Assembly: GCA_015178975.1 (NCBI GenBank)
Contig: WHVD01000098.1
Span: 186,001 to 250,000 of the forward strand
From: Hysterangium stoloniferum
Lineage: Eukaryota; Basidiomycota; Agaricomycetes; Hysterangiales; Hysterangiaceae
DNA: 64,000 nt
Reading direction: 5' to 3'
Part shown: positions 1-64,000 of the stretch, one piece after another
Layout of the letters: each line of letters opens with the position of its first letter
How positions within the stretch are numbered: position 1 is the stretch's first letter
Translations under genes and position numbers: made by a program
The notes under the pieces: model-generated
Databases searched by the model: none
Told to the model about the DNA's origin: nothing
The model's input: the letters and a program-made list of their open reading frames with translations, nothing else

Positions 1-367
1 TTTAAACCGAAGGGAATCCAGCTTTTCATTTCAAATGGAGAGCGTATATAAGGAAGAATAACTATAGTTTCAAACGCAAGGGATAAAGTGGCAGACATGA
101 TAACGAAGCTGTCCCAGTTACAATAACATCCAATAAAAAGGCGACCCTGACGAATGACCGGATGGCGAATTCGATGATGATGGTGATGTTGGTAGATGGT
201 GATGATGTGGGTATATGGTGATGATGTTGGTAGATGACGATGATATTGGCAGATGACAGAATGAAATGTGTGCGGTGGGTATATTTGGTGGGATGAGTGA
301 GCTATAGAAGTCCGTAGTGTTCAGGGCCGTTTCACAATCACAAGCAGAAACTACACACCTCAGGTAG
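1..367. other. 3' flank of pheromone gene P1
   Basis: No gene is supported here. On the minus strand this is the downstream flank of P1. A CATCA/ATCATC-rich low-complexity stretch lies at about 165-255. A splice-donor-like GTGTGTAG follows the P1 stop codon after nine bases, so part of this flank may be a 3'-UTR intron. Confidence 0.6.
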
Positions 368-493
368 CTACAAGACGATGCAGTATCCGTTGGGGCCCGC
401 ATACGATCTGTCTTGGTCAACAAGAACTTGCTCGTCGTCACCCGATGTTGCGCCCGAGGCGAAAAATGTGAAGAGAGTGAAGAATGCGTCCAT
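368..493 (-). CDS. CaaX mating pheromone precursor P1 (41 aa)
   Basis: This 41-residue ORF has the hallmarks of a basidiomycete lipopeptide pheromone precursor. It begins MDAFFTLFTFF, continues with an acidic spacer (SGDDEQ), and ends GPNGYCIVL, so CIVL is the CaaX box for prenylation, AAX removal and carboxymethylation. A conserved processing context LVDQDR precedes the last residues, which suggests a mature peptide of about 9-11 residues ending in a lipidated cysteine. Leucine in the X position is typical of geranylgeranyltransferase I substrates, whereas the other three precursors end in Ser or Ala. The ATG was chosen because it gives the family start MD.F. An ACAATGGAG site lies at 578-586, about 85 bp upstream. 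P1 and P2 share PNGYC and are probably paralogs. The longer overlapping frame is a shadow. Confidence 0.93.
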   Translation of the reverse strand: MDAFFTLFTFFASGATSGDDEQVLVDQDRSYAGPNGYCIVL

Positions 494-1782
494 TGGTGGG
501 GGATGTGATGTCTATAGGAGGTTGAGAGTGTGACAGTACTGCGACGAAGATGGTGTTTGTAGGTTGGATTTTCAACAACAATGGAGCAAGCTTTATAAGA
601 GGTTAGCCCTAAACCCAAAGGAGAAGGACAATACAGGTCGCTTATACTGAGCGTCTACCATGATTGGAACCTATCGACAAGCGCATATTCAACGGGAAAA
701 ATCCTCCTCATTTACCCATTCATTTTTATGATTGTCTGCAGTTGACGCACTCTATCCTTGACTCTTTGGATAATATCGAACACTCCACTCAGTTGATCAG
801 TGAGAAATACGCGTCGGGTGGGTTTTATTGTGGCGTGTATGCGACACGAAGTCGTCAGGTTAAACCGCTCAGAATTCACGCATTATTGACCGCATTCGTC
901 TGGTTTATTGTTCTTATGTAAGTTTACCTATATACTATAACCAGGTAGATGGATCCCACGGCTAAAATATCTACTACTTCCGTCTCCTAACCATTCATCC
1001 AAGTTCGGCAACAAACTCCTTCAGGCCAGGGCAATGCCAAACCACACGAATGTCTGCCTATTGACCTTCAAGGTGCACACAAAAAACAGCGTCATATTTA
1101 GCGCTTCGGTTATTCAACACTCTATAATTAGCCTGGTCAGCTCGGTCATGTCCATTTGTTCTCATCCTTTGACAAGAAGCTCAAGGTGGTTCAAGGTGAC
1201 AGGGTGTGAAAGTAAACATGATTTGTGTCCTTTTTTATTTTGGGAGGCTGGTCATATTTTTCGCAGCTTTAGTGACATCAGGTACATTGTTGATCTAAAT
1301 CACAAACAACAATAGGTAACTGACTGGTTATAAGAATATGTGCGAATGGACGACGGAACTAACTCACAGCGCTTTAATGTCAGCGTAGATTGAGTCTTAG
1401 ATATCAGGGTCATGGTGCCTGGGAAAGTGGCGCCTCTAAATAGGTGTCCAATCTTACCTAAAAGAGTTGTATTCTTCCCCTGTGCAATAGTCGATCTCGT
1501 GGCTTGGGTCACGATATTTTTTATGAACCGAGTCACTTGACGTATTGTTGAAAATTACAATAATATATCTGAAAGCTAAAATGAGTTGAACAAGCCTAGT
1601 ATAGTCCAATCTTTCAAGTTGGCTGAAGATGAACACGCGATGCTTACGTCAGCAAATTATTGTTCCTAAGCGATTTACCTTTTGGGCAAAGAATAAGGGA
1701 CGAGCAAACAGGTATAAAACAGATGTATGCTCAACCCTGAATCCACCAGACTGAAAGCCGTATCTTCATACTTTCATAAGCC
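494..1782. other. Intergenic, P1-P2
   Basis: No convincing gene. The P1 promoter side contains the HMG-box-like ACAATGGAG at 578-586. Close to P2, an ATTGTTC core lies at 1659-1665 and a CAAAG at 1687-1691. The short open frames here have neither coding character nor introns that join them. Confidence 0.5.
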
Positions 1783-1893
1783 ATGGACACATTTCTCACC
1801 TTTTTCACCTTTGGCGCAATGTCAGACGATGATGTTCTTACTGATCAGGATACTTCTTCATCCTCCCCGAACGGATACTGTGTGGTTTCGTAA
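1783..1893 (+). CDS. CaaX mating pheromone precursor P2 (36 aa)
   Basis: A 36-residue precursor starting MDTFLTFFTF and ending SPNGYCVVS, with CVVS as the CaaX box. The middle is acidic (SDDD) and LTDQD matches the processing context of P1 (LVDQD) and P4 (LVDRD), which predicts a mature peptide of roughly 11-12 residues. The Ser in the X position fits farnesylation. It lies 1.67 kb upstream of receptor R1 on the same strand and could belong to that sublocus, although a peptide normally does not activate its own-haplotype receptor. TAA is followed after 12 bases by TGAG|GTGCCG, the same sequence context as in P1, so a 3'-UTR intron ending at a CTGCCAG is likely. Only this ATG gives the family N-terminus. 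Confidence 0.93.
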   Translation: MDTFLTFFTFGAMSDDDVLTDQDTSSSSPNGYCVVS

Positions 1894-3438
1894 GATGCTA
1901 CTGAGGTGCCGCATTATCTCCTTGTTATGACTTTGGCACCTGTGCTGACTCCTTACTTTTCCCTGCCAGCCTTCCGCTATCAATCATGGCTTCCCGCATA
2001 CCAACATTGTCAGTCGATATCCACCCATTTGCCACCCCATCGACGAAAACATCACCTTATTCTTCATTCATTCATCACAAGGCTGCCTTTATAAATTATT
2101 ACGTCTATCATTCAGACGATTTCGTTTTCATATTCATCATTGTATCCCTTGCTTTGAATTATAATTATTGTTATTTATCTCTTTTCCTGAAATGTAAAAT
2201 GTATGCCTAGTTGCATTGGATTTGCCATGTTACAGTCTATCCGAGCAAGGCTCCGCAAAGAACGTAACATGTACAAATATATACTTATGCATATATGGTG
2301 CATACTTCTTGTTTAGAATTTGGCCTAGCCGCTTTACCACACTTCTGACCAGTTTGTATGCTCGTTTTCATACTCCGGAAAGTAGCTGATGAGATCTAAC
2401 AGACAAAATAATTGGGGTGTAAGGTACATAAATTAATGTCGTAGTCAATATGGTCATAAAATGTTAATGTACAAAAGAGTAGCCAAAAGGCGGGATTTAC
2501 GCGAGAACAGACGACCGACGGGAGAACGAAAAAAAATATTGCCCCCACTAAATCCTGGAGGCCGCGGGGGATCGCTGTTGGTCTAGCTGGGCGGCAGGAA
2601 GTCGGCCATTTATGGGGCCATGTAATTTGGTGGCGTAGAAGGCAAACATTGCCTTCATTCAAGTTAGAATCTATGTTTATGAACTTTTGAGGTTATCCAC
2701 CTATGGGGCATGCCTCTTCAAAGAACTGACGTCAGTACTTCTTTTGGGTTATTCACCGGCTGTTGATGGTGGGACAAGATGGCGGTGACGCATGGATCAT
2801 CATTAAGGACTAGGCTTTGAGCATTTTCTCCAGCTGAGCTATTGAGGTCGTCTCCAGCGTCACTGTAAATGCAGTAGAATATGAGGGCCGCCTTAGGTTT
2901 CCATTGCTTGTCGTCGTTGTAATATCTAATATTTTTCACCACAGGAAATGTAGTAATAACTTTCGGGGTGAGTGCAGATGGACAAGTCTAATAGCTTGTC
3001 CGAATTTCTGTAGCTACATAAGTTCGAGTGGGCTGAATGGAATAAATTACAGCACATCCAGCGGAAAGGTTGTAATCAGTCGTAAAAATATAAAAGGCGA
3101 GGCTCGCTATGGGGCACTAATATGAAGCAATGTGTAACCGGGTTGGCACATCGGAATATACGATGAGACCTACTTGGACGCAGAAAAAATGTCCCCTGGT
3201 TTGTTGCAGAAGACATGTTGCTTTTATTCATTTTTGGAAATTGTCGGACGCTGAGGGCCTTACTCCTTCTCCTCACTGCAATGTACAGAACGATAATCTC
3301 CCAAGTGACGGCTCTTGTAATATAGTGATCCGAAGGAGTCCACGTGGTAACAGTGGTAGAAGTGGTAGAGCGCTGCCGATGATTGCCGAACCAATTCCCT
3401 GGATACAATTGAGCGATAGGCAAATTTCCATTTTTGGA
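1894..3438. other. Intergenic, P2 to R1 promoter
   Basis: No gene is recognised. Open frames at 3076-3513 on both strands overlap each other and resemble no family. The first ~150 bases are the presumed 3' UTR and intron of P2. Confidence 0.45.
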
Positions 3439-3463
3439 ACAATGGTGAAATCGAACAAAGGGA
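3439..3463 (+). promoter_or_regulatory. HMG-box/PRE-like site pair upstream of R1
   Basis: ACAATGGTG (3439-3447) is followed 7 bp later by ACAAAGGGA (3455-3463), about 104-128 bp before the R1 ATG. ACAAAGGGA is identical to the pheromone response element bound by the HMG-box factor Prf1 in Ustilago (established knowledge). Its use here is inferred. Confidence 0.65.
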
Positions 3464-3566
3464 TAATTGAACCTTATTTCACGGGAACTATTCTCCCGCA
3501 ATTTCCAGCTTAAATGCAGGGAACAAGAGGCTATCGCGACATCTCTCAGCGTCCCCTGCTACTAGT

Positions 3567-5059
3567 ATGCGCCATCCGGAGTTTCCAGTCGTTTCCTTCC
3601 TCTTGCTTCCGTTCTTGCTTGCCTCTCTGCGGTCTCATATCAAAGTGCCTCGTCTCATTTGGTGCTTTCGGCATAAAAACTGACTTCATACGTAGGCACG
3701 GAGTGTAGCCACCGTCTCTCTTGTAGTGTGGTTATCACTATATAACATTATCCGTGGCATCAATTCCATCGTATGGGCCAATAACACGACCATTCGACTG
3801 CTAGTCTGGTGTGACATAAGTAAGCATCATTCTCATTCAGTTGGAAATGTCGTCTGACTTGTGATCGACCAGCAACAAAGTTCGGGATTGGATTTACAAT
3901 TGCCGTTCCACTTGCAGCTCTGTGCATTTGCCGCCACCTGGAAAACGTGTCATCTAACCGCCAGGCAATGATAACCAGTGACGATAAGAGACGTAGGATG
4001 ATATTTGAATCTGTTTTATGCTTTGCTCTACCCCTGATTTTCATGGCGTTGCGTACGTCTTTATCACCTTTATTACTACTTATGTTGATTTGCCTGTAGA
4101 TTACATTGTACAGGGTCATCGATTCGACATCGTTGAAGACATCGGATGTCTACCAAACACATATATTTCAGTTCCATCTATGGTTCTAATATTCTTCCCG
4201 CCTCTCGTCATTGCTATGATATCGATGTGCTATGCAGGTTAATAATCCGCGCTGATTTTATTATTTTTTCTGACTATATTTCCCCAAATGTGATTCAGTT
4301 GCAGCCTTCCACCATTTCCTTGCACGCCGTATTGAGTTTGCTGCCATTTTGCACAAGTCCAATTCATCCCTCAGCACCAGTCGCTACTTCCGTCTCATGG
4401 CTCTTGCTGTCTTCGAAATATTCTGGGATACCGGAAACGACATATACGTCATTTGGGCAAATTGGCGGGCGGGGTTGCATCCGTGGATTAGTTGGAGCGA
4501 TGTTCATTCAAAGTTCTCCCATGTAGGGAGAGTCCCTCTTTTCTTGACCCCGCAGTCGGTTATAATTTCTAACACATACATGTGGTGGATTCTCCCCATC
4601 TCCTCTATCGCCTTCTTTATATTCTTCGGATTTGGTGAGGAGGCTCTTTCCGACTATCGTGCAGGCTTGGTATGGATCAAACGTGTCGTACTGCGTATGC
4701 CAGTTACACCCAACAGTTCTTCCGAAATCCTTCCATCGTATAGGTCCGCTCTTCTTAACCCATCATTTACCTTGATTTTAATTATCCCCTTTAGAACTCG
4801 AGCTGGCTCAGCAAATATGTCCTCATCTCAGAAATGCGAGAGTCGATCGTGGAACGAGCTTACTCTCGTCATTCCGGACATAAGCGATCGCTCTACAATA
4901 TCTTCTTCGAGACGCGATTCCAAACCCGACTTCGACCTACCGTCATACAAATCGGAAGCTTCAACACCCTCGTCAACGCCTACGGCGCCAGAAACACATG
5001 TCGAGGTTCCGTCTGAATCGATTCACAATGACGAACGGCACGGCGCACATACTCAATAA
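3567..5059 (+). CDS. STE3: STE3-type pheromone receptor R1
   Basis: A seven-transmembrane GPCR of the fungal STE3 family that binds lipidated peptide pheromones at the plasma membrane and couples to a heterotrimeric G protein and MAPK cascade. Six exons fit without a stop: 3567-3644, 3696-3819, 3873-4052, 4100-4237, 4305-4743 and 4795-5059 (407 aa). Recognisable parts are the N-terminus MRHPEFPV, NSIVWANN at the end of TM2, VWCDI, HYIVQGHRFDIVEDIGC before TM5, RYFRLMALA at TM6 and FFGFGEEA after TM7. The Ser/Thr/Pro-rich cytoplasmic tail is about 90 residues. Intron positions are shared with R2 and R3. The last intron (51 nt, weak donor GTCCGC) is a multiple of three and could be retained. 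R1 lies 1.7 kb downstream of P2 and 0.8 kb upstream of its paralog R2, on the same strand. Confidence 0.95.
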
Positions 5060-5720
5060 AGACGCAGTTCTCGTTCCCCCATTTTTTCTGGAATCTCCGC
5101 GATAGACAAACTCATCATGCAAACTGCGTGTCCATTTACTGTACAGCTGACCCCCGGCATTATTTTCCTGCTAAATTTTTTACGATGATTTCATATCTCT
5201 TTTATACCTCTTGTATTCGTTGTTCAGTATTTGGTCGCTTGTATCCATTAGCGAATTCATGACCAATATAAAATCCATCCATGTAGATACTATACTATCA
5301 ATGCGCAGTAGAGTGCTTTGATTATTACCGTCATGTGGGAGAGTCGGAGTCTGCCAGGTTCCGGGAATGGCATGGATCAGTTTTGAACGTGCGCAATATC
5401 CTGGACTAAGGGTGATTAAGTACTTCGAGAATCACAGAAGTTAATTGATGCCTTTATATTTTGAACGCTGTCATTGACGCAGGGTGTGGCGGCGGGTATA
5501 CTCCGGTACTTAGACCATGGAGACGAACAGGAAAAGGTGTATTACTAAGCATATGGCTGAAGTATTCACTAAGGATAGACAAGATCCATAAAGATATAAT
5601 TTGAAATATTTATGCCTTAAAACAAGGAATTATATGATCGCCATAGACTTTGAAGTGTAAGTATATTGACGGAAGCAATTCTGGCGCTCACGTGGGATTC
5701 TATCGGCAGCTCAATTTAGA
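5060..5720. other. Intergenic, R1-R2
   Basis: No gene or repeat recognised. It contains the 3' flank of R1 and leads into the R2 promoter. Confidence 0.5.
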
Positions 5721-5765
5721 ACAATGGGAGATTACCACAGTCGACCACTTGGCCAGTCCCATTGT
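5721..5765. promoter_or_regulatory. Inverted HMG-box site pair upstream of R2
   Basis: ACAATGGGA at 5721-5729 is matched by its exact reverse complement TCCCATTGT at 5757-5765, ending 91 bp before the R2 start codon. ACAATGG/CCATTGT is the classic HMG-box (SOX/MATA-HMG) core. A promoter role is inferred from its recurrence before every receptor in the window. Confidence 0.65.
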
Positions 5766-5856
5766 TCTTCAGCATGCTTTTAACGCTATACGCTGGTTCT
5801 GTTGGTTATTTGCCGCGTGTTGCCCTCTTTCCTCTACCACCACCGAGACCCGTACA

Positions 5857-7480
5857 ATGCGCCATCCAGAATTTCCTGTGATATCTTTCCTCTGTATTCC
5901 CCTCGTTTTGTCCTCCCTGCCTTCACACATTAGAGTGCGTCTTTTTGCTGCCATTGCTGCATTGTGCTAACGCAGACCGAAGAGTCGGAGTATCCCTATT
6001 ATTTCTTTGGTAGCATGGATGACGGTCATGAATATTATTCATGGGGTGGACAGTCTAGCTTGGGCGAACAACGTTGACATAAAACTGGAGGTGTGGTGCG
6101 ACATCGGTAGCGTATCCCCATTCTTCACAGCAGTCACCAATTTAACGGAGCTCCCGCGCCAGCTACTAAAATCGAGATCGGCTATACCTTTGCGGTCCCC
6201 GCTGCAGGCCTCTGTCTGATGCGCCACCTCGAGAGCGTAGCGGCTGCGAGGCAGGTCAGTGCGAGCAGCGCACAGAAGCGCCGCCGTCAAATATTTGAGT
6301 TGATTATGTGCTTCGGACTCCCATTAGTTTTCATGGTGCTCCGTAAGGTCTCTCCCCTGTGAAGCATACGACGTCACTTATACATCTCCCCAGATTTTAT
6401 CGTCCAAGGCCATCGATTCGATATTATCGAGGACATCGGTTGCAGTCCGGCCGTTTACTGGTCAGTCGCCAGCCTGGTGGTGATATGGGTGCCTCCATTG
6501 CTTTTGTCTTGTATCTCCTTCGTTTACGCTGGTATGTCTATCTCTTTTTTCACGTACACTTTGTAACTAATCATTTATGAAAGCTTTCACGCTGCGCCAT
6601 TTCCTCCGCCACCGTATATCCTTCGCAACCCACCTTCGCAATTCACAATCAGCGATCTCACCAAACCGTTACTTCCGACTCATGGCCCTAGCCGTCGTGG
6701 AAATGACTTGGGACATTGGAATTAATGTTTACCTTCTTACGGCGAACTTTTCAATGGCCACTCTTTTACCTTGGATTAACTGGCAAAATGTCCATGCTCA
6801 TTTTTCAAGAGTTCAGCAACTCCCCAAATTCCTCGTTACGGCTTCCTTTATGAATCAAGAGATACTAGTGTGGTGGTTTGTTCCCTTCACTTGTGTTCTT
6901 TTTTTCCTATTTTTTGCATTCGGGGAAGAGGCAATGTCCGACTACCGCGCTTGTTTTTCATGGTTCCGTCGGACCATACTTCGCCAACGCGTCGAAAAGC
7001 CGAAAAACCGTGGTGAAATATTGCCTTCGTACAGGTATGTCTTTCCCCTTATGTCTATTACGTTTATTTAATGCGAAATGCAGCGCTCACAGGCACGACA
7101 TTCACATAAACACGAACAAACGCGATCTTGCTGGCGATGATACCAAAGCACCTTGGGATAGTTGTTCGATTAGTCTCCCGGACTTGACAACCCCGTCAGA
7201 ACTTGCATTTGCTTCAGACATGAAAGCTCCCCAACTACATGGCGAACTTGATCTAACGGTCGACGGATCCCATATTGTTTCGGTGCCACCGCCGACAACC
7301 TTGAACACTGATTGCCCGTCTTCCTTGGAACATTCTGCATCAGAACAGAATGCTACACTACCCACAAATGAGCCAGACTCTAATAACTCAATACCCGGCC
7401 CGGAATTGACCACTCCCCACACAGGGGATGGCATTCGTGTTACTATCGAACGGACAGTGTCTGTTTCACGTAGATTGTGA
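5857..7480 (+). CDS. STE3: STE3-type pheromone receptor R2
   Basis: Second STE3 GPCR, with the same six-exon architecture as R1: 5857-5934, 5983-6106, 6163-6342, 6394-6531, 6584-7034 and about 7084-7480 (about 455 aa; the last acceptor could also be at 7092, which removes three residues). It begins MRHPEFPVISFLC. It carries SLAWANN, VWCDI, HFIVQGHRFDIIEDIGC, RYFRLMALA and FFAFGEEAMSDYRA in the expected order. The first two introns have lengths and phases like those of R1. The C-terminal tail of about 130 residues is rich in Ser, Thr and Pro and ends near GIRVTIERTVSVS, a motif echoed in R4 (GGIRVIVEKSTV). No pheromone gene lies immediately beside it, so it may be a duplicate receptor or share P2. 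Confidence 0.95.
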
Positions 7481-8474
7481 CACCCCAACTCACTCTCCTT
7501 GTTGCTCTTCTTTCTTTCGAGTCATATATCCATTACAAACATTGTATTTGTATTCGTAGCTCGCTGATGCGACCATGTATCTTAATACCTTACTCCATCA
7601 AAAAAATATTTTTAAAATTGTCAGCAATTTTGCTGTGGGCGATGTGAACGATTCCCAATATCATGGCGTATTTTGAACTCGAAGCAATAGAGGGTATTTG
7701 CAACTAGTAAATATTAGCGAACTGAATTGGTTCCTGATAGAAAGGCTCTTGTAACCCTGGCCACCTTACCACATACGCCACCATTCCCTACTACTCCCTT
7801 TGCTCGACTAATCAAGCATTCCTTGTGTCGCCACTCAATCACCCTTGACCATTGTTCTCCCATCAACCTTTGTTCTCCTTTTTCTGTCACATCTTCCTTG
7901 TCTTCAGGCGCCTTTTGTTACCACAATCTTATTGTTCCAAGCAGATATATAAGTATACATTCCACAGTGATAAGAGAACAATCTTTTTGACTATGAAATC
8001 CCTTCTCACTCTTCCCTAGGGAACCTCACATTCATCTTGTATCATACTGCTATTAAAATAAAGAAAACTTAGTCCTGTCCGTGTTGACCGAGTGAGGCTG
8101 ATAACAACAGCCTTTCAGCTCTTCACAGTGATATATCATGAACAGTCCACTTCTGAACCTGTGTCACCAACAATTTCGAAGGCCCCAAAGCCGCTCACAA
8201 TCGATATCATGTGGAACTTGTGCACCATCAATTCCAGAAGCCTCAAAGCCGCCCACGATCGATGATATTATGTGGAATTTGTGTTTCTATTGAATTGTGG
8301 ACTACACGTTATCAATACCCAAAAAAAAACCGAAAAATAATAAATATACAGTGCACAATCGGGGAATGGCACGAACGGAGCAGCTAAAACTACAAAAGGG
8401 AAATAGAGGTGCAGAATTTGAGCAGCAGAAAATGCAGGGAGAGGGAGCGGGACTATAGAACATGGTCAGCGCCG
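7481..8474. other. Intergenic, R2-R3 (tail to tail)
   Basis: R2 and R3 converge here. No gene found, and no CaaX precursor was seen on either strand. It contains a small tandem duplication (listed separately) and A-rich stretches near 8320. Confidence 0.5.
8152..8283. repeat. Imperfect ~66-bp tandem duplication
   Basis: Two diverged units share the order caat-tc-gaagcc-caaagccgc-ca-atcgat-atgtggaa-ttgtg. They lie in the noncoding gap between the convergent receptors. Confidence 0.6.
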
Positions 8475-10185
8475 TCATGACACTGGATGGCTGGGGGTAT
8501 GACTTGAGGAGGGTGTATAGGGTGGGTCAGTGAATGCTGATGAAACTGATATGCCAGTATCAGTCGACACCGATCCTCGATGCACTATAGCAAAGTGCTC
8601 AGGGGTTGCAACGTTGTCAATGTGGGTTGCGACTGTATTCGAAGCACCAACTTGGGTAGTGACTGTATTCGAAGCACCAACTTGGGTAGTAACTGTATTC
8701 GAAGCACCAACTTGGGTAGTGGCTGCATTCGGAGCACCAACTTGGGTAGTGACACTTGCTGATTCAACGTCCACGGAGGTTCGATGAACAGGTTGTGCTA
8801 CCATTTCAACGTCGGCGCTGCTCGCACCAGAACCATTTCGAGGCAAGACATATTCTGGGGGCTCTGACATCTTGAGGGAGATAGCATCCCAATCCATCGA
8901 TTTTTGGTCGTCGTCGCCTGACTTGGGGGACAGTCTAAGGCTAACATTTGTGGTGCGAGGGCTAGGGTAGAGCGGAATTTAGCTGGGTGCAGAACTAAAA
9001 ATAGATCATAGACAACAACGAACCGATAAGTGGGTAAACCTGCAAAGGTTGATGGTTCTTGAACTTTCTGGCGCAAGATGGTGCGGCGGAACCAGTTGAA
9101 GGCTGCCTTGAAGTCGGACTGGGACTCTCCACCGAATCCGAAGAAAACAAAGAACAGCAGGGCGGAGATAGGTAGGAGGTACCATTGAAAGATAAATATT
9201 TTCAAATTACGGGCGGGAATTAAGAAGGTCGGAAATTGTAGTATGCGGGAGAAATGCGAATGAACATCGGCCCAGCTAATCCAGGGGCGGAAACCGAGTG
9301 AAACGTTCGCCCAGATTACCCACGAATTAATGGATGTATCCCAACACACGGTAACGATGGACAGAGCCATTAACCTGAAGTAGCGATTCGGGCTCATGCC
9401 GGACTGGCTGTTACGTAAATGGGTTGCGAAGTTAATTCTGTGTCTCAGGAAGTGACGCAGAGTCATAACTGTAGAAATATGAGGGTAGGAAGACGAGCAA
9501 AATAAGTGGGACTAACTGGCGAGAACCAGACTGAATGAGGACAGTACCAAAGGAGGGAGGTAAATGAGAAACAGAGCGGCCCAGGAGAAATACACTGTGG
9601 GCATGCATCCAATATCTTCAAAGATATCGAAGCGATGGCCTTGTACAATATAATCTAACTGAAGATAAGCTTCATTATCATAGACTCTGATGGGAGGACG
9701 TACGCAAGGCCATCAAAAGAATAGGGAGTCCAAAGCACATTACTGCCTCGAATATCTGTCTGCGACGCCGATCATCACGAGTTGTCATTACATGACGCGC
9801 CGACGCGATATGTTCGAGATGTCGTAAAATACACATTGCTGCAGCAGGCACAGCAATTGTGAGTCCAGCAAATATTTTTGTTACTAGTAATAATTAAGAA
9901 GCTGGGATCGAGAGGAGAAAAGGCGAGTTTACCAATATCACACCAGACTTGGTCTCTGATAACGACGTTATTGGCCCAAATAATAGAGTTAATGCCTTTG
10001 GCGATGTTGGCTACGCTGAGCCATCCGATTAATGCAAGAGTGCTAACGCTACGAGCCTAATACGGTAAGTATGTATGCCTTTAAGATGGGAAAAAAAGCG
10101 GACCTACCCTGACATGTGAAGGTAAACATATCAAAGCGAGCGCTGCTGAGACAAAAGAGAGAATTGGGAACTCTGGATGGCGCAT
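8475..10185 (-). CDS. STE3: STE3-type pheromone receptor R3
   Basis: Third STE3 receptor, inverted relative to R1 and R2. Exons on the minus strand are 10185-10108, 10056-9933, 9883-9704, 9654-9517, 9468-9024 and 8961-8475, giving 483 aa. It begins MRHPEFPILSFV and contains NSIIWANN, VWCDI, HYIVQGHRFDIFEDIGC, RYFRLMALS and FFGFGGESQSDFKA, where GGES replaces the GEEA of its paralogs. Exons 1-4 have exactly the same lengths as in R1 and R2 (78, 124, 180 and 138 nt), so the three arose by duplication. The cytoplasmic tail is the longest of the R1-R3 trio and contains four copies of a ten-residue TTQVGASNTV-like repeat. Overlapping plus-strand frames over the tail are shadows. Confidence 0.94.
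8628..8755 (-). repeat. 30-bp tandem repeat inside R3 tail coding sequence
   Basis: About four units of exactly 30 bp encode TTQVGASNTV-type decapeptides in the R3 cytoplasmic tail. The period keeps the frame, so copy number can vary without breaking the protein. Confidence 0.85.
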
Positions 10186-10276
10186 GTTGAGATGTCACTT
10201 GAGATGTAAGAGGAAGGGGGGAACGGTCGATAGAATCTGAGGACCAAATTTACCCCCATGCTTTAACGCTTGTGCA

Positions 10277-10309
10277 ACAATGGGGAGTTCACTTGTAAAT
10301 TCCCTTTGT
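10277..10309. promoter_or_regulatory. Inverted HMG-box/PRE-like pair upstream of R3
   Basis: ACAATGGGG (10277-10285) and TCCCTTTGT (10301-10309, the exact reverse complement of ACAAAGGGA) lie 92-124 bp upstream of the R3 ATG at 10185. Spacing and distance resemble the sites before R1, R2 and R4. Confidence 0.65.
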
Positions 10310-11444
10310 TCCTCGGAAGCTTAAATGGAACTTAATTTTAATTTAGCCGCCGAAATGCCGTTCAACCACAATGGTGGCGTTGCCGGACTTGGCTTCCGAG
10401 CCAAACTGCCGTCAGACGCTCTAATAATGGCTTAGCTGGCTTCCGGCTTAGCCAGGCTAATCTTGGTCTATTATTTAACTTTTGTGCTTTATGTAGGAAT
10501 TTAATTTATGTAATGCACAAAATACCGCAGGTTATTTCCTTTTCTACTTCCAGTGCCTATGTGGTGATAAAAATGTGTAAACTGGCTCTAAACAAACTAC
10601 CTGATAGAGACATGGGCAAATTACATAGTACGTTATTGTATATTTTTCCCTCGTTCTGGGCATTATTTGATTGCTTGTGATCATGTCTGAGATCGAGTCA
10701 CACTAGCTAGACTAAATTTCTGACTTCTCTGCAGGTGAGAACTAGTATTCTCACACGTTTCGTATTCTTGAGTGACGGGCAGCAGGTAAACTTATGCCTC
10801 ATGCTCATGATATGACTAGCAGCCGTACTTTCCTAATAATAAGCATGGTTTCATAATTCCTGAAAAGTATGAGCTTACAGTAACAGTCTTTTACCATTAT
10901 TGAGGTTTCGACTCAATTGTCACCCCTGTCGTCTTTCGAACTCCCTACAGGCGTGAACCAGGATAAGGCGGGGAAACTTGCTTGCAAATAGATCTGTTTA
11001 TATGGTTTATTTTGCTCCTATTGAAGCATTAATATCAACAAATTTTCACCTTGAAGGTTGGGAGCTACGAACATACTATATTTTAAGCCTGATACATCCT
11101 GGTTGGTAAGTCTTGTTCTAGGAGTTACCTTGATATAATTTTTTTTAACTTTCCTACCTGGAAAATATTACGCATGGCTTAATTTATAGTCTGTTCCGTT
11201 ATTCTCCCTAAGTAGTCAACTGACTGTGCATGCAGCGCGGTGACTGACGTGCGCATATAATAACACAGAATATTAGAGGAACATGGGTCGTGCCCAAATA
11301 TGAATTGACTCCCGAGATGCTCACACACATGTGAAGAGATGCAATTGTTTACAAACAGCCTACTCCCAGCGGCTATAGATCGGTACCAATTGTGACCCTG
11401 ATTACCATATATGGCAAATTGGTTCCGCCTTCTGCCAGGGCCGT
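10310..11444. other. Intergenic, R3-P3
   Basis: No gene, pheromone precursor or repeat recognised in about 1.1 kb. The sequence is AT-rich and frames are short. It separates the R1-R3 cluster from the P3/R4/P4 group. Confidence 0.5.
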
Positions 11445-11479
11445 CTTTGTTCTCCTTTTCTGGCCCTGCAACAATAGAG
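11445..11479. promoter_or_regulatory. HMG-box-like pair upstream of P3
   Basis: CTTTGTTC (11445-11452, the reverse complement of GAACAAAG, as also seen before R1 and R4) and ACAATAGAG (11471-11479) lie 78-112 bp upstream of the P3 ATG. Both depart slightly from the receptor sites. Confidence 0.4.
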
Positions 11480-11556
11480 ATCCATATTATTTAATGGCAG
11501 TTTTCCGGGCAAAGCAAACAACACGTCGTCCCAATACCCCCTTTCCACCAACTACC

Positions 11557-11679
11557 ATGGACACCTTCATTTTGTCAATATTTGCGTTCTTCACTACTTC
11601 CGCCCAAGAGGATGATGCTCAACCAATGGTAAATGCTGAAGCATCGCAACCAGTTGGGGGTTTTTGTGTCGTCGCATGA
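11557..11679 (+). CDS. CaaX mating pheromone precursor P3 (40 aa)
   Basis: A 40-residue ORF beginning MDTFILSIFAFF with an acidic centre (QEDD) and ending QPVGGFCVVA, giving a CVVA CaaX box. It shares the MDTF start and length class with P1, P2 and P4, but its C-terminus (VGGFC) and its processing region (NAEAS instead of D-Q/R-D) differ. It is therefore predicted to make a distinct ligand. It lies 1.1 kb upstream of R4 on the same strand, the closest pheromone to that receptor. The stop is followed after 13 bases by GTATGTACC, a good 5' splice site, and CATAG or AATAG acceptors follow, so a 3'-UTR intron is likely. A longer in-frame upstream extension (from 11392) is rejected because it destroys the family N-terminus. 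Confidence 0.92.
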   Translation: MDTFILSIFAFFTTSAQEDDAQPMVNAEASQPVGGFCVVA

Positions 11680-12662
11680 TACCCAATACCAAGTATGTAC
11701 CAGTTTATTGCATATCTCATAGATTTTTACGCCAATCCAATAGTTCATTACCACCATTACCACCATCCCCATCATCATCACCGACATTATCATTATTATT
11801 CGTTACAACAATTCCAATTGGTCTTTTAAGGCGATGGTCTATTCACGAGATAGATCAGCCAGAGAAACTGTATTTTTGCAGATTTCTCAAAGGCCATCAT
11901 TCACTTCGCATAATTTAAGCCATGTATTTCGCCATTAGCCATTAGTATCACTTCGATCTTCCTGAGAGAGATGTTTGACTTATTTTTAAAATATAAATCC
12001 ATGCTGGTTTCATGCTCATCGTTCGCCGCTACTTATATACAATGGATTGGGACAAACAGCGTGCTTATGTAATTGCCGACATTATCCTAGTCACGTGTAT
12101 TTAAACAATAGATTGGGACAAACGGCGTGCTTATGTAATTGCCGACGAAGCTTTGTTTGACAAATCTTTGCAGGTTGGAAGTAGCCGAGCTACGGCAGCA
12201 CTCTCCCTTTGTTCTTTCAAACTTCTCAGGTTCTCACAAACCCCCATTGTTCACTTTCGACCATATTCACGCTTTAACTTTGGTAAAAGGTTAATACGGA
12301 TTTCATTCTCTGAAACAACAGATGTAGATAAATAGTTAATGGGATGGCTAATGTAATGGTGTGGTGTGGCCACCAATACCACAACTCAGGGCTCCTGGAA
12401 CCACATCATACGTGGGAAGTTGGTCAGCAGCGCTTCCGAACTTACCACGTGGCTATGTATTTTTAATCAGGGTCACAGCATGGAATCCAATTTTTTTGCT
12501 GAACACCCACTTGTCGTTCTGGATATTTTTGAAGAGTCTTAGACCCTAAATATCACAGGAATTTGTAGGACAATTATCGGTGCAGATTGTGTACAACCCA
12601 TAATGACGGTTCTTTATCTTCGGATCGTGGTTTGGCGCCGATCCGTCTTACCATATTGAGGA
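11680..12662. other. Intergenic, P3-R4
   Basis: Holds the P3 3' flank with an ACC/ATC-rich microsatellite (about 11740-11805) and a 40-bp direct duplication (listed separately). A minus-strand stretch at about 12360-12545 reads like a decayed coding fragment. No intact gene is seen. Confidence 0.45.
12041..12146 (+). repeat. 40-bp direct duplication, period 66
   Basis: The block from aatggattgggacaaac to aattgccgac occurs at 12041-12080 and again at 12107-12146 with about two differences. Both could encode MDWDK-RAYVIAD; in the second copy ATG is ATA and the frame stays open a little longer. This may be a duplicated first-exon fragment of an unknown gene. Confidence 0.6.
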
Positions 12663-12714
12663 ACAAAGGGTCCCTTTGAGGTGTGGGAGAAGACAAATGA
12701 ATAGTCCCCATTGT
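12663..12714. promoter_or_regulatory. HMG-box/PRE-like site cluster upstream of R4
   Basis: ACAAAGGGTCCCTTTGA (12663-12679) is a palindrome of two head-to-head PRE-like sites. CCCATTGT at 12707-12714 adds a third site. The cluster lies 65-116 bp upstream of the R4 ATG. Confidence 0.65.
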
Positions 12715-12778
12715 CTTTACCATATAATAATATGGTCAGGGTCTTGACCTGTTCACGTTGTAACTGTCGCTATTCCCA

Positions 12779-14512
12779 ATGAACCCTGGCTATCCTACTT
12801 TCGCATTTCTCGCTTTCGTTCTCGTCTTGGTCCCTCTTCCATGGCATGTGCACGCCTGGAATGCAGGTACTTGCATATACATGGCCTGGGCAGCGCTTGG
12901 GTCCCTTATCCACTTCATCAACTCCATCGTGTGGGCAGGCAATGTTGACATACACTCGATGGCTTACTGTGATATCGGTTGAGTACCTAGTGAAGTCTTG
13001 TGTCTAATTTGCTGATCGTCATTTCTACAGTGACTAAAATTCTTGTCGGGTGGAGTGTGGGCATCCCTTGTGCTGCTCTGTGTATCACCCGTCGTCTATA
13101 CTTGATCGCAACCGTGTCGAGTGTATATACCACCAAAGCGGAAGTGAGATTGAGGCCCATAATCGATTATCCTAATTTTTTTACTGACTTGCACTAGAAA
13201 CGGCGTGCTGTCTTCATTGACGTCGCTATCGGGGTCGGAATCCCCGTAATAGTCATGGCGCTGCGTATGTTTCGAATCTATCTATCCATTACGGCAACCC
13301 CCCTAAGAAAATCACCGTAGATTACGTCGTGCAAGGCCACCGCTTTGATATATACGAAGATTATGGGTGCTGGCCGCATACCGTAAACATGCTCCCATCA
13401 TACTTTTTGGTTTGGATCTGGCCAATTGTGATCGGCATCATTTCCTTAGTTTACGGTTGTTCGTGTTACGTCTTTCCTTGCCCCTCGCACTGCTGATGGT
13501 TTCCCTACCAGCTTTATCCTTGTCCGCATTTTTTCGTCGCCGGGTCGAATTTAACCAATATTTGTCCGCCAACCAAAGTATGGTTAGCGCAAATCGATAT
13601 TTCCGACTCATGGCTCTAGCCACTATCAACATTGTTGTTGTGGTTCCAATGGCCGTATACTTTATGTACCTCAACATCGCCATCGGTCTTCAGAAGTGGG
13701 TTAGCTGGTCCGACACTAAATGGCACTTCGATCGCGTAGATACCTACCCAGCGTGGCAGATTGACCTCATTCCTTTGTTGCGGACGACCATTAATATGAA
13801 CGTTTGGACTATGCCGACATGCGGCATCCTCTTTTTCATTTTCTTTGGTCTGGCTGAGGAAGCACGCAGACATTACAAATATGCTTTCCAAAGAATTATA
13901 GGATTCTTCGGTATTAAGGCTTCTACCAGGTAAATATTTTTCTCTCGTTCCTTTAGCCACCATATCTAACATATATTGCCGCTTATTTTTAGAGCGTTGA
14001 ATACATTGCCTCGAAGCGTCAATTTTGATCGGGCCTCGAGCGTCGTCCGGTCTGAAACTGGCCAAAAGTGGGACCAATTATCAATCGACATGCCATTTTC
14101 CGACAAACGAACAAGCGGTACCAGTTTATACGCTGTCTCGTTCGCTGGAGCCATTCCTTCTACTCCATCTACACCGGGAAGCGGGACTCAAGATCCTCAA
14201 CACTCTAACATGACATCGATCCCGACAGTACTTGTCACCGAGTCTAAGCCCAACTCTACACCTCCGCTCACTACCGTCTCGCAGGCATCCCCTTCAGCTC
14301 TCCAACCCCCTTCTACATCACATGCTGTGGAGCGACGTGGCTCAGATGCCACCGACTTCTCGATAGACGTTTCCCCAGCGTACGAATACTCAACAAATGA
14401 ACTACAACCATCTCACGAACAAGATATTTTCAATGGCGACAACCTAGAGAGTCCACAGCATGTATTCCCGCATGGAGGCATCAGAGTAATTGTCGAAAAA
14501 AGCACAGTTTGA
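12779..14512 (+). CDS. STE3: STE3-type pheromone receptor R4 (divergent lineage)
   Basis: STE3 GPCR with exons 12779-12977, 13031-13143, 13198-13264, 13321-13455, 13512-13929 and 13993-14512 (483 aa). The N-terminus MNPGYPTFAFLAF, the LPWHVHAWNAGTC segment, NSIVWAGN and YCDI resemble the classic agaricomycete receptors more than R1-R3 do. Unlike R1-R3, R4 lacks the first intron but has an extra one in the third cytoplasmic region (before KRRAVFIDVAIG). Conserved core motifs are HYVVQGHRFDIYEDYGC, RYFRLMALA and FFGLAEEARRHYKYA. The long Ser/Thr/Pro-rich tail ends GGIRVIVEKSTV, like the R2 tail. It lies between P3 (same strand) and P4 (opposite strand), forming a typical receptor-plus-two-pheromones sublocus. 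Confidence 0.95.
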
Positions 14513-15258
14513 ATGTCTTTTCAGGATAGAGTTACCATTTGTCGTGCCTTCATCATCATTCTTGACTCTGTAGCACTCATATTTCCCTCGCTTTGTTTTT
14601 TTTATACCCTTCAGTTTTCATGCTTTGGTGATCTAGATAATATTAAATGTATGTGTAGCTCTCATATCTAACTGTATAAATAGTCAAAAAGCATTATCTT
14701 TGCATGTTTGTGACACGGCTGGACTTAAGTTGCACTGTCATTCCAGGACACAACTGGCTCACCCAATATATAATCTCTGACAACTAATTTGTGAAGCCTC
14801 TAACATCAGCAGCTCTCCAAACAGTACAAATATTTATCATAAAAGTGACCTCAAGCCGTATAACATGTTACAAGCCTTAGGGAAAATCGGCATCACTTAT
14901 TTGCAGCCGTTGTTACAAACAATTCCAATTCGCTGAGGACGACTTACGGTAACACTCGTGAATTCACCAAAGATATGTAGGGTGCAATGGAGCACAGATG
15001 ATATTGCAATGAACAAAGTAAATATGGTTATAATCAAGGAGATAATGATAGGGTATCAATGCGCATGCATGTCAACAAAATGTCCAACGAAATAATGGTA
15101 AGGATGATAAATAAAATATTGCAGCAGTGTCGGCGAGCTGACGAATGCGAATAATTCGGTGATGGTGATGAAAGAAATACTGTTATGGTGTGGCTGAGAC
15201 AACGTAAGAATGATTAACATAGCGCAAGAGAAACTGGATACATACCTCCATCTAGGAC
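14513..15258. other. Intergenic, R4-P4 (tail to tail)
   Basis: 3' flanks of R4 (left) and P4 (right). The P4 side carries the donor-like GTATGTATCC and GATGGTGATG-type low-complexity DNA near 15160-15175. No gene seen. Confidence 0.5.
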
Positions 15259-15372
15259 CTACGAAATAACGCAGAATTGATTCGAACCTGTCGACGAATC
15301 GCGATCAACTAGCACTTCTTCCTCTTGGTGTGCTGACATGTAAGTAAAGAATAGTGTGATGATAGAATCCAT
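15259..15372 (-). CDS. CaaX mating pheromone precursor P4 (37 aa)
   Basis: A 37-residue precursor beginning MDSIITLFFTYM, with an acidic run QEEE, the processing context LVDRDSS and the C-terminus GSNQFCVIS (CaaX box CVIS, farnesyl-type). LVDRD links it to P1 and P2, while the residues next to the lipidated Cys (SNQFC) are unique, so the ligand should differ in specificity. It is transcribed towards R4 from its 3' side, 0.75 kb away. The stop codon is followed after 13 bases by GTATGTATCC, a likely 3'-UTR intron donor, and TCTCAG acceptors occur about 60-70 nt further on. An in-frame upstream extension is rejected in favour of the family start. No clear HMG-box pair is seen upstream. Confidence 0.92.
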   Translation of the reverse strand: MDSIITLFFTYMSAHQEEEVLVDRDSSTGSNQFCVIS

Positions 15373-18300
15373 TGTAGATGCAGCTGAAGGATAGTTGTCA
15401 ACAAATAACGGTGCGTGAGAACGGTGGGTTGTGGGTTGCAAGGTGGATTTGGTATTCAGGGATGACACTACTTCACGTTATTTGTACCAGGTTCAGCCAT
15501 TATTATGAGACAAAAGAGATCGTGTATCCATTGAGTTCACGCAGACAATGACGAGAATTGAAACTCCGCTTCGGGAACTTCGGATGTGGACAGATATCCA
15601 TCAATCGGCAGCAAAGTAGATGACGGGAACAAATCCTCATTTCTGATCTTTTTATCAGATTCGGTCTCGATCGTTGGGTTTTAAGTGCTCCAGTATTTAT
15701 CTGCAGGATAATATTTGTGACTTGGGCCCTGTATGCGTGCTTTGTGCTGCACTGATGTTGCTGGCTGCCCAGTAAATTTATCGTGCATTCTGATGGAAAT
15801 GTTGGTTCTATTTCTCCATATGAGGTAAACGATACCCGAACAGGGGCTACAAGAGTAACGTTATTTCCGGCAGATGAATTTGGTACAGATGCCATGAGTT
15901 CATGCTCTTACACGGATGCAGAACAAGGCAAGAAAGACGATCCGTCTTAAGTTTCCTTCTAAGACCAAGTACAATCACCACGATTTATTCTAAAATAGTA
16001 CCGTGTCCAGAATCTGGAGAACTAGGCGCTGCTTAACCTCCTGCCAGTGGAATACTTCCCCGTCTATAAGTGTTTATTGTTCTTCCTCTCTCGATCCAGG
16101 GTCTTCACCTGGAAGTGCATCAATTATTATGATATCATGGGTAAGTTCCGGACTTAGCCTGTCGAGTGAGCATGTGTATCCTGTGTTAATATATAGGAAA
16201 ATAGGAAAGCTCCGAAGTACCAGATGATGAGTGGTTTCCTACCCGGATGTCGAAAGCCGTTCACCCTCTACATTGTCATCAAAGCCCCTCTACATCGCTT
16301 CTATTTGAGGAGTGTTTTCGCACATAGGACAAGCTGGCCAATTCACTGTTTTTGATTTGTCGTAAGTGTCGCAATACTATTGTGCGTCAGGCAGCTGGAT
16401 GGCTTATGAGGTACGTCTTTCGGAATTGCGTCGACGGCCCCGTCTGCCAACCTTGGGAAATCGTCTTAATTATGACTTGAGCGACCGCTGTCCGAATGTA
16501 GTTTCGATGGTGGCGTAGGGCGTTCGCCTCTTTGACGCATGTTCATGGCTCAAAGGAAATGGCCAGCGTTATTGTTATCACTTGGCTGTCAGACAACTTG
16601 AAGGATATCGACAAGACAATATGTTCCTGTTGGGCATTAGATGTGCTGTCTGTCACGAGGGGTTTCTTTCACAGGACTTAGCCATTCGTACCTTCTATCC
16701 TAATGCGGATGAAGCAATGTGAAGAGAAGTAGAAATGGCTCAGGGCTCGTATTGTGTTTGTGGTTTGTCTTCAGTATGTGCACATGCGAGGCAAGCACGT
16801 CGGGTTTCTTTCACAGGACTTAGCCATTCGTACCTTCTATCCTAATGCGGATGAAGCAATGTGAAGAGAAGCACAAATGGCTCAGGGCTCGTATTGTGTT
16901 TGTGGTTTGTCTTCAGTATGTGCACATGCGAGGCAAGCACGTCGCTTTACCGTGCTGAACAAGAATTTTCAACCAGACTTCTGAGATTGGTGCTATTGTG
17001 TGCCTGTCTCGACACCGCAAACTCGAGAAAGCTTGCCGGGGATGACACGGAGTGTCGTTGGTATTGTTCATCTTGTGCAATACCAGCTGAGAAATGCAGG
17101 CAGTATTGGTGGGAACCTGGTATTGTGCGAGCATGTGGATAGCATGGTACAGGAACTTGCGGTGACTGTCGAAGCTATGACGAGCATGCCCAAGAGCATC
17201 GGTGTGCTTCTGTGCTCTCTCACAATACCCCAATCATGGCACAGGTAGCAAAGACAATTGGCAGGCTGATGAATAATCGCCAAAGACATACGATGCAGCA
17301 GCACCGACAGTCCGATAATGATAGTAATTACGACGTGCAAGGGGCAATTGTAACAAGAATGGACACTGTGGGACTGTTCTTTCAGAGATTTGCGGATGAT
17401 GGTGTATTGCTGATAAGTCGTAGCATCCATTACTGTGTGTTGCCTGAGCGGCTTTGGAGATCCAACTCACAAAACCACACAGCTATGTCGAACTTGATGC
17501 ACGTAAATCGCCTATGGGGACAGAAGTCGAATGAATGCAACCCCATGCTCGATTTCTCAGCAGTGATGCCGACAATGTAGTGTTGAGATACTCGGTGAGC
17601 AATTTCGATACGGGCGGTATTCGGGAGGCAGACTAGACAGTGCATTGGACGTTGAAAACAGAACAGAGATGGCACGTAAAACAACCACATGTGCCGGTTG
17701 ATTCTCAATGAATCTTCAATCATGCTCGTTGACTTCCAGGGTTTTGTCGATACACTGATGTCACTTTGAAGACTCTCGGACATGGCGCCATTTCTCTTCA
17801 GGCATGTCTAATCATCGCCGTGAATGTCCATGTCAGGGTGGACACGCCGGACTGTTCGGAATAGTGTGTTGCCGTGTTAGAGACATTATTGCAATCAATG
17901 CATACACTCGATTGTTCAACACTAGGTTGTTCTCTCAGTCTCCCACAGAGTTGTGAAAGCCAGCACCCTCTTTCATTGAGACGTAGCATAACATTTCAGC
18001 GATTTGAGGGTAGTGCCCTCCTGATAACAGCTATCGTGACGAGATTAGGATTTCTTGCCTTGAAAAAGCCCGCGGTCCGGTGGAAATGATCCAGATCGAT
18101 ACCTCGGGACTTCGACCCAATCTGGCGGCTTTCGGTCTAAGCAATATCTGGTGCAATAATTTGGAAAATGCCGTTCAAAATGGTAGTTGCGGTCATGATA
18201 TATTTCGATATATCGCTACAACCAGTTGGCATCAAGCTGTCTCCTTGTGATATTATCATACCGGCCCTTGAGCTTGGAAGGGAAACTGGAGCTGGGAGGG

Positions 18301-18864
18301 TTACTATTTGTTGCCACAGCTTGTGTCCCCTTGATGTATTGATTTTAAGATTATTTTCAGGGTCGATGATGGCAGGGTGGTGTGCAGATACCAGACAGTC
18401 TGAAGTACAATATAGCGGGGAATTCAAGATCATAATAACTTCCTAAGCATCTTCACGTTCACAGGCAGGGCCTAAGTACGGCTTTATAACCGGCTCAAAA
18501 TGGATGTCCTTGGGCAGGTTGATAAGCGGGCATTAAATGCCTGAGAGTGGACCAACTATGGGTTTTGTCTTTCGCATCCCAGATTCGCCATCATGTTCTT
18601 CATGACATCGATAGCCAATCAGTTCTAGAAACGTATTCAAACTGAAAAGATTATGGTTTAGAGAAATGGCGGTGAAATAGGAAGTTGTCATTAGAGACTC
18701 ATCAGAATAAGACGCCACGATACACATACATGCCTCGTTAACCGTAGCGGACAGCCGGGTTTCTCTCTGAAAAGACAAAACAACAGCTCATGATGGGGTG
18801 CGCTCGGCTATCGGTACAACAAACTGAATTTGGCTTAAACATACATTGTGGTCAAAGCAGAGAA
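15373..18864. other. Decayed region right of the mating locus
   Basis: No intact gene recognised. A minus-strand open stretch at 15503-15895 and plus-strand stretches at 16393-16720 and 17860-18090 have coding-like composition but are broken by stops. One plus frame from about 16393 reads WMAYEVRLSELRRRPRLP and continues over 100 residues with a single internal stop. A 142-bp tandem duplication lies inside it. This is probably the remnant of one or more genes whose families I cannot name. Confidence 0.4.
16661..16944 (+). repeat. 142-bp direct tandem duplication
   Basis: Bases 16661-16802 are repeated at 16803-16944 with about two substitutions by eye. The copy shifts the reading frame (142 is not a multiple of three), which is consistent with a recent event inside a decaying gene. 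Confidence 0.9.
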
Positions 18865-19764
18865 TTAATCCAAAAGATCGTCCAAAAAGTCCTCTAGTTC
18901 AGTCATATCGCTTTTAATGGATGGCTTGAGATTGGCATCCGTATCTTTATCTGTGTCGGGGAGATGACGAGAGTCTACAACTTTGGAGTCGATTTCTGGG
19001 GATACAGAATTTATAATTTAGCATTTCAGTCAATGAGAAGACAAACCTGGATCGCGCGACTGCTTTACCACAACAACGGGAACGCGGGGTTGATTCTTGC
19101 GAAAACGTGTCTTCAAGTCTGAAGAGCGAGAGGTAAGAAAACGTAAGAAAAACAAAAGTGCAAAAGTTTTTAAAATGAACCATACCTCTTACTGCCTCAG
19201 CTGCTTCTTTCTCCCGTTTCAATTCGTCCAATGACGCATCCCATTCGATGGTATGTACATTATTCTTCCGGGATTTCGAGAAGTTTGACGTTGAGGGTAA
19301 ATGAGAAAGTGTATGATCAACCTCATCATCATCGGTTTCAACAGTAGGCTTAGAGACTACAGTGCTTTCCAATTCCAGCCGTTGCCTAGCAAGAAATTCA
19401 GATAGATCAACTTCGGGTTCTGGTTCCTCCTCAGCTAACAGGATAGTTGTTAATTATGTTAATTAGAATGCCATGTAGTAGAACTAATCTCACCATGGGG
19501 GTCTACTTCTGGCTCTTCATATCTGTCTGCATTTGTGCCAATGTTGCGTTTGGCATATTTCCTTTGTTCAGCACGCTCATCACCTTCTCCATCTTCGCCA
19601 TCTTCATCGCCACTGCCGCTATGGTCGTCATCTTCATCCTCCAAGCGCAGTCTAGTGACAAATTCTGCTGGACGACCTGTCCCTCGCCTGCCCTTAGCAC
19701 GTAAATATTTTCCGAGACCTCCACGACCTCGACCTCGACCTCGGTGGGTTGGGGGAGTTGACAT
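18865..19764 (-). CDS. RG-rich acidic conserved hypothetical protein
   Basis: A four-exon minus-strand gene. Its start at 19764 gives MSTPPTHRGRGRGRGG. An Arg/Gly-rich, probably RNA- or nucleic-acid-binding N-terminus (LGKYLRAKGRRGTGRP) is followed by a Glu/Asp run, a segment EPEVDLSEFLARQRL, the predicted helix IEWDASLDELKREKEAA and an acidic C-terminus ending ELEDFLDDLLD. Introns start after the DPHG, AEAVR and SRDP codons, all in phase 1, with good GT/AG ends. I do not recognise the family. Composition suggests a nuclear protein. It is divergently transcribed from the CNOT11-like gene across only 163 bp, so the two may share a promoter. Plus-strand frames across it are shadows. Confidence 0.8.
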
Positions 19765-19927
19765 TACGGTGTGCAACAGTAGATCATCGGCTTACATACA
19801 GTAAAGGTCTGAGATCCGTCACGTGCGGAAGAATAGTTGGCGTCAAAAATAACTTACATGCTACGTTAACTGCCACAGAGCTAATTCAGCTAGACTACTT
19901 AAAACACACCCAATTCGAACATATACG
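19765..19927. promoter_or_regulatory. Putative bidirectional promoter
   Basis: Only 163 bp separate the start codons of two divergent genes. No TATA box is obvious. The stretch contains tcacgtgcgg (a CACGTG E-box) near 19818. Confidence 0.5.
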
Positions 19928-22904
19928 ATGAGTGAGACCTCGGGATTACAGAGTCTTCATAATCTATTCGAAAAATTTTCAGCTCTGCCTTGCTCGAGCG
20001 GAGGGCAGATGTTTCTTTCCTCGCTGACTTCGGATCAAGATCGAGTTTCCCTCATCAATAATGGTTTTATTCCGACATTGGAGGACCCAAATATAAAGGT
20101 ATTGTGATAAAATTCCTAATAATACACGATGTTTACATTTCTCCCAGATATCCTACCGCATTCTCTCAGCATATCTCATTTATGCCCTTTACGATTTTTA
20201 CGGTACTCCAAATCCATTCTACGACCACCTCATCAAAATATTTGACTCAGAGCGAGTTATGGCTCTGACAGCTTCGCGTGGACACTATTTACATAACCTG
20301 ACCCTCCAACAGCTTAACGTACAAGTCGACACTGAGCAGCTGATTTGGGTTTTGTGGAAAATTTTAAAAGGAGAGGGGAATGAGGTGAGTTGATACTTTG
20401 TCTTCAGAATGCAATGTGGTTTAGTGTAATCCTCCCGTTTCTTCTAGCTCGCCGCTCATACACCCAATTCATTATCAGAGATGGTGGTGCGGCCAGACTT
20501 TAGTGAGGCATCTGTATTTCTCTCGAACCAATCGACTATTACCCCACATTACCCCACCAATCGGCACCCAAATTCGCCTAATGACGGACCACAGCGTGAT
20601 ATAACCTTTCAACACATGGGTACTTCCAACCTGAACAATCCCGGTCTTGACAATGGATATCCAAGTCCTATTGCCCGCCCTTCATCGAACAATCCACTAT
20701 CGACACTTACTCCTCTTATGGCTTCCGACCAATCACGATATGTCATCCCCGCTCATCGACCAGCGCCTTCTCCGTCTCATTCACAAATCTCACCTGATCG
20801 AGCAAAGCCTTCATCATCGGCATTCGCATCTGCTGATGACATACATACTGTGGACTCATCTGCGTTCCATATACCTTATACAGAAGGATGGAGCGTACGT
20901 CCAGAGGCAGCATGGGTGGAACGGACCCAAGGGACCGCGAATAAGTCCCCTCAGTATATCTCGCACACTGTCGATCCTCGCCAGGCGCGTCCTTCAACAA
21001 CACGAGGATCATCTCTGTTAACACGTTCACCTGGAATAATCGGCTCTGGAAGGCCATCCTCAAGGGGCTCGAGTGATACATCGTCCGAGCTGTCCCTCGG
21101 TAGCCATGCGTCGTCGATCGGGTTCATAGGTGATAGCCGTCAGGTTCCAGGCGCGAACTTACGTGGACCACAAGTTATTCACGAGACTCCGCATGCTCGA
21201 GGTCATACCGTATTTCATACTGCACCAGCCTCGTCTTTACGTAGCTGGAATTCCGCACCGCAGCCCACATCAAACTATCAAGGGCTTGTTGGGATAGGTA
21301 GAAATGAAATGGGGGAAGCCGAGAAACGCAGCGATGGAACTACTGGCGATCTTCTTCAAGAGTTGACTAAGTTAAGTCTCCAGCATGGTCGGTTTTCTCC
21401 CCGTGCACCAGTTATGCCTAAGTCTCAACCCCGAGAAGACTTCGAATATGTGACTAAATGTCAACAACCCACGTCCCAGCATACATATCGGTCCTCAAGC
21501 TCGGGCCAAGGATTGGGTCCTTTTGACACTTCGGTATCGAGCCCCAAGAACATTGTTGCTTCTGTAGCTCGGAACAGCGAAGCATCGACAAGCTGGATAT
21601 CCTCGGGGGCCACGTCGTCTAACGATGCAACATTACATCCATCGTCAGCCATGACGACATCTGAAGGATCGTCAGCTTATCATGCCAATGTCGCCGAGAG
21701 TATCCTCAGAGAGGACAGCAAGCATATCCGACATCTTCAAACACTTCAAGTTACACCTTCAGAGGGTCAACCTGATGCTGTCCTATCACATACTCCAATA
21801 CAGCAGGAGGCCGACAATACTTTACCTATAAGGCCTCCGCAAGCTAGTCACAAATCTACCTTTTCAATGTCGCTATCTGGCGACGGTAGTACACAACTTA
21901 CGCAGCCATCTTCCTCCGTTATTTCCAAACATGAAAGCCCAACTGATGCACAAGATGTTGCCAAGGAACGGGATGAACTAACGACTGCAATTATTCTTTT
22001 CTTGACCGCGCGGGAGCGCGTGCTGACTTTATCTGAGCGAAGGGTATGCACCAATAGTGTCCTCCACTGATGCTTCAAAACGACTGATGATTACCTTTCT
22101 TTCGCAGAAACTCCAACCATATCTGGTTATGCTGACGCAGCCCCTGTGTATATTAAGACCCAACGACATACCTTCACTTGTAGCCAAAAACCAAGATATA
22201 GCCGTTAACCTCCTTACTCTACTACTCGATAGAGAGGACTCGGACATGGCAAAGATCGAACAAGTTATCAAGAATGCCGAAAGGAATGGAGAAGATGGCG
22301 AAGACGCAGGAGGATTTTCTCGTAATTGTGACTCGTTGGCCGCGATATCCACTGCAGTCAACTTTGTCAATAACTACGGGTTCCAATCAAGTCCCACGGC
22401 CGATGACGTGTCACCGTTGGGCGGCCAAGCAGCGAAAGAAAAATATCTTACTTCTTTGAGAGATCTTCCCCCGACAATGCAATCGTTCAATGTCATCGGC
22501 AGGCTTCTTCGCCCCTCCCACCCAGCGTCAACAAAAGTTGAACCATCTGAAGATTCCGCAACACGTGTAGCAAGTTTGGTTCGCGTGGAAGTCCTCGGCG
22601 GATTCGTGAGCGGGTGCGTGCGGTGGATCGAACAGGCAGAAAAGGACGAGAAGGAGGGCCTAGTCCATGATAATCGTGTGGCTATCTCCACTGCAAACGT
22701 AAGCGCACGGCATTTTGTTTTGGTGTTACTCATTCTAATAAAAAAATATAGCTGTGCCGATTCTATACCTCTTTAATCAAGATGGGCTTCGTTGCTGCTG
22801 ATTCAGAAGTGGATACCGCGGAGATCATGCGGTTCGCCCTGCAATTCTCAAGACTCGACGAGGCTAGAAGCTTGTACAGTATCTTGGCTGCCGCGAGGGC
22901 ATGA
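19928..22904 (+). CDS. CNOT11: CCR4-NOT transcription complex subunit 11-like protein
   Basis: Five exons (19928-20098, 20148-20384, 20448-22043, 22108-22698, 22752-22904) encode about 915 aa. The N-terminal part (SLTSDQDRVSLINNGF, then SYRILSAYLIYALYDFYG, NPFYDHLIKIFDSE) and the C-terminal block (ILRPNDIPSLVAKNQDIAVN, DLPPTMQSFNVIGRLL, LCRFYTSLIKMGF, EIMRFALQFSRLDEARSLY) match the two conserved regions of CNOT11/C2orf29. That CCR4-NOT subunit docks on NOT1 and takes part in mRNA deadenylation. They are separated by a roughly 400-residue Ser/Pro/Thr-rich linker, much longer than in animals and probably disordered. All exon joints keep frame. It is a housekeeping gene, not obviously tied to the mating locus. 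Its 3' end runs directly to an intergenic gap. Confidence 0.85.
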
Positions 22905-24451
22905 AGGGTTGATTGTTCGAGTATTCTTTCCTTTTCCTACATTATTTGATGATTACTCCCTTTCTCTTCCTGTTATGCTTTATTGAACGGGGTTGAATGC
23001 CGTTGGCAGTTCTATGGTACGTCCAGGTGCAAAAGTGTCGCGATGTTGTGTTGGAGCAAGATTCAAGAGTTGGAACAAGATTCAAGAGTTGAAACAAGAA
23101 CAAGATGAAAGACCGATGTCCAGAACCAGAGCGAAAAGCGAGAGCGAGAAGGAAAACACGAAGCAAATATGAAAGTCGATGGATCGCTACAATGTGTGTG
23201 GAAGACCAGAAACAATGAAGATCAAGTCAGGAGGTACATCACAACCGAAATGGGATGCGCGTCAAACCTTTTCCAATAGTGAAGGGGATACCGTTCATAA
23301 ATGAAATGTCCCAATAGATCACCGTCGAAACATTGCCTTGAACTCAAGACGTCCCTCACTCGCACAACCTCAGGTCCCTGATACAGTGTGATGAAGGACG
23401 CCTTGAAGTTTAGAGACATCTATCCCTTCAGCTTGATAGAGATACAACAATGCCAGCGTTGTTCACAAGTGTTAAAAGATTTGGGGACGCAAAGCAGTCC
23501 TCGGCCAACTTGGGCCGTGGCGTTACGTCGCACGGGACACATTTGATCAGTCAACTGGATTCCATGCTCACGATGACACCTCCATTGGCACATAATATCT
23601 TCTATCAACGGATCTAAGGACATGTGAAAACAAACGGCGACCACATGGTTAAATTCACGGCGACCCCGGGGCCAGCAGACGGAGACCGCACAACCTAGTA
23701 AGGACTGTTCGTTCTGGGTCTTGGATTGTGACGGTCATTGATGCTTGAAGGTAATTCAGATGCTCCACAAAGCTACAGGCCTTGAAGACGGATCCTCCGC
23801 GGCGTATAGAGGAGAACACGGGGCTATTTGTGTCTGGCAAAATACGGTCTAAAGAGGCAACGGAAGCGCCGACTCCGCAAGGAACGACGGGCAATCGAAC
23901 GGCTCAACCAGAAAGGGAACAGCTCGATTAAACGAAGCTCAACTGTACGAATCGGAGTGCAGCGCAACTTGGAGACCCTTGGGAGAGGGGAGAGCAGGCT
24001 GGAAAAATTTACCCTCTCTTAAGAGAGGGTATGTTCTACAGTAATTGAAGTGGTGCGTGTTTCAGTGGAAGAACCGGGCGGAAGCGAGTTTTTTACTCAA
24101 TCGACTGCGACGACTGTAGAGCTCAATTTTCCCGGAGCCTTTCCAACCCCAGGCTGCTTTGCGACATTCTATTTATACCTGTGCTATAAAGGCTCTCGCT
24201 ACCCATACATCCACAAAAGGATGGCCAGCATGTCGTACGAAAATTTAAATGTCTCAGAACCTTGCCACCAGAGACAATCTCGATCAGAAATGCCTTGAAA
24301 TGTACCCAAGTATAAATAAATGTCACGTGACCTACTCTCCTCACCTTCACTACGTCCATTCGAGGTTGGCGACCATTCCGCTTTTACTCAAGATTAAGAT
24401 TTAGGAGGCGAACAATTCAACACATTATTATCAGTACCGACATTTTTCATA
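22905..24451. other. Intergenic
   Basis: About 1.5 kb with no supported gene. It includes an imperfect GA-rich repeat (caagattcaagagttg, about 23045-23110) just after the CNOT11-like gene. Minus-strand open frames near 23420-23894 are short and unrelated to known families. Confidence 0.45.
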
Positions 24452-25425
24452 ATGCCGCGAGGCTTTGCCTCTAGTTTTGGGACCCGAACGCTAGGGGACG
24501 AGGTGCTAGTCGCTACAGGCCACAATCCACAAGAGATGCTTGAACGAGCATCGGGAGATGACCCGACAAGTTCACTATCGTCCTCGCTATCTTCTCCGGT
24601 CGCTTCCCTCAGCCCAACCCCCGCCGATCCGTTGTTTCCTGGTCCCAGTTCGAGCGCTCCGTCGGTGCCCAGCAGACGACCTCCTTCCCAGGTTTGTTCC
24701 CGGCACGGGCTTCGGATTCATGTGGTAATTGACGTGCCATAATTTGCAGACGGTGTTAATGTGGATATTTGCGGTTGTCGCGCTGAGCTTGTTGGCTATC
24801 ATGGTGGTGTGGAGGTATGTGTCGTATTTTGGCAGCTATTGGCATTTTGACCCATTTGCGTGGCGATGGCAGATATGTATGGACAAGGATTCGAAATAGA
24901 AGGGCTGGGCTACAGCGACACCAGGGCCGTGCTGGTGGTGGCGGCGGCACGACGGGATTACTACGGTCGCACTCGGGACGCATCGTACGGGATTCGGACT
25001 TTGTAAACTCGTGGGACCGGGAGACGAGGCCGATCGCACTTTCGCCGGCATTCTTCCGCACAGACATCATGCCGGTGGTGGACCAGCGCGGTGTGCAGAT
25101 CAATGGGCCGCGCCGCACGCGTGGGGGGCGAGTGCGCGCCTGGGACGTCGATGCGGGCGGGCGACGGGCTGGGGGGCGTGACAGCGACACGGGGCACGGG
25201 GCGCAGGACGACGAGCTGCCTGCGTACGAGGCTGGCAAGGGCCCTCCCGGATACCATGTTGTCACCCTGGAGCTTGCGCCGCTCGCGGGCGAAAATGGGC
25301 CGCAGGCATATCCATCATCAGATGACGCCACGGCAATACCCCAGACCCAGACGGGTACTCCAGATTCTGCTGCAGATTCCGGGGATCAGCCTTCGTCTCC
25401 TAGTCCTGGCCGTTTGCGATCGTAA
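24452..25425 (+). CDS. Single-pass membrane protein with Pro/Tyr motifs
   Basis: Three exons (24452-24691, 24750-24814, 24873-25425) give about 285 aa. The N-terminal 80 residues are Ser/Pro-rich and lack a signal peptide. A single hydrophobic segment MWIFAVVALSLLAIMVVW is encoded by the small second exon, followed by the basic stop-transfer RYVWTRIRNRR. The cytoplasmic tail contains PRRTRGGRVRAW and ends with acidic, proline-rich sequence including LPAYEAGKGPPGYH, which resembles the PY-type motifs (recognised by HECT ubiquitin ligases) common in basidiomycete membrane proteins. The function is unknown. High GC sets it apart from its surroundings. Overlapping frames on the minus strand are shadows created by GC-rich codons. 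Confidence 0.75.
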
Positions 25426-25850
25426 TTGTATTAAAAATGTCTAAAAATGTCTAAAATGTCCTGTAGAAATGGACGCGTTCATGTCTGTATTCGATTCGCA
25501 TCTCTTTTCACTCCTCGCACTCTTGTATTTACTTGCACACCCCTTTTGTCAATTATTATCGTCTGGTTACTAGTACATGTATGTATATTTTGAATGTTGA
25601 ACGAGGTGTTTGCATTTTCGAATGAGTAAATCTACAAGTGGGTCGATCATTAGTTGGATTAAATGCGCGATGTGGATTTGATTAAGCGGATGTAGTGAGC
25701 ATGCGATGATGTGAAAAAAGCCAAATATGGATGAAAAGCAAATGGATGAAACAAAAATTAGTAAAGAAAAAAGAGAAAGAAAAAAGAAGGAAAAAAAAAA
25801 GAAAAGCGGGGGTGGTGATATGGTGGTGCCCCCGCCCCCGGGATCTAAGA
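25426..25850. other. Convergent 3' flanks
   Basis: Shared downstream region of the membrane-protein gene and the minus-strand zinc-finger gene. A purine-rich run at about 25745-25805 is noncoding. Confidence 0.5.
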
Positions 25851-26630
25851 CTAGTAGTAGGGATGGCCATATGTATCGAGCGACGGCAGGGCTTGCTGGA
25901 CGTACTGCGGCTGCGGCTGCTGCAGAGTGAGGTAGTCGGCCTGGGACCAGTGGTACCCCTGGGCGGCGGGCGTGGTCGGGGTCGACGGCATCGAGTACAG
26001 GGTGCGGTACTCGTCCTCGCGGTACCCGTCGCGGAAGTCGTCGCGGTACTCCTCGTACGAGCTCGGCGGGTACGAGAGCCGCGTCGCCGAGTGCACGCCC
26101 TTCTGGCACTTTTCGTCCTCCTCGTGCGACTTGCAGTAGTCCTTGCGCTCGAACGACTTTTGGCTGTGGGTGTGGGGGAGATAAGGCGCTGCTGCGCTGG
26201 GTTAGAGAGAGAGCGCAGGACGCACCAATAACTGCACTTGTAGATCTTGCCGGCCTTTTTGCTCTCTCTGTGACGGCGGGCACTGTCCTCGGAGGAGAAA
26301 AACTTGTCTGGGCTGTGTGTGTCATCAGCGCGCTGCGGCGGGAAACGCACGCGAGCGAGAACGGCAGGCGTACCAAACTGTGCACATGAACCGCGAGGTG
26401 ACGTCCATGTCCCGGTAGACGTGCTCCCGCGCATTCGACTTGCTGGTGAAGCTGGCGGGGCCGCGGGAGTTGTCCCGGCGGCCCTTGCAGGCGTGGTGCT
26501 TGCACTCGTACTCGATTTTGCCCGAGGCGAGCTTGTAGGAGACGATGAAGCGGTCGACGTCGCGCTTCTCGACCTCGACATAGTCGTGGACGGGGCCGGT
26601 AAACACGGTGGGGGGCAGTTCTTGGACCAT
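25851..26630 (-). CDS. C2H2 zinc-finger protein (three fingers, 218 aa)
   Basis: Exons 26630-26374, 26312-26226 and 26163-25851 give 218 aa starting MVQELPPTVFTGPVHDY. Finger 1 is YECKHHACKG then FTSKSNAREHVYRDM, where the usual second His is Asp, so it may be non-functional. Finger 2 is FMCTVCPDKFFSSEDSARRH. Finger 3 is YKCSYCQKSFERKDYCKSHE with a C-terminal Cys ligand. Both introns interrupt the second Cys codon of a finger (TG|C). A Tyr/Gln/Pro-rich C-terminal tail ends DTYGHPYY. It belongs to the same family as the genes at 31.8, 43, 47, 51 and 53 kb and is probably a DNA-binding regulator. Long overlapping frames on both strands are GC-driven shadows. Confidence 0.85.
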
Positions 26631-29600
26631 GGCAACTGGGGAAAATGCAGGGGAATAAAAAGACGACGCGGGGCGGGGTGGAGAAAAAGCCAAGGATATT
26701 CACGCTCCTTTTGTAGGAGTTGGGGATCCAATGACCGGGGTCGCGCGCGGTGGGATGGGTCTCGACACATTTATTGTATAGAGATACTGGGGCATGAGAT
26801 CCGCGGCTGGATTTGGAGCATCAAGCACGAGTTAGAGAGGGCAGCTGCCGATGTGTCCGGCTGGGCGAGGACGATGCGGCCCCATTCTAGAATGCAGGCG
26901 CAAGAATTAGATTCAGATTATTTTTTTTGAATGAATTAAATTACGCTCGCTTCTGGGGAGGCTCTTCTCGTATATTTGGGGCGTTACTACGGTATACCGC
27001 TTTGGCCAGGAGCTGAGCGTGCAAGCTGGTGCAGGAAGAAGATCTTCTCATCAGTGCATCAGTGGCAGCAGGCAAATTTTGTTTCCGCTTGCGATCTTCG
27101 CTCTCGGTTGGCAGCAAGATTAAAAATTTACCTTGGATCTGAGGACAAGATCCTGACAATGTTTGGCGCTAAGGAGTACACATTATGCCGCATTTGGCAA
27201 TTGGGGTCACTACCCCGTCGTGTCGTTCGGTGCATTGTGATTTCAGTTACCATGCTCCTCAAACGCCATTCAATTCTACCATTTGATACCGCGTAGATAG
27301 CTCCCTTACCATCAACACGAAGCAACATAAAAATCTACCCGCTCCCTAAGCGGTCAGTTTTTATTTACTTGGTATTTATTTACATCATGATGGCCCGGCG
27401 TATAAAATATATATTTATATTCTGAACATCAGTTCCCTTCCCAGCCGCTTCACGTTTACTGCATCCACTCGCTTAATTCAATTGTTCTGCCATCCCCTGA
27501 CCTTGTAGCTATGCTGCGCTGTCAACCGGAAAAGGAAGACTAGAAAAAATCTGAGACAAGTAACGTGCGACATGTTCATCACTTCTTGCCGATGACAGAA
27601 ACAACTGACGAGATCGAAGCACAGTGCGGGGTACTCTTCCTATGCGGGTACGAGATACATGGTGCTAGACAAGGGTTGGGTGCTGCACCCTGGAGGATGA
27701 TCCAACTCGACATTGCTAGACTCCATCCCTGCATATAACACAAAGTAAAGGGAAATCAGCTTACAGATGGTTCGATAAATCAGCATAAACTAACGTATTA
27801 CGCCCGAAGCCCATTGCAACATATATGGCTTGCATCACTTGTAATCGCAATCCCGGAAGACGATCCAACTCGACATTGCTAGACTCCGTCCTTGCTAGAC
27901 TCCGTCCCTGCATATAACACTGCCACGTCCACAAAGTCCTCTTGTAAAGGGAGAGATCGAGCGATAGACCAGCATAAACTAACATGGCTTCTTACGCTCG
28001 AAGCGCATTGCAACATTGGTACTTATTTATGAGCAGTACAGCGTCTATTCACACGCACAGAGCTCGCCTGAAGGGGCTGGCGGACGACCTTGCGCTTCCG
28101 ACAGCCTGTCAAGTCGGTGCTCGAATATGAAAGAAAGCAGGACACCTATAGCGGGCCCAAATCAGCGCAGGGATGGGTAGATAAAACGGTTAAAGCCACC
28201 ATGATTGCCGCAGTTCTCCCCCGAAGCGCATCGCAAGATGCTACTTATTTATAAGTAGTAGCACCGCGTAACGTAGACGTATCTTCGACGCTGTACTCGA
28301 CAGCATTTATGAGCTGCATAAGGTTTAGACAGATACGTCGACATAATCTCACACTTGCAGCCTCAGGATGATGCCCAATTTCCTAAGCGACTCAATATAC
28401 GAACATGGCCATCGTGATGTCGGCGCATAAGACAAACGTATCCCCGACACTGGACTTCACAACACTTGTCAATTGCTCATCGAGGCTTAGAAATGCAGGG
28501 TATAAACTCACACTTGCAGCACCAGGATGCAATATCCAAAGGTGGTCACCACGGGCTAGCGTGATGCGCGCATAGTCTCCAGGATAAAGCTGTCTCCGAC
28601 ACCAGACTTCACACAAGCATCAGCCGCTGCAAGCCCCAGACATGCACAGGCACGAAACGCACACCCGCATCCCAGGCATCCGCCCGATTCTCCACGTCGC
28701 GCGAGCGGAGCTGCGGCCAGCCACAGGCCTGGCGGAGCGCGGGACGTGCTGCCAACAATAACGGAAGGATCTGCTGGCTTTTCCTGCAGCGACACGGCGG
28801 CGAATCCTCGGGTCATCGCCCCCTTGCTCCAATATAAGAGGCCCTCCCCAGCCTCGCTTCTGCGCATTCCGGGCGAGATAGCGCCATGCGCCCCGAGTGA
28901 CGCAGTGCCAGAACGTGCGTTGGGCACACCTAGGTGCATCATCATATCAACAAAGAGGTAGCGCTGCAGAAGGCCACGCATAGGCGTCTGACTGTTGCGG
29001 TCTGCGAGGCTGATGCCGGCCCCGGGCGTGCGGGGGGGGAGTAGGCTGCGTGTGGGACGGGTCTGGGAGCAGGTTTGTCAGGCTTTATGGTGTGTAGTAG
29101 GCAGTCGTGAGCAGGCTCGCCTTCCGTGCATGCCCGATACGCCCCACGCACACATGTACAGCCCGGATCCAGCGGCCAAAGGGGGAGGGGGAGCCCGACT
29201 GAATGGTAGGGAGCCTGTACTTCGAATGGTCAGCGTTCTAGGTAAGCCATGGGGAATCAAAGTGGGTGTTAAAAAGAGGTAGCGAGCGCTGACTTGTCCC
29301 ATCAAAAATAAATCTTTCTCCGATTTGGTCCCGTTTTGAAGCAGTATCGCGAATTTTGGCAGAAATGTCGTGGGAGTCGTGTCACTGTCAGAAATACTGT
29401 GATGTGTTTTTTTTTTGGTATCTGTGAGTGTGGTTCTGGCCTTTTCCTTATCCCCCCCTCTTTGAGCCTGGGAAACCACCACAGTCTATGACACAGTTTC
29501 AGAAGAGGACGGTTTATTGCTTTTTTTAAAAAGAAAGAAAGAATATTATAAAGGGAGGGAGTTGTTTGCGCGGTCCATGACAAATATTGGGCCTTTAGTA

Positions 29601-31780
29601 AATAATGTCGAGTCCACCCAGGACACTCTTATTTTAGGACGGCGTTCAGTGATAACGCTCATACTTTGTGAACGCAAAGTTCGTTCAATAATTTAATATT
29701 GTCATTTACTGCGGAGATTCTCTAGCGATATTACGTGACAGCCATGTGACAATCACGCACGCAAACATTTTCCTTTAGACTTTCACTCTGGTTCGCTCAT
29801 ATATTCCAACCACAAAATTATAAGGAGAGTTGCTAAGTGAGCGAGATATTGATTGGCGTGATTTAAGGTTGGCGATGATGGACTTGAGAAAAAAACCGCG
29901 AGTCTTTTTCGCTGCAAAATTTACAGATGTTCGTGATGCCGGTTGAACGCACGTTGAGACGATAAGACGACCGATCAGACTGGTATCTCAGCGTGTCGTG
30001 TAGCGTGCTGGGAGTGTCCCTCCAAACGCTCAGGTAAGCGTCGCGAACGGCGTGCCAAATGCTGATGATGTTTGTCGATGCCGCAGCTGGCCCCGGAAGA
30101 ATCCAAACGCCACAAAGCCATACGAGAAGGTACGGGAGCTAAATAAACATGCATGCGCCGCACCGCCTTCTAAACAGATTTTCCCGCCTTCTCGCCTGCT
30201 GCTCTCCTGAGAGAAAAATAGAAAATACTCGCGGAAATTCTCGAAACCGCTTGTAATAATGGCGGAAATGGGGTGAGTGACTCATTACTTAATTGAAGGC
30301 TCCGCAATCCAGCGCCTCCCATCCCTTCCGCGCGGCGTAGGTCGAAACTTGAATGGCGTCGGTCCAATTACGAGCGACGCCGGCATCGGTCCCGTCGCTT
30401 GTGCATTCGGACGCGCCCGCCGCCCGAACTGTGACTCACGCCCACTCGCGGCCAAATCCCAATTCTGCGGGATTCTGATTTTAATTTCTCTCAGATCCCA
30501 TCATGCACGCGTGGGCTTGACAGAGGTGAAGCTTATCTTCTTCAGAAGCTCAGATCCCCGACCTCCCCCGCCATTACAATTACAATGGCTAGCACTGCCA
30601 TTAAATGTTGCCCGTGTGCACCACATTTTCCGCGGACATGTAGGAGTGTGACACACACCTTGCCAACTCCGGGCACAAACTGAGATTGCGGGAATAATTC
30701 TCAGCTTCGATAGGCTCGAGGTATAGTGTCATGTCTTCTCAAAAGAGTCGTTCCGAGAGAAACGTTATTTTTGTATTTGGTGTTATACACGACGGTACGC
30801 GTTTAACAAGGTTAAGGTCAGTGCAACCTGTAACACCCATGTGATGCCGGAGCCGTCATGATGGATCCACAACGCGTCCACGCTGCCTACCGACCATTCA
30901 TGACAATGGTAGCAACTTTAAAAATAATCGACAGGTCTACCACTAGGTCAATCGTCCGATTTGCACAGCGATCATCGCGGCGTTCATCATGTTTGAATCA
31001 TTCGCCTACACATAAGCCTTGAACCCCTTATCCTTCGATAATCTAGGCTCGAGCCATGTGCTCCCAGTGTGTTACATATTTGGTTAAGAAGCATGAGGCT
31101 GCGACTAATAAACCCTCTGGTCAGTTACTGGATTGGGAGCCCATGCATTGTGAAAGTTGACAGATCTTGATCTGGTAAACAACGGTGTTGTATACACTTG
31201 ACGCGGGATAACACTTACCGACAAAAATAGAGATTCATTCACATATTTATGCCCGATTTGTTTTTCTCGCTTTTTGCTCCGCGACTACAACCATTGTCCC
31301 GCCGCTTCTAAATTAATTGAACATGTTACGAGCAGCAGGGCTTTTCGGTTGTGCACTAAAACGTGTGTGCACGCCGTTACAAACACGCAGGGTGGACGCC
31401 CTTGCGATATTTGCTCTGTTTCAGAATCTCGTTCCTTAGAAGCAGCCCCTTTCCCCATTGAAAATCGAGGAAACAAGTATGCGGAGCTGGTAGGCTTGGA
31501 TACGTGGCCCCCTTCCAATAGGAAGCACCATCGGGGTCTGCACAGCGCTCCTCCAAACGTACGCGTCTAAATGCAACTTCAATTGGATTTTGGATATAAT
31601 TGTATTTTACAGAATTATCCTAGGTAACAAACACTGAGATGGTGAAAAAAACCTCGAGGTTACTTTATATCGTAATGCGCAGAGCGGGAACTAAGTTCTT
31701 CCTTCCGAAATTGTTATTATTGCCCTTTATCAGCCTGTTGAGTCCTTTACACTTTATCTCAGATCGTAGCAAAACACTCC
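26631..31780. other. Gene-poor region with local repeats
   Basis: About 5 kb in which I can support no gene. A minus-strand stretch at 26941-27328 reads in two adjacent frames and could be a broken gene. A GC-rich minus frame of 141 residues at 28556-28981 has no recognisable motif and overlaps repeated DNA. The 30.2-30.7 kb GC-rich block has only short frames. Confidence 0.4.
27760..28620. repeat. Diverged tandem repeat cluster
   Basis: Related blocks recur about every 150-200 bp. Examples are ccagcataaactaac with cgaag-gcattgcaac (27780, 27970; partly 28215) and cacacttgcagc with caggatg, then ccgacac-ggacttcaca (28345-28460 and 28505-28610). Confidence 0.55.
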
Positions 31781-32959
31781 TCATGGTTTAAAGTTGCACC
31801 GTGTCTGGTGCTGATCCCTGTAATCTTTCCTTGCAAATTTACTACCACTGAAGAGAAGCCACCTTGTCAGAAAATTGCAAACAAGAAAGAGCATCCAACA
31901 CACCAGACGGCACAGAAATATTGTTTAGTCTCCGTAGTGTCCCGATGACGTTTGGCTGCATCCTCAGAGGCAAATTGCTTCCTGCTACATCACAGAATAA
32001 GCACAGGGGCGGTATCCGAGAGGGACTTGTAACCCACCAAGTCGGGACAACGCATTCGAACAGCTTGTCCGCGCCAAAATGCTTGTGCACATGGACGCGG
32101 GCATTGTCCTTAGACTTGAATGGCGTCGCTGCGCAGCCCTGATAGATGCATTGATAGGCACGCTTACTTCTTGCATTTGCTTGAGAGCTTGAGCCTTGGT
32201 CATCAGCGTCGCCAGTATGGACAATACGTAAATAAGTATCGATGGTGTTCTGCGGCATCATCGAAGGAAGCGGGGCGTAGTTATGAACTTGGGGGAGAGA
32301 TGGAGCTTGAGGAGCCTGTTGGTAACCACCTTGACCTTGTTGTCTCCAACTACCGCTGCTATGTTGTTGATGCTGATTAGAAGAGCCTGGGTATCCTTGA
32401 AAGCCAAACAAAGCGATCGTCAGTGAATTTTCGAGGTTAAGACTCTTATTCGCATACCTGGCATTGGCTGCTGGGATGCTTGTTGAGGTGCTGAATTGCC
32501 ATGATAAATACCGCTGTCACAGACAGTACCCATATCCACTTACGAGGGGCATACATAGGCATGTTCTGAGGGTCTTGTCCTTGTGGAACTCCCCACTGAT
32601 TATATCCCGGGGCATATCGATGCGAAGAGCTCGGGATATTCGCGTGCTGCGTTCCCGCGCCTGGTTGTTGCATGTACCCAACGTCGTTGTTCGGGTACTG
32701 AGGCTGGGATGACTGTGGATACTGCGCGTACTGCGGATATTGTGGCGTCCATCCTGAACCAGAGGGAGTGGCCGTTCTTGCAGGAGGATTCTGATAGCCA
32801 GCTATAGACATCGCACAGCGTCAATGTTCGCAAATATTGAGATATGGCCGGAACTAGTTCGTTAACATCTGCAGAGGGTGGGATATGACAAACAGTCGTA
32901 CCGTTTGGGTGTGGGATGTACCCTTCGTAATCTTGGTCTTCTGGGGTGTAGGGATGCAT
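31781..32959 (-). CDS. C2H2 zinc-finger protein with Gln/Tyr/Pro-rich N-terminus
   Basis: Minus-strand multi-exon gene, roughly 290 aa. The likely start is MHPYTPEDQDYEGYIPHPN. A long Gln/Pro/Tyr-rich region follows (for example QYPQYAQYPQSSQPQYP), of the low-complexity type seen in activation or phase-separating domains. The C-terminal third has three fingers: YQCIYQGCAATPF with KDNARVHVHKH; FECVVPTC then RKQFASEDAAKRH; and YFCAVC then GSKFARKDYRDQH, with a final Cys. The last two introns each split a finger Cys codon (TG|C and TG|T), exactly as in the gene at 25.85-26.63 kb. The number of upstream introns is less certain; one probable donor is GTATGC near 32548. It is a probable nuclear regulator, and the family expands into the array downstream. 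Confidence 0.8.
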
Positions 32960-35900
32960 AAAGAGAGAGTTAAACTTGTTGACTCGCTGGGGGTGAGGCT
33001 TGGAAGATGATTGCAAGACGATGAAACCGAGCCATTTAAAGACTTGGAGCAGAAGCTTACTCTTGGTGATTGTGGCAGTAACACCCTGAGTGCAAGCCGG
33101 GCCGCCTCGTGCGCAATGTGGTGTACTGGTGTAATATCTTTAGCTGGCGGAATAGAACACAGATTTTGCACTGCTTCAGCCCGTGGTTCAGTATAGTAGG
33201 TACAGTGAGTAACAGCGAGTAAATGGTGTCGAGAAGGCACACATGGACGGAACTCGCGAGTCGGGGCTGCATCACAGACGAGCTTCCGAGGTTAAAATAG
33301 TCATATTATCTGGAGGTGAATCGACACGCCTTGTAGATTAACTTAGGGATGTATTGCCTCTACAAGCAGATATGAGCTCCAAGCACCAATGTACACAGGA
33401 ATGATGCACGCCTGAGTGATGACGCATGAACTGAAAGAGATAATATGCTCCGGGCTCGGGGTTCTCAATTATCCAGATGTCTGTATCCAAAAAAATCGAA
33501 GATCGCCAGGCATTATAGGTTGCCGTTGACCCTGTCTCGGAAGAGGGATGTTACCCTAAAAACCAATCAAGAATCATTATACAACAAGACGATGTCGAGG
33601 TGACAGCCACATGCCTCGCACGTCTGGTGAAGTACTCAGGCACTTTGGTACAAAGCGAAGCGCAGGCGGGTAGGGTACTCCCCCAGTGTGAAATAAGGGA
33701 TATTATCTCTAAATCAAAATACCAGACAAGAAGAGAACGGGGTAAATAATCCATGACGGGAGGAAAATAGCTGCGTGCTTCGTAATCTGGTATAGTCCTC
33801 AATAATTGAACTCTAGCGCGCCACTGGCAGCTTGCCAATTACTAGATGGAATCAAGATGAGCCTCGAGGGATGCTGATTAATCTGGAGGTGGACTTTGTC
33901 GTTTTCGGCAAGATGCGACCAGCTCTAGAGAACATAGTAAATAGAAAATTCGCGCAACATTCCTGGTGATCTCGCCAAAAGCAGCAATTGGTTAAAATGA
34001 AACTTACTGTGAAAGTATGTGGATAATTTCAGCATAACTTTCTAGATTAAAAACGCTAAGAATGCCTCTTACGTGATATTGCAGCTAGAGTTTTCCCTCC
34101 TTCGGCGCTTCAGGCCAATTTGAGATTCGAAAGATTCGGGTAAAGAGCATACCCGAAATTCGCACTAACTTCTTCTTTTTGTTGCTTTTCAGATGATAAA
34201 GAGGTACCGGGAATGTCAAGAGAGCGACCCGTAGTCTTCCTGCAGAACTAGGATTTTGCCATCTTATCTTGTGTTTTCAGGCCCTGCAATGAACGGCTTA
34301 CATCAGGTGAACACTCGCTTGAGGCGTCGGGAAGAAGTAATCAACGCCCGTGTCGCGCCAATGGAGCGTGGGCGAGTTTGCCGCCACTGTCAATGCAACC
34401 CTTTAAAATCATAGAGTCGGGTTCAAAATGGGTCCGAGAGCATTTATCTCTTGAAAAGTCCACCTCCGTTACTTCCGAGTCCCCTCCGGGCCGAAATCTG
34501 CTTTATCTCTTGGGTTTGCTATAATATCACCGGCCCGCCGCGAGGAAAGATGAGAAGGAAACTATGGAGAGCTATAACGGCGGCCCAGAACCTGCGACAA
34601 ATAGACAGGAGGAAATGAGCACACATTTTCAAAACAAGATTGGCGATACCATTGCCAAGTGTATACAGCTATGTGGTAATGACACGGATCTGACGTGTTC
34701 TTCCTCCCCGAAGAGACGCCACTATCGACAAAGGCTTATCCTCATGCCGATGATAGGAGATGGGGCTAGCATTCTTTGAAAGCACAGCACACATTAGCCT
34801 TGCTAAAGCGAAGAAAGCGCCGCCCTAACTGTATCGTAGCTATCAAAGAGAATTCTTCTTGCGCCCTCGTCTCTTGTCTGCTGTGCGAAATGGCCATAAC
34901 AATCAAGAAGTCTGCAAATGAGGAACACTAAACCTGCTGTTGAACGATTCCGACTCACCGCTACATTCGTCCTGTTGCATCTTGGCCCAAAGGATGGAAA
35001 CGCCCCCAACCCCCAACCTTCCGCGTTGTGAATGCCAGCCGTATCCTTTATCACGTCGTGAGTGCCCCGTGAGGTTGCTGGGATGGACCTCCCTAAAGTT
35101 TGAAATCAGATGTATCAGCCACTGAAGAGTCAAGACTCATCTGTCTATCTTATACTTTGACTTGACTGTAAAATTTATAGCTTTCTTCGCTCTTGGCTGA
35201 CAAAGAAGGCTTTCTGGAAAATCTGTGGTCATGATGTATTCATCTCCGAACCACCCTATCTGTAACTCAAAGGTCCACCAGAGCGAAGGGGGCAAGGAGG
35301 GGCCGGTAGTGCCTCCCACGAACCTCAAACCCAGACTTCCCGAACCGATGGTAACAAAATTGTACCGTGTACAGTTTTTGCTTCTGTTATTGTAATGCTT
35401 CTCGCGATAGATGTAATAATATCCCCCTAGGCTCTCGACGTGCCTGCTATGAGATTGATCGAGCTTTTTTCAAGTATTCTTGTGGGAATAGAGAGTGGTT
35501 CGTATACAAAGTCATTTCAGAAGAATATATTTGTCCTTTAAAATATAAAAATGCTTACGCTTAACATCCGCGATGAATGTAGACTGTGACCAATCCGTCA
35601 CACCCGTTGCTTTCCAACCTCTGGACGACTAGACCTCCAAGTGTTGAGAACAGGAATATCAACATCTTTACACGGGTATACATGTTAATTATGAACACAT
35701 GAGCTCGGGGAGCTAATTGTACCTTTAAGATAATACGAAAATCTCGTTTATTTATGTTACGAGTTGTACGCCTCAAATTTCTCGTCACGGTCGTTAGTAT
35801 TATGCATGTATTATGTCTGTGTCAAAGTTACATCAAATACTATTGAGTCCCAATTTCGCAAGTAACTATGAGCTCCGCTGACACTGGATTTGATCAAGAG

Positions 35901-36419
35901 GCTGTACATGAGGTGCTTACTGACTCACTATACCGCCACTGGCGCTAGAGTTTTCCTAGTTGGAGCTCTCCTTCAGCAACGATCCATCAAGTGTCAAATT
36001 ACCAGTACGAGCATCACTCAGCTCCGAGCGCTGTGTCGCTACTCCAGATATCCCACTCAGTCCTGCCATGAAGATGACATATTCAAACCACCAACGTTTA
36101 CATCGCGAACAGCCCAAGATATCTTAACTCACCACAACATTTTTTGTTACGAATCAAGAGATGGCAAGCATTTTACTCGTATCTCCAACGGCATATTGCG
36201 GGAAAACAAGTTTCAACGTTGTAAACTGTCTTTTACATTTTGCCTTGTAGGTATATCGAACGCTGCTGGAGCGACATTCGTGGGACGAGCGGTTCCAGTG
36301 TGCAGATGCCTATGCATATTGCTAACATCCAAAGAACAATTCTGTCTACATGTTGACAAATCGACTCCATGAGCCTCTAGCTCCTAGCTCCTATATCAGT
36401 TCCCTTGTGTCAACCTTCC
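32960..36419. other. Intergenic
   Basis: About 3.5 kb without a supported gene. A 71-residue frame at 34564-34779 (MESYNGGPEPATNRQEEM) and a 160-residue frame at 35890-36372 are open, but show no motif, intron support or homology I can name. They are left unannotated. Confidence 0.4.
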
Positions 36420-37059
36420 CATGGTCAACAAATTTGGAGCGCGCTCTCTCGCCGGCAGCCATCAATCCCAGCTTCAAGTCGATATTGATGCAACCACGGC
36501 CATAGACTGAAGCGCCAGCAACTTGTAGCCCGAGGCTGCCATCCGTGGCATTCTTTTCCAACGCCCACAAAGCAACTTGTACTTGCTACTGCGATCAATC
36601 CAACGGGCGGATACCGTGCTGCCGATGATGTGGTTATTGGTGCTGGTGGTTTAGTGGTAAGTAAATCCACCTCGAGAAGCGACCCTCAGATCTATTAATC
36701 ATTCCACCAGGGGCATTCTTCGTCATAATGCACCTCTCTGCGTACGTCTAGTAATTTTCCCACTACTTGTTGATCTCCGTTGACCTCAGTGATCTTCCAG
36801 GTGCTCATGAGCCTGTCCACTCGGAACATGGATGATACCCGTAAACTACGCAAGGTCGCTGCGTTGCAGAGCCTACAATCCCATCTCGCAGCTTGACGAA
36901 AGTGTGGTCGGGTGTGGGCCAGCTGTATCATTAGAAGTTAATCATGCGAGAAAAATCGAGGAAAGGGTACACTACCTCATCAGTTCAGTAGACAAGAAGG
37001 GTTGCAGCTAGCGCACCGGTCTGATTCTTGAGCCACACATCATGGCTGCTTGCCTCATT

Positions 37060-37114
37060 GTCCCGACATACTGTCCCGACATACTGTCCCGACATACTGT
37101 CCCGACATACTGTC
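37060..37114 (+). repeat. 13-bp microsatellite
   Basis: Four head-to-tail copies of tgtcccgacatac. All short open frames across it are artefacts of the repeat. Confidence 0.9.
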
Positions 37115-38216
37115 CTGTGGTTATTCACCACAGGGCCTGTCTTCCAGAGAGGATTTCCATGGTGCTTACTCAAAGTGGTCCCAAAGGCCCTTTGTTTCAA
37201 CTGCATCTCAAAACTGTATGGGTTGCAGCTAGCTCACCCGATTGTGTGTTGGTAAGTATATCCTCCTCCAGACGCAACTCTCGGACCTATTAATCGTTCC
37301 GCCAGGACATTCTTCGCGATAATGCACCTCCCTGCGTATATCTAGGCTTGTGTGAAGCTTCCCACTACTCGTTGATATTCGCTGACTTCACTCATCTGTC
37401 AGGTGCTTATAAGCTTGTCCATTCGCAAAATGGAAGATACCAGTAAACTATGCGCGCAAGGTCGCTGCGTTGCAGAGCCTACATCGCCATTTCGCAGCTT
37501 GATGAAAGTATGATTGGGTGAGAGCGAGCTCCATGATTAGAAGTTAATTAGGGTACGTTGCTCCCACCAGATAAAATGACTGCAGGCAGCTCAGAACACA
37601 ACAGACTCCTTGGGGACTACACGCAGTTGGTGGGCCAAGAGCAGGCTCAACAGGCTCGGCCTTCTTCTGTCTGCTAGCGTGGAGACAAGCTCGACAGTTA
37701 CAACCTTTGCCATAAATTTGTTCTATGCATGGCCGTAAGTTTGCAAACGGATCTCGCTACTCACAACATGTCAGCGCAAGGATGAGTTTCGACGCCATCC
37801 TCCCATGTTATCCATGTAAATGAACTTAGTGAGATAATTGTGTACCTCTCAAACCAATGTGCCGTAATTGGGCATGAGAAATAATATTTTTATCGGCCCC
37901 CGTGCGCGTACCGTGGGTGTCTTTCGGTTACCATGAAACCTGTTGCGCCGCGGAGCAGTGTTACTTCTGTTTCACAGCCTCAGGGGGCATATGCAGTGAT
38001 GTTCGTGCTCGTGCGGTATATAACTCGGGAATTCATTTCTTGATTAAGCATGTGTTTCAGGAAGAGTTTACAGAATCATTTATTTTTATCTGACACGAGA
38101 TCAAAAAAAAAATTGTCCGCTTTGATGTCTCTAAGGTTCATTGAAAAATGTAGATACTAGGTTGGTCTTTTGGATATAGGGGTGATAGGCGCCTCCTGGG
38201 ATCGTGCGTCGCTTAG

Positions 38217-39786
38217 AGCGCTTTGCATTACGTAAGCGCACGCTAGATTTGCGCGGAAATATTGCTGAAAGTTGCGAACCTCGTAGCTTGCTCAATAATT
38301 GACCAATTGTCTTGTAACTTCATATACGTATTTTAATACTATATATATAGTATATTATAATTTTATAACTCCAAAATTTGACCTACAGCATGTTTCCCAA
38401 AATTGCAGTCCATTTGAGCTTGTGAACCAATTTATGAGCCAACAAATGTGTCACTGTCAATAATAACAAGTCTTCACATAAACCTAGACCGGGATTTAAT
38501 CCGCAATGATGAGTGTATGCGCATATATGCGCATATACTATGGTGCCATAAGGGGGAACTAACTCCTTTGATTATATATTTCTCCTTTAATGACACAATT
38601 AGCTAGAAACTTCGAGTATCTAAATTTCTCCCTTTTTACTCTCCTAAAGACTCCCCTAAATAATTACAAAGTAAATAAAAGGACACAAAAATTCGCCATA
38701 TACCTCCATGAAAGTTATTCACTCACTGAGGTATGTGTGCAATCATTTACTATTATTCTATTACTTATAAAACACCTTGTAGCCGCATATACAGGTACTA
38801 TAATTATAGTGAAAGTTATTCACTCACTGAGCCGCATATACATGTTAGAATATGATAACGTGATTAATTGTAATCTCATATCTTGTCTTGTGACTGTATA
38901 GGTTTCAACCGGTTCACACATGTAAATAAAGGACACAAAAATTTGCCATATACCTCAGTGAAAGTTATTCACTCACTGAGCTGCATATACAGACTCAATC
39001 CTTTTGTATTCTTGTCTCAAAACTTAACAGTCACTCCCAATGAGCTTGTAATATGTTGTTTTACATGTATCTAGGTAGTAAAAAATGACAGTGCCTGGCT
39101 TTTGCTGTCTAAATATGTAGTTGTATGCATTTACTCGGCAACCTCACTCACATTAGCTCTGACCACAAAAGCCAGGTGCTGTCATTTTTTACTACCTAGA
39201 TACATGTAAAACAACATATTAAAAGCTCATTGGGAGTGTCTGTTAAGTTTTGAGACAAGAATACAAAAGGATTGAGTCTGTATATGCAGCTCAGTGAGTG
39301 AATAACTTTCACTGAGATATATGGCAAATTTTTGTGTCCTTTATTTACTTTGTAATTGTTTAGGGAGTCTTTAGGAGAGTAAAAAAGGAGAAATTTAGAT
39401 ACTCGAAGTTTCTAGCTAATTGCATCATTAAAGGAGAAATATATAATCAAAGGAGTTAGTTCCCCCTTATGGCACCATAGTATATGTGCATACACTCGTC
39501 ATTGCGGATTAAATCCCGGTCTAGGTTTATGCGAAGACTTGTTATTATTAACAGTGACACATTTGTTGGCTCATGAATTGGTTCACAAGCTCAAATGGAC
39601 TGCAATTTTGGGAAACATGCTGTAGGTCAAATTTTGGAGTTATAAAATCATAATATTATATAGTAGTAAAATACGTATATGAAGTTACAAGACAATTGGT
39701 CAATTATTGAGCAAGCTACGAGGTTCGCAACTTTCAGCAATATTTCCGCGCAAATCTAGCGCGTGCCTTACGTAATGCAAAGCGCT
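38217..39786. repeat. Long palindromic (foldback) element 1
   Basis: Terminal sequence AGCGCTTTGCATTACG at 38217 is matched by CGTAATGCAAAGCGCT ending at 39786. Long arms can be followed inward to agtaaaaaatgacag at about 39077 and its complement at about 39184, leaving roughly 60 bp of unpaired centre. The left arm is longer because a block (ggacacaaaaatt with cgccatatacctc, then gttattcactcactgag) is duplicated. Nothing is coded. Compared with the sister units it replaces about 270 bp. It may be a MITE-like foldback transposon. Confidence 0.85.
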
Positions 39787-40646
39787 GTAATGAACCAACA
39801 AACACGACAGGACAGTGGCGCGCCCAGTCGGCTTCAGAATCTGAATTATAGGTGATATTTTAATGGATCCCGATCATCTCGATCGTCCGGCAAAGAACTC
39901 TGGAAGATAGCGACTTATATGTATTAATTATATCTATTCTTATATACTTTCTCGGGAACCGCATTTTCGGCTGTCCTTATAATTCCACAAGTCTGAGAAT
40001 CCCATGGCTTCGCATTGAAACGCTGGGACACCGTATGTGAGACGTTACTTCATTAGTTCTCTCATGAGCTACCACTAGCATTTTCTGACACGACAATGTA
40101 CAGCCGTAGTGTTTTTTGTCATGTGTCTATTATCATACAAGTAGTAACGAATGCTGTGTCTATTGCGCTCTTAACCAAAAAGCCTACAATAATCAGTTTG
40201 ACTCTCCGAGTGGACGTAGCTGCCGATTTAGAATTAGAACCGCTTATACAAAGCATGCACAGAACGCAATACATCTACATGGTTACGCGGTAATGAGCCA
40301 ACCTTCATAACAATGGAACTATTCCAAATTATGGTTTGTAGGAGAAGGCTGACTCGAATCAGGCGCCCCCTCTCGTCTCGCGTTTTTGTCGCTCAAGGGC
40401 TAACACCTCGGGGGTCTGGTCCTAGCACTATTCAATTTCTTTAATATGCTGCTCTTTAATGTTCACGAGGCCTTTTCTTCCTTTTTCTTCCTTCAGCTGT
40501 GGTACCGAATCCCAAGTCAAGCACAGCTGGTCTCCTGCACCCTTCAGTTTGTCCAAGACCGAGAACATTATTTCCCCTCTTTAGGTTACTATATTAGAGT
40601 ACCAAAAGCCTAAAAAATTAACTGATTATACTAGGTTCTTAACACC

Positions 40647-40768
40647 ATGTCTCACGAACATTCCATATCAGAGTGGTTTTATGAATTGCAGACAGACGGT
40701 GATGCTGTCAGGGCAGCTTTCTCCCCCCCATACAATGATTTTATCCATTTAAACGGGTACATGCCAGG
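40647..40768 (+). pseudogene. Zinc-finger gene exon 1 fragment
   Basis: ATG-led fragment MSHEHSISEWFYELQTDGD continues to NDFIHLNGYMPGAG and then fuses to unrelated array DNA. It corresponds to exon 1 of the 51-kb copy (MSDESFIPEWFYELNSDG). The rest of this copy, including all fingers, is deleted. Confidence 0.75.
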
Positions 40769-43700
40769 AGCTGGTGGGCTAAGAGCAGGCTCAACAGACT
40801 CGGCCTTCTTCTGTCTGCTAGCGTGGACACAAGCTCGACAGTTACAACCCTTGCCATAAATTTGTTCTATGCTGCAAATGGATCTCGCCCCTCACAACAT
40901 GTCAGCGCAAGGATGAGTTTCGACCCATCCTCCGATGTTATCCATGTAAATGAGATTAGTGAGATAATTGTTTGGCTCTCAAACCAATGTGCCGTAATTG
41001 GCCATGAGAAATAATACTCTCATTCGCTCCCCATGCGCTTGGGTGTCCTTCGGCTACCCTGAAACCTGTTGTGCGCGGAACAATGTTACTTCTCTTTCAC
41101 AGCCTCAAGGTGTATATGCAATGATGCTTTTACTCCTGTGTTTTAGGACCTTCGGGAATTCATTTATTGAGTAAGCATGTGTTTCAGGAAGAGTTTACAG
41201 AATCATTTATTTTTACCTGACGTTTGGGATCAAAAAAAATATTGTCCGCTTTGATGTCTCTATGTAGATACTAGGTTGGTCTGTTGAATGTAAGACTAAG
41301 AAACGCCTCCTGAGATCGTGCGTCGCTTAATTCATATATTTAAAACATATAGGAGAAAGCTGATTTCACTCAGCCCCCCAGAAAGTAGCCTAAATGATAT
41401 GTATCGTGGCTCATAAATCAATATGGAGTAAATTACCTCCGTGATGTCGGACGTTGCCTTCTATGTAAACCAAGGCTTGATCCGTTGAACCTAGACAATT
41501 CTGATAGGCAGTGATTAGCTAGCACAATAGCACGAAGACCGCAACAGATTTCTAATTAATACTTTAGGTGCCGTTGATTCTTGAAGTTGGGACAAGAGAA
41601 AATATAAATGAACCGACGAAGACGACAAGCAGCAATGCCGGCGTCAAATCTGAACCCGATAACCCACGTTCTGATCGACTGATCGATCGATCGTCTTCGA
41701 CTTTAGAATTAATCATATCTCCTCTTATATACTTTCTTGGAAACCGCATTTCGGCTGTTCTTATAATTACAAGCAAACGCAAGGAATTGTTACCGCCTCT
41801 GTGATGGAATATGAGGTGACCAAGCAAGGCATTCAATTGAGTTGTCCTGCTGTGTATGATGCAAGTTTCATAGGATCAAGTCCATATACTGATGAACCAC
41901 TTGACTCGTCTTACAATAGTCCAAGGCTCAACTTCTAGAGGCAGTACACATATTAGGGGTGTTGGAATAAAATCTGGAAGCTCTCAATAATCAGAAGCAA
42001 GGACAAATGTGATTTCCGTTTGACCTCTGTGTCTCATAGGAGGCAAACGGATAGCGTAAGTACAAGATATATATACTAGCTATATACGCCTTGAAAATAA
42101 TAGACATGTGGCGACAAAGGGTTAAGCCAAACTCAAAAGAACAATAGGGTGGCAACTTGCCGGTGTGGCACCTTGTGCATGTTCACACAGCCCTATAATC
42201 TAACAAGGCGGTTAGTAAAGACGGTTCCGTAAATGCGTAAATGGTTATGGTCTTTCCTTAGATATCGTTGATGGATCTTCAGTTCGTTTCCCCCCCCACC
42301 CCGACATCATATCTAATTCTATGACGATGCAATGCTGTGTATACGTCACGAGTTTCCTTCGTTAGTTCTCTCGTGAGCTACCCTAGCTTTTTTTGAAACG
42401 ATAATGATAGATACCAGTCCATGGTGTTTTTTGTCATGTTTTCACTGCCATACGAGTGGTAGTAAATGCCGCGTCGATTGTGATCTAAATAAAAAATCAG
42501 TTTAACTTTCGGAGTGCACAGAGCTGCCGATTAGAACCAGAACCTAATACAAAGCATACACAGAACGCAATGCATCTACATGGTTACGCGGTCTCCATAA
42601 GCTTACCTTCAGATCAACGGAACTAGGGCAATTTCTGGTTTGGTGACTCCTGGTCAGGCGCCTCCGCTCTTCTCTCAAGTTTTCTTCGTTCAAGGGCCTA
42701 CACCTCGAGAGCGGGTCCTACTACTATCCAATTTCTTTAATATTCTGCTCTTAAATTTTCATGAAGCCTTTTCTTCCTTTTTCTTCCTTCAGCTGTGGCA
42801 CTGAATCCAAGTCAAGTACAACTCCTGTCCCTGCATCCTTCAGTCCGTCCAAGACCAAGAGAATTATTCCCCCTCTTTAGGTCACTATATTAGAGTACCA
42901 AAAGCCCAAACCGATTTTACCCATTTAAACGGATACACGCTCTGACCTGGTGACTACGTGGTGAGTTTTCCTCACGCCATTCCCTTGCACATAGCTGAAG
43001 CTCCCCAAGGTTTGCCTGTCTTACCCCGTGGTGAAGGCAGCATGATACACGAAAGTGTGCACAAACCATCGATGGCTGGCACCCCATTTTTCAACGCCAA
43101 CGAGCAATCAGAGGAGTCAACGAGTCCAATATATCCACCATCGTGGAATGGGCACGATCGCGATCTATTGCAGTATGTCCGACAGGACCCTAATCCATAC
43201 CTGCAGCGCACATCGTCAGACAATTCGACCCCTGATGTTGGTATTGTGTCTTTGGAACAATTGGCGTATCCTCAGGTGTCTCCTCCCCGGGGCCCATCCC
43301 CCAGTTCTGGACAGCAGGTACGTCGTCACCATGTGTGCTAATAGCAATATGGCATCTGATAACGCACCCCGATTTTTTGGTTTTGAAGCAAGATCCAGGG
43401 CCAGGTCAGCCCCATGAAATAGCACACCGTCTGAGTCGGGGCAAGTCAGAGCGTACAGCTGCATTCTGAATGAAACGGTCACCAAGCAGAGAGTAGCGGT
43501 CGTCAAGTACAAATGCAATTGTGCGGGATGTGACGCTGCGCTGTTCTCGAGCAAGGAGAACGCGAGAGGACATGTGCGGCGGACGCACTTCAGGCAGTTG
43601 GATCAGAAGCCCTTCAAGTGTCTCCACCCAGAGTGGTATGCAGCTTATCGGAACAAGCCATTCACACTGTAGCTAATATTGCTAAACGGCAGCGCGAAAC

Positions 43701-43930
43701 ATCCTGGGTTTGCTTCGCTTTCCGCGGCTAGGAGACACGTCCAAGACAAAGCCAAAGCTCGGTGTCCGGACTGGTATGTGTTTCATCGTAATGCGTAGTA
43801 AATCACAGACTAAAGAAAGACTCTGTAGAAAGAAGTTTCTCGGGCGAAAGAATTCAGGGTCGACAACGCAGAGAAAACATTGGAAGGGCCGGACGCATCT
43901 CGCAAAGGCCGGTCTCGTCGCTGGGGAAAT
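40769..43930 (+). repeat. Tandem array unit 2
   Basis: Repeats the landmark order of the array: agagcaggctcaacag (about 40780), gaaacctgttg (about 41060), catctacatggttacgcgg (about 42570), then a zinc-finger copy. It is shorter than units 3 and 4 because the 5' part of the unit is missing. Confidence 0.75.
42912..43930 (+). pseudogene. C2H2 zinc-finger pseudogene, copy 1
   Basis: Exon-like blocks at 42995-43317, 43389-43635, 43693-43773 and from 43830 onward match copies 2 and 3. Exon 1 is almost wholly lost; only a stretch around DFTHLNGY remains. A four-base deletion relative to copy 2 near 43456 shifts the frame and gives TGA. At the third finger the split Cys codon would read TG|A (stop) instead of TG|C. 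Finger sequence is otherwise preserved: YKCNCAGCDAALFSSKENAR, HVRRTH, then FKCLHPEC and GFASLSAARRH. The copy is inactive as a whole, though the finger exon remains open. Confidence 0.8.
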
Positions 43931-44020
43931 ATGCACCTTCCGCACAATCCCAGTCGACCACATCTGTATACTTACTAACGACAGCACGAATGTCCCCTTG
44001 TCCCCTTTCAACACATCATC

Positions 44021-44359
44021 ATGTCCACTCATCAATACAGCACCTTCCCCATTGACACAGCACCCTGTCCTCCATCAACACAGCACCTCGTTTCCTGTCA
44101 TTTTCAACAACTGCATTCTCTATTCAGCCAGAGCCTGCACCAGTCGTTGCACTTCCACCCAAAACTTCTTAGATGTCCTGATGGCGTGATTAATGCACAG
44201 TCAGCGATGTCAATGTGCCATCCGTGGTATTATTTTCCGTACTTCCCTACTCCAATCAATCCAACGGGCGGATACCGTGCTGCCGATGATGTGGTTATTG
44301 ATGCTGGTGGTTTGGTGGCAAGTCAATTCACCTCGAGAAGCGGCTCTCAGACCTATTAG
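44021..44359 (+). CDS. Array-borne small ORF (112 aa), hypothetical
   Basis: An open frame beginning MSTHQYSTFPID, containing MCHPWYYFPYFPTPINPTGG and ending SQFTSRSGSQTY. The same C-terminal ~90 residues recur in the frame at 48112-48549 and, diverged, near 36540-36695 (NPTGGYRAADDVVI with GAGGLV). A GGTAAGT-like donor follows GGLV in the 36-kb copy, so it may be one exon of a spliced gene. It lies just downstream of zinc-finger copy 1 in the same orientation, so it could also be a 3' untranslated segment that happens to be open. No family is recognised. Confidence 0.3.
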   Translation: MSTHQYSTFPIDTAPCPPSTQHLVSCHFQQLHSLFSQSLHQSLHFHPKLLRCPDGVINAQSAMSMCHPWYYFPYFPTPINPTGGYRAADDVVIDAGGLVASQFTSRSGSQTY

Positions 44360-46998
44360 TGATTGCACCAGTGGCATTGTTCATCATAATGCACCTCTCT
44401 GCGTACGTGTAATAATTCTCCCACTAATTGTTGATTTCCGTTGACGTCACTCATCTGCTAGGTATTTATGAGCCTGTCCATTCGCAACATGGATGATACC
44501 AGTAAACTACGCAAGGTTGCTCCTAAGCAGAGCCTACAACTCCATCTCGCAGCTTGGCGAAAGTGTGATCGGGTGTGGGCCAGCTTTATGATTAGAGGGT
44601 AATGTGGCGAGACAATGCGAGGACAGGGAACGCTCCTTCATCAGTTCATCAGACAAAAAGGGTTGCAGCTAGCTCACTCAATTGTGTATTGGTAAGTATA
44701 TCTTCCTCCAGAAGCAACTCTCGGACCTAATAATCGTTCCGCGAGGACATTCTTTGCGATAATGCACCTCTCTGCGTACGTCTAGTAATTCTCTCACTAC
44801 TTGTTGATCTCCGTTGACATCACTCATCTGCCAGCTGTTTATGAGCCTGTCCACTCGTAACATGGATGATACCAGTAAACTACGCGCGCAAGGTCGCTGC
44901 GTTGCAGAGCCTACATCGCCATTTCGCAGCTTGATGAAAGTATGATTGGGTGTGAGCGAGCTCCATGAGTAGACGTCAATCAGGGTATGTTGCTTCCATC
45001 AGATAACATGGTTTCAGGCAGCTCAGACTCCTTGGGGACCACACGCAGTTGGTGGGCTAAGAGCAGGCTCAACAGGCTCGGCCTTCTTCTGTTTGCTAGC
45101 GTGGACACAAGCTCGACAGTTACAACCCTTGCCATAAATTTGTTCTATGCATGGCCGTAAGTGTACAAACGGATCTCGCCCCTCACAACATGTCAGCGCA
45201 AGGATGAGTTTCGACGCCGTCCTCCGATGTTATCCATGTAAATGAACTTAGTGAGATAATTGTGTATCTCTCAAACCAATGTGCCGTAATGGGGCATGAG
45301 AAATAATATTTTCATTGCCTCCGGTGCGCGTACCGTGGGTTTCTTTCGGGTACCCTGAAACCTGTTGCGCCGCGGAGCAGTGTTACTTCTGATTCACAGC
45401 CTCAGGGGGCATATGCAATGATGTTCGTGCTTATGCGTTATATAACTCGGGAATTCATTTCTTGATTAAGCATGTGTTTCCCGAAGAGTTTAAAGAATCA
45501 TTTATTTTTATCTGACATAAGGAATGAAAAAAATTTGTCCGCTTTGATGTCTATGTAGATACTAGGTTTTTCCTTTGAATATAAGGGCGATAAACGCTTC
45601 CTGGAATCGTGCGTCGCTTAATTCAGACATAAGTTTAAAACACATAGGAGGAAACTGATTTTATGCACCGCCTTCATAAACCAGAGGGTAGCCTAAATGA
45701 GATGTACTCGTGGCTCGGATGTGAATATGGAGTAAATTACCTCCGTGAGGTAGGAACGTTGCTAGACCAATGTTTGATCCGTTGAACCCTAGACAATTCT
45801 GACAGGCAGTGATTAGCTGGGAAAATAGCACGAACACCGCAACAGATGTCTAATTAACACTTCAAGTGCCGTTGATTCTTGAAGTTCGTACAGGCGAAAA
45901 TATTTAGAGAGTATTTGCAACTAATATAGCGAACTGAATTGGTTCCTGATGTTATAACTAACGAACACGAGAGGATGGCGGGCCCCGTCGGCTCAGACCG
46001 AGCGAGGCATTCAATTGTGGCAGACCACTTGCCTCGTCTTACAATAGCCCAATTCTCGACTTCGAGAGGCAGTACACATCAGACGGTTTGTGAAGGCGTA
46101 ATTGCGTAAGTGATTATTCCTTAGATATCTTTGATGGGTCTTCAGTTCTTTGGTTTTCCTTTCCCCCCACCCCGACATCCCATCTGATTTTACGATGCAA
46201 TGCTGTATATATGCCACGAGTTTCCTTCGTTTATGGCACTTTTGTACGGAGCACCTGGCACTGTGACCTGATGGACATTCCGGAACTCGAGTTGGAGGTC
46301 TGTGGGAGCGCTGAGCACACCGTAAACCTTAAATCCCTATGGGAGTCGTCTGAAAATCCTATAGCTTCGCATTGAAACGCTGGGACACCGTATGTGAGAC
46401 GCTACTTCGTTAGTTCTCTCGTGAGCTACCACTAGCATTTTGTGAAACGATAATAATAGATACCAGCTCAGCCATAGTGATTTTTTGTCATCTGTCCACT
46501 GCCATACAAGTAATAGTAGATACTGTGTCGATTGCAATCTTAACCAAAAATCCTATAATAATCGGAGTGCATGTAGCTCCCGATTTAGAACTAGAACTCT
46601 TACACAATGCATACACAGACCGCAATGCATCTACATGGTTACGCGGTGTCCATGGGCCAGCCTTCAGATCAGTGAAACTAGTCCAATTTATAGTTTTTAC
46701 GGCAAGGCTCAGGCGCTCCCGCTCGTCTCTCTGGTTTTCGTTGCTCAAGGGCTAATACCTCGGGGTCGGGTCCTACCACCACTCAATTTATATTCTGTTC
46801 TTGAATGTTCACAAGGCCCTTTCTTCCTTTTTCTTCTTTCAGCTGTGGTCCTGAATCCAAGTCAAGCACAACTCGCCTCCCCGCACCCTCCAGCCCGTCC
46901 ACGACCAAGAACATTATTCCCCCTCTTTAGGTCACCATATTACATTACCAAAAGCCTTGAAAAATAACTGACTTTGACTATATTATGTTCTTGACACC

Positions 46999-48097
46999 AT
47001 TTCTGACAAACGTTCCATATCAGAGTGGTGTTATGAATTGCATATAGACGGTGATGCTCTCAGGGCAGCTTTCTCCCCCCCATACAATGATTTTAAACGC
47101 GTACACGTCAAGAGCTGGTGACTATGGTGGTGAGTTATCCCCACATCATTCCCTTGCATATAGCTGAAGCTCCCCAAGGTTTTCCTGTCTCACCCCGTGG
47201 TGAAGGCAGCATGCTACACGAAAGTGTCCATGAACCACTGATTGCTGGGACCCCATTTTTCAATGCCAACGAGCAATCAGACGAGTCAACCAGTCTAATA
47301 TCCCCACAATCGTGGAATGGGCACGATCGCGATCTATGGCAGTATGTCCGACAGGACCCTCATGCATACCTGCAACGCACATCACCAAACAATTCGACCC
47401 CTGATGTTGGACTGTGTCCTTCGAACAATTGGCGTTTCATCAGGTGTCTCTGGGGGGCCATCCCAGAGCCGTGGACAGCAGGTAGGTCGTCCATCATATG
47501 TGCTAATAGCAATATGGCATCTGATAACTCACCCCGATTTTTCTGGGTTTGAAGCGCGATCCAGGGCAGCCCCATGAAATAGCGCATCGTGTGAGTTGGG
47601 GAGAGTCGGAGCGTATAGACAGCTGCATTCTACGTGAAACGGTCACCAAGCAGAGAGCAGCGGTCGTCAAGTACAAATGCGATTGTGCAGGATGTGACGC
47701 CGCGGGGTTCTCGAGCAAGGAGAACGCGAGTGCACATGTGCGGCGCATGCACTTCAGGCAGTTGGATCAGAAGGCCTTCAAGTGTCTCCGCCCAGAGTGG
47801 TATGTGGCTTATCGGAACAAGTCATTCACACCCTGTCACTAATATTGGTAGACGGCAGCGCGAGACATCCTGAGTTTGCTTCGCTTTCCGCGGCTAGGAG
47901 ACACGTGAAAGACAAAGCCAAAGCTCGGTGTCCGGACTGGTATGTGTTTCACCGTAATGCGTAGTAAATCACAGACTAAAGAAAGACTCTGTAGCAAGAA
48001 GTTTCTCGGGCGAAAGAATTCAGGGTCGACAACACAGAGAAAACATTGTAAGGGCCGGACGCATCTGGCAAAAACCGGTCTCGTCGCTGGGGCATAA
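46999..48097 (+). pseudogene. C2H2 zinc-finger pseudogene, copy 2
   Basis: The family start codon is changed to ATT at 46999 (compare ATG at 51181). A single-base deletion near 47410 and a shifted 3' boundary put exon 2 out of frame with the finger exons. These remain open: KYKCDCAGCDAAGFSSKENA, HVRRMH, FKCLRPEC, then GFASLSAARRH, RCPDC and KKFLGRKNSG with RKHC. The final exon ends AKTGLVAGA. Introns again split Cys codons (TG|C). A translation from a downstream ATG near 47121 is possible but lacks the conserved N-terminus. Confidence 0.75.
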
Positions 48098-48111
48098 CAA
48101 AGTACTCGTAC

Positions 48112-48549
48112 ATGCAAATACGCACCTTCCACACAATCCCAGTCGACCACATCCGTATACTTACCAACGACAGCACGAATTTCCCCTTGTCCCCTTTCAA
48201 CACAGCATCATGTCCCTTCAACAACACAGCACCTTGTTCCCCTTTGACACCGCACCCTCCTCCATCAACACAGCACCTCGTTTCCTGTCATTTTCAACAA
48301 CTGCATTCTCTATTCAGCCAGAGCCTGCACCGGTCGTTGCACTTCCACCCAAAACTTCTTAGATGTCCTGATGGCGTGATTAATGCACAGTCAGCGATGT
48401 CAATGTGCCATCCGTGGTATTATTTTCCGTACTTCCCTACTCCAATCAATCCAACGGGCGGATACCGTGCTGCCGATGATGTGGTTATTGATGCTGGTGG
48501 TTTGGTGGCAAGTCAATTCACCTCGAGAAGCGGCTCTCAGACCTATTAA
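48112..48549 (+). CDS. Array-borne small ORF (145 aa), hypothetical
   Basis: Longer copy of the frame at 44021-44359, with the same C-terminal sequence (MCHPWYYFPYFPTPINPTGG to SGSQTY). It begins right after the stop of zinc-finger copy 2 and contains Pro/Ser/Thr-rich sequence around SPFNTASCPFNNTAP. The near identity of the two copies reflects recent duplication or gene conversion of the whole block, not necessarily protein selection. No domain is recognised. Confidence 0.3.
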   Translation: MQIRTFHTIPVDHIRILTNDSTNFPLSPFNTASCPFNNTAPCSPLTPHPPPSTQHLVSCHFQQLHSLFSQSLHRSLHFHPKLLRCPDGVINAQSAMSMCHPWYYFPYFPTPINPTGGYRAADDVVIDAGGLVASQFTSRSGSQTY

Positions 48550-51180
48550 TGATTGCACCAGTGGCATTGTTCATCATAATGCACCTCTCTGCGTACGTGT
48601 AATAATTCTCCCACTAATTGTTGATTTCCGTTGACGTCACTCATCTTCTAGGTATTTATGAGCCTGTCCATTCGCAATATGGATGATACCAGTAAACTCC
48701 GCAAGGTTGCTCCGAAGCAGAGCCTACAACTCCATCTCGCAGCTTGGCGTCGCTGCGATGCAGAGCCTACAACCGCATATCGCGCCTTGGGTGTGGGACA
48801 GCTCTATGATTAGAAGTTAATCAGGCGAGAAAAATCGAGGAAAGGGTACGCTACTTCATCAGTTCATTAGACAAAAAGGGCTGCAGCTAGCTCCCCCGAT
48901 AGTGTGTTGGTCCCTTCAAGAAGCGACTCTCAGACCTATTAATCGTTTCACCAGCAGCATTCTTCGTCATAATCCACTTCTCTGCGTACGTCTAATAATT
49001 CTCCCACTACTTGTTGATCTTCGTTGAAGTCACTCATCTGCCAGGTGCTTATGAGCCTGTCCATTTGTAACATGGATGATACCAGTAAACGACGCGCGCA
49101 AGGTCGCTGTGTTGCAGCGCCTACATCGCCACTTCGCAGCTTGATGAAAGTATGATTGGATGTGAGCGAGCTCCACCATTAGAAGCTAATCAGGGCATGT
49201 TGCTCCCGTCAGATAAAATGGCTGCAGGTAGCTCAGAACACAACAGACTCCTTAGGGACCACACACGTAGCTCGTGGGCTAAGAGCAGGCTCACCAGGCT
49301 CGGCCTTCTGTCTGTTAGCGTAAACACAAGCTCGACAGTTACAACCCTTGCCATAAATTTGTTCTATGCATGGCCGTAAGTGTGTAAACGGATCTCGCCC
49401 CTCACAACATGTCAGCGCAAGGATGAATTTCGACGCCATCCTCCAATGTTATCCATGTAAATGTTGTGTGGCTCTCAAACCAATCTGCCATAATTGGGCA
49501 TGAGAAATAATATTTTCCTTGGCTCCCCGTGCGCGTACCGTGGGTTTCTTTCGGGTACCCTGAAACCTGTTGCGCCGCGGAGCAGTGTTACTTCTGTTTC
49601 ACAGCCTGAGGGGGTATATGCAATGATGTTCGTGCTCGTGCGCTTTGGGACTCGGGAATTCATTTCTTGATTAAGCATGTGTTTCAGGAAGACTTTACAG
49701 TTTCATTTATCCTTACCTGACATACGGGACCAAAAACATATTGTCCGCTTTGATATCTCTATGTAGATACTAGGTTGGTCCTTGAATATAAGGGTGAGAA
49801 ACGCCTCCTGAGATCGCGTGTCGCCTAATTCAGTCATGTTTAAAACGCATACGAGATAACTGATTTCTTCAGAAGCCAGTGGGTAGCCTAAATGATATGT
49901 ACTCGTGGCTCATAAATGAATATGGAGTAAATTACCTCCGTGAGGTAGGAACGTTGCTAGACCAATGTTTGATCCGTTGAACTCTAGACAATTCTGACAG
50001 GCAGTGATTAGCTAGCACAATAGCACGAACACTGCGACATATTTCTAATTGATACTTCAGGGGCCGTTCAGTCTTGAAGTTGGTACGAGCGAAAATTTCA
50101 TGAACCGACGAACACGACAGAGTCGGCTCAGACATCTGAATTATGTATCTCGATTGATCATCTGGTAAAGAACTCTGGAAGACAGCGACTTTAGAATATA
50201 TATATATTAATTATATTTACTCTTATATATTTTCTTGGAAGTCGCATTTTCGGCTGTTGACCACTCACATAGCATCAAGTCTATAGTCCAATTCTCGACT
50301 TCTAGAAGCAGTACACATATCAGGCGGTTTGTGAGGACGGTTACGTAGACGGTTAGTATGGTTCTTCTTTAGATATCCTTGATGGCTCTTCAGTTCGTTG
50401 GTTTTTATTTCGCTCCTCCCCGAGATCACATCTTTTACCACGATGCAATGCTCTGCATCTATATGTCACGAGTTTCCATGGCACTTTTGTACGAAGTACC
50501 TGGCTCTGTGACCTGATTGACATTTTGGGACTCGAGTTGGAGGTCTGTGGCAACGCTGAGCACACCTTAAGCCTTATAATCTCGACGGTAGTCGTCTGAC
50601 AGTCCCATAGCTTCGCATTGAAACCACACCATATCTAAGACGCTACTTCCTTAGTTCTCTCGTGATCTACCACTGGCATGTTCTGACACAACAACGATAG
50701 ATACCAGTCCGGCCATAGTGTTTTTTGTCATATGTCGATTATCATACGAGTAGTAGTAAATGCTTTGTCAATTGTGATCTAAACCAAAAATCTTACACTA
50801 ATCAGTTTAGAACCAGAACCGCTTACACAAAGCATGCACAGAACGCAATACATCTACATGGTTACGCGGTGGCCACAAGTTAACTTTGAAATGAAAGAAC
50901 TATTGGTGCTGACTGCTCCCACGCTCGCCTCTGGTTTTCAACCCAGGGCCAACACCTCGGGAACGGGTCCTACCACCATTCAATTTCTTTAATATGCTGC
51001 TCTTGAATGTTCACGAGGCCTCTCTTCCTTTTTTCCCTTCAGCTGTGGTACCTAATCCAAGTCAAGCACAAGTCGTCGCCCTTCATCCAAGAACATTATC
51101 CCCCCCTCTTTAGGTCGGTATATTAGAGCACCAGGAGCCTAGAAAATTACCTGACTTTGACTAATTAGGTTCTTAACACC

Positions 51181-52218
51181 ATGTCTGACGAAAGTTTCAT
51201 ACCAGAGTGGTTTTATGAATTGAATTCAGACGGTGCAGCTTTCCTCAATTTTCCCCATTTCAATGAAGGATTTAGTGATTATGGTAATGAGTTTTTTTTT
51301 GTATTATTCTCTTGCATATAGCTGAAGCTCCATAAGGTTTTCCTGTCTCACCCCGTGGTGAAGGCAACGTGGTGCGCGGGGGTGTGCATGAACCACTGAT
51401 GGCTGGGACGCCATTTTTCAACGCCAACGATGGATCAGAGGAGTCAACGAGTCTAATATCCCCACAATCGTGGGATGGGCCCGATCGCGATCTGTGGCAG
51501 TATGTCCGACAGGGGGACCCTCATGCCACATCGCCAGTCAATCCGAGTCCTGATGTTGGTGCTGTGGTGTCTCCTCCCCAGGGGCTATCCCCGAGTCATG
51601 GACAGCAGGTACGTCGTCCACCGTGCGTGTAATAGCAATATTGCATCTGACAAAGCACCCGATTTTTTTCGTTTTGAAGCGCGATCCAGGGGCAGGCCAG
51701 CTCCATAAAATAGAGAGTCGTGTGAGTCACGAAGCGGAGCTTATAGACAGCTGGATTATCCGTACAAGGGTCACCGGGAACAGAGGAAGGGGCGTCAAGT
51801 ACAAATGGGATTGTGCGGCATGTGACGCTCCGCCGTTCTCGAGCAAGGAGAACGCGAGAGTACATGTGCGGTCCAAGCACTTCTTGGATGAGCAGCCGTT
51901 CAAGTGTCTCCACCCAGAGTGGTATGTAGCTTATCGGAACAAGTCATTCGCACGCTGTGGCTAATATTGCTATACAGCAGTGCGAAAAATACTGGGTTTG
52001 CATCGTTGTCATCCGCCAGGAGGCACGTCAAGGACAAAGCGAAAGCTTGGTGTCCGCACTGGTACGCATTTCACCGTAATGCGTCCTAATAACAGACTAA
52101 GGAAAGACTCTGTAGCGGGAAGGAGCTTGGGCGAAAGAATTATGTGTCAAAAAGACATAAACAACATTGCAAGGGTAGGAAGCATCTCGCAAAACCCGGT
52201 CTCGTCGCTGGGGCGTAA
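51181..52218 (+). pseudogene. C2H2 zinc-finger pseudogene, copy 3
   Basis: This copy retains the start codon (MSDESFIPEWFYELNSDG, exon 1 ending GFSDYG). In exon 2, where the other copies read EAPQG, it has CCA TAA, a premature stop at about 51332. The fingers are intact: KYKWDCAACDAPPFSSKENA, HVRSKH, FKCLHPEC, a second finger ending RRHVKDKAKAWCPHC, then GKELGRKNYV with KRHKQHC, ending AKPGLVAGA. Introns split the Cys codons at TG|. Only one clear lesion is visible, so exon skipping could in principle rescue it. Confidence 0.75.
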
Positions 52219-52804
52219 CGAAGTACTAGTGTACATGCAAATAAATACGCACCTTGTTGGAAATTCAAGTGCGACACAGTTTATTGACCTTTTGTTTCCG
52301 ATTGTTCCGAAATGACACAATTGTTATATAAATTCGTCCAACTCCCTTTGTCAAGTGTCAGACCACTTAGTCATTTCGGATGATTGAAAAAAATTAACGC
52401 TTCAGACGTCTTATTTCCAAAGGAAATATTATAGTATAATTCGCTAATCTCCACTTCCGCCCCACCAAATTCACACAGACGCGCATGGTTCCGTGCCATT
52501 TTCTTCGAGATGGCCAATTACATCTCTGATTCTTAGACCATCTGGAGGCTCTGGCGGATCGACGCATTCATATCCGTATGTCGGTCATGGGCTAAGGGGT
52601 ATCTTATGGAGTCCAGGAATCCAGCTACCAGTACTTGTTGGTTCTGGCAATCCGCCTCCTTGTTAGTTTGACAATCTCCGCTCTTTGAACCATGGATTTC
52701 TCTGGCTACAGCGGCGATTGGCGGTTGGCGAATGGCGACTGGCTACTTCGCGCAGTATGGATTAAACCATGGGTCTAGTTGTTCTTGCATTGCAGTTCTC
52801 TAGG

Positions 52805-53456
52805 ATGTCATATCCATATTACCAAGTTTCTTTGTCTAAACTTTTACAAGAAGAATCCCCAAATAACACTCCCTCATCGCATATAACTCCAAGAACCAGA
52901 CTATATACGAACAGGTCAGGACATATATCGCATTCAACAAATTCCAGCTCGTATTCATCTACTCCCACATATTCGTTTAGTCCCACTTCCTATCCATCCT
53001 CCCCAACGTTGTATTCTGGGTCATCTCGCGACTCAAATTACGAAAGGGTCAGTTCCCTCTTGCTGTCAAGTCTGGTACGGACACTGACTACTATTTCACC
53101 ACAAGAGGTCTTCCTCGGATGTTCACCAATATATCAATATCCCCTCTCCACTCAATTTCGAACAAGCGGATAGCTGGATAACTAAAGGGTTGTCCCCAGA
53201 ATCCGCCGTCATGTATTATTGTGGATGGCCAGGCTGCTCATCAGATGTGATTTACCCCACCCGCAACTATGCGCAGACCCACATATTTAACGCTCATGGA
53301 AACCAAAGTCCTTTCGTGTGTGTACTCCCCACCTGGTAAGTTGCCTGTGTACAAGACATTGGAGAATGATTTCTAATGTGCAGTTCCAGCAAAAGGGTAT
53401 TTACTCGTGCTCAAGATGCTCGTTCCCATTGTCAAAGACATAACCGCCAGGCATAA
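52805..53456 (+). CDS. Two-finger C2H2 zinc-finger protein
   Basis: Three exons fit. The first, from 52805 (MSYPYYQVSLSKLLQEESP), is Ser/Thr/Tyr/Pro-rich and ends DSNYER. An intron from GTCAGT to ACAAG follows. Exon 2 starts RSSSDVHQYINIPSPLNFEQ and holds YYCGWPGCSSDVIY, AQTHIFNAH and FVCVLPTC. The next intron (GTAAGT to GTGCAG, ending at 53391) again splits the second finger's Cys codon, TG|T. The last exon gives SSKRVFTRAQDARSHC then QRHNRQA. An in-frame ATG at 52769 would add 12 residues. It lies just beyond the array, is much diverged from its members, and is the only copy downstream of 40 kb that appears unbroken. Confidence 0.7.
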
Positions 53457-53829
53457 AATAGGGATGTCAAGTGTACTTCTCTTGCTCGGCTGCGCCGACA
53501 TCTATAATAGAAATGTATTCAAGATTGATTTATCTGTATTAATTTATGTGTGGAAGAATCGAGTGAAAGTTGATATCTTTAGTAGGAATCTCCTAAGTCT
53601 TTTTAGAATGGCAGTGACGCTCTCTTTGCCATTTGTTCCCGTGGCGTAAATCGTAAGTTCGAAGAGTTACACGTGAGACCTTGAGAGTGAGAGGTGTATG
53701 GGTATTTGTGTATCAGATGCCAAGAGGAATTATGTATCAGATGCCAAGAGGAATTATGACTTCACATAAAGAACAGATAATCAATGACAAGGATACTGGT
53801 GAGCTCACATACTTTCTGTGTCTTTCTTT

Positions 53830-54100
53830 AACACTTATATTGTTAGTAATCAAGTCTTCGCGTAAAATGTAACCGAAATATGGATCCGATGACGAATATA
53901 TGTGCATATATGCGCATATATTGAGATGCCGCTAAGGGGGAAGTGGCTCCTAATCTCCTTAATGATGCAATGGACTAGAAACTTCGAGTATCTAAAATTC
54001 CCCTATTTAGTCCCCTAATAACTCTCCTAAAACAATTAGAAAGTAGATAAAAAGTCGCGGTATTTCGCCATATACCCTTCAAGACCTTTCTAGGATGTTG
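53830..54100 (+). repeat. Remnant of palindromic element 1 arm
   Basis: About 270 bp (aagtcttcgcgtaaa, gcatatatgcgcatata, actagaaacttcgagtatct, ttcgccatatac) match the 38.45-38.72 kb arm in order but with many substitutions. Only one arm is present. Confidence 0.65.
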
Positions 54101-54845
54101 TGGGGGTGCCTTGTCTAAAAAAGAATGAGGAGAGACATAGGGCAAACAGGGAGTAGTGAAAATGAGTCCAAGGGAAATTTGGAGGTCTGACGATGAGCTG
54201 CTAAATGGCCAAAAGAGGTCCTGGCTTGCCCAGATTCACAGTATGAAAGTCCAGAATGACTTTGGGTGCATTTCCAAGTTCAGTGGCAAGAATACAGGAC
54301 ATTTTTTCATCTGTACCTTCATAACCAGACCTGTTTTACTAAGTAGAGTAGCTTGCAAGCATGTTTCCCATGGTTGATTTTTGAGTCTAACACAGCCTCA
54401 ATTTTGAGTTTGGGCTCACTGTTGATAATGACAGGTAGTAGAGGAGGTTGGATATGTTTGGGAATGGTATTCAGTGTCGCTGGTTCTAGTACAGAGACAT
54501 GGAAAACTGGGTGTATGTTATGTATTTCTAGGTTTTTTTCGATTTTTTAACCAATCTCCCCTAACAAATTGTGAAAAGGAATATTTAAATGTAATTATAT
54601 CACGACAACAAAATTGTACAATATTGCCTTGATTTATCTTGAATTTATGCAATTTATTCTGTATTTTTATCTTATAAATTGAGCAAGTTATTGAATTTCT
54701 ACCTTTTATTCTTTTTTGATTAATATGTGACTCAGCACTTATTCACAACGCGCAAAAAGATCACGTGATATTCACATGACATTTCAAACTCCGACAACGA
54801 CGAAATGTGATGTGAAATAATCATGCATTATCAAGGCAAAAAAAA
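54101..54845. other. AT-rich repeat DNA, no gene
   Basis: Unidentified, probably transposon-derived sequence. The segment at about 54560-54730 (aaaattgtacaatatt, gaatttatgcaatttatt, atcttataaattgag) recurs at about 56780-56990. Confidence 0.5.
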
Positions 54846-55625
54846 AATATTATATATTATTATAATAAAATATTATTATATTTATAATTACAGCTGTTCT
54901 GGATATGTAGTGTGGAGTTTGAAAATCAATAAAAAAATTCCGCTTTGGTCCCAAAAATAAATTGCCTTGTAACTCCATAATGGAGAGGAAGTAAGATATA
55001 ATAATTTGTATTAAACATATATATATATGGGGCAAGCTATTCCTATAATCAGAATTTCTTATTTCCTGTTATTTAACATTTAGACCTCTGTCAAAGAATC
55101 AGCTCCTCTGCCACAATTGAACACTTGTTTAGGTTAAAACCCGGGGAGAATAATATGACATATTATATATAAAAGTCTAAATAAGAATGGATGCTTATAA
55201 AGTACGGAATGTAGGGAACGGCGACACTTATATGCTGCATTAGTGTAGATCTGGCTTTTCCCTACATTCTGTCCTGTATAGGCATCCATTCTTGTTTATA
55301 CTTTTATATATATGATATACAATATTATTCTCCCCAAGTTTCAAACAGAAAAAGTGTGTAATTGTGGCGGAGGAGCTGATTCTTTAACAGAGGTCCAAAT
55401 GTTAAATAAGAGGAAATAAGAAATTCTGAGTCTAGGAATAGCTTGCCCCATATATATATGGTGAATACAAAGTATTATATCTTACTTCCTCCCCATTATG
55501 GAGTTACATGGCAATTTATTTTTGGGACCAAAGCGGAATTTTTTTATTGGTTTTCAAACTCTGCACTATGTACCCGGAACAGCTGTAACTAAAAATAAAT
55601 ATAATAATTATATAATAATATAAAA
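54846..55625. repeat. Long palindromic (foldback) element 2
   Basis: Arms of roughly 370 bp run from about 54846 to 55218 and from 55258 to 55625 around a centre of about 40 bp. Examples of pairing are ttccgctttggtccc (54941) with gggaccaaagcggaa (55525), and gaatggatgc (55186) with gcatccattc (55280). There is no coding sequence. It is flanked on the right by accggccacctggtgc, which occurs again at about 56993. Confidence 0.85.
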
Positions 55626-55734
55626 ACCGGCCACCTGGTGCTTATTACACAGCACACGGGAAAATTGTCACAATGAGTGACAGCCATCACAATGAGTGAC
55701 AGCCATCACAACAAGTGACAGTTGTCACAAAGGC

Positions 55735-56775
55735 GTGCAATGGTCACAAAGGCACGCGACGGTCACAAAGGCACGCGACGGTCACAAAGGCACGCGACGG
55801 TCACAAAGGCACGCGACGGTCACAAAGGCACGCGACGGTCACAAAGGCACGCGACGGTCACAAAGGCACGCGACGGTCACAAAGGCACGCGACGGTCACA
55901 AAGGCACGCGACGGTCACAAAGGCACGCGACGGTCACAAAGGCACGCGACGGTCACAAAGGCACGCGACGGTCACAAAGGCACGCGACGGTCACAAAGGC
56001 ACGCGACGGTCACAAAGGCACGCGACGGTCACAAAGGCACGCGACGGTCACAAAGGCACGCGACGGTCACAAAGGCACGCGACGGTCACAAAGGCACGCG
56101 ACGGTCACAAAGGCACGCGACGGTCACAAAGGCACGCGACGGTCACAAAGGCACGCGACGGTCACAAAGGCACGCGACGGTCACAAAGGCACGCGACGGT
56201 CACAAAGGCACGCGACGGTCACAAAGGCACGCGACGGTCACAAAGGCACGCGACGGTCACAAAGGCACGCGACGGTCACAAAGGCACGCGACGGTCACAA
56301 AGGCACGCGACGGTCACAAAGGCACGCGACGGTCACAAAGGCACGCGACGGTCACAAAGGCACGCGACGGTCACAAAGGCACGCGACGGTCACAAAGGCA
56401 CGCGACGGTCACAAAGGCACGCGACGGTCACAAAGGCACGCGACGGTCACAAAGGCACGCGACGGTCACAAAGGCACGCGACGGTCACAAAGGCACGCGA
56501 CGGTCACAAAGGCACGCGACGGTCACAAAGGCACGCGACGGTCACAAAGGCACGCGACGGTCACAAAGGCACGCGACGGTCACAAAGGCACGCGACGGTC
56601 ACAAGCACGCGACGGTCACAAAGGCACGCGACGGTCACAAAGGCACGCGACGGTCACAAAGGTGCGCGATGGTCACAAAGGTGTGTGATGGTCACAAAGG
56701 TGTGCGACGGTCACAAAGTTGCGCGATGGTCACAAAGGCGCGCGACGGTCACAAAGGTGCGCGACGGTCACTGTC
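55735..56775 (+). repeat. Satellite A, 19-bp tandem repeat (~50 copies)
   Basis: Head-to-tail copies of CACAAAGGCACGCGACGGT, almost perfect up to 56600, where one 17-bp unit occurs, and diverging towards the right end. Because 19 is not divisible by 3 and the unit has no stop in any plus frame, three overlapping frames of 330-376 residues stay open. They are artefacts, not genes. Confidence 0.97.
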
Positions 56776-56779
56776 ATGT

Positions 56780-56992
56780 ATTTTTAAAGGTTTTTCCTAT
56801 TTTTCGCAATTTCCCCAAAACGAAATTCTAAACAAAGGCTTCTAAATGTACTTATATCGCGATTATAAAATTGTACAATATTCTCTTAATTTATATTGAA
56901 TTTATGCAATTTATTTTGCATTTTTATCTTATAAATTGAGGGAGCTACGAAATTTCTACTTTTTATTCTTTTTTAACTATATATCTTCAAAC
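56780..56992 (+). repeat. AT-rich block duplicated from 54.56-54.73 kb
   Basis: Shares aaaattgtacaatatt, gaatttatgcaattta and atcttataaattgag in order with the earlier copy. It sits directly between the two satellites. Confidence 0.7.
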
Positions 56993-57025
56993 CGGCCACC
57001 TGGCGCTTATTACATAATGCGCGGG

Positions 57026-57355
57026 AATAGTCGTCACAACAAGTGACCGGTCGTCACAACGAGTGACCGGCCGTCACAACAAGTGACCGTCGTCACAACG
57101 AGTGACCGTCGTCACAACGAGTGACCGTCGTCACAACGAGTGACCGTCGTCACAACGAGTGACCGTCGTCACAACGAGTGACCGGCCGTCACAACAAGTG
57201 ACCGTCGTCACAACGAGTGACCGTCGTCACAACAAGTGACCGTCGTCACAACAAGTGACCGTCGTCACAACAAGTGACCGTCGTCACAACGAGTGACCGT
57301 CGTCACAACAAGTGACCGTCGTCACAACAAGTGACCGTCGTCACAACGAGTGACA
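57026..57355 (+). repeat. Satellite B, 19-bp tandem repeat (~17 copies)
   Basis: Units of CGTCACAACGAGTGACCGT with A/G variation (acgag or acaag). Each contains the inverted repeat GTCAC-aacga-GTGAC. Period and GTCACAA core are shared with satellite A. A short third block of gcgcgcgacagtcacaa units follows to about 57465. Confidence 0.95.
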
Positions 57356-57479
57356 GTCACGGGGGCGCGCGACAGTCACAAAGGCGCGCGACAGTCACAA
57401 GGGCGCGCGACAGTTACAAGGGCGCGCGACAGTCACAAAAGGCGCGCGACAGTCACAAGGCGCGACGGGTGTCACACGC

Positions 57480-57780
57480 GCACTAGCGCGGGAACATTAT
57501 GTCATATATTATGTCATCACATATTGCTAGGAATATTATGTCATACATTATGTCATCTGGGAACATTATGTCATATATTATGTCATCATATATGCTACAA
57601 CAGAGAATGGCAGAAATGTCTAAAACATTCCAAGTAATATAGCTAAAATAGGATAGAAATAAAGTTCAGTATGTCTCTAAATGTCTCAGATCTCAGTGTA
57701 TATAAGGAGCTCTGCTCCAGCCATGAATAAAAACCAAATTTTATCAACCAATCTATCACCACATCAGTGTGTCACTGCAG
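57480..57780 (+). repeat. LTR-like promoter segment 1
   Basis: Contains repeated attatgtcatatattatgtcatc motifs, a TATATAAG box at 57699-57706 and the small hairpin GGAGCTCTGCTCC just after it. The sequence around the box (ggagctc-gctccagcc, then tgaat) recurs at 59054-59085, so this is probably the U3/R part of a retroelement LTR. Confidence 0.6.
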
Positions 57781-57792
57781 CTAGCAGTTTAT

Positions 57793-58108
57793 TGCCACCT
57801 CTTAGTTGAGCATCTGGCACCTAGGATTCCCTGTCACCTCTTGTTGAGTAATTTGACAGTAATTCTACCAATCAGGATTCCCTGCCACCTCTTGTTGAGT
57901 AATTTGGCATTAATCCTTTGTACTACAGTCACCTCTTGTTGAGTAATTTGACTGCTTGTTACATATCTTGTTATTTGTAGTTTAAGACTTCAGTCACCTC
58001 TTGTTGAGTAATTTGACTGATTATTACATTGCAAGTAATCCTTGTTACATTTCTTGTTATTTGTAATCTAAAAAACTTCAGTCACCTCTTGTTGAGTAAT
58101 TTGACTGA
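57793..58108 (+). repeat. Six stem-loops with constant loop and covarying stems
   Basis: Six copies at 57793-57819, 57831-57859, 57883-57909, 57926-57954, 57991-58019 and 58079-58107 share the loop CCTCTTGTTGAGTAATT. The first varies as CCTCTTAGTTGAGCATC. The flanks pair: TGCCA/TGGCA, CTGTCA/TGACAG, TGCCA/TGGCA, then CAGTCA/TGACTG three times. Different but complementary stems around an unchanged loop indicate a structure maintained in RNA or single-stranded DNA. Inside the loop, CTC and GAG can pair around a TTGTT-like tip. The array begins about 90 bp after the TATA box and is therefore likely transcribed as a leader. Confidence 0.75.
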
Positions 58109-58680
58109 TTATTACATTACAAATAATCCCTGTTCCCTTACTCATTTATTGTGAATCAGTAAAGCATATTCACATAAATAAATACTGAGAATATCCTTGC
58201 AAGATCCTAAGACTACATTAAGATCCTGATAAGTTAGTATCACAATAGACCCTGTAGGTTAGTGTAAATAAAGCATATATTAGCCAAATAGTGTTTTATT
58301 CTATATCTAATCTTTTGACCCGTTTATAAATATTTTTACTGTTTGACAAATAGTATAAAATATATATAAACTAGCTAGCATTGAAGTTAAATCTAGCTTT
58401 GGAATCAGTAAATTGTTATTCTTATTTTAGTAGTTGTTATCACAGAAAAAGAACAAGCTTGCACAAGCAGCTCTCAAAACCTTCTTTGTGAAGTAGGGTG
58501 CATATATTCAAGTAAACTCTTGACTTCAGGGGTTCTAAGTCTATTAAGGCTGCCACTGATTAATATCAAATACTTAAATTATTTTACCTTGCAGTGAATT
58601 GAGTATTTGCATATTTTGATTGAGCATTGGACTCCTTTTTCCAGAAAATAAGATTGAAATAAGGCTAATACATTACAGTC
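58109..58680. other. AT-rich retroelement-like DNA
   Basis: No gene, repeat unit or open frame of note. Probably the decayed interior of the element whose LTR-like segments flank it. Confidence 0.4.
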
Positions 58681-59119
58681 ACAAAGACGCGCGACGGTCA
58701 CAAAGGTGTGTGACAGTCACAAGATGCGAAGGATGTCATACGTGTGCATAGGCGCGAGAGCATTATGTCATCATATATGCTACTACAGCAAAAACCGGAA
58801 ACTCCCTGGAATATTCCAGTGGCTTCCAAAGGAATAGTAGATAGTAGGTACTAATAATAGATATAATATTGTAGAATATTCTATAAGATTCCAGAAAGTT
58901 CTATTATGCCAAGAATATTCTATAGTGTCTTAAAAGTAGTTAGAACCTTCCACAATGCTCTAGAAAATTCTAGAAAATTCTAAATGACATCATTCTTTCC
59001 AGAATGACATCATTCAATCTTCTAGAATCTTCTAAATGTCTCAGACTAAAATGTATATAAGGAGCTCAGCTCCAGCCCTGAATATCATCAAAATCAATCA
59101 ATCTTATCATCTTATCAAC
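58681..59119 (+). repeat. LTR-like promoter segment 2
   Basis: Starts with cacaaagacgcgcgacggt, a cousin of the satellite A unit. It then has gcattatgtcatcatatatgctac, heat-shock-element-like arrays, and TATATAAGG (59054-59062) with GGAGCTCAGCTCC, as in segment 1. It is cut off at 59119/59120 by the LTR of another element. Confidence 0.6.
58808..59032 (+). promoter_or_regulatory. Clustered heat-shock elements
   Basis: Alternating GAA/TTC triplets occur at exact 5-bp spacing. GAAtaTTC lies at 58809-58816. GAA/TTC/(degenerate)/TTC/GAA/TTC lies at 58874-58901. GAAaaTTCtaGAAaaTTC lies at 58963-58980, TTCcaGAA at 58997-59004 and TTCtaGAAtcTTC at 59020-59032. The last ends 22 bp before the TATA box. 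This matches the nGAAn array bound by heat-shock factor; induction itself is inferred. Confidence 0.65.
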
Positions 59120-60040
59120 TGTTAGGATACACACACAGGGTGGGTCTCTGGAGAAACCCATGGGATATCCGGTAGGACTTGGCTTCAGCTTATAGGCTGT
59201 GCCCTCGCTAGATCGTGTTGTCCAATTTCGAACAGGCAGATGGGAATCCTGGGGAGTCCAGGCGGGGGTCGTGGGTTATAGGTTGTAGGTCAGAGGTCAT
59301 GGGTCGTGAGTCGAGATGGTCGAGAGAGATAGATGCGCCGGAGCCCGTGGGCTCTGACTAGTGCGAGTGGTGTAAGTTCGTTACTAGGAAAAGACCTAAT
59401 AACCTGCGTGCAACGGTCAAGTCTTTATGACGGTCACTAACACAGTTGTTTGTGAAACCAGTCTATAACCAAACACACTCGGAGCGAGAGGCTAGAGATC
59501 GGACCTTGGATGATGTAAATGAAGATGAATATAAAAGGCTGACGTAAGCCCAATGTCGTAGAGTGAAGAACTTCAACAATAAGAGACACAACAGTATCCC
59601 TTACTGGCTGTAGGAGTAAGACTTTGAGTAAGACTTAAGAGATTGTCCTTAAGAATGAGCTTCGAAATGAGATACAATGAAATTGCTTGTTCAATAGTGG
59701 GCAAAAGAGAGGCCCTTATATACATGAGGAAGCACAGGTCAAATCAAACATCTACAAACAATGACACAATAACAATGCGATATGGTGTGAGTCATCTCTG
59801 AGTCATCACAATAGTGTTAATAAAGCTGTGAACAATAATAGGGGGAGGCTGCGCTGAACAATAAGAGAATGACAAACAAAAGATGAGATCAGACATGTGA
59901 TACAGATAAATGGGGAAACACAATAGAACAATAGGGGAAGTGAGTCAGACAATAGAGATGATGGAGTAATAGAAGTGATGGCTGATGAAACATCAATGAT
60001 ATGAGTCAGAAACACTCAAGAATCCCATGATAATGTGTCA
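59120..60040 (-). mobile_element. 3' LTR of minus-strand Ty3/gypsy element
   Basis: The segment reads TGTTAGGATAC to GTGTCA on the plus strand, so it has TG...CA ends on either strand. On the minus strand it is immediately preceded by the purine-rich tract TTTGAGGG (plus-strand ccctcaaa, 60041-60048), as expected for second-strand priming. A TATATAAGGGCC box on the minus strand lies at about 59710-59725. It appears inserted into LTR-like segment 2. The second LTR lies outside the window, so boundaries cannot be proven. Confidence 0.55.
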
Positions 60041-61228
60041 CCCTCAAATGTTATGCTTGATTTCGAAACCTTGACAATACTACCAATCGATGAACCGAGA
60101 TTAGACGTGTTCTGTTCTTAGTTTTGCAGTATAAGGAGGGGACGTGTTAAGTTGCCGAACAAAACTCCACGGATAGTCCCACGGAGGTTTCTCTGGTAGC
60201 TATATTCTGAACACACACTTTCCGGGTAATAGTCCCACGGACTCCCCGGGTAATAGGTCCGGGGAGTTTCTGGGAATATTAGTAGTACAAGGGAGTGTGG
60301 TATCAGAATAGTTACCAGAGAATGGGTACGACTGAGATGGACTTGGCTTCAGCTTATAGGCTGCGCCCTCGTACACTCATTCGGGCATCCATATTTCGAA
60401 CTGACAGAATGCATGCAAGGAGATGTAGATTCCGGAGTTCCCGTGGGAGTTCCGGGAATCGAGCGTGCAGACAGACAAGAGGACAGGGGACTGGGATAGA
60501 AGGGAAACTTGTTCAAGGGTCAAACTTGTTCGGGGGAAAACTAGTTCGAGATTGAAACTGGATTCTAAGTACATGAATATAGCAGACTTATATAGACTGT
60601 GAAATGTAATAATACCAAATCCGGTATTAATGAGAGGCAGAACTATTAAACATAAAACGAAACAAGTAAATACTAAACTGGGAATTAGGGACGGAACGGA
60701 ACGGGAGCAGAGAACGAATCATGACAGATCATTTAACCATAACTGGAGTGGGGCTCAGTTAGAGGGGTTCCGGAAGTCCGGTCGGAGTCCGGTGACTTGG
60801 TGCACAAGATAGTGTCGGGTATAGACAGGCTTGATGTGCAGGAGGTCCGGCGGAGTCCGGTGGGTTTTCCAATGACTGGTGTGTGAGACACAGAGACAGG
60901 TCATAACAGGAGTGGGGTTCTATGCTCTGTTAGAGGGGTTCCAGGAGTCCGGTCGGAGTCCGGTGACTGGTACATAAGACACAGAGTGTCGGGTGTATGT
61001 CAGGTGGAGTCCGGAGTCCGAGGATTGGTGTATGAGACACAGAGGGTTAGGTGCAGACAGGTGGGTGTGTGCAGAGAGTCAGGCATAAACAAGTTGACGT
61101 GCGGGCTCCGGCAGGAACTCCGGTTGTAACTATACAATATAGAGGGTCAGGAGCATGTAGGACGGGGTCCGGGGGCCCGGAGGCCGGCGGGTTTTCCGGT
61201 TCCTGACAGGACACAATCAATCACCATT
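60041..61228 (-). other. Noncoding 3' interior of the gypsy element
   Basis: No gene. At 60339-60371 it repeats a block also in the LTR (59175-59207, ggacttggcttcagcttata). The 60760-61200 part is an imperfect repeat rich in GGAGTCCGG. Confidence 0.5.
60760..61200. repeat. GGAGTCCGG-rich imperfect repeat
   Basis: Blocks such as ttagaggggttcc, gtcggagtccggtgactgg and gagacacagag recur at intervals of about 60-190 bp with many differences. Confidence 0.6.
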
Positions 61229-61768
61229 TTAGAACCAGGTGGTGAGTAGGCTCCACAACCACGCAAGGAACACGAAACGATGACGACCTCGACGAGGCTC
61301 TACTTGACTTCCCTCTGGAACCGGGGTCCTGAATAACTTGGGTCCTCTGTGATCTCCTATTGGAGTAAACGTTGCCATGTAACATATTCCCAATGACGGT
61401 GGGGAACAGTCCTGCTGGAACACTCGATCGAATCGATAGTGGAGGATTTCGGAGGAGCCATCATAGTGCTCTATACGAATGAAGACAGGATCGTCTGGAG
61501 CATATGGGAGTCGAATGCCTTGTCGACGGAGGAAATGATGGTATTTCTTGGAGGAGCATGAGTGGGCTGGTAGGGGCTTGGAAATGATGTCTGAGGATGA
61601 GGAGAAGTGAGATGTTATTGGCTGGAGTTCTATTTGGGAGTGAAGAGTTGGTTTCGAGTAGGAACTGAGGGTTACTTTGGAGGACGATGCAGTGTTGAAC
61701 ATGATGGAGTTTTGGTCGTCTGTTTGATGAAACTGATTTGGCTGTGTAGAAGTCATCTTGAGTGCCAA
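61229..61768 (-). CDS. Hypothetical ORF downstream of gypsy pol (up to 179 aa)
   Basis: An uninterrupted minus-strand frame. The first internal ATG gives MTSTQPNQFHQTDDQNSIMF, and the C-terminal half contains RRQGIRLPYAPDDPVFIRIE and WLWSLLTTWF. It follows pol on the same strand and lies before the polypurine tract and LTR, so it may be an accessory ORF of the element or a captured fragment. No family is recognised. Because pol is broken by stops while this frame is open, it may be under different constraint or may be open by chance. Confidence 0.35.
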   Translation of the reverse strand: MALKMTSTQPNQFHQTDDQNSIMFNTASSSKVTLSSYSKPTLHSQIELQPITSHFSSSSDIISKPLPAHSCSSKKYHHFLRRQGIRLPYAPDDPVFIRIEHYDGSSEILHYRFDRVFQQDCSPPSLGICYMATFTPIGDHRGPKLFRTPVPEGSQVEPRRGRHRFVFLAWLWSLLTTWF

Positions 61769-61885
61769 AGTATATATAAGAATTTGTGCTTGTGACGTGA
61801 CTTGAAACTATTGCCATATAGGTTACTTTCCGATTGAACTCTCTACATCCACCCTTCTTTTGAAATCTGACTGTCCCCAGTCAAC

Positions 61886-64000
61886 CTAAAGCTCTTCTGA
61901 ATCGCTATCTTCTTCATTCCCATCTTCATCGGAAATTGCATCCACCAGAAGCTTCTCTGGAGGAATAGGCACATTGTCACGTGAGTAATATGGAAGGAGC
62001 CGAAATGCGGCCACTCCTCTTTTGGAAATAGTGCCGTCAAGTTCCGAAAGAATGTATGATCCGCCCTTTGTCTTGAATTCAACTTTAAATGGTCCTAGAT
62101 ATCGGGGCTTTGTCTTCCGGTCTAATTCCTTCTCAATCCAAGTGTTTCAGACTAAGACTAAGTCTCCAGGATTGTAAGATCCGTGCCATACATATCGTCT
62201 TTCAAATTCCTCTTTACTCCGAAGTCGGGATGTGATAAGTCTTTGTCGAGCCTTGTCAACGTCTCCTGGCATCTTTGCTAGTTGTTGAATTTGTAAGGCA
62301 AGAAGTTCTGCTGTTGTCATGTTCTTCTCGAAGCCAGAAACAAGATATGTCGCTTCAAAGAGGTCGAGAGGGAGGATTGGATCTGTCCCATAAAGGAGAT
62401 AATAAGGGGAGAATCCTGTTGCGCGTCTGACTGTAACTCTGTCAGCAAAGAATGTATGATGAACTAGATCTGGCCATTTTAATATATTACCATCACATGC
62501 TTTGACTAGTGCTTCTCGAATTGTAAAATGTCCTCTTTCGACTACTCCATTCCCTTGAGAATTGTAAGGGGAAATACGAATCTGGGAGATGCGGTATCTT
62601 CGTATGAGTTCTTCTGTTGCACCTTTAACTTCTGCTCCATTATCTGTAACGATTTCCATTATTCCACCATATCTGCAAATTAATTCTTCAAATATAAATT
62701 GTGAAACTGCCTTAGCCGATGCTTTATGAAGTTTTTGTCCTTCTGCTGCTCCTGAAAGATCATCACGAGCTGCTACAATGTATCGGTATCCTTGGGCTCT
62801 TGGCATAACCATAATGTCGAGATAAACTTTGGTAAATAGAGTTGTCGGAATAGAAATAGTGATAGGAAGATGAATCTTGAATGTTGATCGAATTTGACAT
62901 GGGTGACAGGAACGAACCCATTGCTTGACATCTTCTACATAATTGGGCCACCAAAACCGTATGGCAATATTACGAGCTGTTGAATATGCACCACGATGTC
63001 CTAGATGATCATGTGCAAGCTTGATTTCGATGAGAGTTGTTGAGAATGACTTGTAAAGGTCGAGGAGTATGTCGTTTCCACATTTTGCCATCTTGGAGAT
63101 AATAAAATCTGACTTTATTGAGGAATGATTGTCGCTTTGTAGGAGTCGAAAATGGAGGGAGTTTCAGAGTGTTGAGAAAGTCATATATTTGATGTAAGAG
63201 CTCGTCTGAATGTCTTGAGTTTCCTATGGTGTTGACTAACCACCCTTCTTTTGAAATGTTAGTCGATACTTCACATATTTCTTGTTCAGTCAAGGAATTA
63301 ACTCTTGTAACTTCTCAAAGCCAATCATCATCTTCTTCATCTTCTTGTTCTTCATCTGTATCATCTTCTGCCCTTTCTCGTCTTGATAGTCCATCAGGGG
63401 CTCGATGTTGAGTAGCTGGAACATGAACTAAAGTGAAGTCGAATAGGAGTATGCCTGCGATCCATCGATTGAGAGTTGCATTGGGCTGGAGGTCTGGGTT
63501 GTTGAGCATGTCTTTGATGTATGAGGCATCTACTTCGATGATAAGGTTCTTGACTCCTGTGATATATAGGCGGCAATGTCGTAAGGCTCGGTACATGCCA
63601 TAAAGTTCTAACTTTGCTTGTCCATATCTTGATTCTTGGTCATTAATAGGAAGAGATCCGAAATGAACAGGTCTTCTTTGTCCTTGACTGTCAATTTGAT
63701 AGATAACAAAGCCAATTGCAATGACAGAAGTGTCAACAGAAAATATAACTTCTCGTCCAGAGTCGTAGTCAATAGGAATGAGGGCAGGGGAATTAGCAAT
63801 CACATGTTTCAACTTATCCATTGCATCTTGTCATCGAGCATCCCAAATAAAGTCTGTATCTTTCCGAGTGAGTTCAGTGAGTGGTCGAGCAATTTCAGAA
63901 TATGATTTAATCCATATACAAAGTGTACCACAAAGTCCTAAAAATTCTCGTACTTGTCAAACTGTCTTGAGGGGAGGCCATTTGAGGATCTTTGAAACTC
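61886..64000 (-). pseudogene. Ty3/gypsy pol remnant (RT end, RNase H, integrase)
   Basis: Minus-strand pol, cut by the window's right edge. In order it has the end of the RT thumb (VREFLGLCGT with a stop before it), RNase H with catalytic-type acidic residues (FSVDTS, AKLELYGM, IEVDASY), and a linker ending APDGLSRRERAEDD. The integrase follows, with zinc-binding AHDHLGHRG...CHPCQ and the D-D-E residues in YLDIMV, VTDNGAE and NGVVERGH. A C-terminal segment RKTKPRYLGPFKV ends in an acidic tail (DSDSEEL). Four in-frame TGA codons (complement at 63957-63959, 63831-63833, 63315-63317 and 62147-62149) and a frameshift near 63030-63070 disable it. Gag and protease are outside the window. Confidence 0.85.

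Follow-up and report, generated by a model that had tools for sequence, protein, structure and literature searches.

Among the described B mating loci, that of Rhizopogon vesiculosus contains four receptors and four pheromone precursors, and in the sections of the report drawn on here R. vesiculosus and R. vinicolor, both ectomycorrhizal Agaricomycetes, have receptors from clades 1 and 2 (PMC5473757). Approximately half of the Rhizopogon precursors were detected only with a script that searches for the CaaX pattern, CVIS is one of the CaaX ends, and the B region of this genus of Boletales contains ICMT genes (PMC5473757). The B locus of Hypsizygus marmoreus, as given in the part of the publication used here, covers ~22 kb with three receptors, two receptor-like genes and three precursors, encloses three hypothetical genes, and has precursors that flank one receptor on both sides and carry a conserved glutamate 10 residues before the CaaX motif (PMC8686365).

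The locus of the ectomycorrhizal false truffle Hysterangium stoloniferum is of this ordinary, already well-known kind. In the window, i.e., the whole analysed stretch of 64,000 nucleotides, four STE3 receptor genes (R1 to R4) and four CaaX precursor genes (P1 to P4) lie in one block, a size that is known because R. vesiculosus likewise has four of each. As in Rhizopogon, receptors from both clades are present and one precursor, P4, ends with CVIS, whereas no ICMT gene was on the receptor contig C553 among the 15 matches listed. As in Hypsizygus, precursors (P3 and P4) stand on both sides of one receptor (R4); unlike in Hypsizygus, no enclosed hypothetical genes are evident from the frames tested, and a glutamate thereabouts is found in P3 only. 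We are confident that this block is the B (pheromone/receptor) locus of one H. stoloniferum haplotype, consisting of the adjoining subloci P1-P2-R1-R2-R3 and P3-R4-P4. The B-type reading, which an earlier note on this DNA had proposed, fits because STE3 receptors from both ancient Agaricomycete clades and CaaX precursors adjoin.

Gene content of the receptor block

The spliced six-exon models of the four receptor genes give intact proteins, each with one nearly full-length match to the Pfam STE3 profile (cut-off 29.2 bits). R1 (window positions 3567..5059, plus strand, 409 aa, 299.1 bits; exons 3567-3644, 3696-3819, 3873-4052, 4100-4237, 4299-4743 and 4795-5059) equals the public H. stoloniferum protein P0009 except for a differing C-terminal tail. 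R2 (5857..7480, plus strand, 455 aa, 295.2 bits; exons 5857-5934, 5983-6106, 6163-6342, 6394-6531, 6584-7034 and 7084-7480) is modelled with the rare acceptor AAG in intron 1, and an identical public protein was absent among the 240 matches listed. R3 (8475..10185, minus strand, 483 aa, 310.4 bits; exons 10108-10185, 9933-10056, 9704-9883, 9517-9654, 9024-9468 and 8475-8961) is the public protein P0001 (396 aa) with a differing tail, and the clade 2 receptor R4 (12779..14512, plus strand, 483 aa, 325.3 bits; exons 12779-12977, 13031-13143, 13198-13264, 13321-13455, 13512-13929 and 13993-14512) is the public protein P0121 (312 aa), which ends at the last intron.

For the precursors, 114 kb (the window with 30 kb to its left and 20 kb to its right) were scanned for uninterrupted, ATG-started frames of 20-100 aa with a loose CaaX end. 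Only four CaaX frames with an MD start were found, P1 (368..493, minus strand, 41 aa, CIVL, in an open frame), P2 (1783..1893, plus strand, 36 aa, CVVS), P3 (11557..11679, plus strand, 40 aa, CVVA) and P4 (15259..15372, minus strand, 37 aa, CVIS), and none in the remaining 98 kb. The scan reproduced the sizes of 36-41 residues and the four CaaX ends reported in the earlier note, and all eight genes were recovered at window positions 368-15372 where that note had put them, with the coordinates of P1 corrected to 368-493.

It is highly improbable that these small frames are chance open frames instead of pheromone genes, even if their Pfam matches are weak or absent. P1 scored 20.7 bits (E 0.00088) against the Pfam Pheromone family PF08015, slightly below the cut-off of 22, P2 remained below it with 12.5 bits, and the Pfam search gave no match for P3 and P4; the four are therefore classed as CaaX precursors only, outside PF08015. 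No precursor homologues were found by protein search, the pheromone profile search gave no match anywhere at all and is thus uninformative, and the promoter element described below is not shared by these frames. Furthermore, loose CaaX frames do arise by chance, and the scan of 114 kb returned many of them, including an ME-started 43-aa frame (34994-35125, end CISH) that passes the stricter tag too and is taken as chance. Against this stand the location of all four MD-started frames inside the receptor block and their number, since four MD...CaaX frames of 30-60 aa were observed compared with a mean of 0.03 (largest 2) in 100 sequences simulated from the 15.5-kb block with a third-order Markov model. 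An MD start and a hydrophobic leader are common to all four, and the precursor pairs have 11-24 of 35-39 aligned residues alike. P1 and P2, both on the R1 side of the locus, show the highest similarity among the six pairs (24 of 36 residues; the other pairs 11-16 of 35-39). A charged pair, ER or EH, 10-15 residues before the CaaX motif is usual in mushroom precursors but does not define them; P1 to P4 lack it and have DQD (P1 and P2), DRD (P4) and AE (P3) near that place.

The earlier note had also described the block as free of other genes and the precursors as hidden in longer shadow frames. The first statement holds within the tests made, as a Pfam search with 8 of the 57 listed frames (64-141 aa, located inside or just past the intergenic gaps) produced nothing credible (best E 0.2). 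The shadow frames do exist: P3 and P4 each form the terminal part of a longer in-phase frame, and longer frames in another phase overlap P1 and P2. We see no evident meaning in them. On the left flank, a Myb-like frame was judged by eye from the letters, and on the right flank there is a CNOT11 match (E 2e-5, 25.1 bits, slightly below the cut-off of 25.9).

Receptor clades and genome context

In the receptor tree, R1 to R3 belong to clade 1, on a Phallomycetidae branch with Ramaria, Sphaerobolus and Clathrus (support 100/99), and R4 belongs to clade 2, together with the Rcb3/Pleurotus B2 clade (100/100), with clade names following those in the available text of PMC5473757. This topology backs the split into a receptor trio and a P3-R4-P4 sublocus suggested in the earlier note. 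The closest relatives of R1 to R3, compared as proteins only, are receptors of Sphaerobolus stellatus and Ramaria rubella, and the sister of R1 is Sphaerobolus P0010 (64% identity, 100/100), whereas for R4 receptors of these two genera were absent among the best 120 of 570 matches. Sphaerobolus P0005, P0006 and P0010 are each recorded on a contig of 1,080,575 bp and therefore probably constitute one cluster.

A partner as clear as that of R1 is expected for a conserved non-mating gene, and we give slightly less than an even chance to the alternative that the receptors involved in mating are only some of the four and that at least one of R1 to R3 is a conserved receptor-like gene of STE3.s type, with the mating type no longer depending on it. 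Receptor-like genes adjoin the mating receptors in Flammulina and Hypsizygus, according to the sections cited (PMC5100862, PMC8686365), and no precursor immediately adjoins R2. However, ancient partners across species are equally expected with long balancing selection on mating receptors, R1 to R3 are intact, and their promoter element is also that of R4.

Returning to the block as a B locus, it is located at one site of the assembly. The STE3 profile has 15 matches in the 111-Mb genome, all of them at C553:189684-199876, with no STE3 gene outside the locus by this search, and the R4 search gave no match outside C553. The R2 protein search yielded two CpG-depleted receptor relics outside the locus, decayed fragments on contigs C118 and C78, and the R2 promoter has an orphan copy elsewhere in the genome. 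The HD homeodomain genes are located together with MIP on contig C519 (469,570 bp) and the receptors on C553 (330,891 bp), with linkage seen within contigs only. We also considered a second B haplotype in the assembly and rejected it for the parts tested; window positions 1-3566 and 18900-22900 matched only themselves, bar one stretch of 69 bp on C279. The locus is thus single copy at its left end and in this stretch of its right flank, and within this scope one haplotype of one strain is represented.

A single haplotype might also point to a bipolar or self-fertile species in which the locus is present yet no longer decides the mating type, and bipolar Boletales do retain receptors and precursors, as far as the cited part of the Rhizopogon study goes (PMC5473757). 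We regard this as unlikely, as a one-haplotype assembly is also expected from a haploid or collapsed assembly, there is no decay anywhere in the locus, and a set of several receptors from both clades, accompanied by several precursors, is closer to tetrapolar than to bipolar Boletales in that account (PMC5473757).

A candidate control element ahead of the receptor genes

A promoter motif, first spotted by eye upon reading the sequence, is common to the receptor genes. ACAA(A/T)GGG is present on the same strand at -112 to -136 from the ATG in all four, with an inverted partner in three. Ahead of R1 the HMG-type element ACAAAGGG(A) is located at 3455..3462 (plus strand, -112), with a shorter ACAATGG at -128 and without an inverted partner. 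R2 has the pair ACAATGGG ... CCCATTGT (5721..5765, plus strand, -136 and -92), and the pair ACAAAGGG ... CCCATTGT precedes both R3 (10277..10309, minus strand, -124 and -92) and R4 (12663..12714, plus strand, -116 and -65). The exact ACAAAGGGA is found ahead of R1 and R3 only; if either A or T is allowed at position 5, the core precedes four of four receptors and three of four HD gene starts. At HD2 there is an element pair at -121/-73, a distance similar to that at the receptors; HD1 has a single inverted site at -92, the HD1 copy has a single site at -122, and the HD2-like gene at 160.7 kb has no element. Within 500 bp of P1 to P4, the strict motif was found in none of the four.

The pair did not occur in any of 100 shuffled windows, and a site fell within -140..-60 of a random start in 1.3% of cases. 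The block contains nine sites, of which those at 12212 and 12250 are off the common distance, ~530-570 bp ahead of R4, and genome-wide the pair is found at 32 places compared with 14 for the reversed control, i.e., it is not restricted to mating genes. Judging from these positions, we tentatively suggest, with somewhat less than even confidence, that the B receptor genes and the A-locus HD genes may form one regulon with HMG-box-type sites, mostly an inverted pair ~65-140 bp ahead of the ATG, and that the pheromone genes would be under other control. This possible shared control element is the fresh detail of the locus.

We infer that each precursor would be cut and then farnesylated and methylated at the CaaX cysteine, resulting in a lipopeptide to which the receptors encoded by the same haplotype would not respond. 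Upon contact with a mate of a different B haplotype, the non-self pheromone would bind a seven-helix receptor, any one of the four, and signalling via a G protein and a MAP-kinase cascade would cause nuclei to migrate and clamps to fuse. At the end of this cascade there would probably be an HMG-box factor, in the role of Prf1 or Mat2, on ACAA(A/T)GGG ahead of the receptor and HD genes, and its binding would raise the expression of both mating loci.

Comparison with other mating loci

No papers on mating genes of Hysterangium or the Phallomycetidae were found in a search of the literature that is accessible without subscription, and the available portion of a GPCR survey contains no such locus from the Phallomycetidae; the locus presented here may hence be the first mating-locus map for this subclass. 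That a B locus with both clades is old is supported because the two ancient clades share one 15-kb block in an early-branching subclass. The locus supplies population markers for an ectomycorrhizal false truffle, and ectomycorrhizal fungi are mostly not mateable in the laboratory, as stated in the cited section of PMC5473757. The common promoter element makes the coupling between the two mating loci of mushrooms easy to test.

In the parts of the literature used for comparison, ACAAAGGGA is the pheromone response element of smuts (PMC3248468), Ustilago Prf1 has binding sites of this type in both mating loci (PMC5871698), Mat2 of Cryptococcus recognises an element ahead of STE3alpha and SXI1alpha while the pheromone genes have an element of their own (PMC3744442), and the Agaricomycete Laccaria bicolor has HMG-box proteins that are closely similar to Prf1 (PMC5604158). 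The smut element has the same core as the one in Hysterangium and is placed before receptor and HD-type genes (PMC3248468), as is the Mat2 element, which was compared by placement and not by its letters (PMC3744442). The Hysterangium candidate is missing at the pheromone genes and is therefore called pheromone-response-like, not a member of the Prf1/Mat2 elements; it further differs from those of smuts and Cryptococcus, as far as the cited parts describe them, in being an inverted pair at receptors and at HD2. If the shared control is true, the pheromone response element of smuts and Cryptococcus would extend to the Agaricomycetes, in paired form.

Receptors and pheromone precursors of the locus

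The window corresponds to bases 186001-250000 of a 330,891 bp contig (C553) in an assembly of 111 Mb and 554 contigs, and the putative B (pheromone/receptor) mating-type locus at its positions 368-15372 has the order P1(-) P2(+) R1(+) R2(+) R3(-) P3(+) R4(+) P4(-), with R denoting STE3 receptor genes and P CaaX pheromone precursor genes. The four receptors proposed in the earlier note were borne out: the six-exon models, assembled manually with GT-AG introns 47-63 bases long, are all intact and matched Pfam STE3 across nearly their full length (299.1, 295.2, 310.4 and 325.3 bits for R1 to R4, respectively). An STE3 profile search of the whole genome gave 15 matches, all of them within the block. 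R1-R3 share the intron phases 0,1,1,1,2 and 45-51% mutual identity in local alignments, compared with 30-36% between them and R4; the first intron of R1-R3 is missing from R4, which carries a separate intron not shared with them. Intron 1 of the predicted R2 model uses an AAG acceptor, a rare type. Public H. stoloniferum proteins match R3 (P0001, 100% identity over 322 residues), R1 (P0009, 97.7% over 307) and R4 (P0121, 99.4% over 312), with tails that differ from, or are shorter than, those of our models, and no protein identical to R2 was present among the 240 matches listed (best 120 of 269 plus best 120 of 570). The coding tail of R3 contains a 30-base minisatellite (window 8623-8753; 4.4 copies, ten residues per unit).

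The four short precursors were likewise found as described, namely P1 (368-493, minus strand, 41 residues, CaaX motif CIVL), P2 (1783-1893, plus, 36 residues, CVVS), P3 (11557-11679, plus, 40 residues, CVVA) and P4 (15259-15372, minus, 37 residues, CVIS). All begin with MD and a hydrophobic start. Across 114 kb no further CaaX frame opens with MD, and one ME-started frame (34994-35125) passed the same CaaX filter; simulating the block 100 times with a third-order Markov model gave such MD...CaaX frames with a mean of 0.03 and a maximum of 2. The Pfam Pheromone profile scored 20.7 bits for P1, slightly below the cut-off of 22, and 12.5 bits for P2, and gave no match for P3 and P4, which is unsurprising since about half of the Rhizopogon precursors were detected solely by a CaaX pattern script (PMC5473757). 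All four lack the ER/EH pair usual in precursors; close to where it would be expected, P1, P2 and P4 have DQD or DRD. P1 and P2 are the most similar pair (24 of 36 aligned residues), and the P1-P4 alignment retrieved no candidate homologue from the 5.8 billion proteins searched.

Receptor clades and genomic setting

A 35-receptor tree placed R1-R3 on a single branch of Phallomycetidae together with receptors from Ramaria, Sphaerobolus and Clathrus (support 100/99), in which one Sphaerobolus receptor is the sister of R1 (100/100). R4 took a basal position (next branch 91/72) in a second group (100/100) that includes Pleurotus B2 and Coprinopsis Rcb3, among others. The same two groups appeared in a quick tree of 51 rows, composed of 47 sequences hand-picked from the 240 public matches listed plus R1-R4, from which two long-branched rows (a Sphaerobolus fragment and Dacryopinax) and 14 others were removed for the 35-row tree. 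These placements indicate that each half of the block represents one of the two ancient clades of receptors. Among the matches listed for R4 (best 120 of 570), none came from Ramaria, Sphaerobolus or Clathrus, so a possible loss of the R4 clade there is only hinted at. With both receptor clades present and CaaX precursors alongside, the earlier observation and its interpretation as a B-type mating locus agree with gene content and phylogeny, and both are judged correct. Loci of this type are already known, and the subclass here, Phallomycetidae, is one for which the literature searched yielded no description of a mating locus. The genome of this ectomycorrhizal species (Agaricomycetes, Phallomycetidae, Hysterangiales) was reported in PMC7550596, in whose main text a word find returned neither "mating" nor "pheromone".

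Single-copy sequence was seen at the left end of the locus and in one stretch of its right flank, which suggests that the assembly contains a single haplotype. Directly past P4 lies a 149-base direct duplication (window 16654-16944, 97% identical); farther along are a long minisatellite that is open in three phases (55700-56850; units read SQRHATVTKARDGHKGTRR) and fragments of retrotransposons encoding integrase and RNase H domains (62150-63830).

Receptor-derived sequences also occur on other contigs. Window 5668-5891, covering the R2 promoter and the first dozen or so codons, is copied at C18:55321-55540 with 92% identity over 225 aligned columns; the last ~80 bases of the copy are identical to R2, and no receptor follows it in the 1.4 kb examined. 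Fragments of the receptor middle are located at C118:113873-114097 (R2 residues 167-242) and C78:47227-47412 (R2 residues 186-247, containing a stop). CpG observed/expected around them is 0.22 and 0.14, respectively, versus 0.90-1.12 in R1-R4, and they look like old receptor copies that underwent cytosine deamination in silenced DNA.

A promoter element at receptor and homeodomain genes

The homeodomain genes of the A locus lie together with MIP (165.1-166.6 kb) on contig C519 and the receptors on C553; A and B are therefore on separate contigs, as in tetrapolar species, which holds at the contig level. HD1 (149504-152011, minus strand) is divergent from HD2 (plus, from 153,892), whose intron-split homeodomain was read by eye from the translation, and a further HD2-like gene starts at 160.7 kb. 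A second HD1 copy (128631-131077) has stretches 79-91% identical to HD1; the two copies, ~20 kb apart, have very similar homeodomains and different N-terminal parts.

The element ACAA(A/T)GGG precedes all four receptors on the gene strand, at -112 (R1), -136 (R2), -124 (R3) and -116 (R4) relative to the ATG, and has an inverted partner at -92 (R2), -92 (R3) and -65 (R4). This pair occurs three times in the window, always before receptors, and in none of 100 shuffles, and GAACAAWGGG was found seven times where 0.34 would be expected. Site density is 0.94 per kb within 3.3-12.9 kb (9 sites) versus 0.09 outside (9 sites, 104 kb); two of the nine block sites (12212 and 12250) lie ~530-570 bp before R4, off the common spacing. 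The strict motif was found within 500 bp of none of the four pheromone genes. Because the motif was picked by eye at the receptors, these receptor-site statistics are post hoc, and the HD region, scanned after the motif had been defined, comes closest to an independent test. There, HD2 carries the pair (-121/-73), single inverted sites precede HD1 (-92) and its copy (-122), and the element was not found at the start of the HD2-like gene. Seven of the eight receptor and HD starts checked, with ATGs of our own choosing and two non-independent HD1 copies, thus carry a site within -140 to -60, compared with 1.3% of random starts. Genome-wide, the pair occurs at 32 places versus 14 for a reversed control: before three receptors and HD2, in the R2 promoter copy on C18, in 21 places grouped by eye into families on like inner sequence, and in six single ones.

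This element, which may be a candidate pheromone response element, is the part of the locus worth following. We found no report of such an element in Agaricomycetes in the literature searched, where only a smut paper matched. HMG-box proteins close to Prf1 are described in the Agaricomycete Laccaria bicolor (PMC5604158), and in Cryptococcus an element before STE3alpha and SXI1alpha is recognised by Mat2 (PMC3744442). In Ustilago maydis, Prf1 binds such elements in the a and b loci alike (PMC5871698), and the pheromone response element drawn in smut P/R loci, ACAAAGGGA, is the same as the core found here (PMC3248468).
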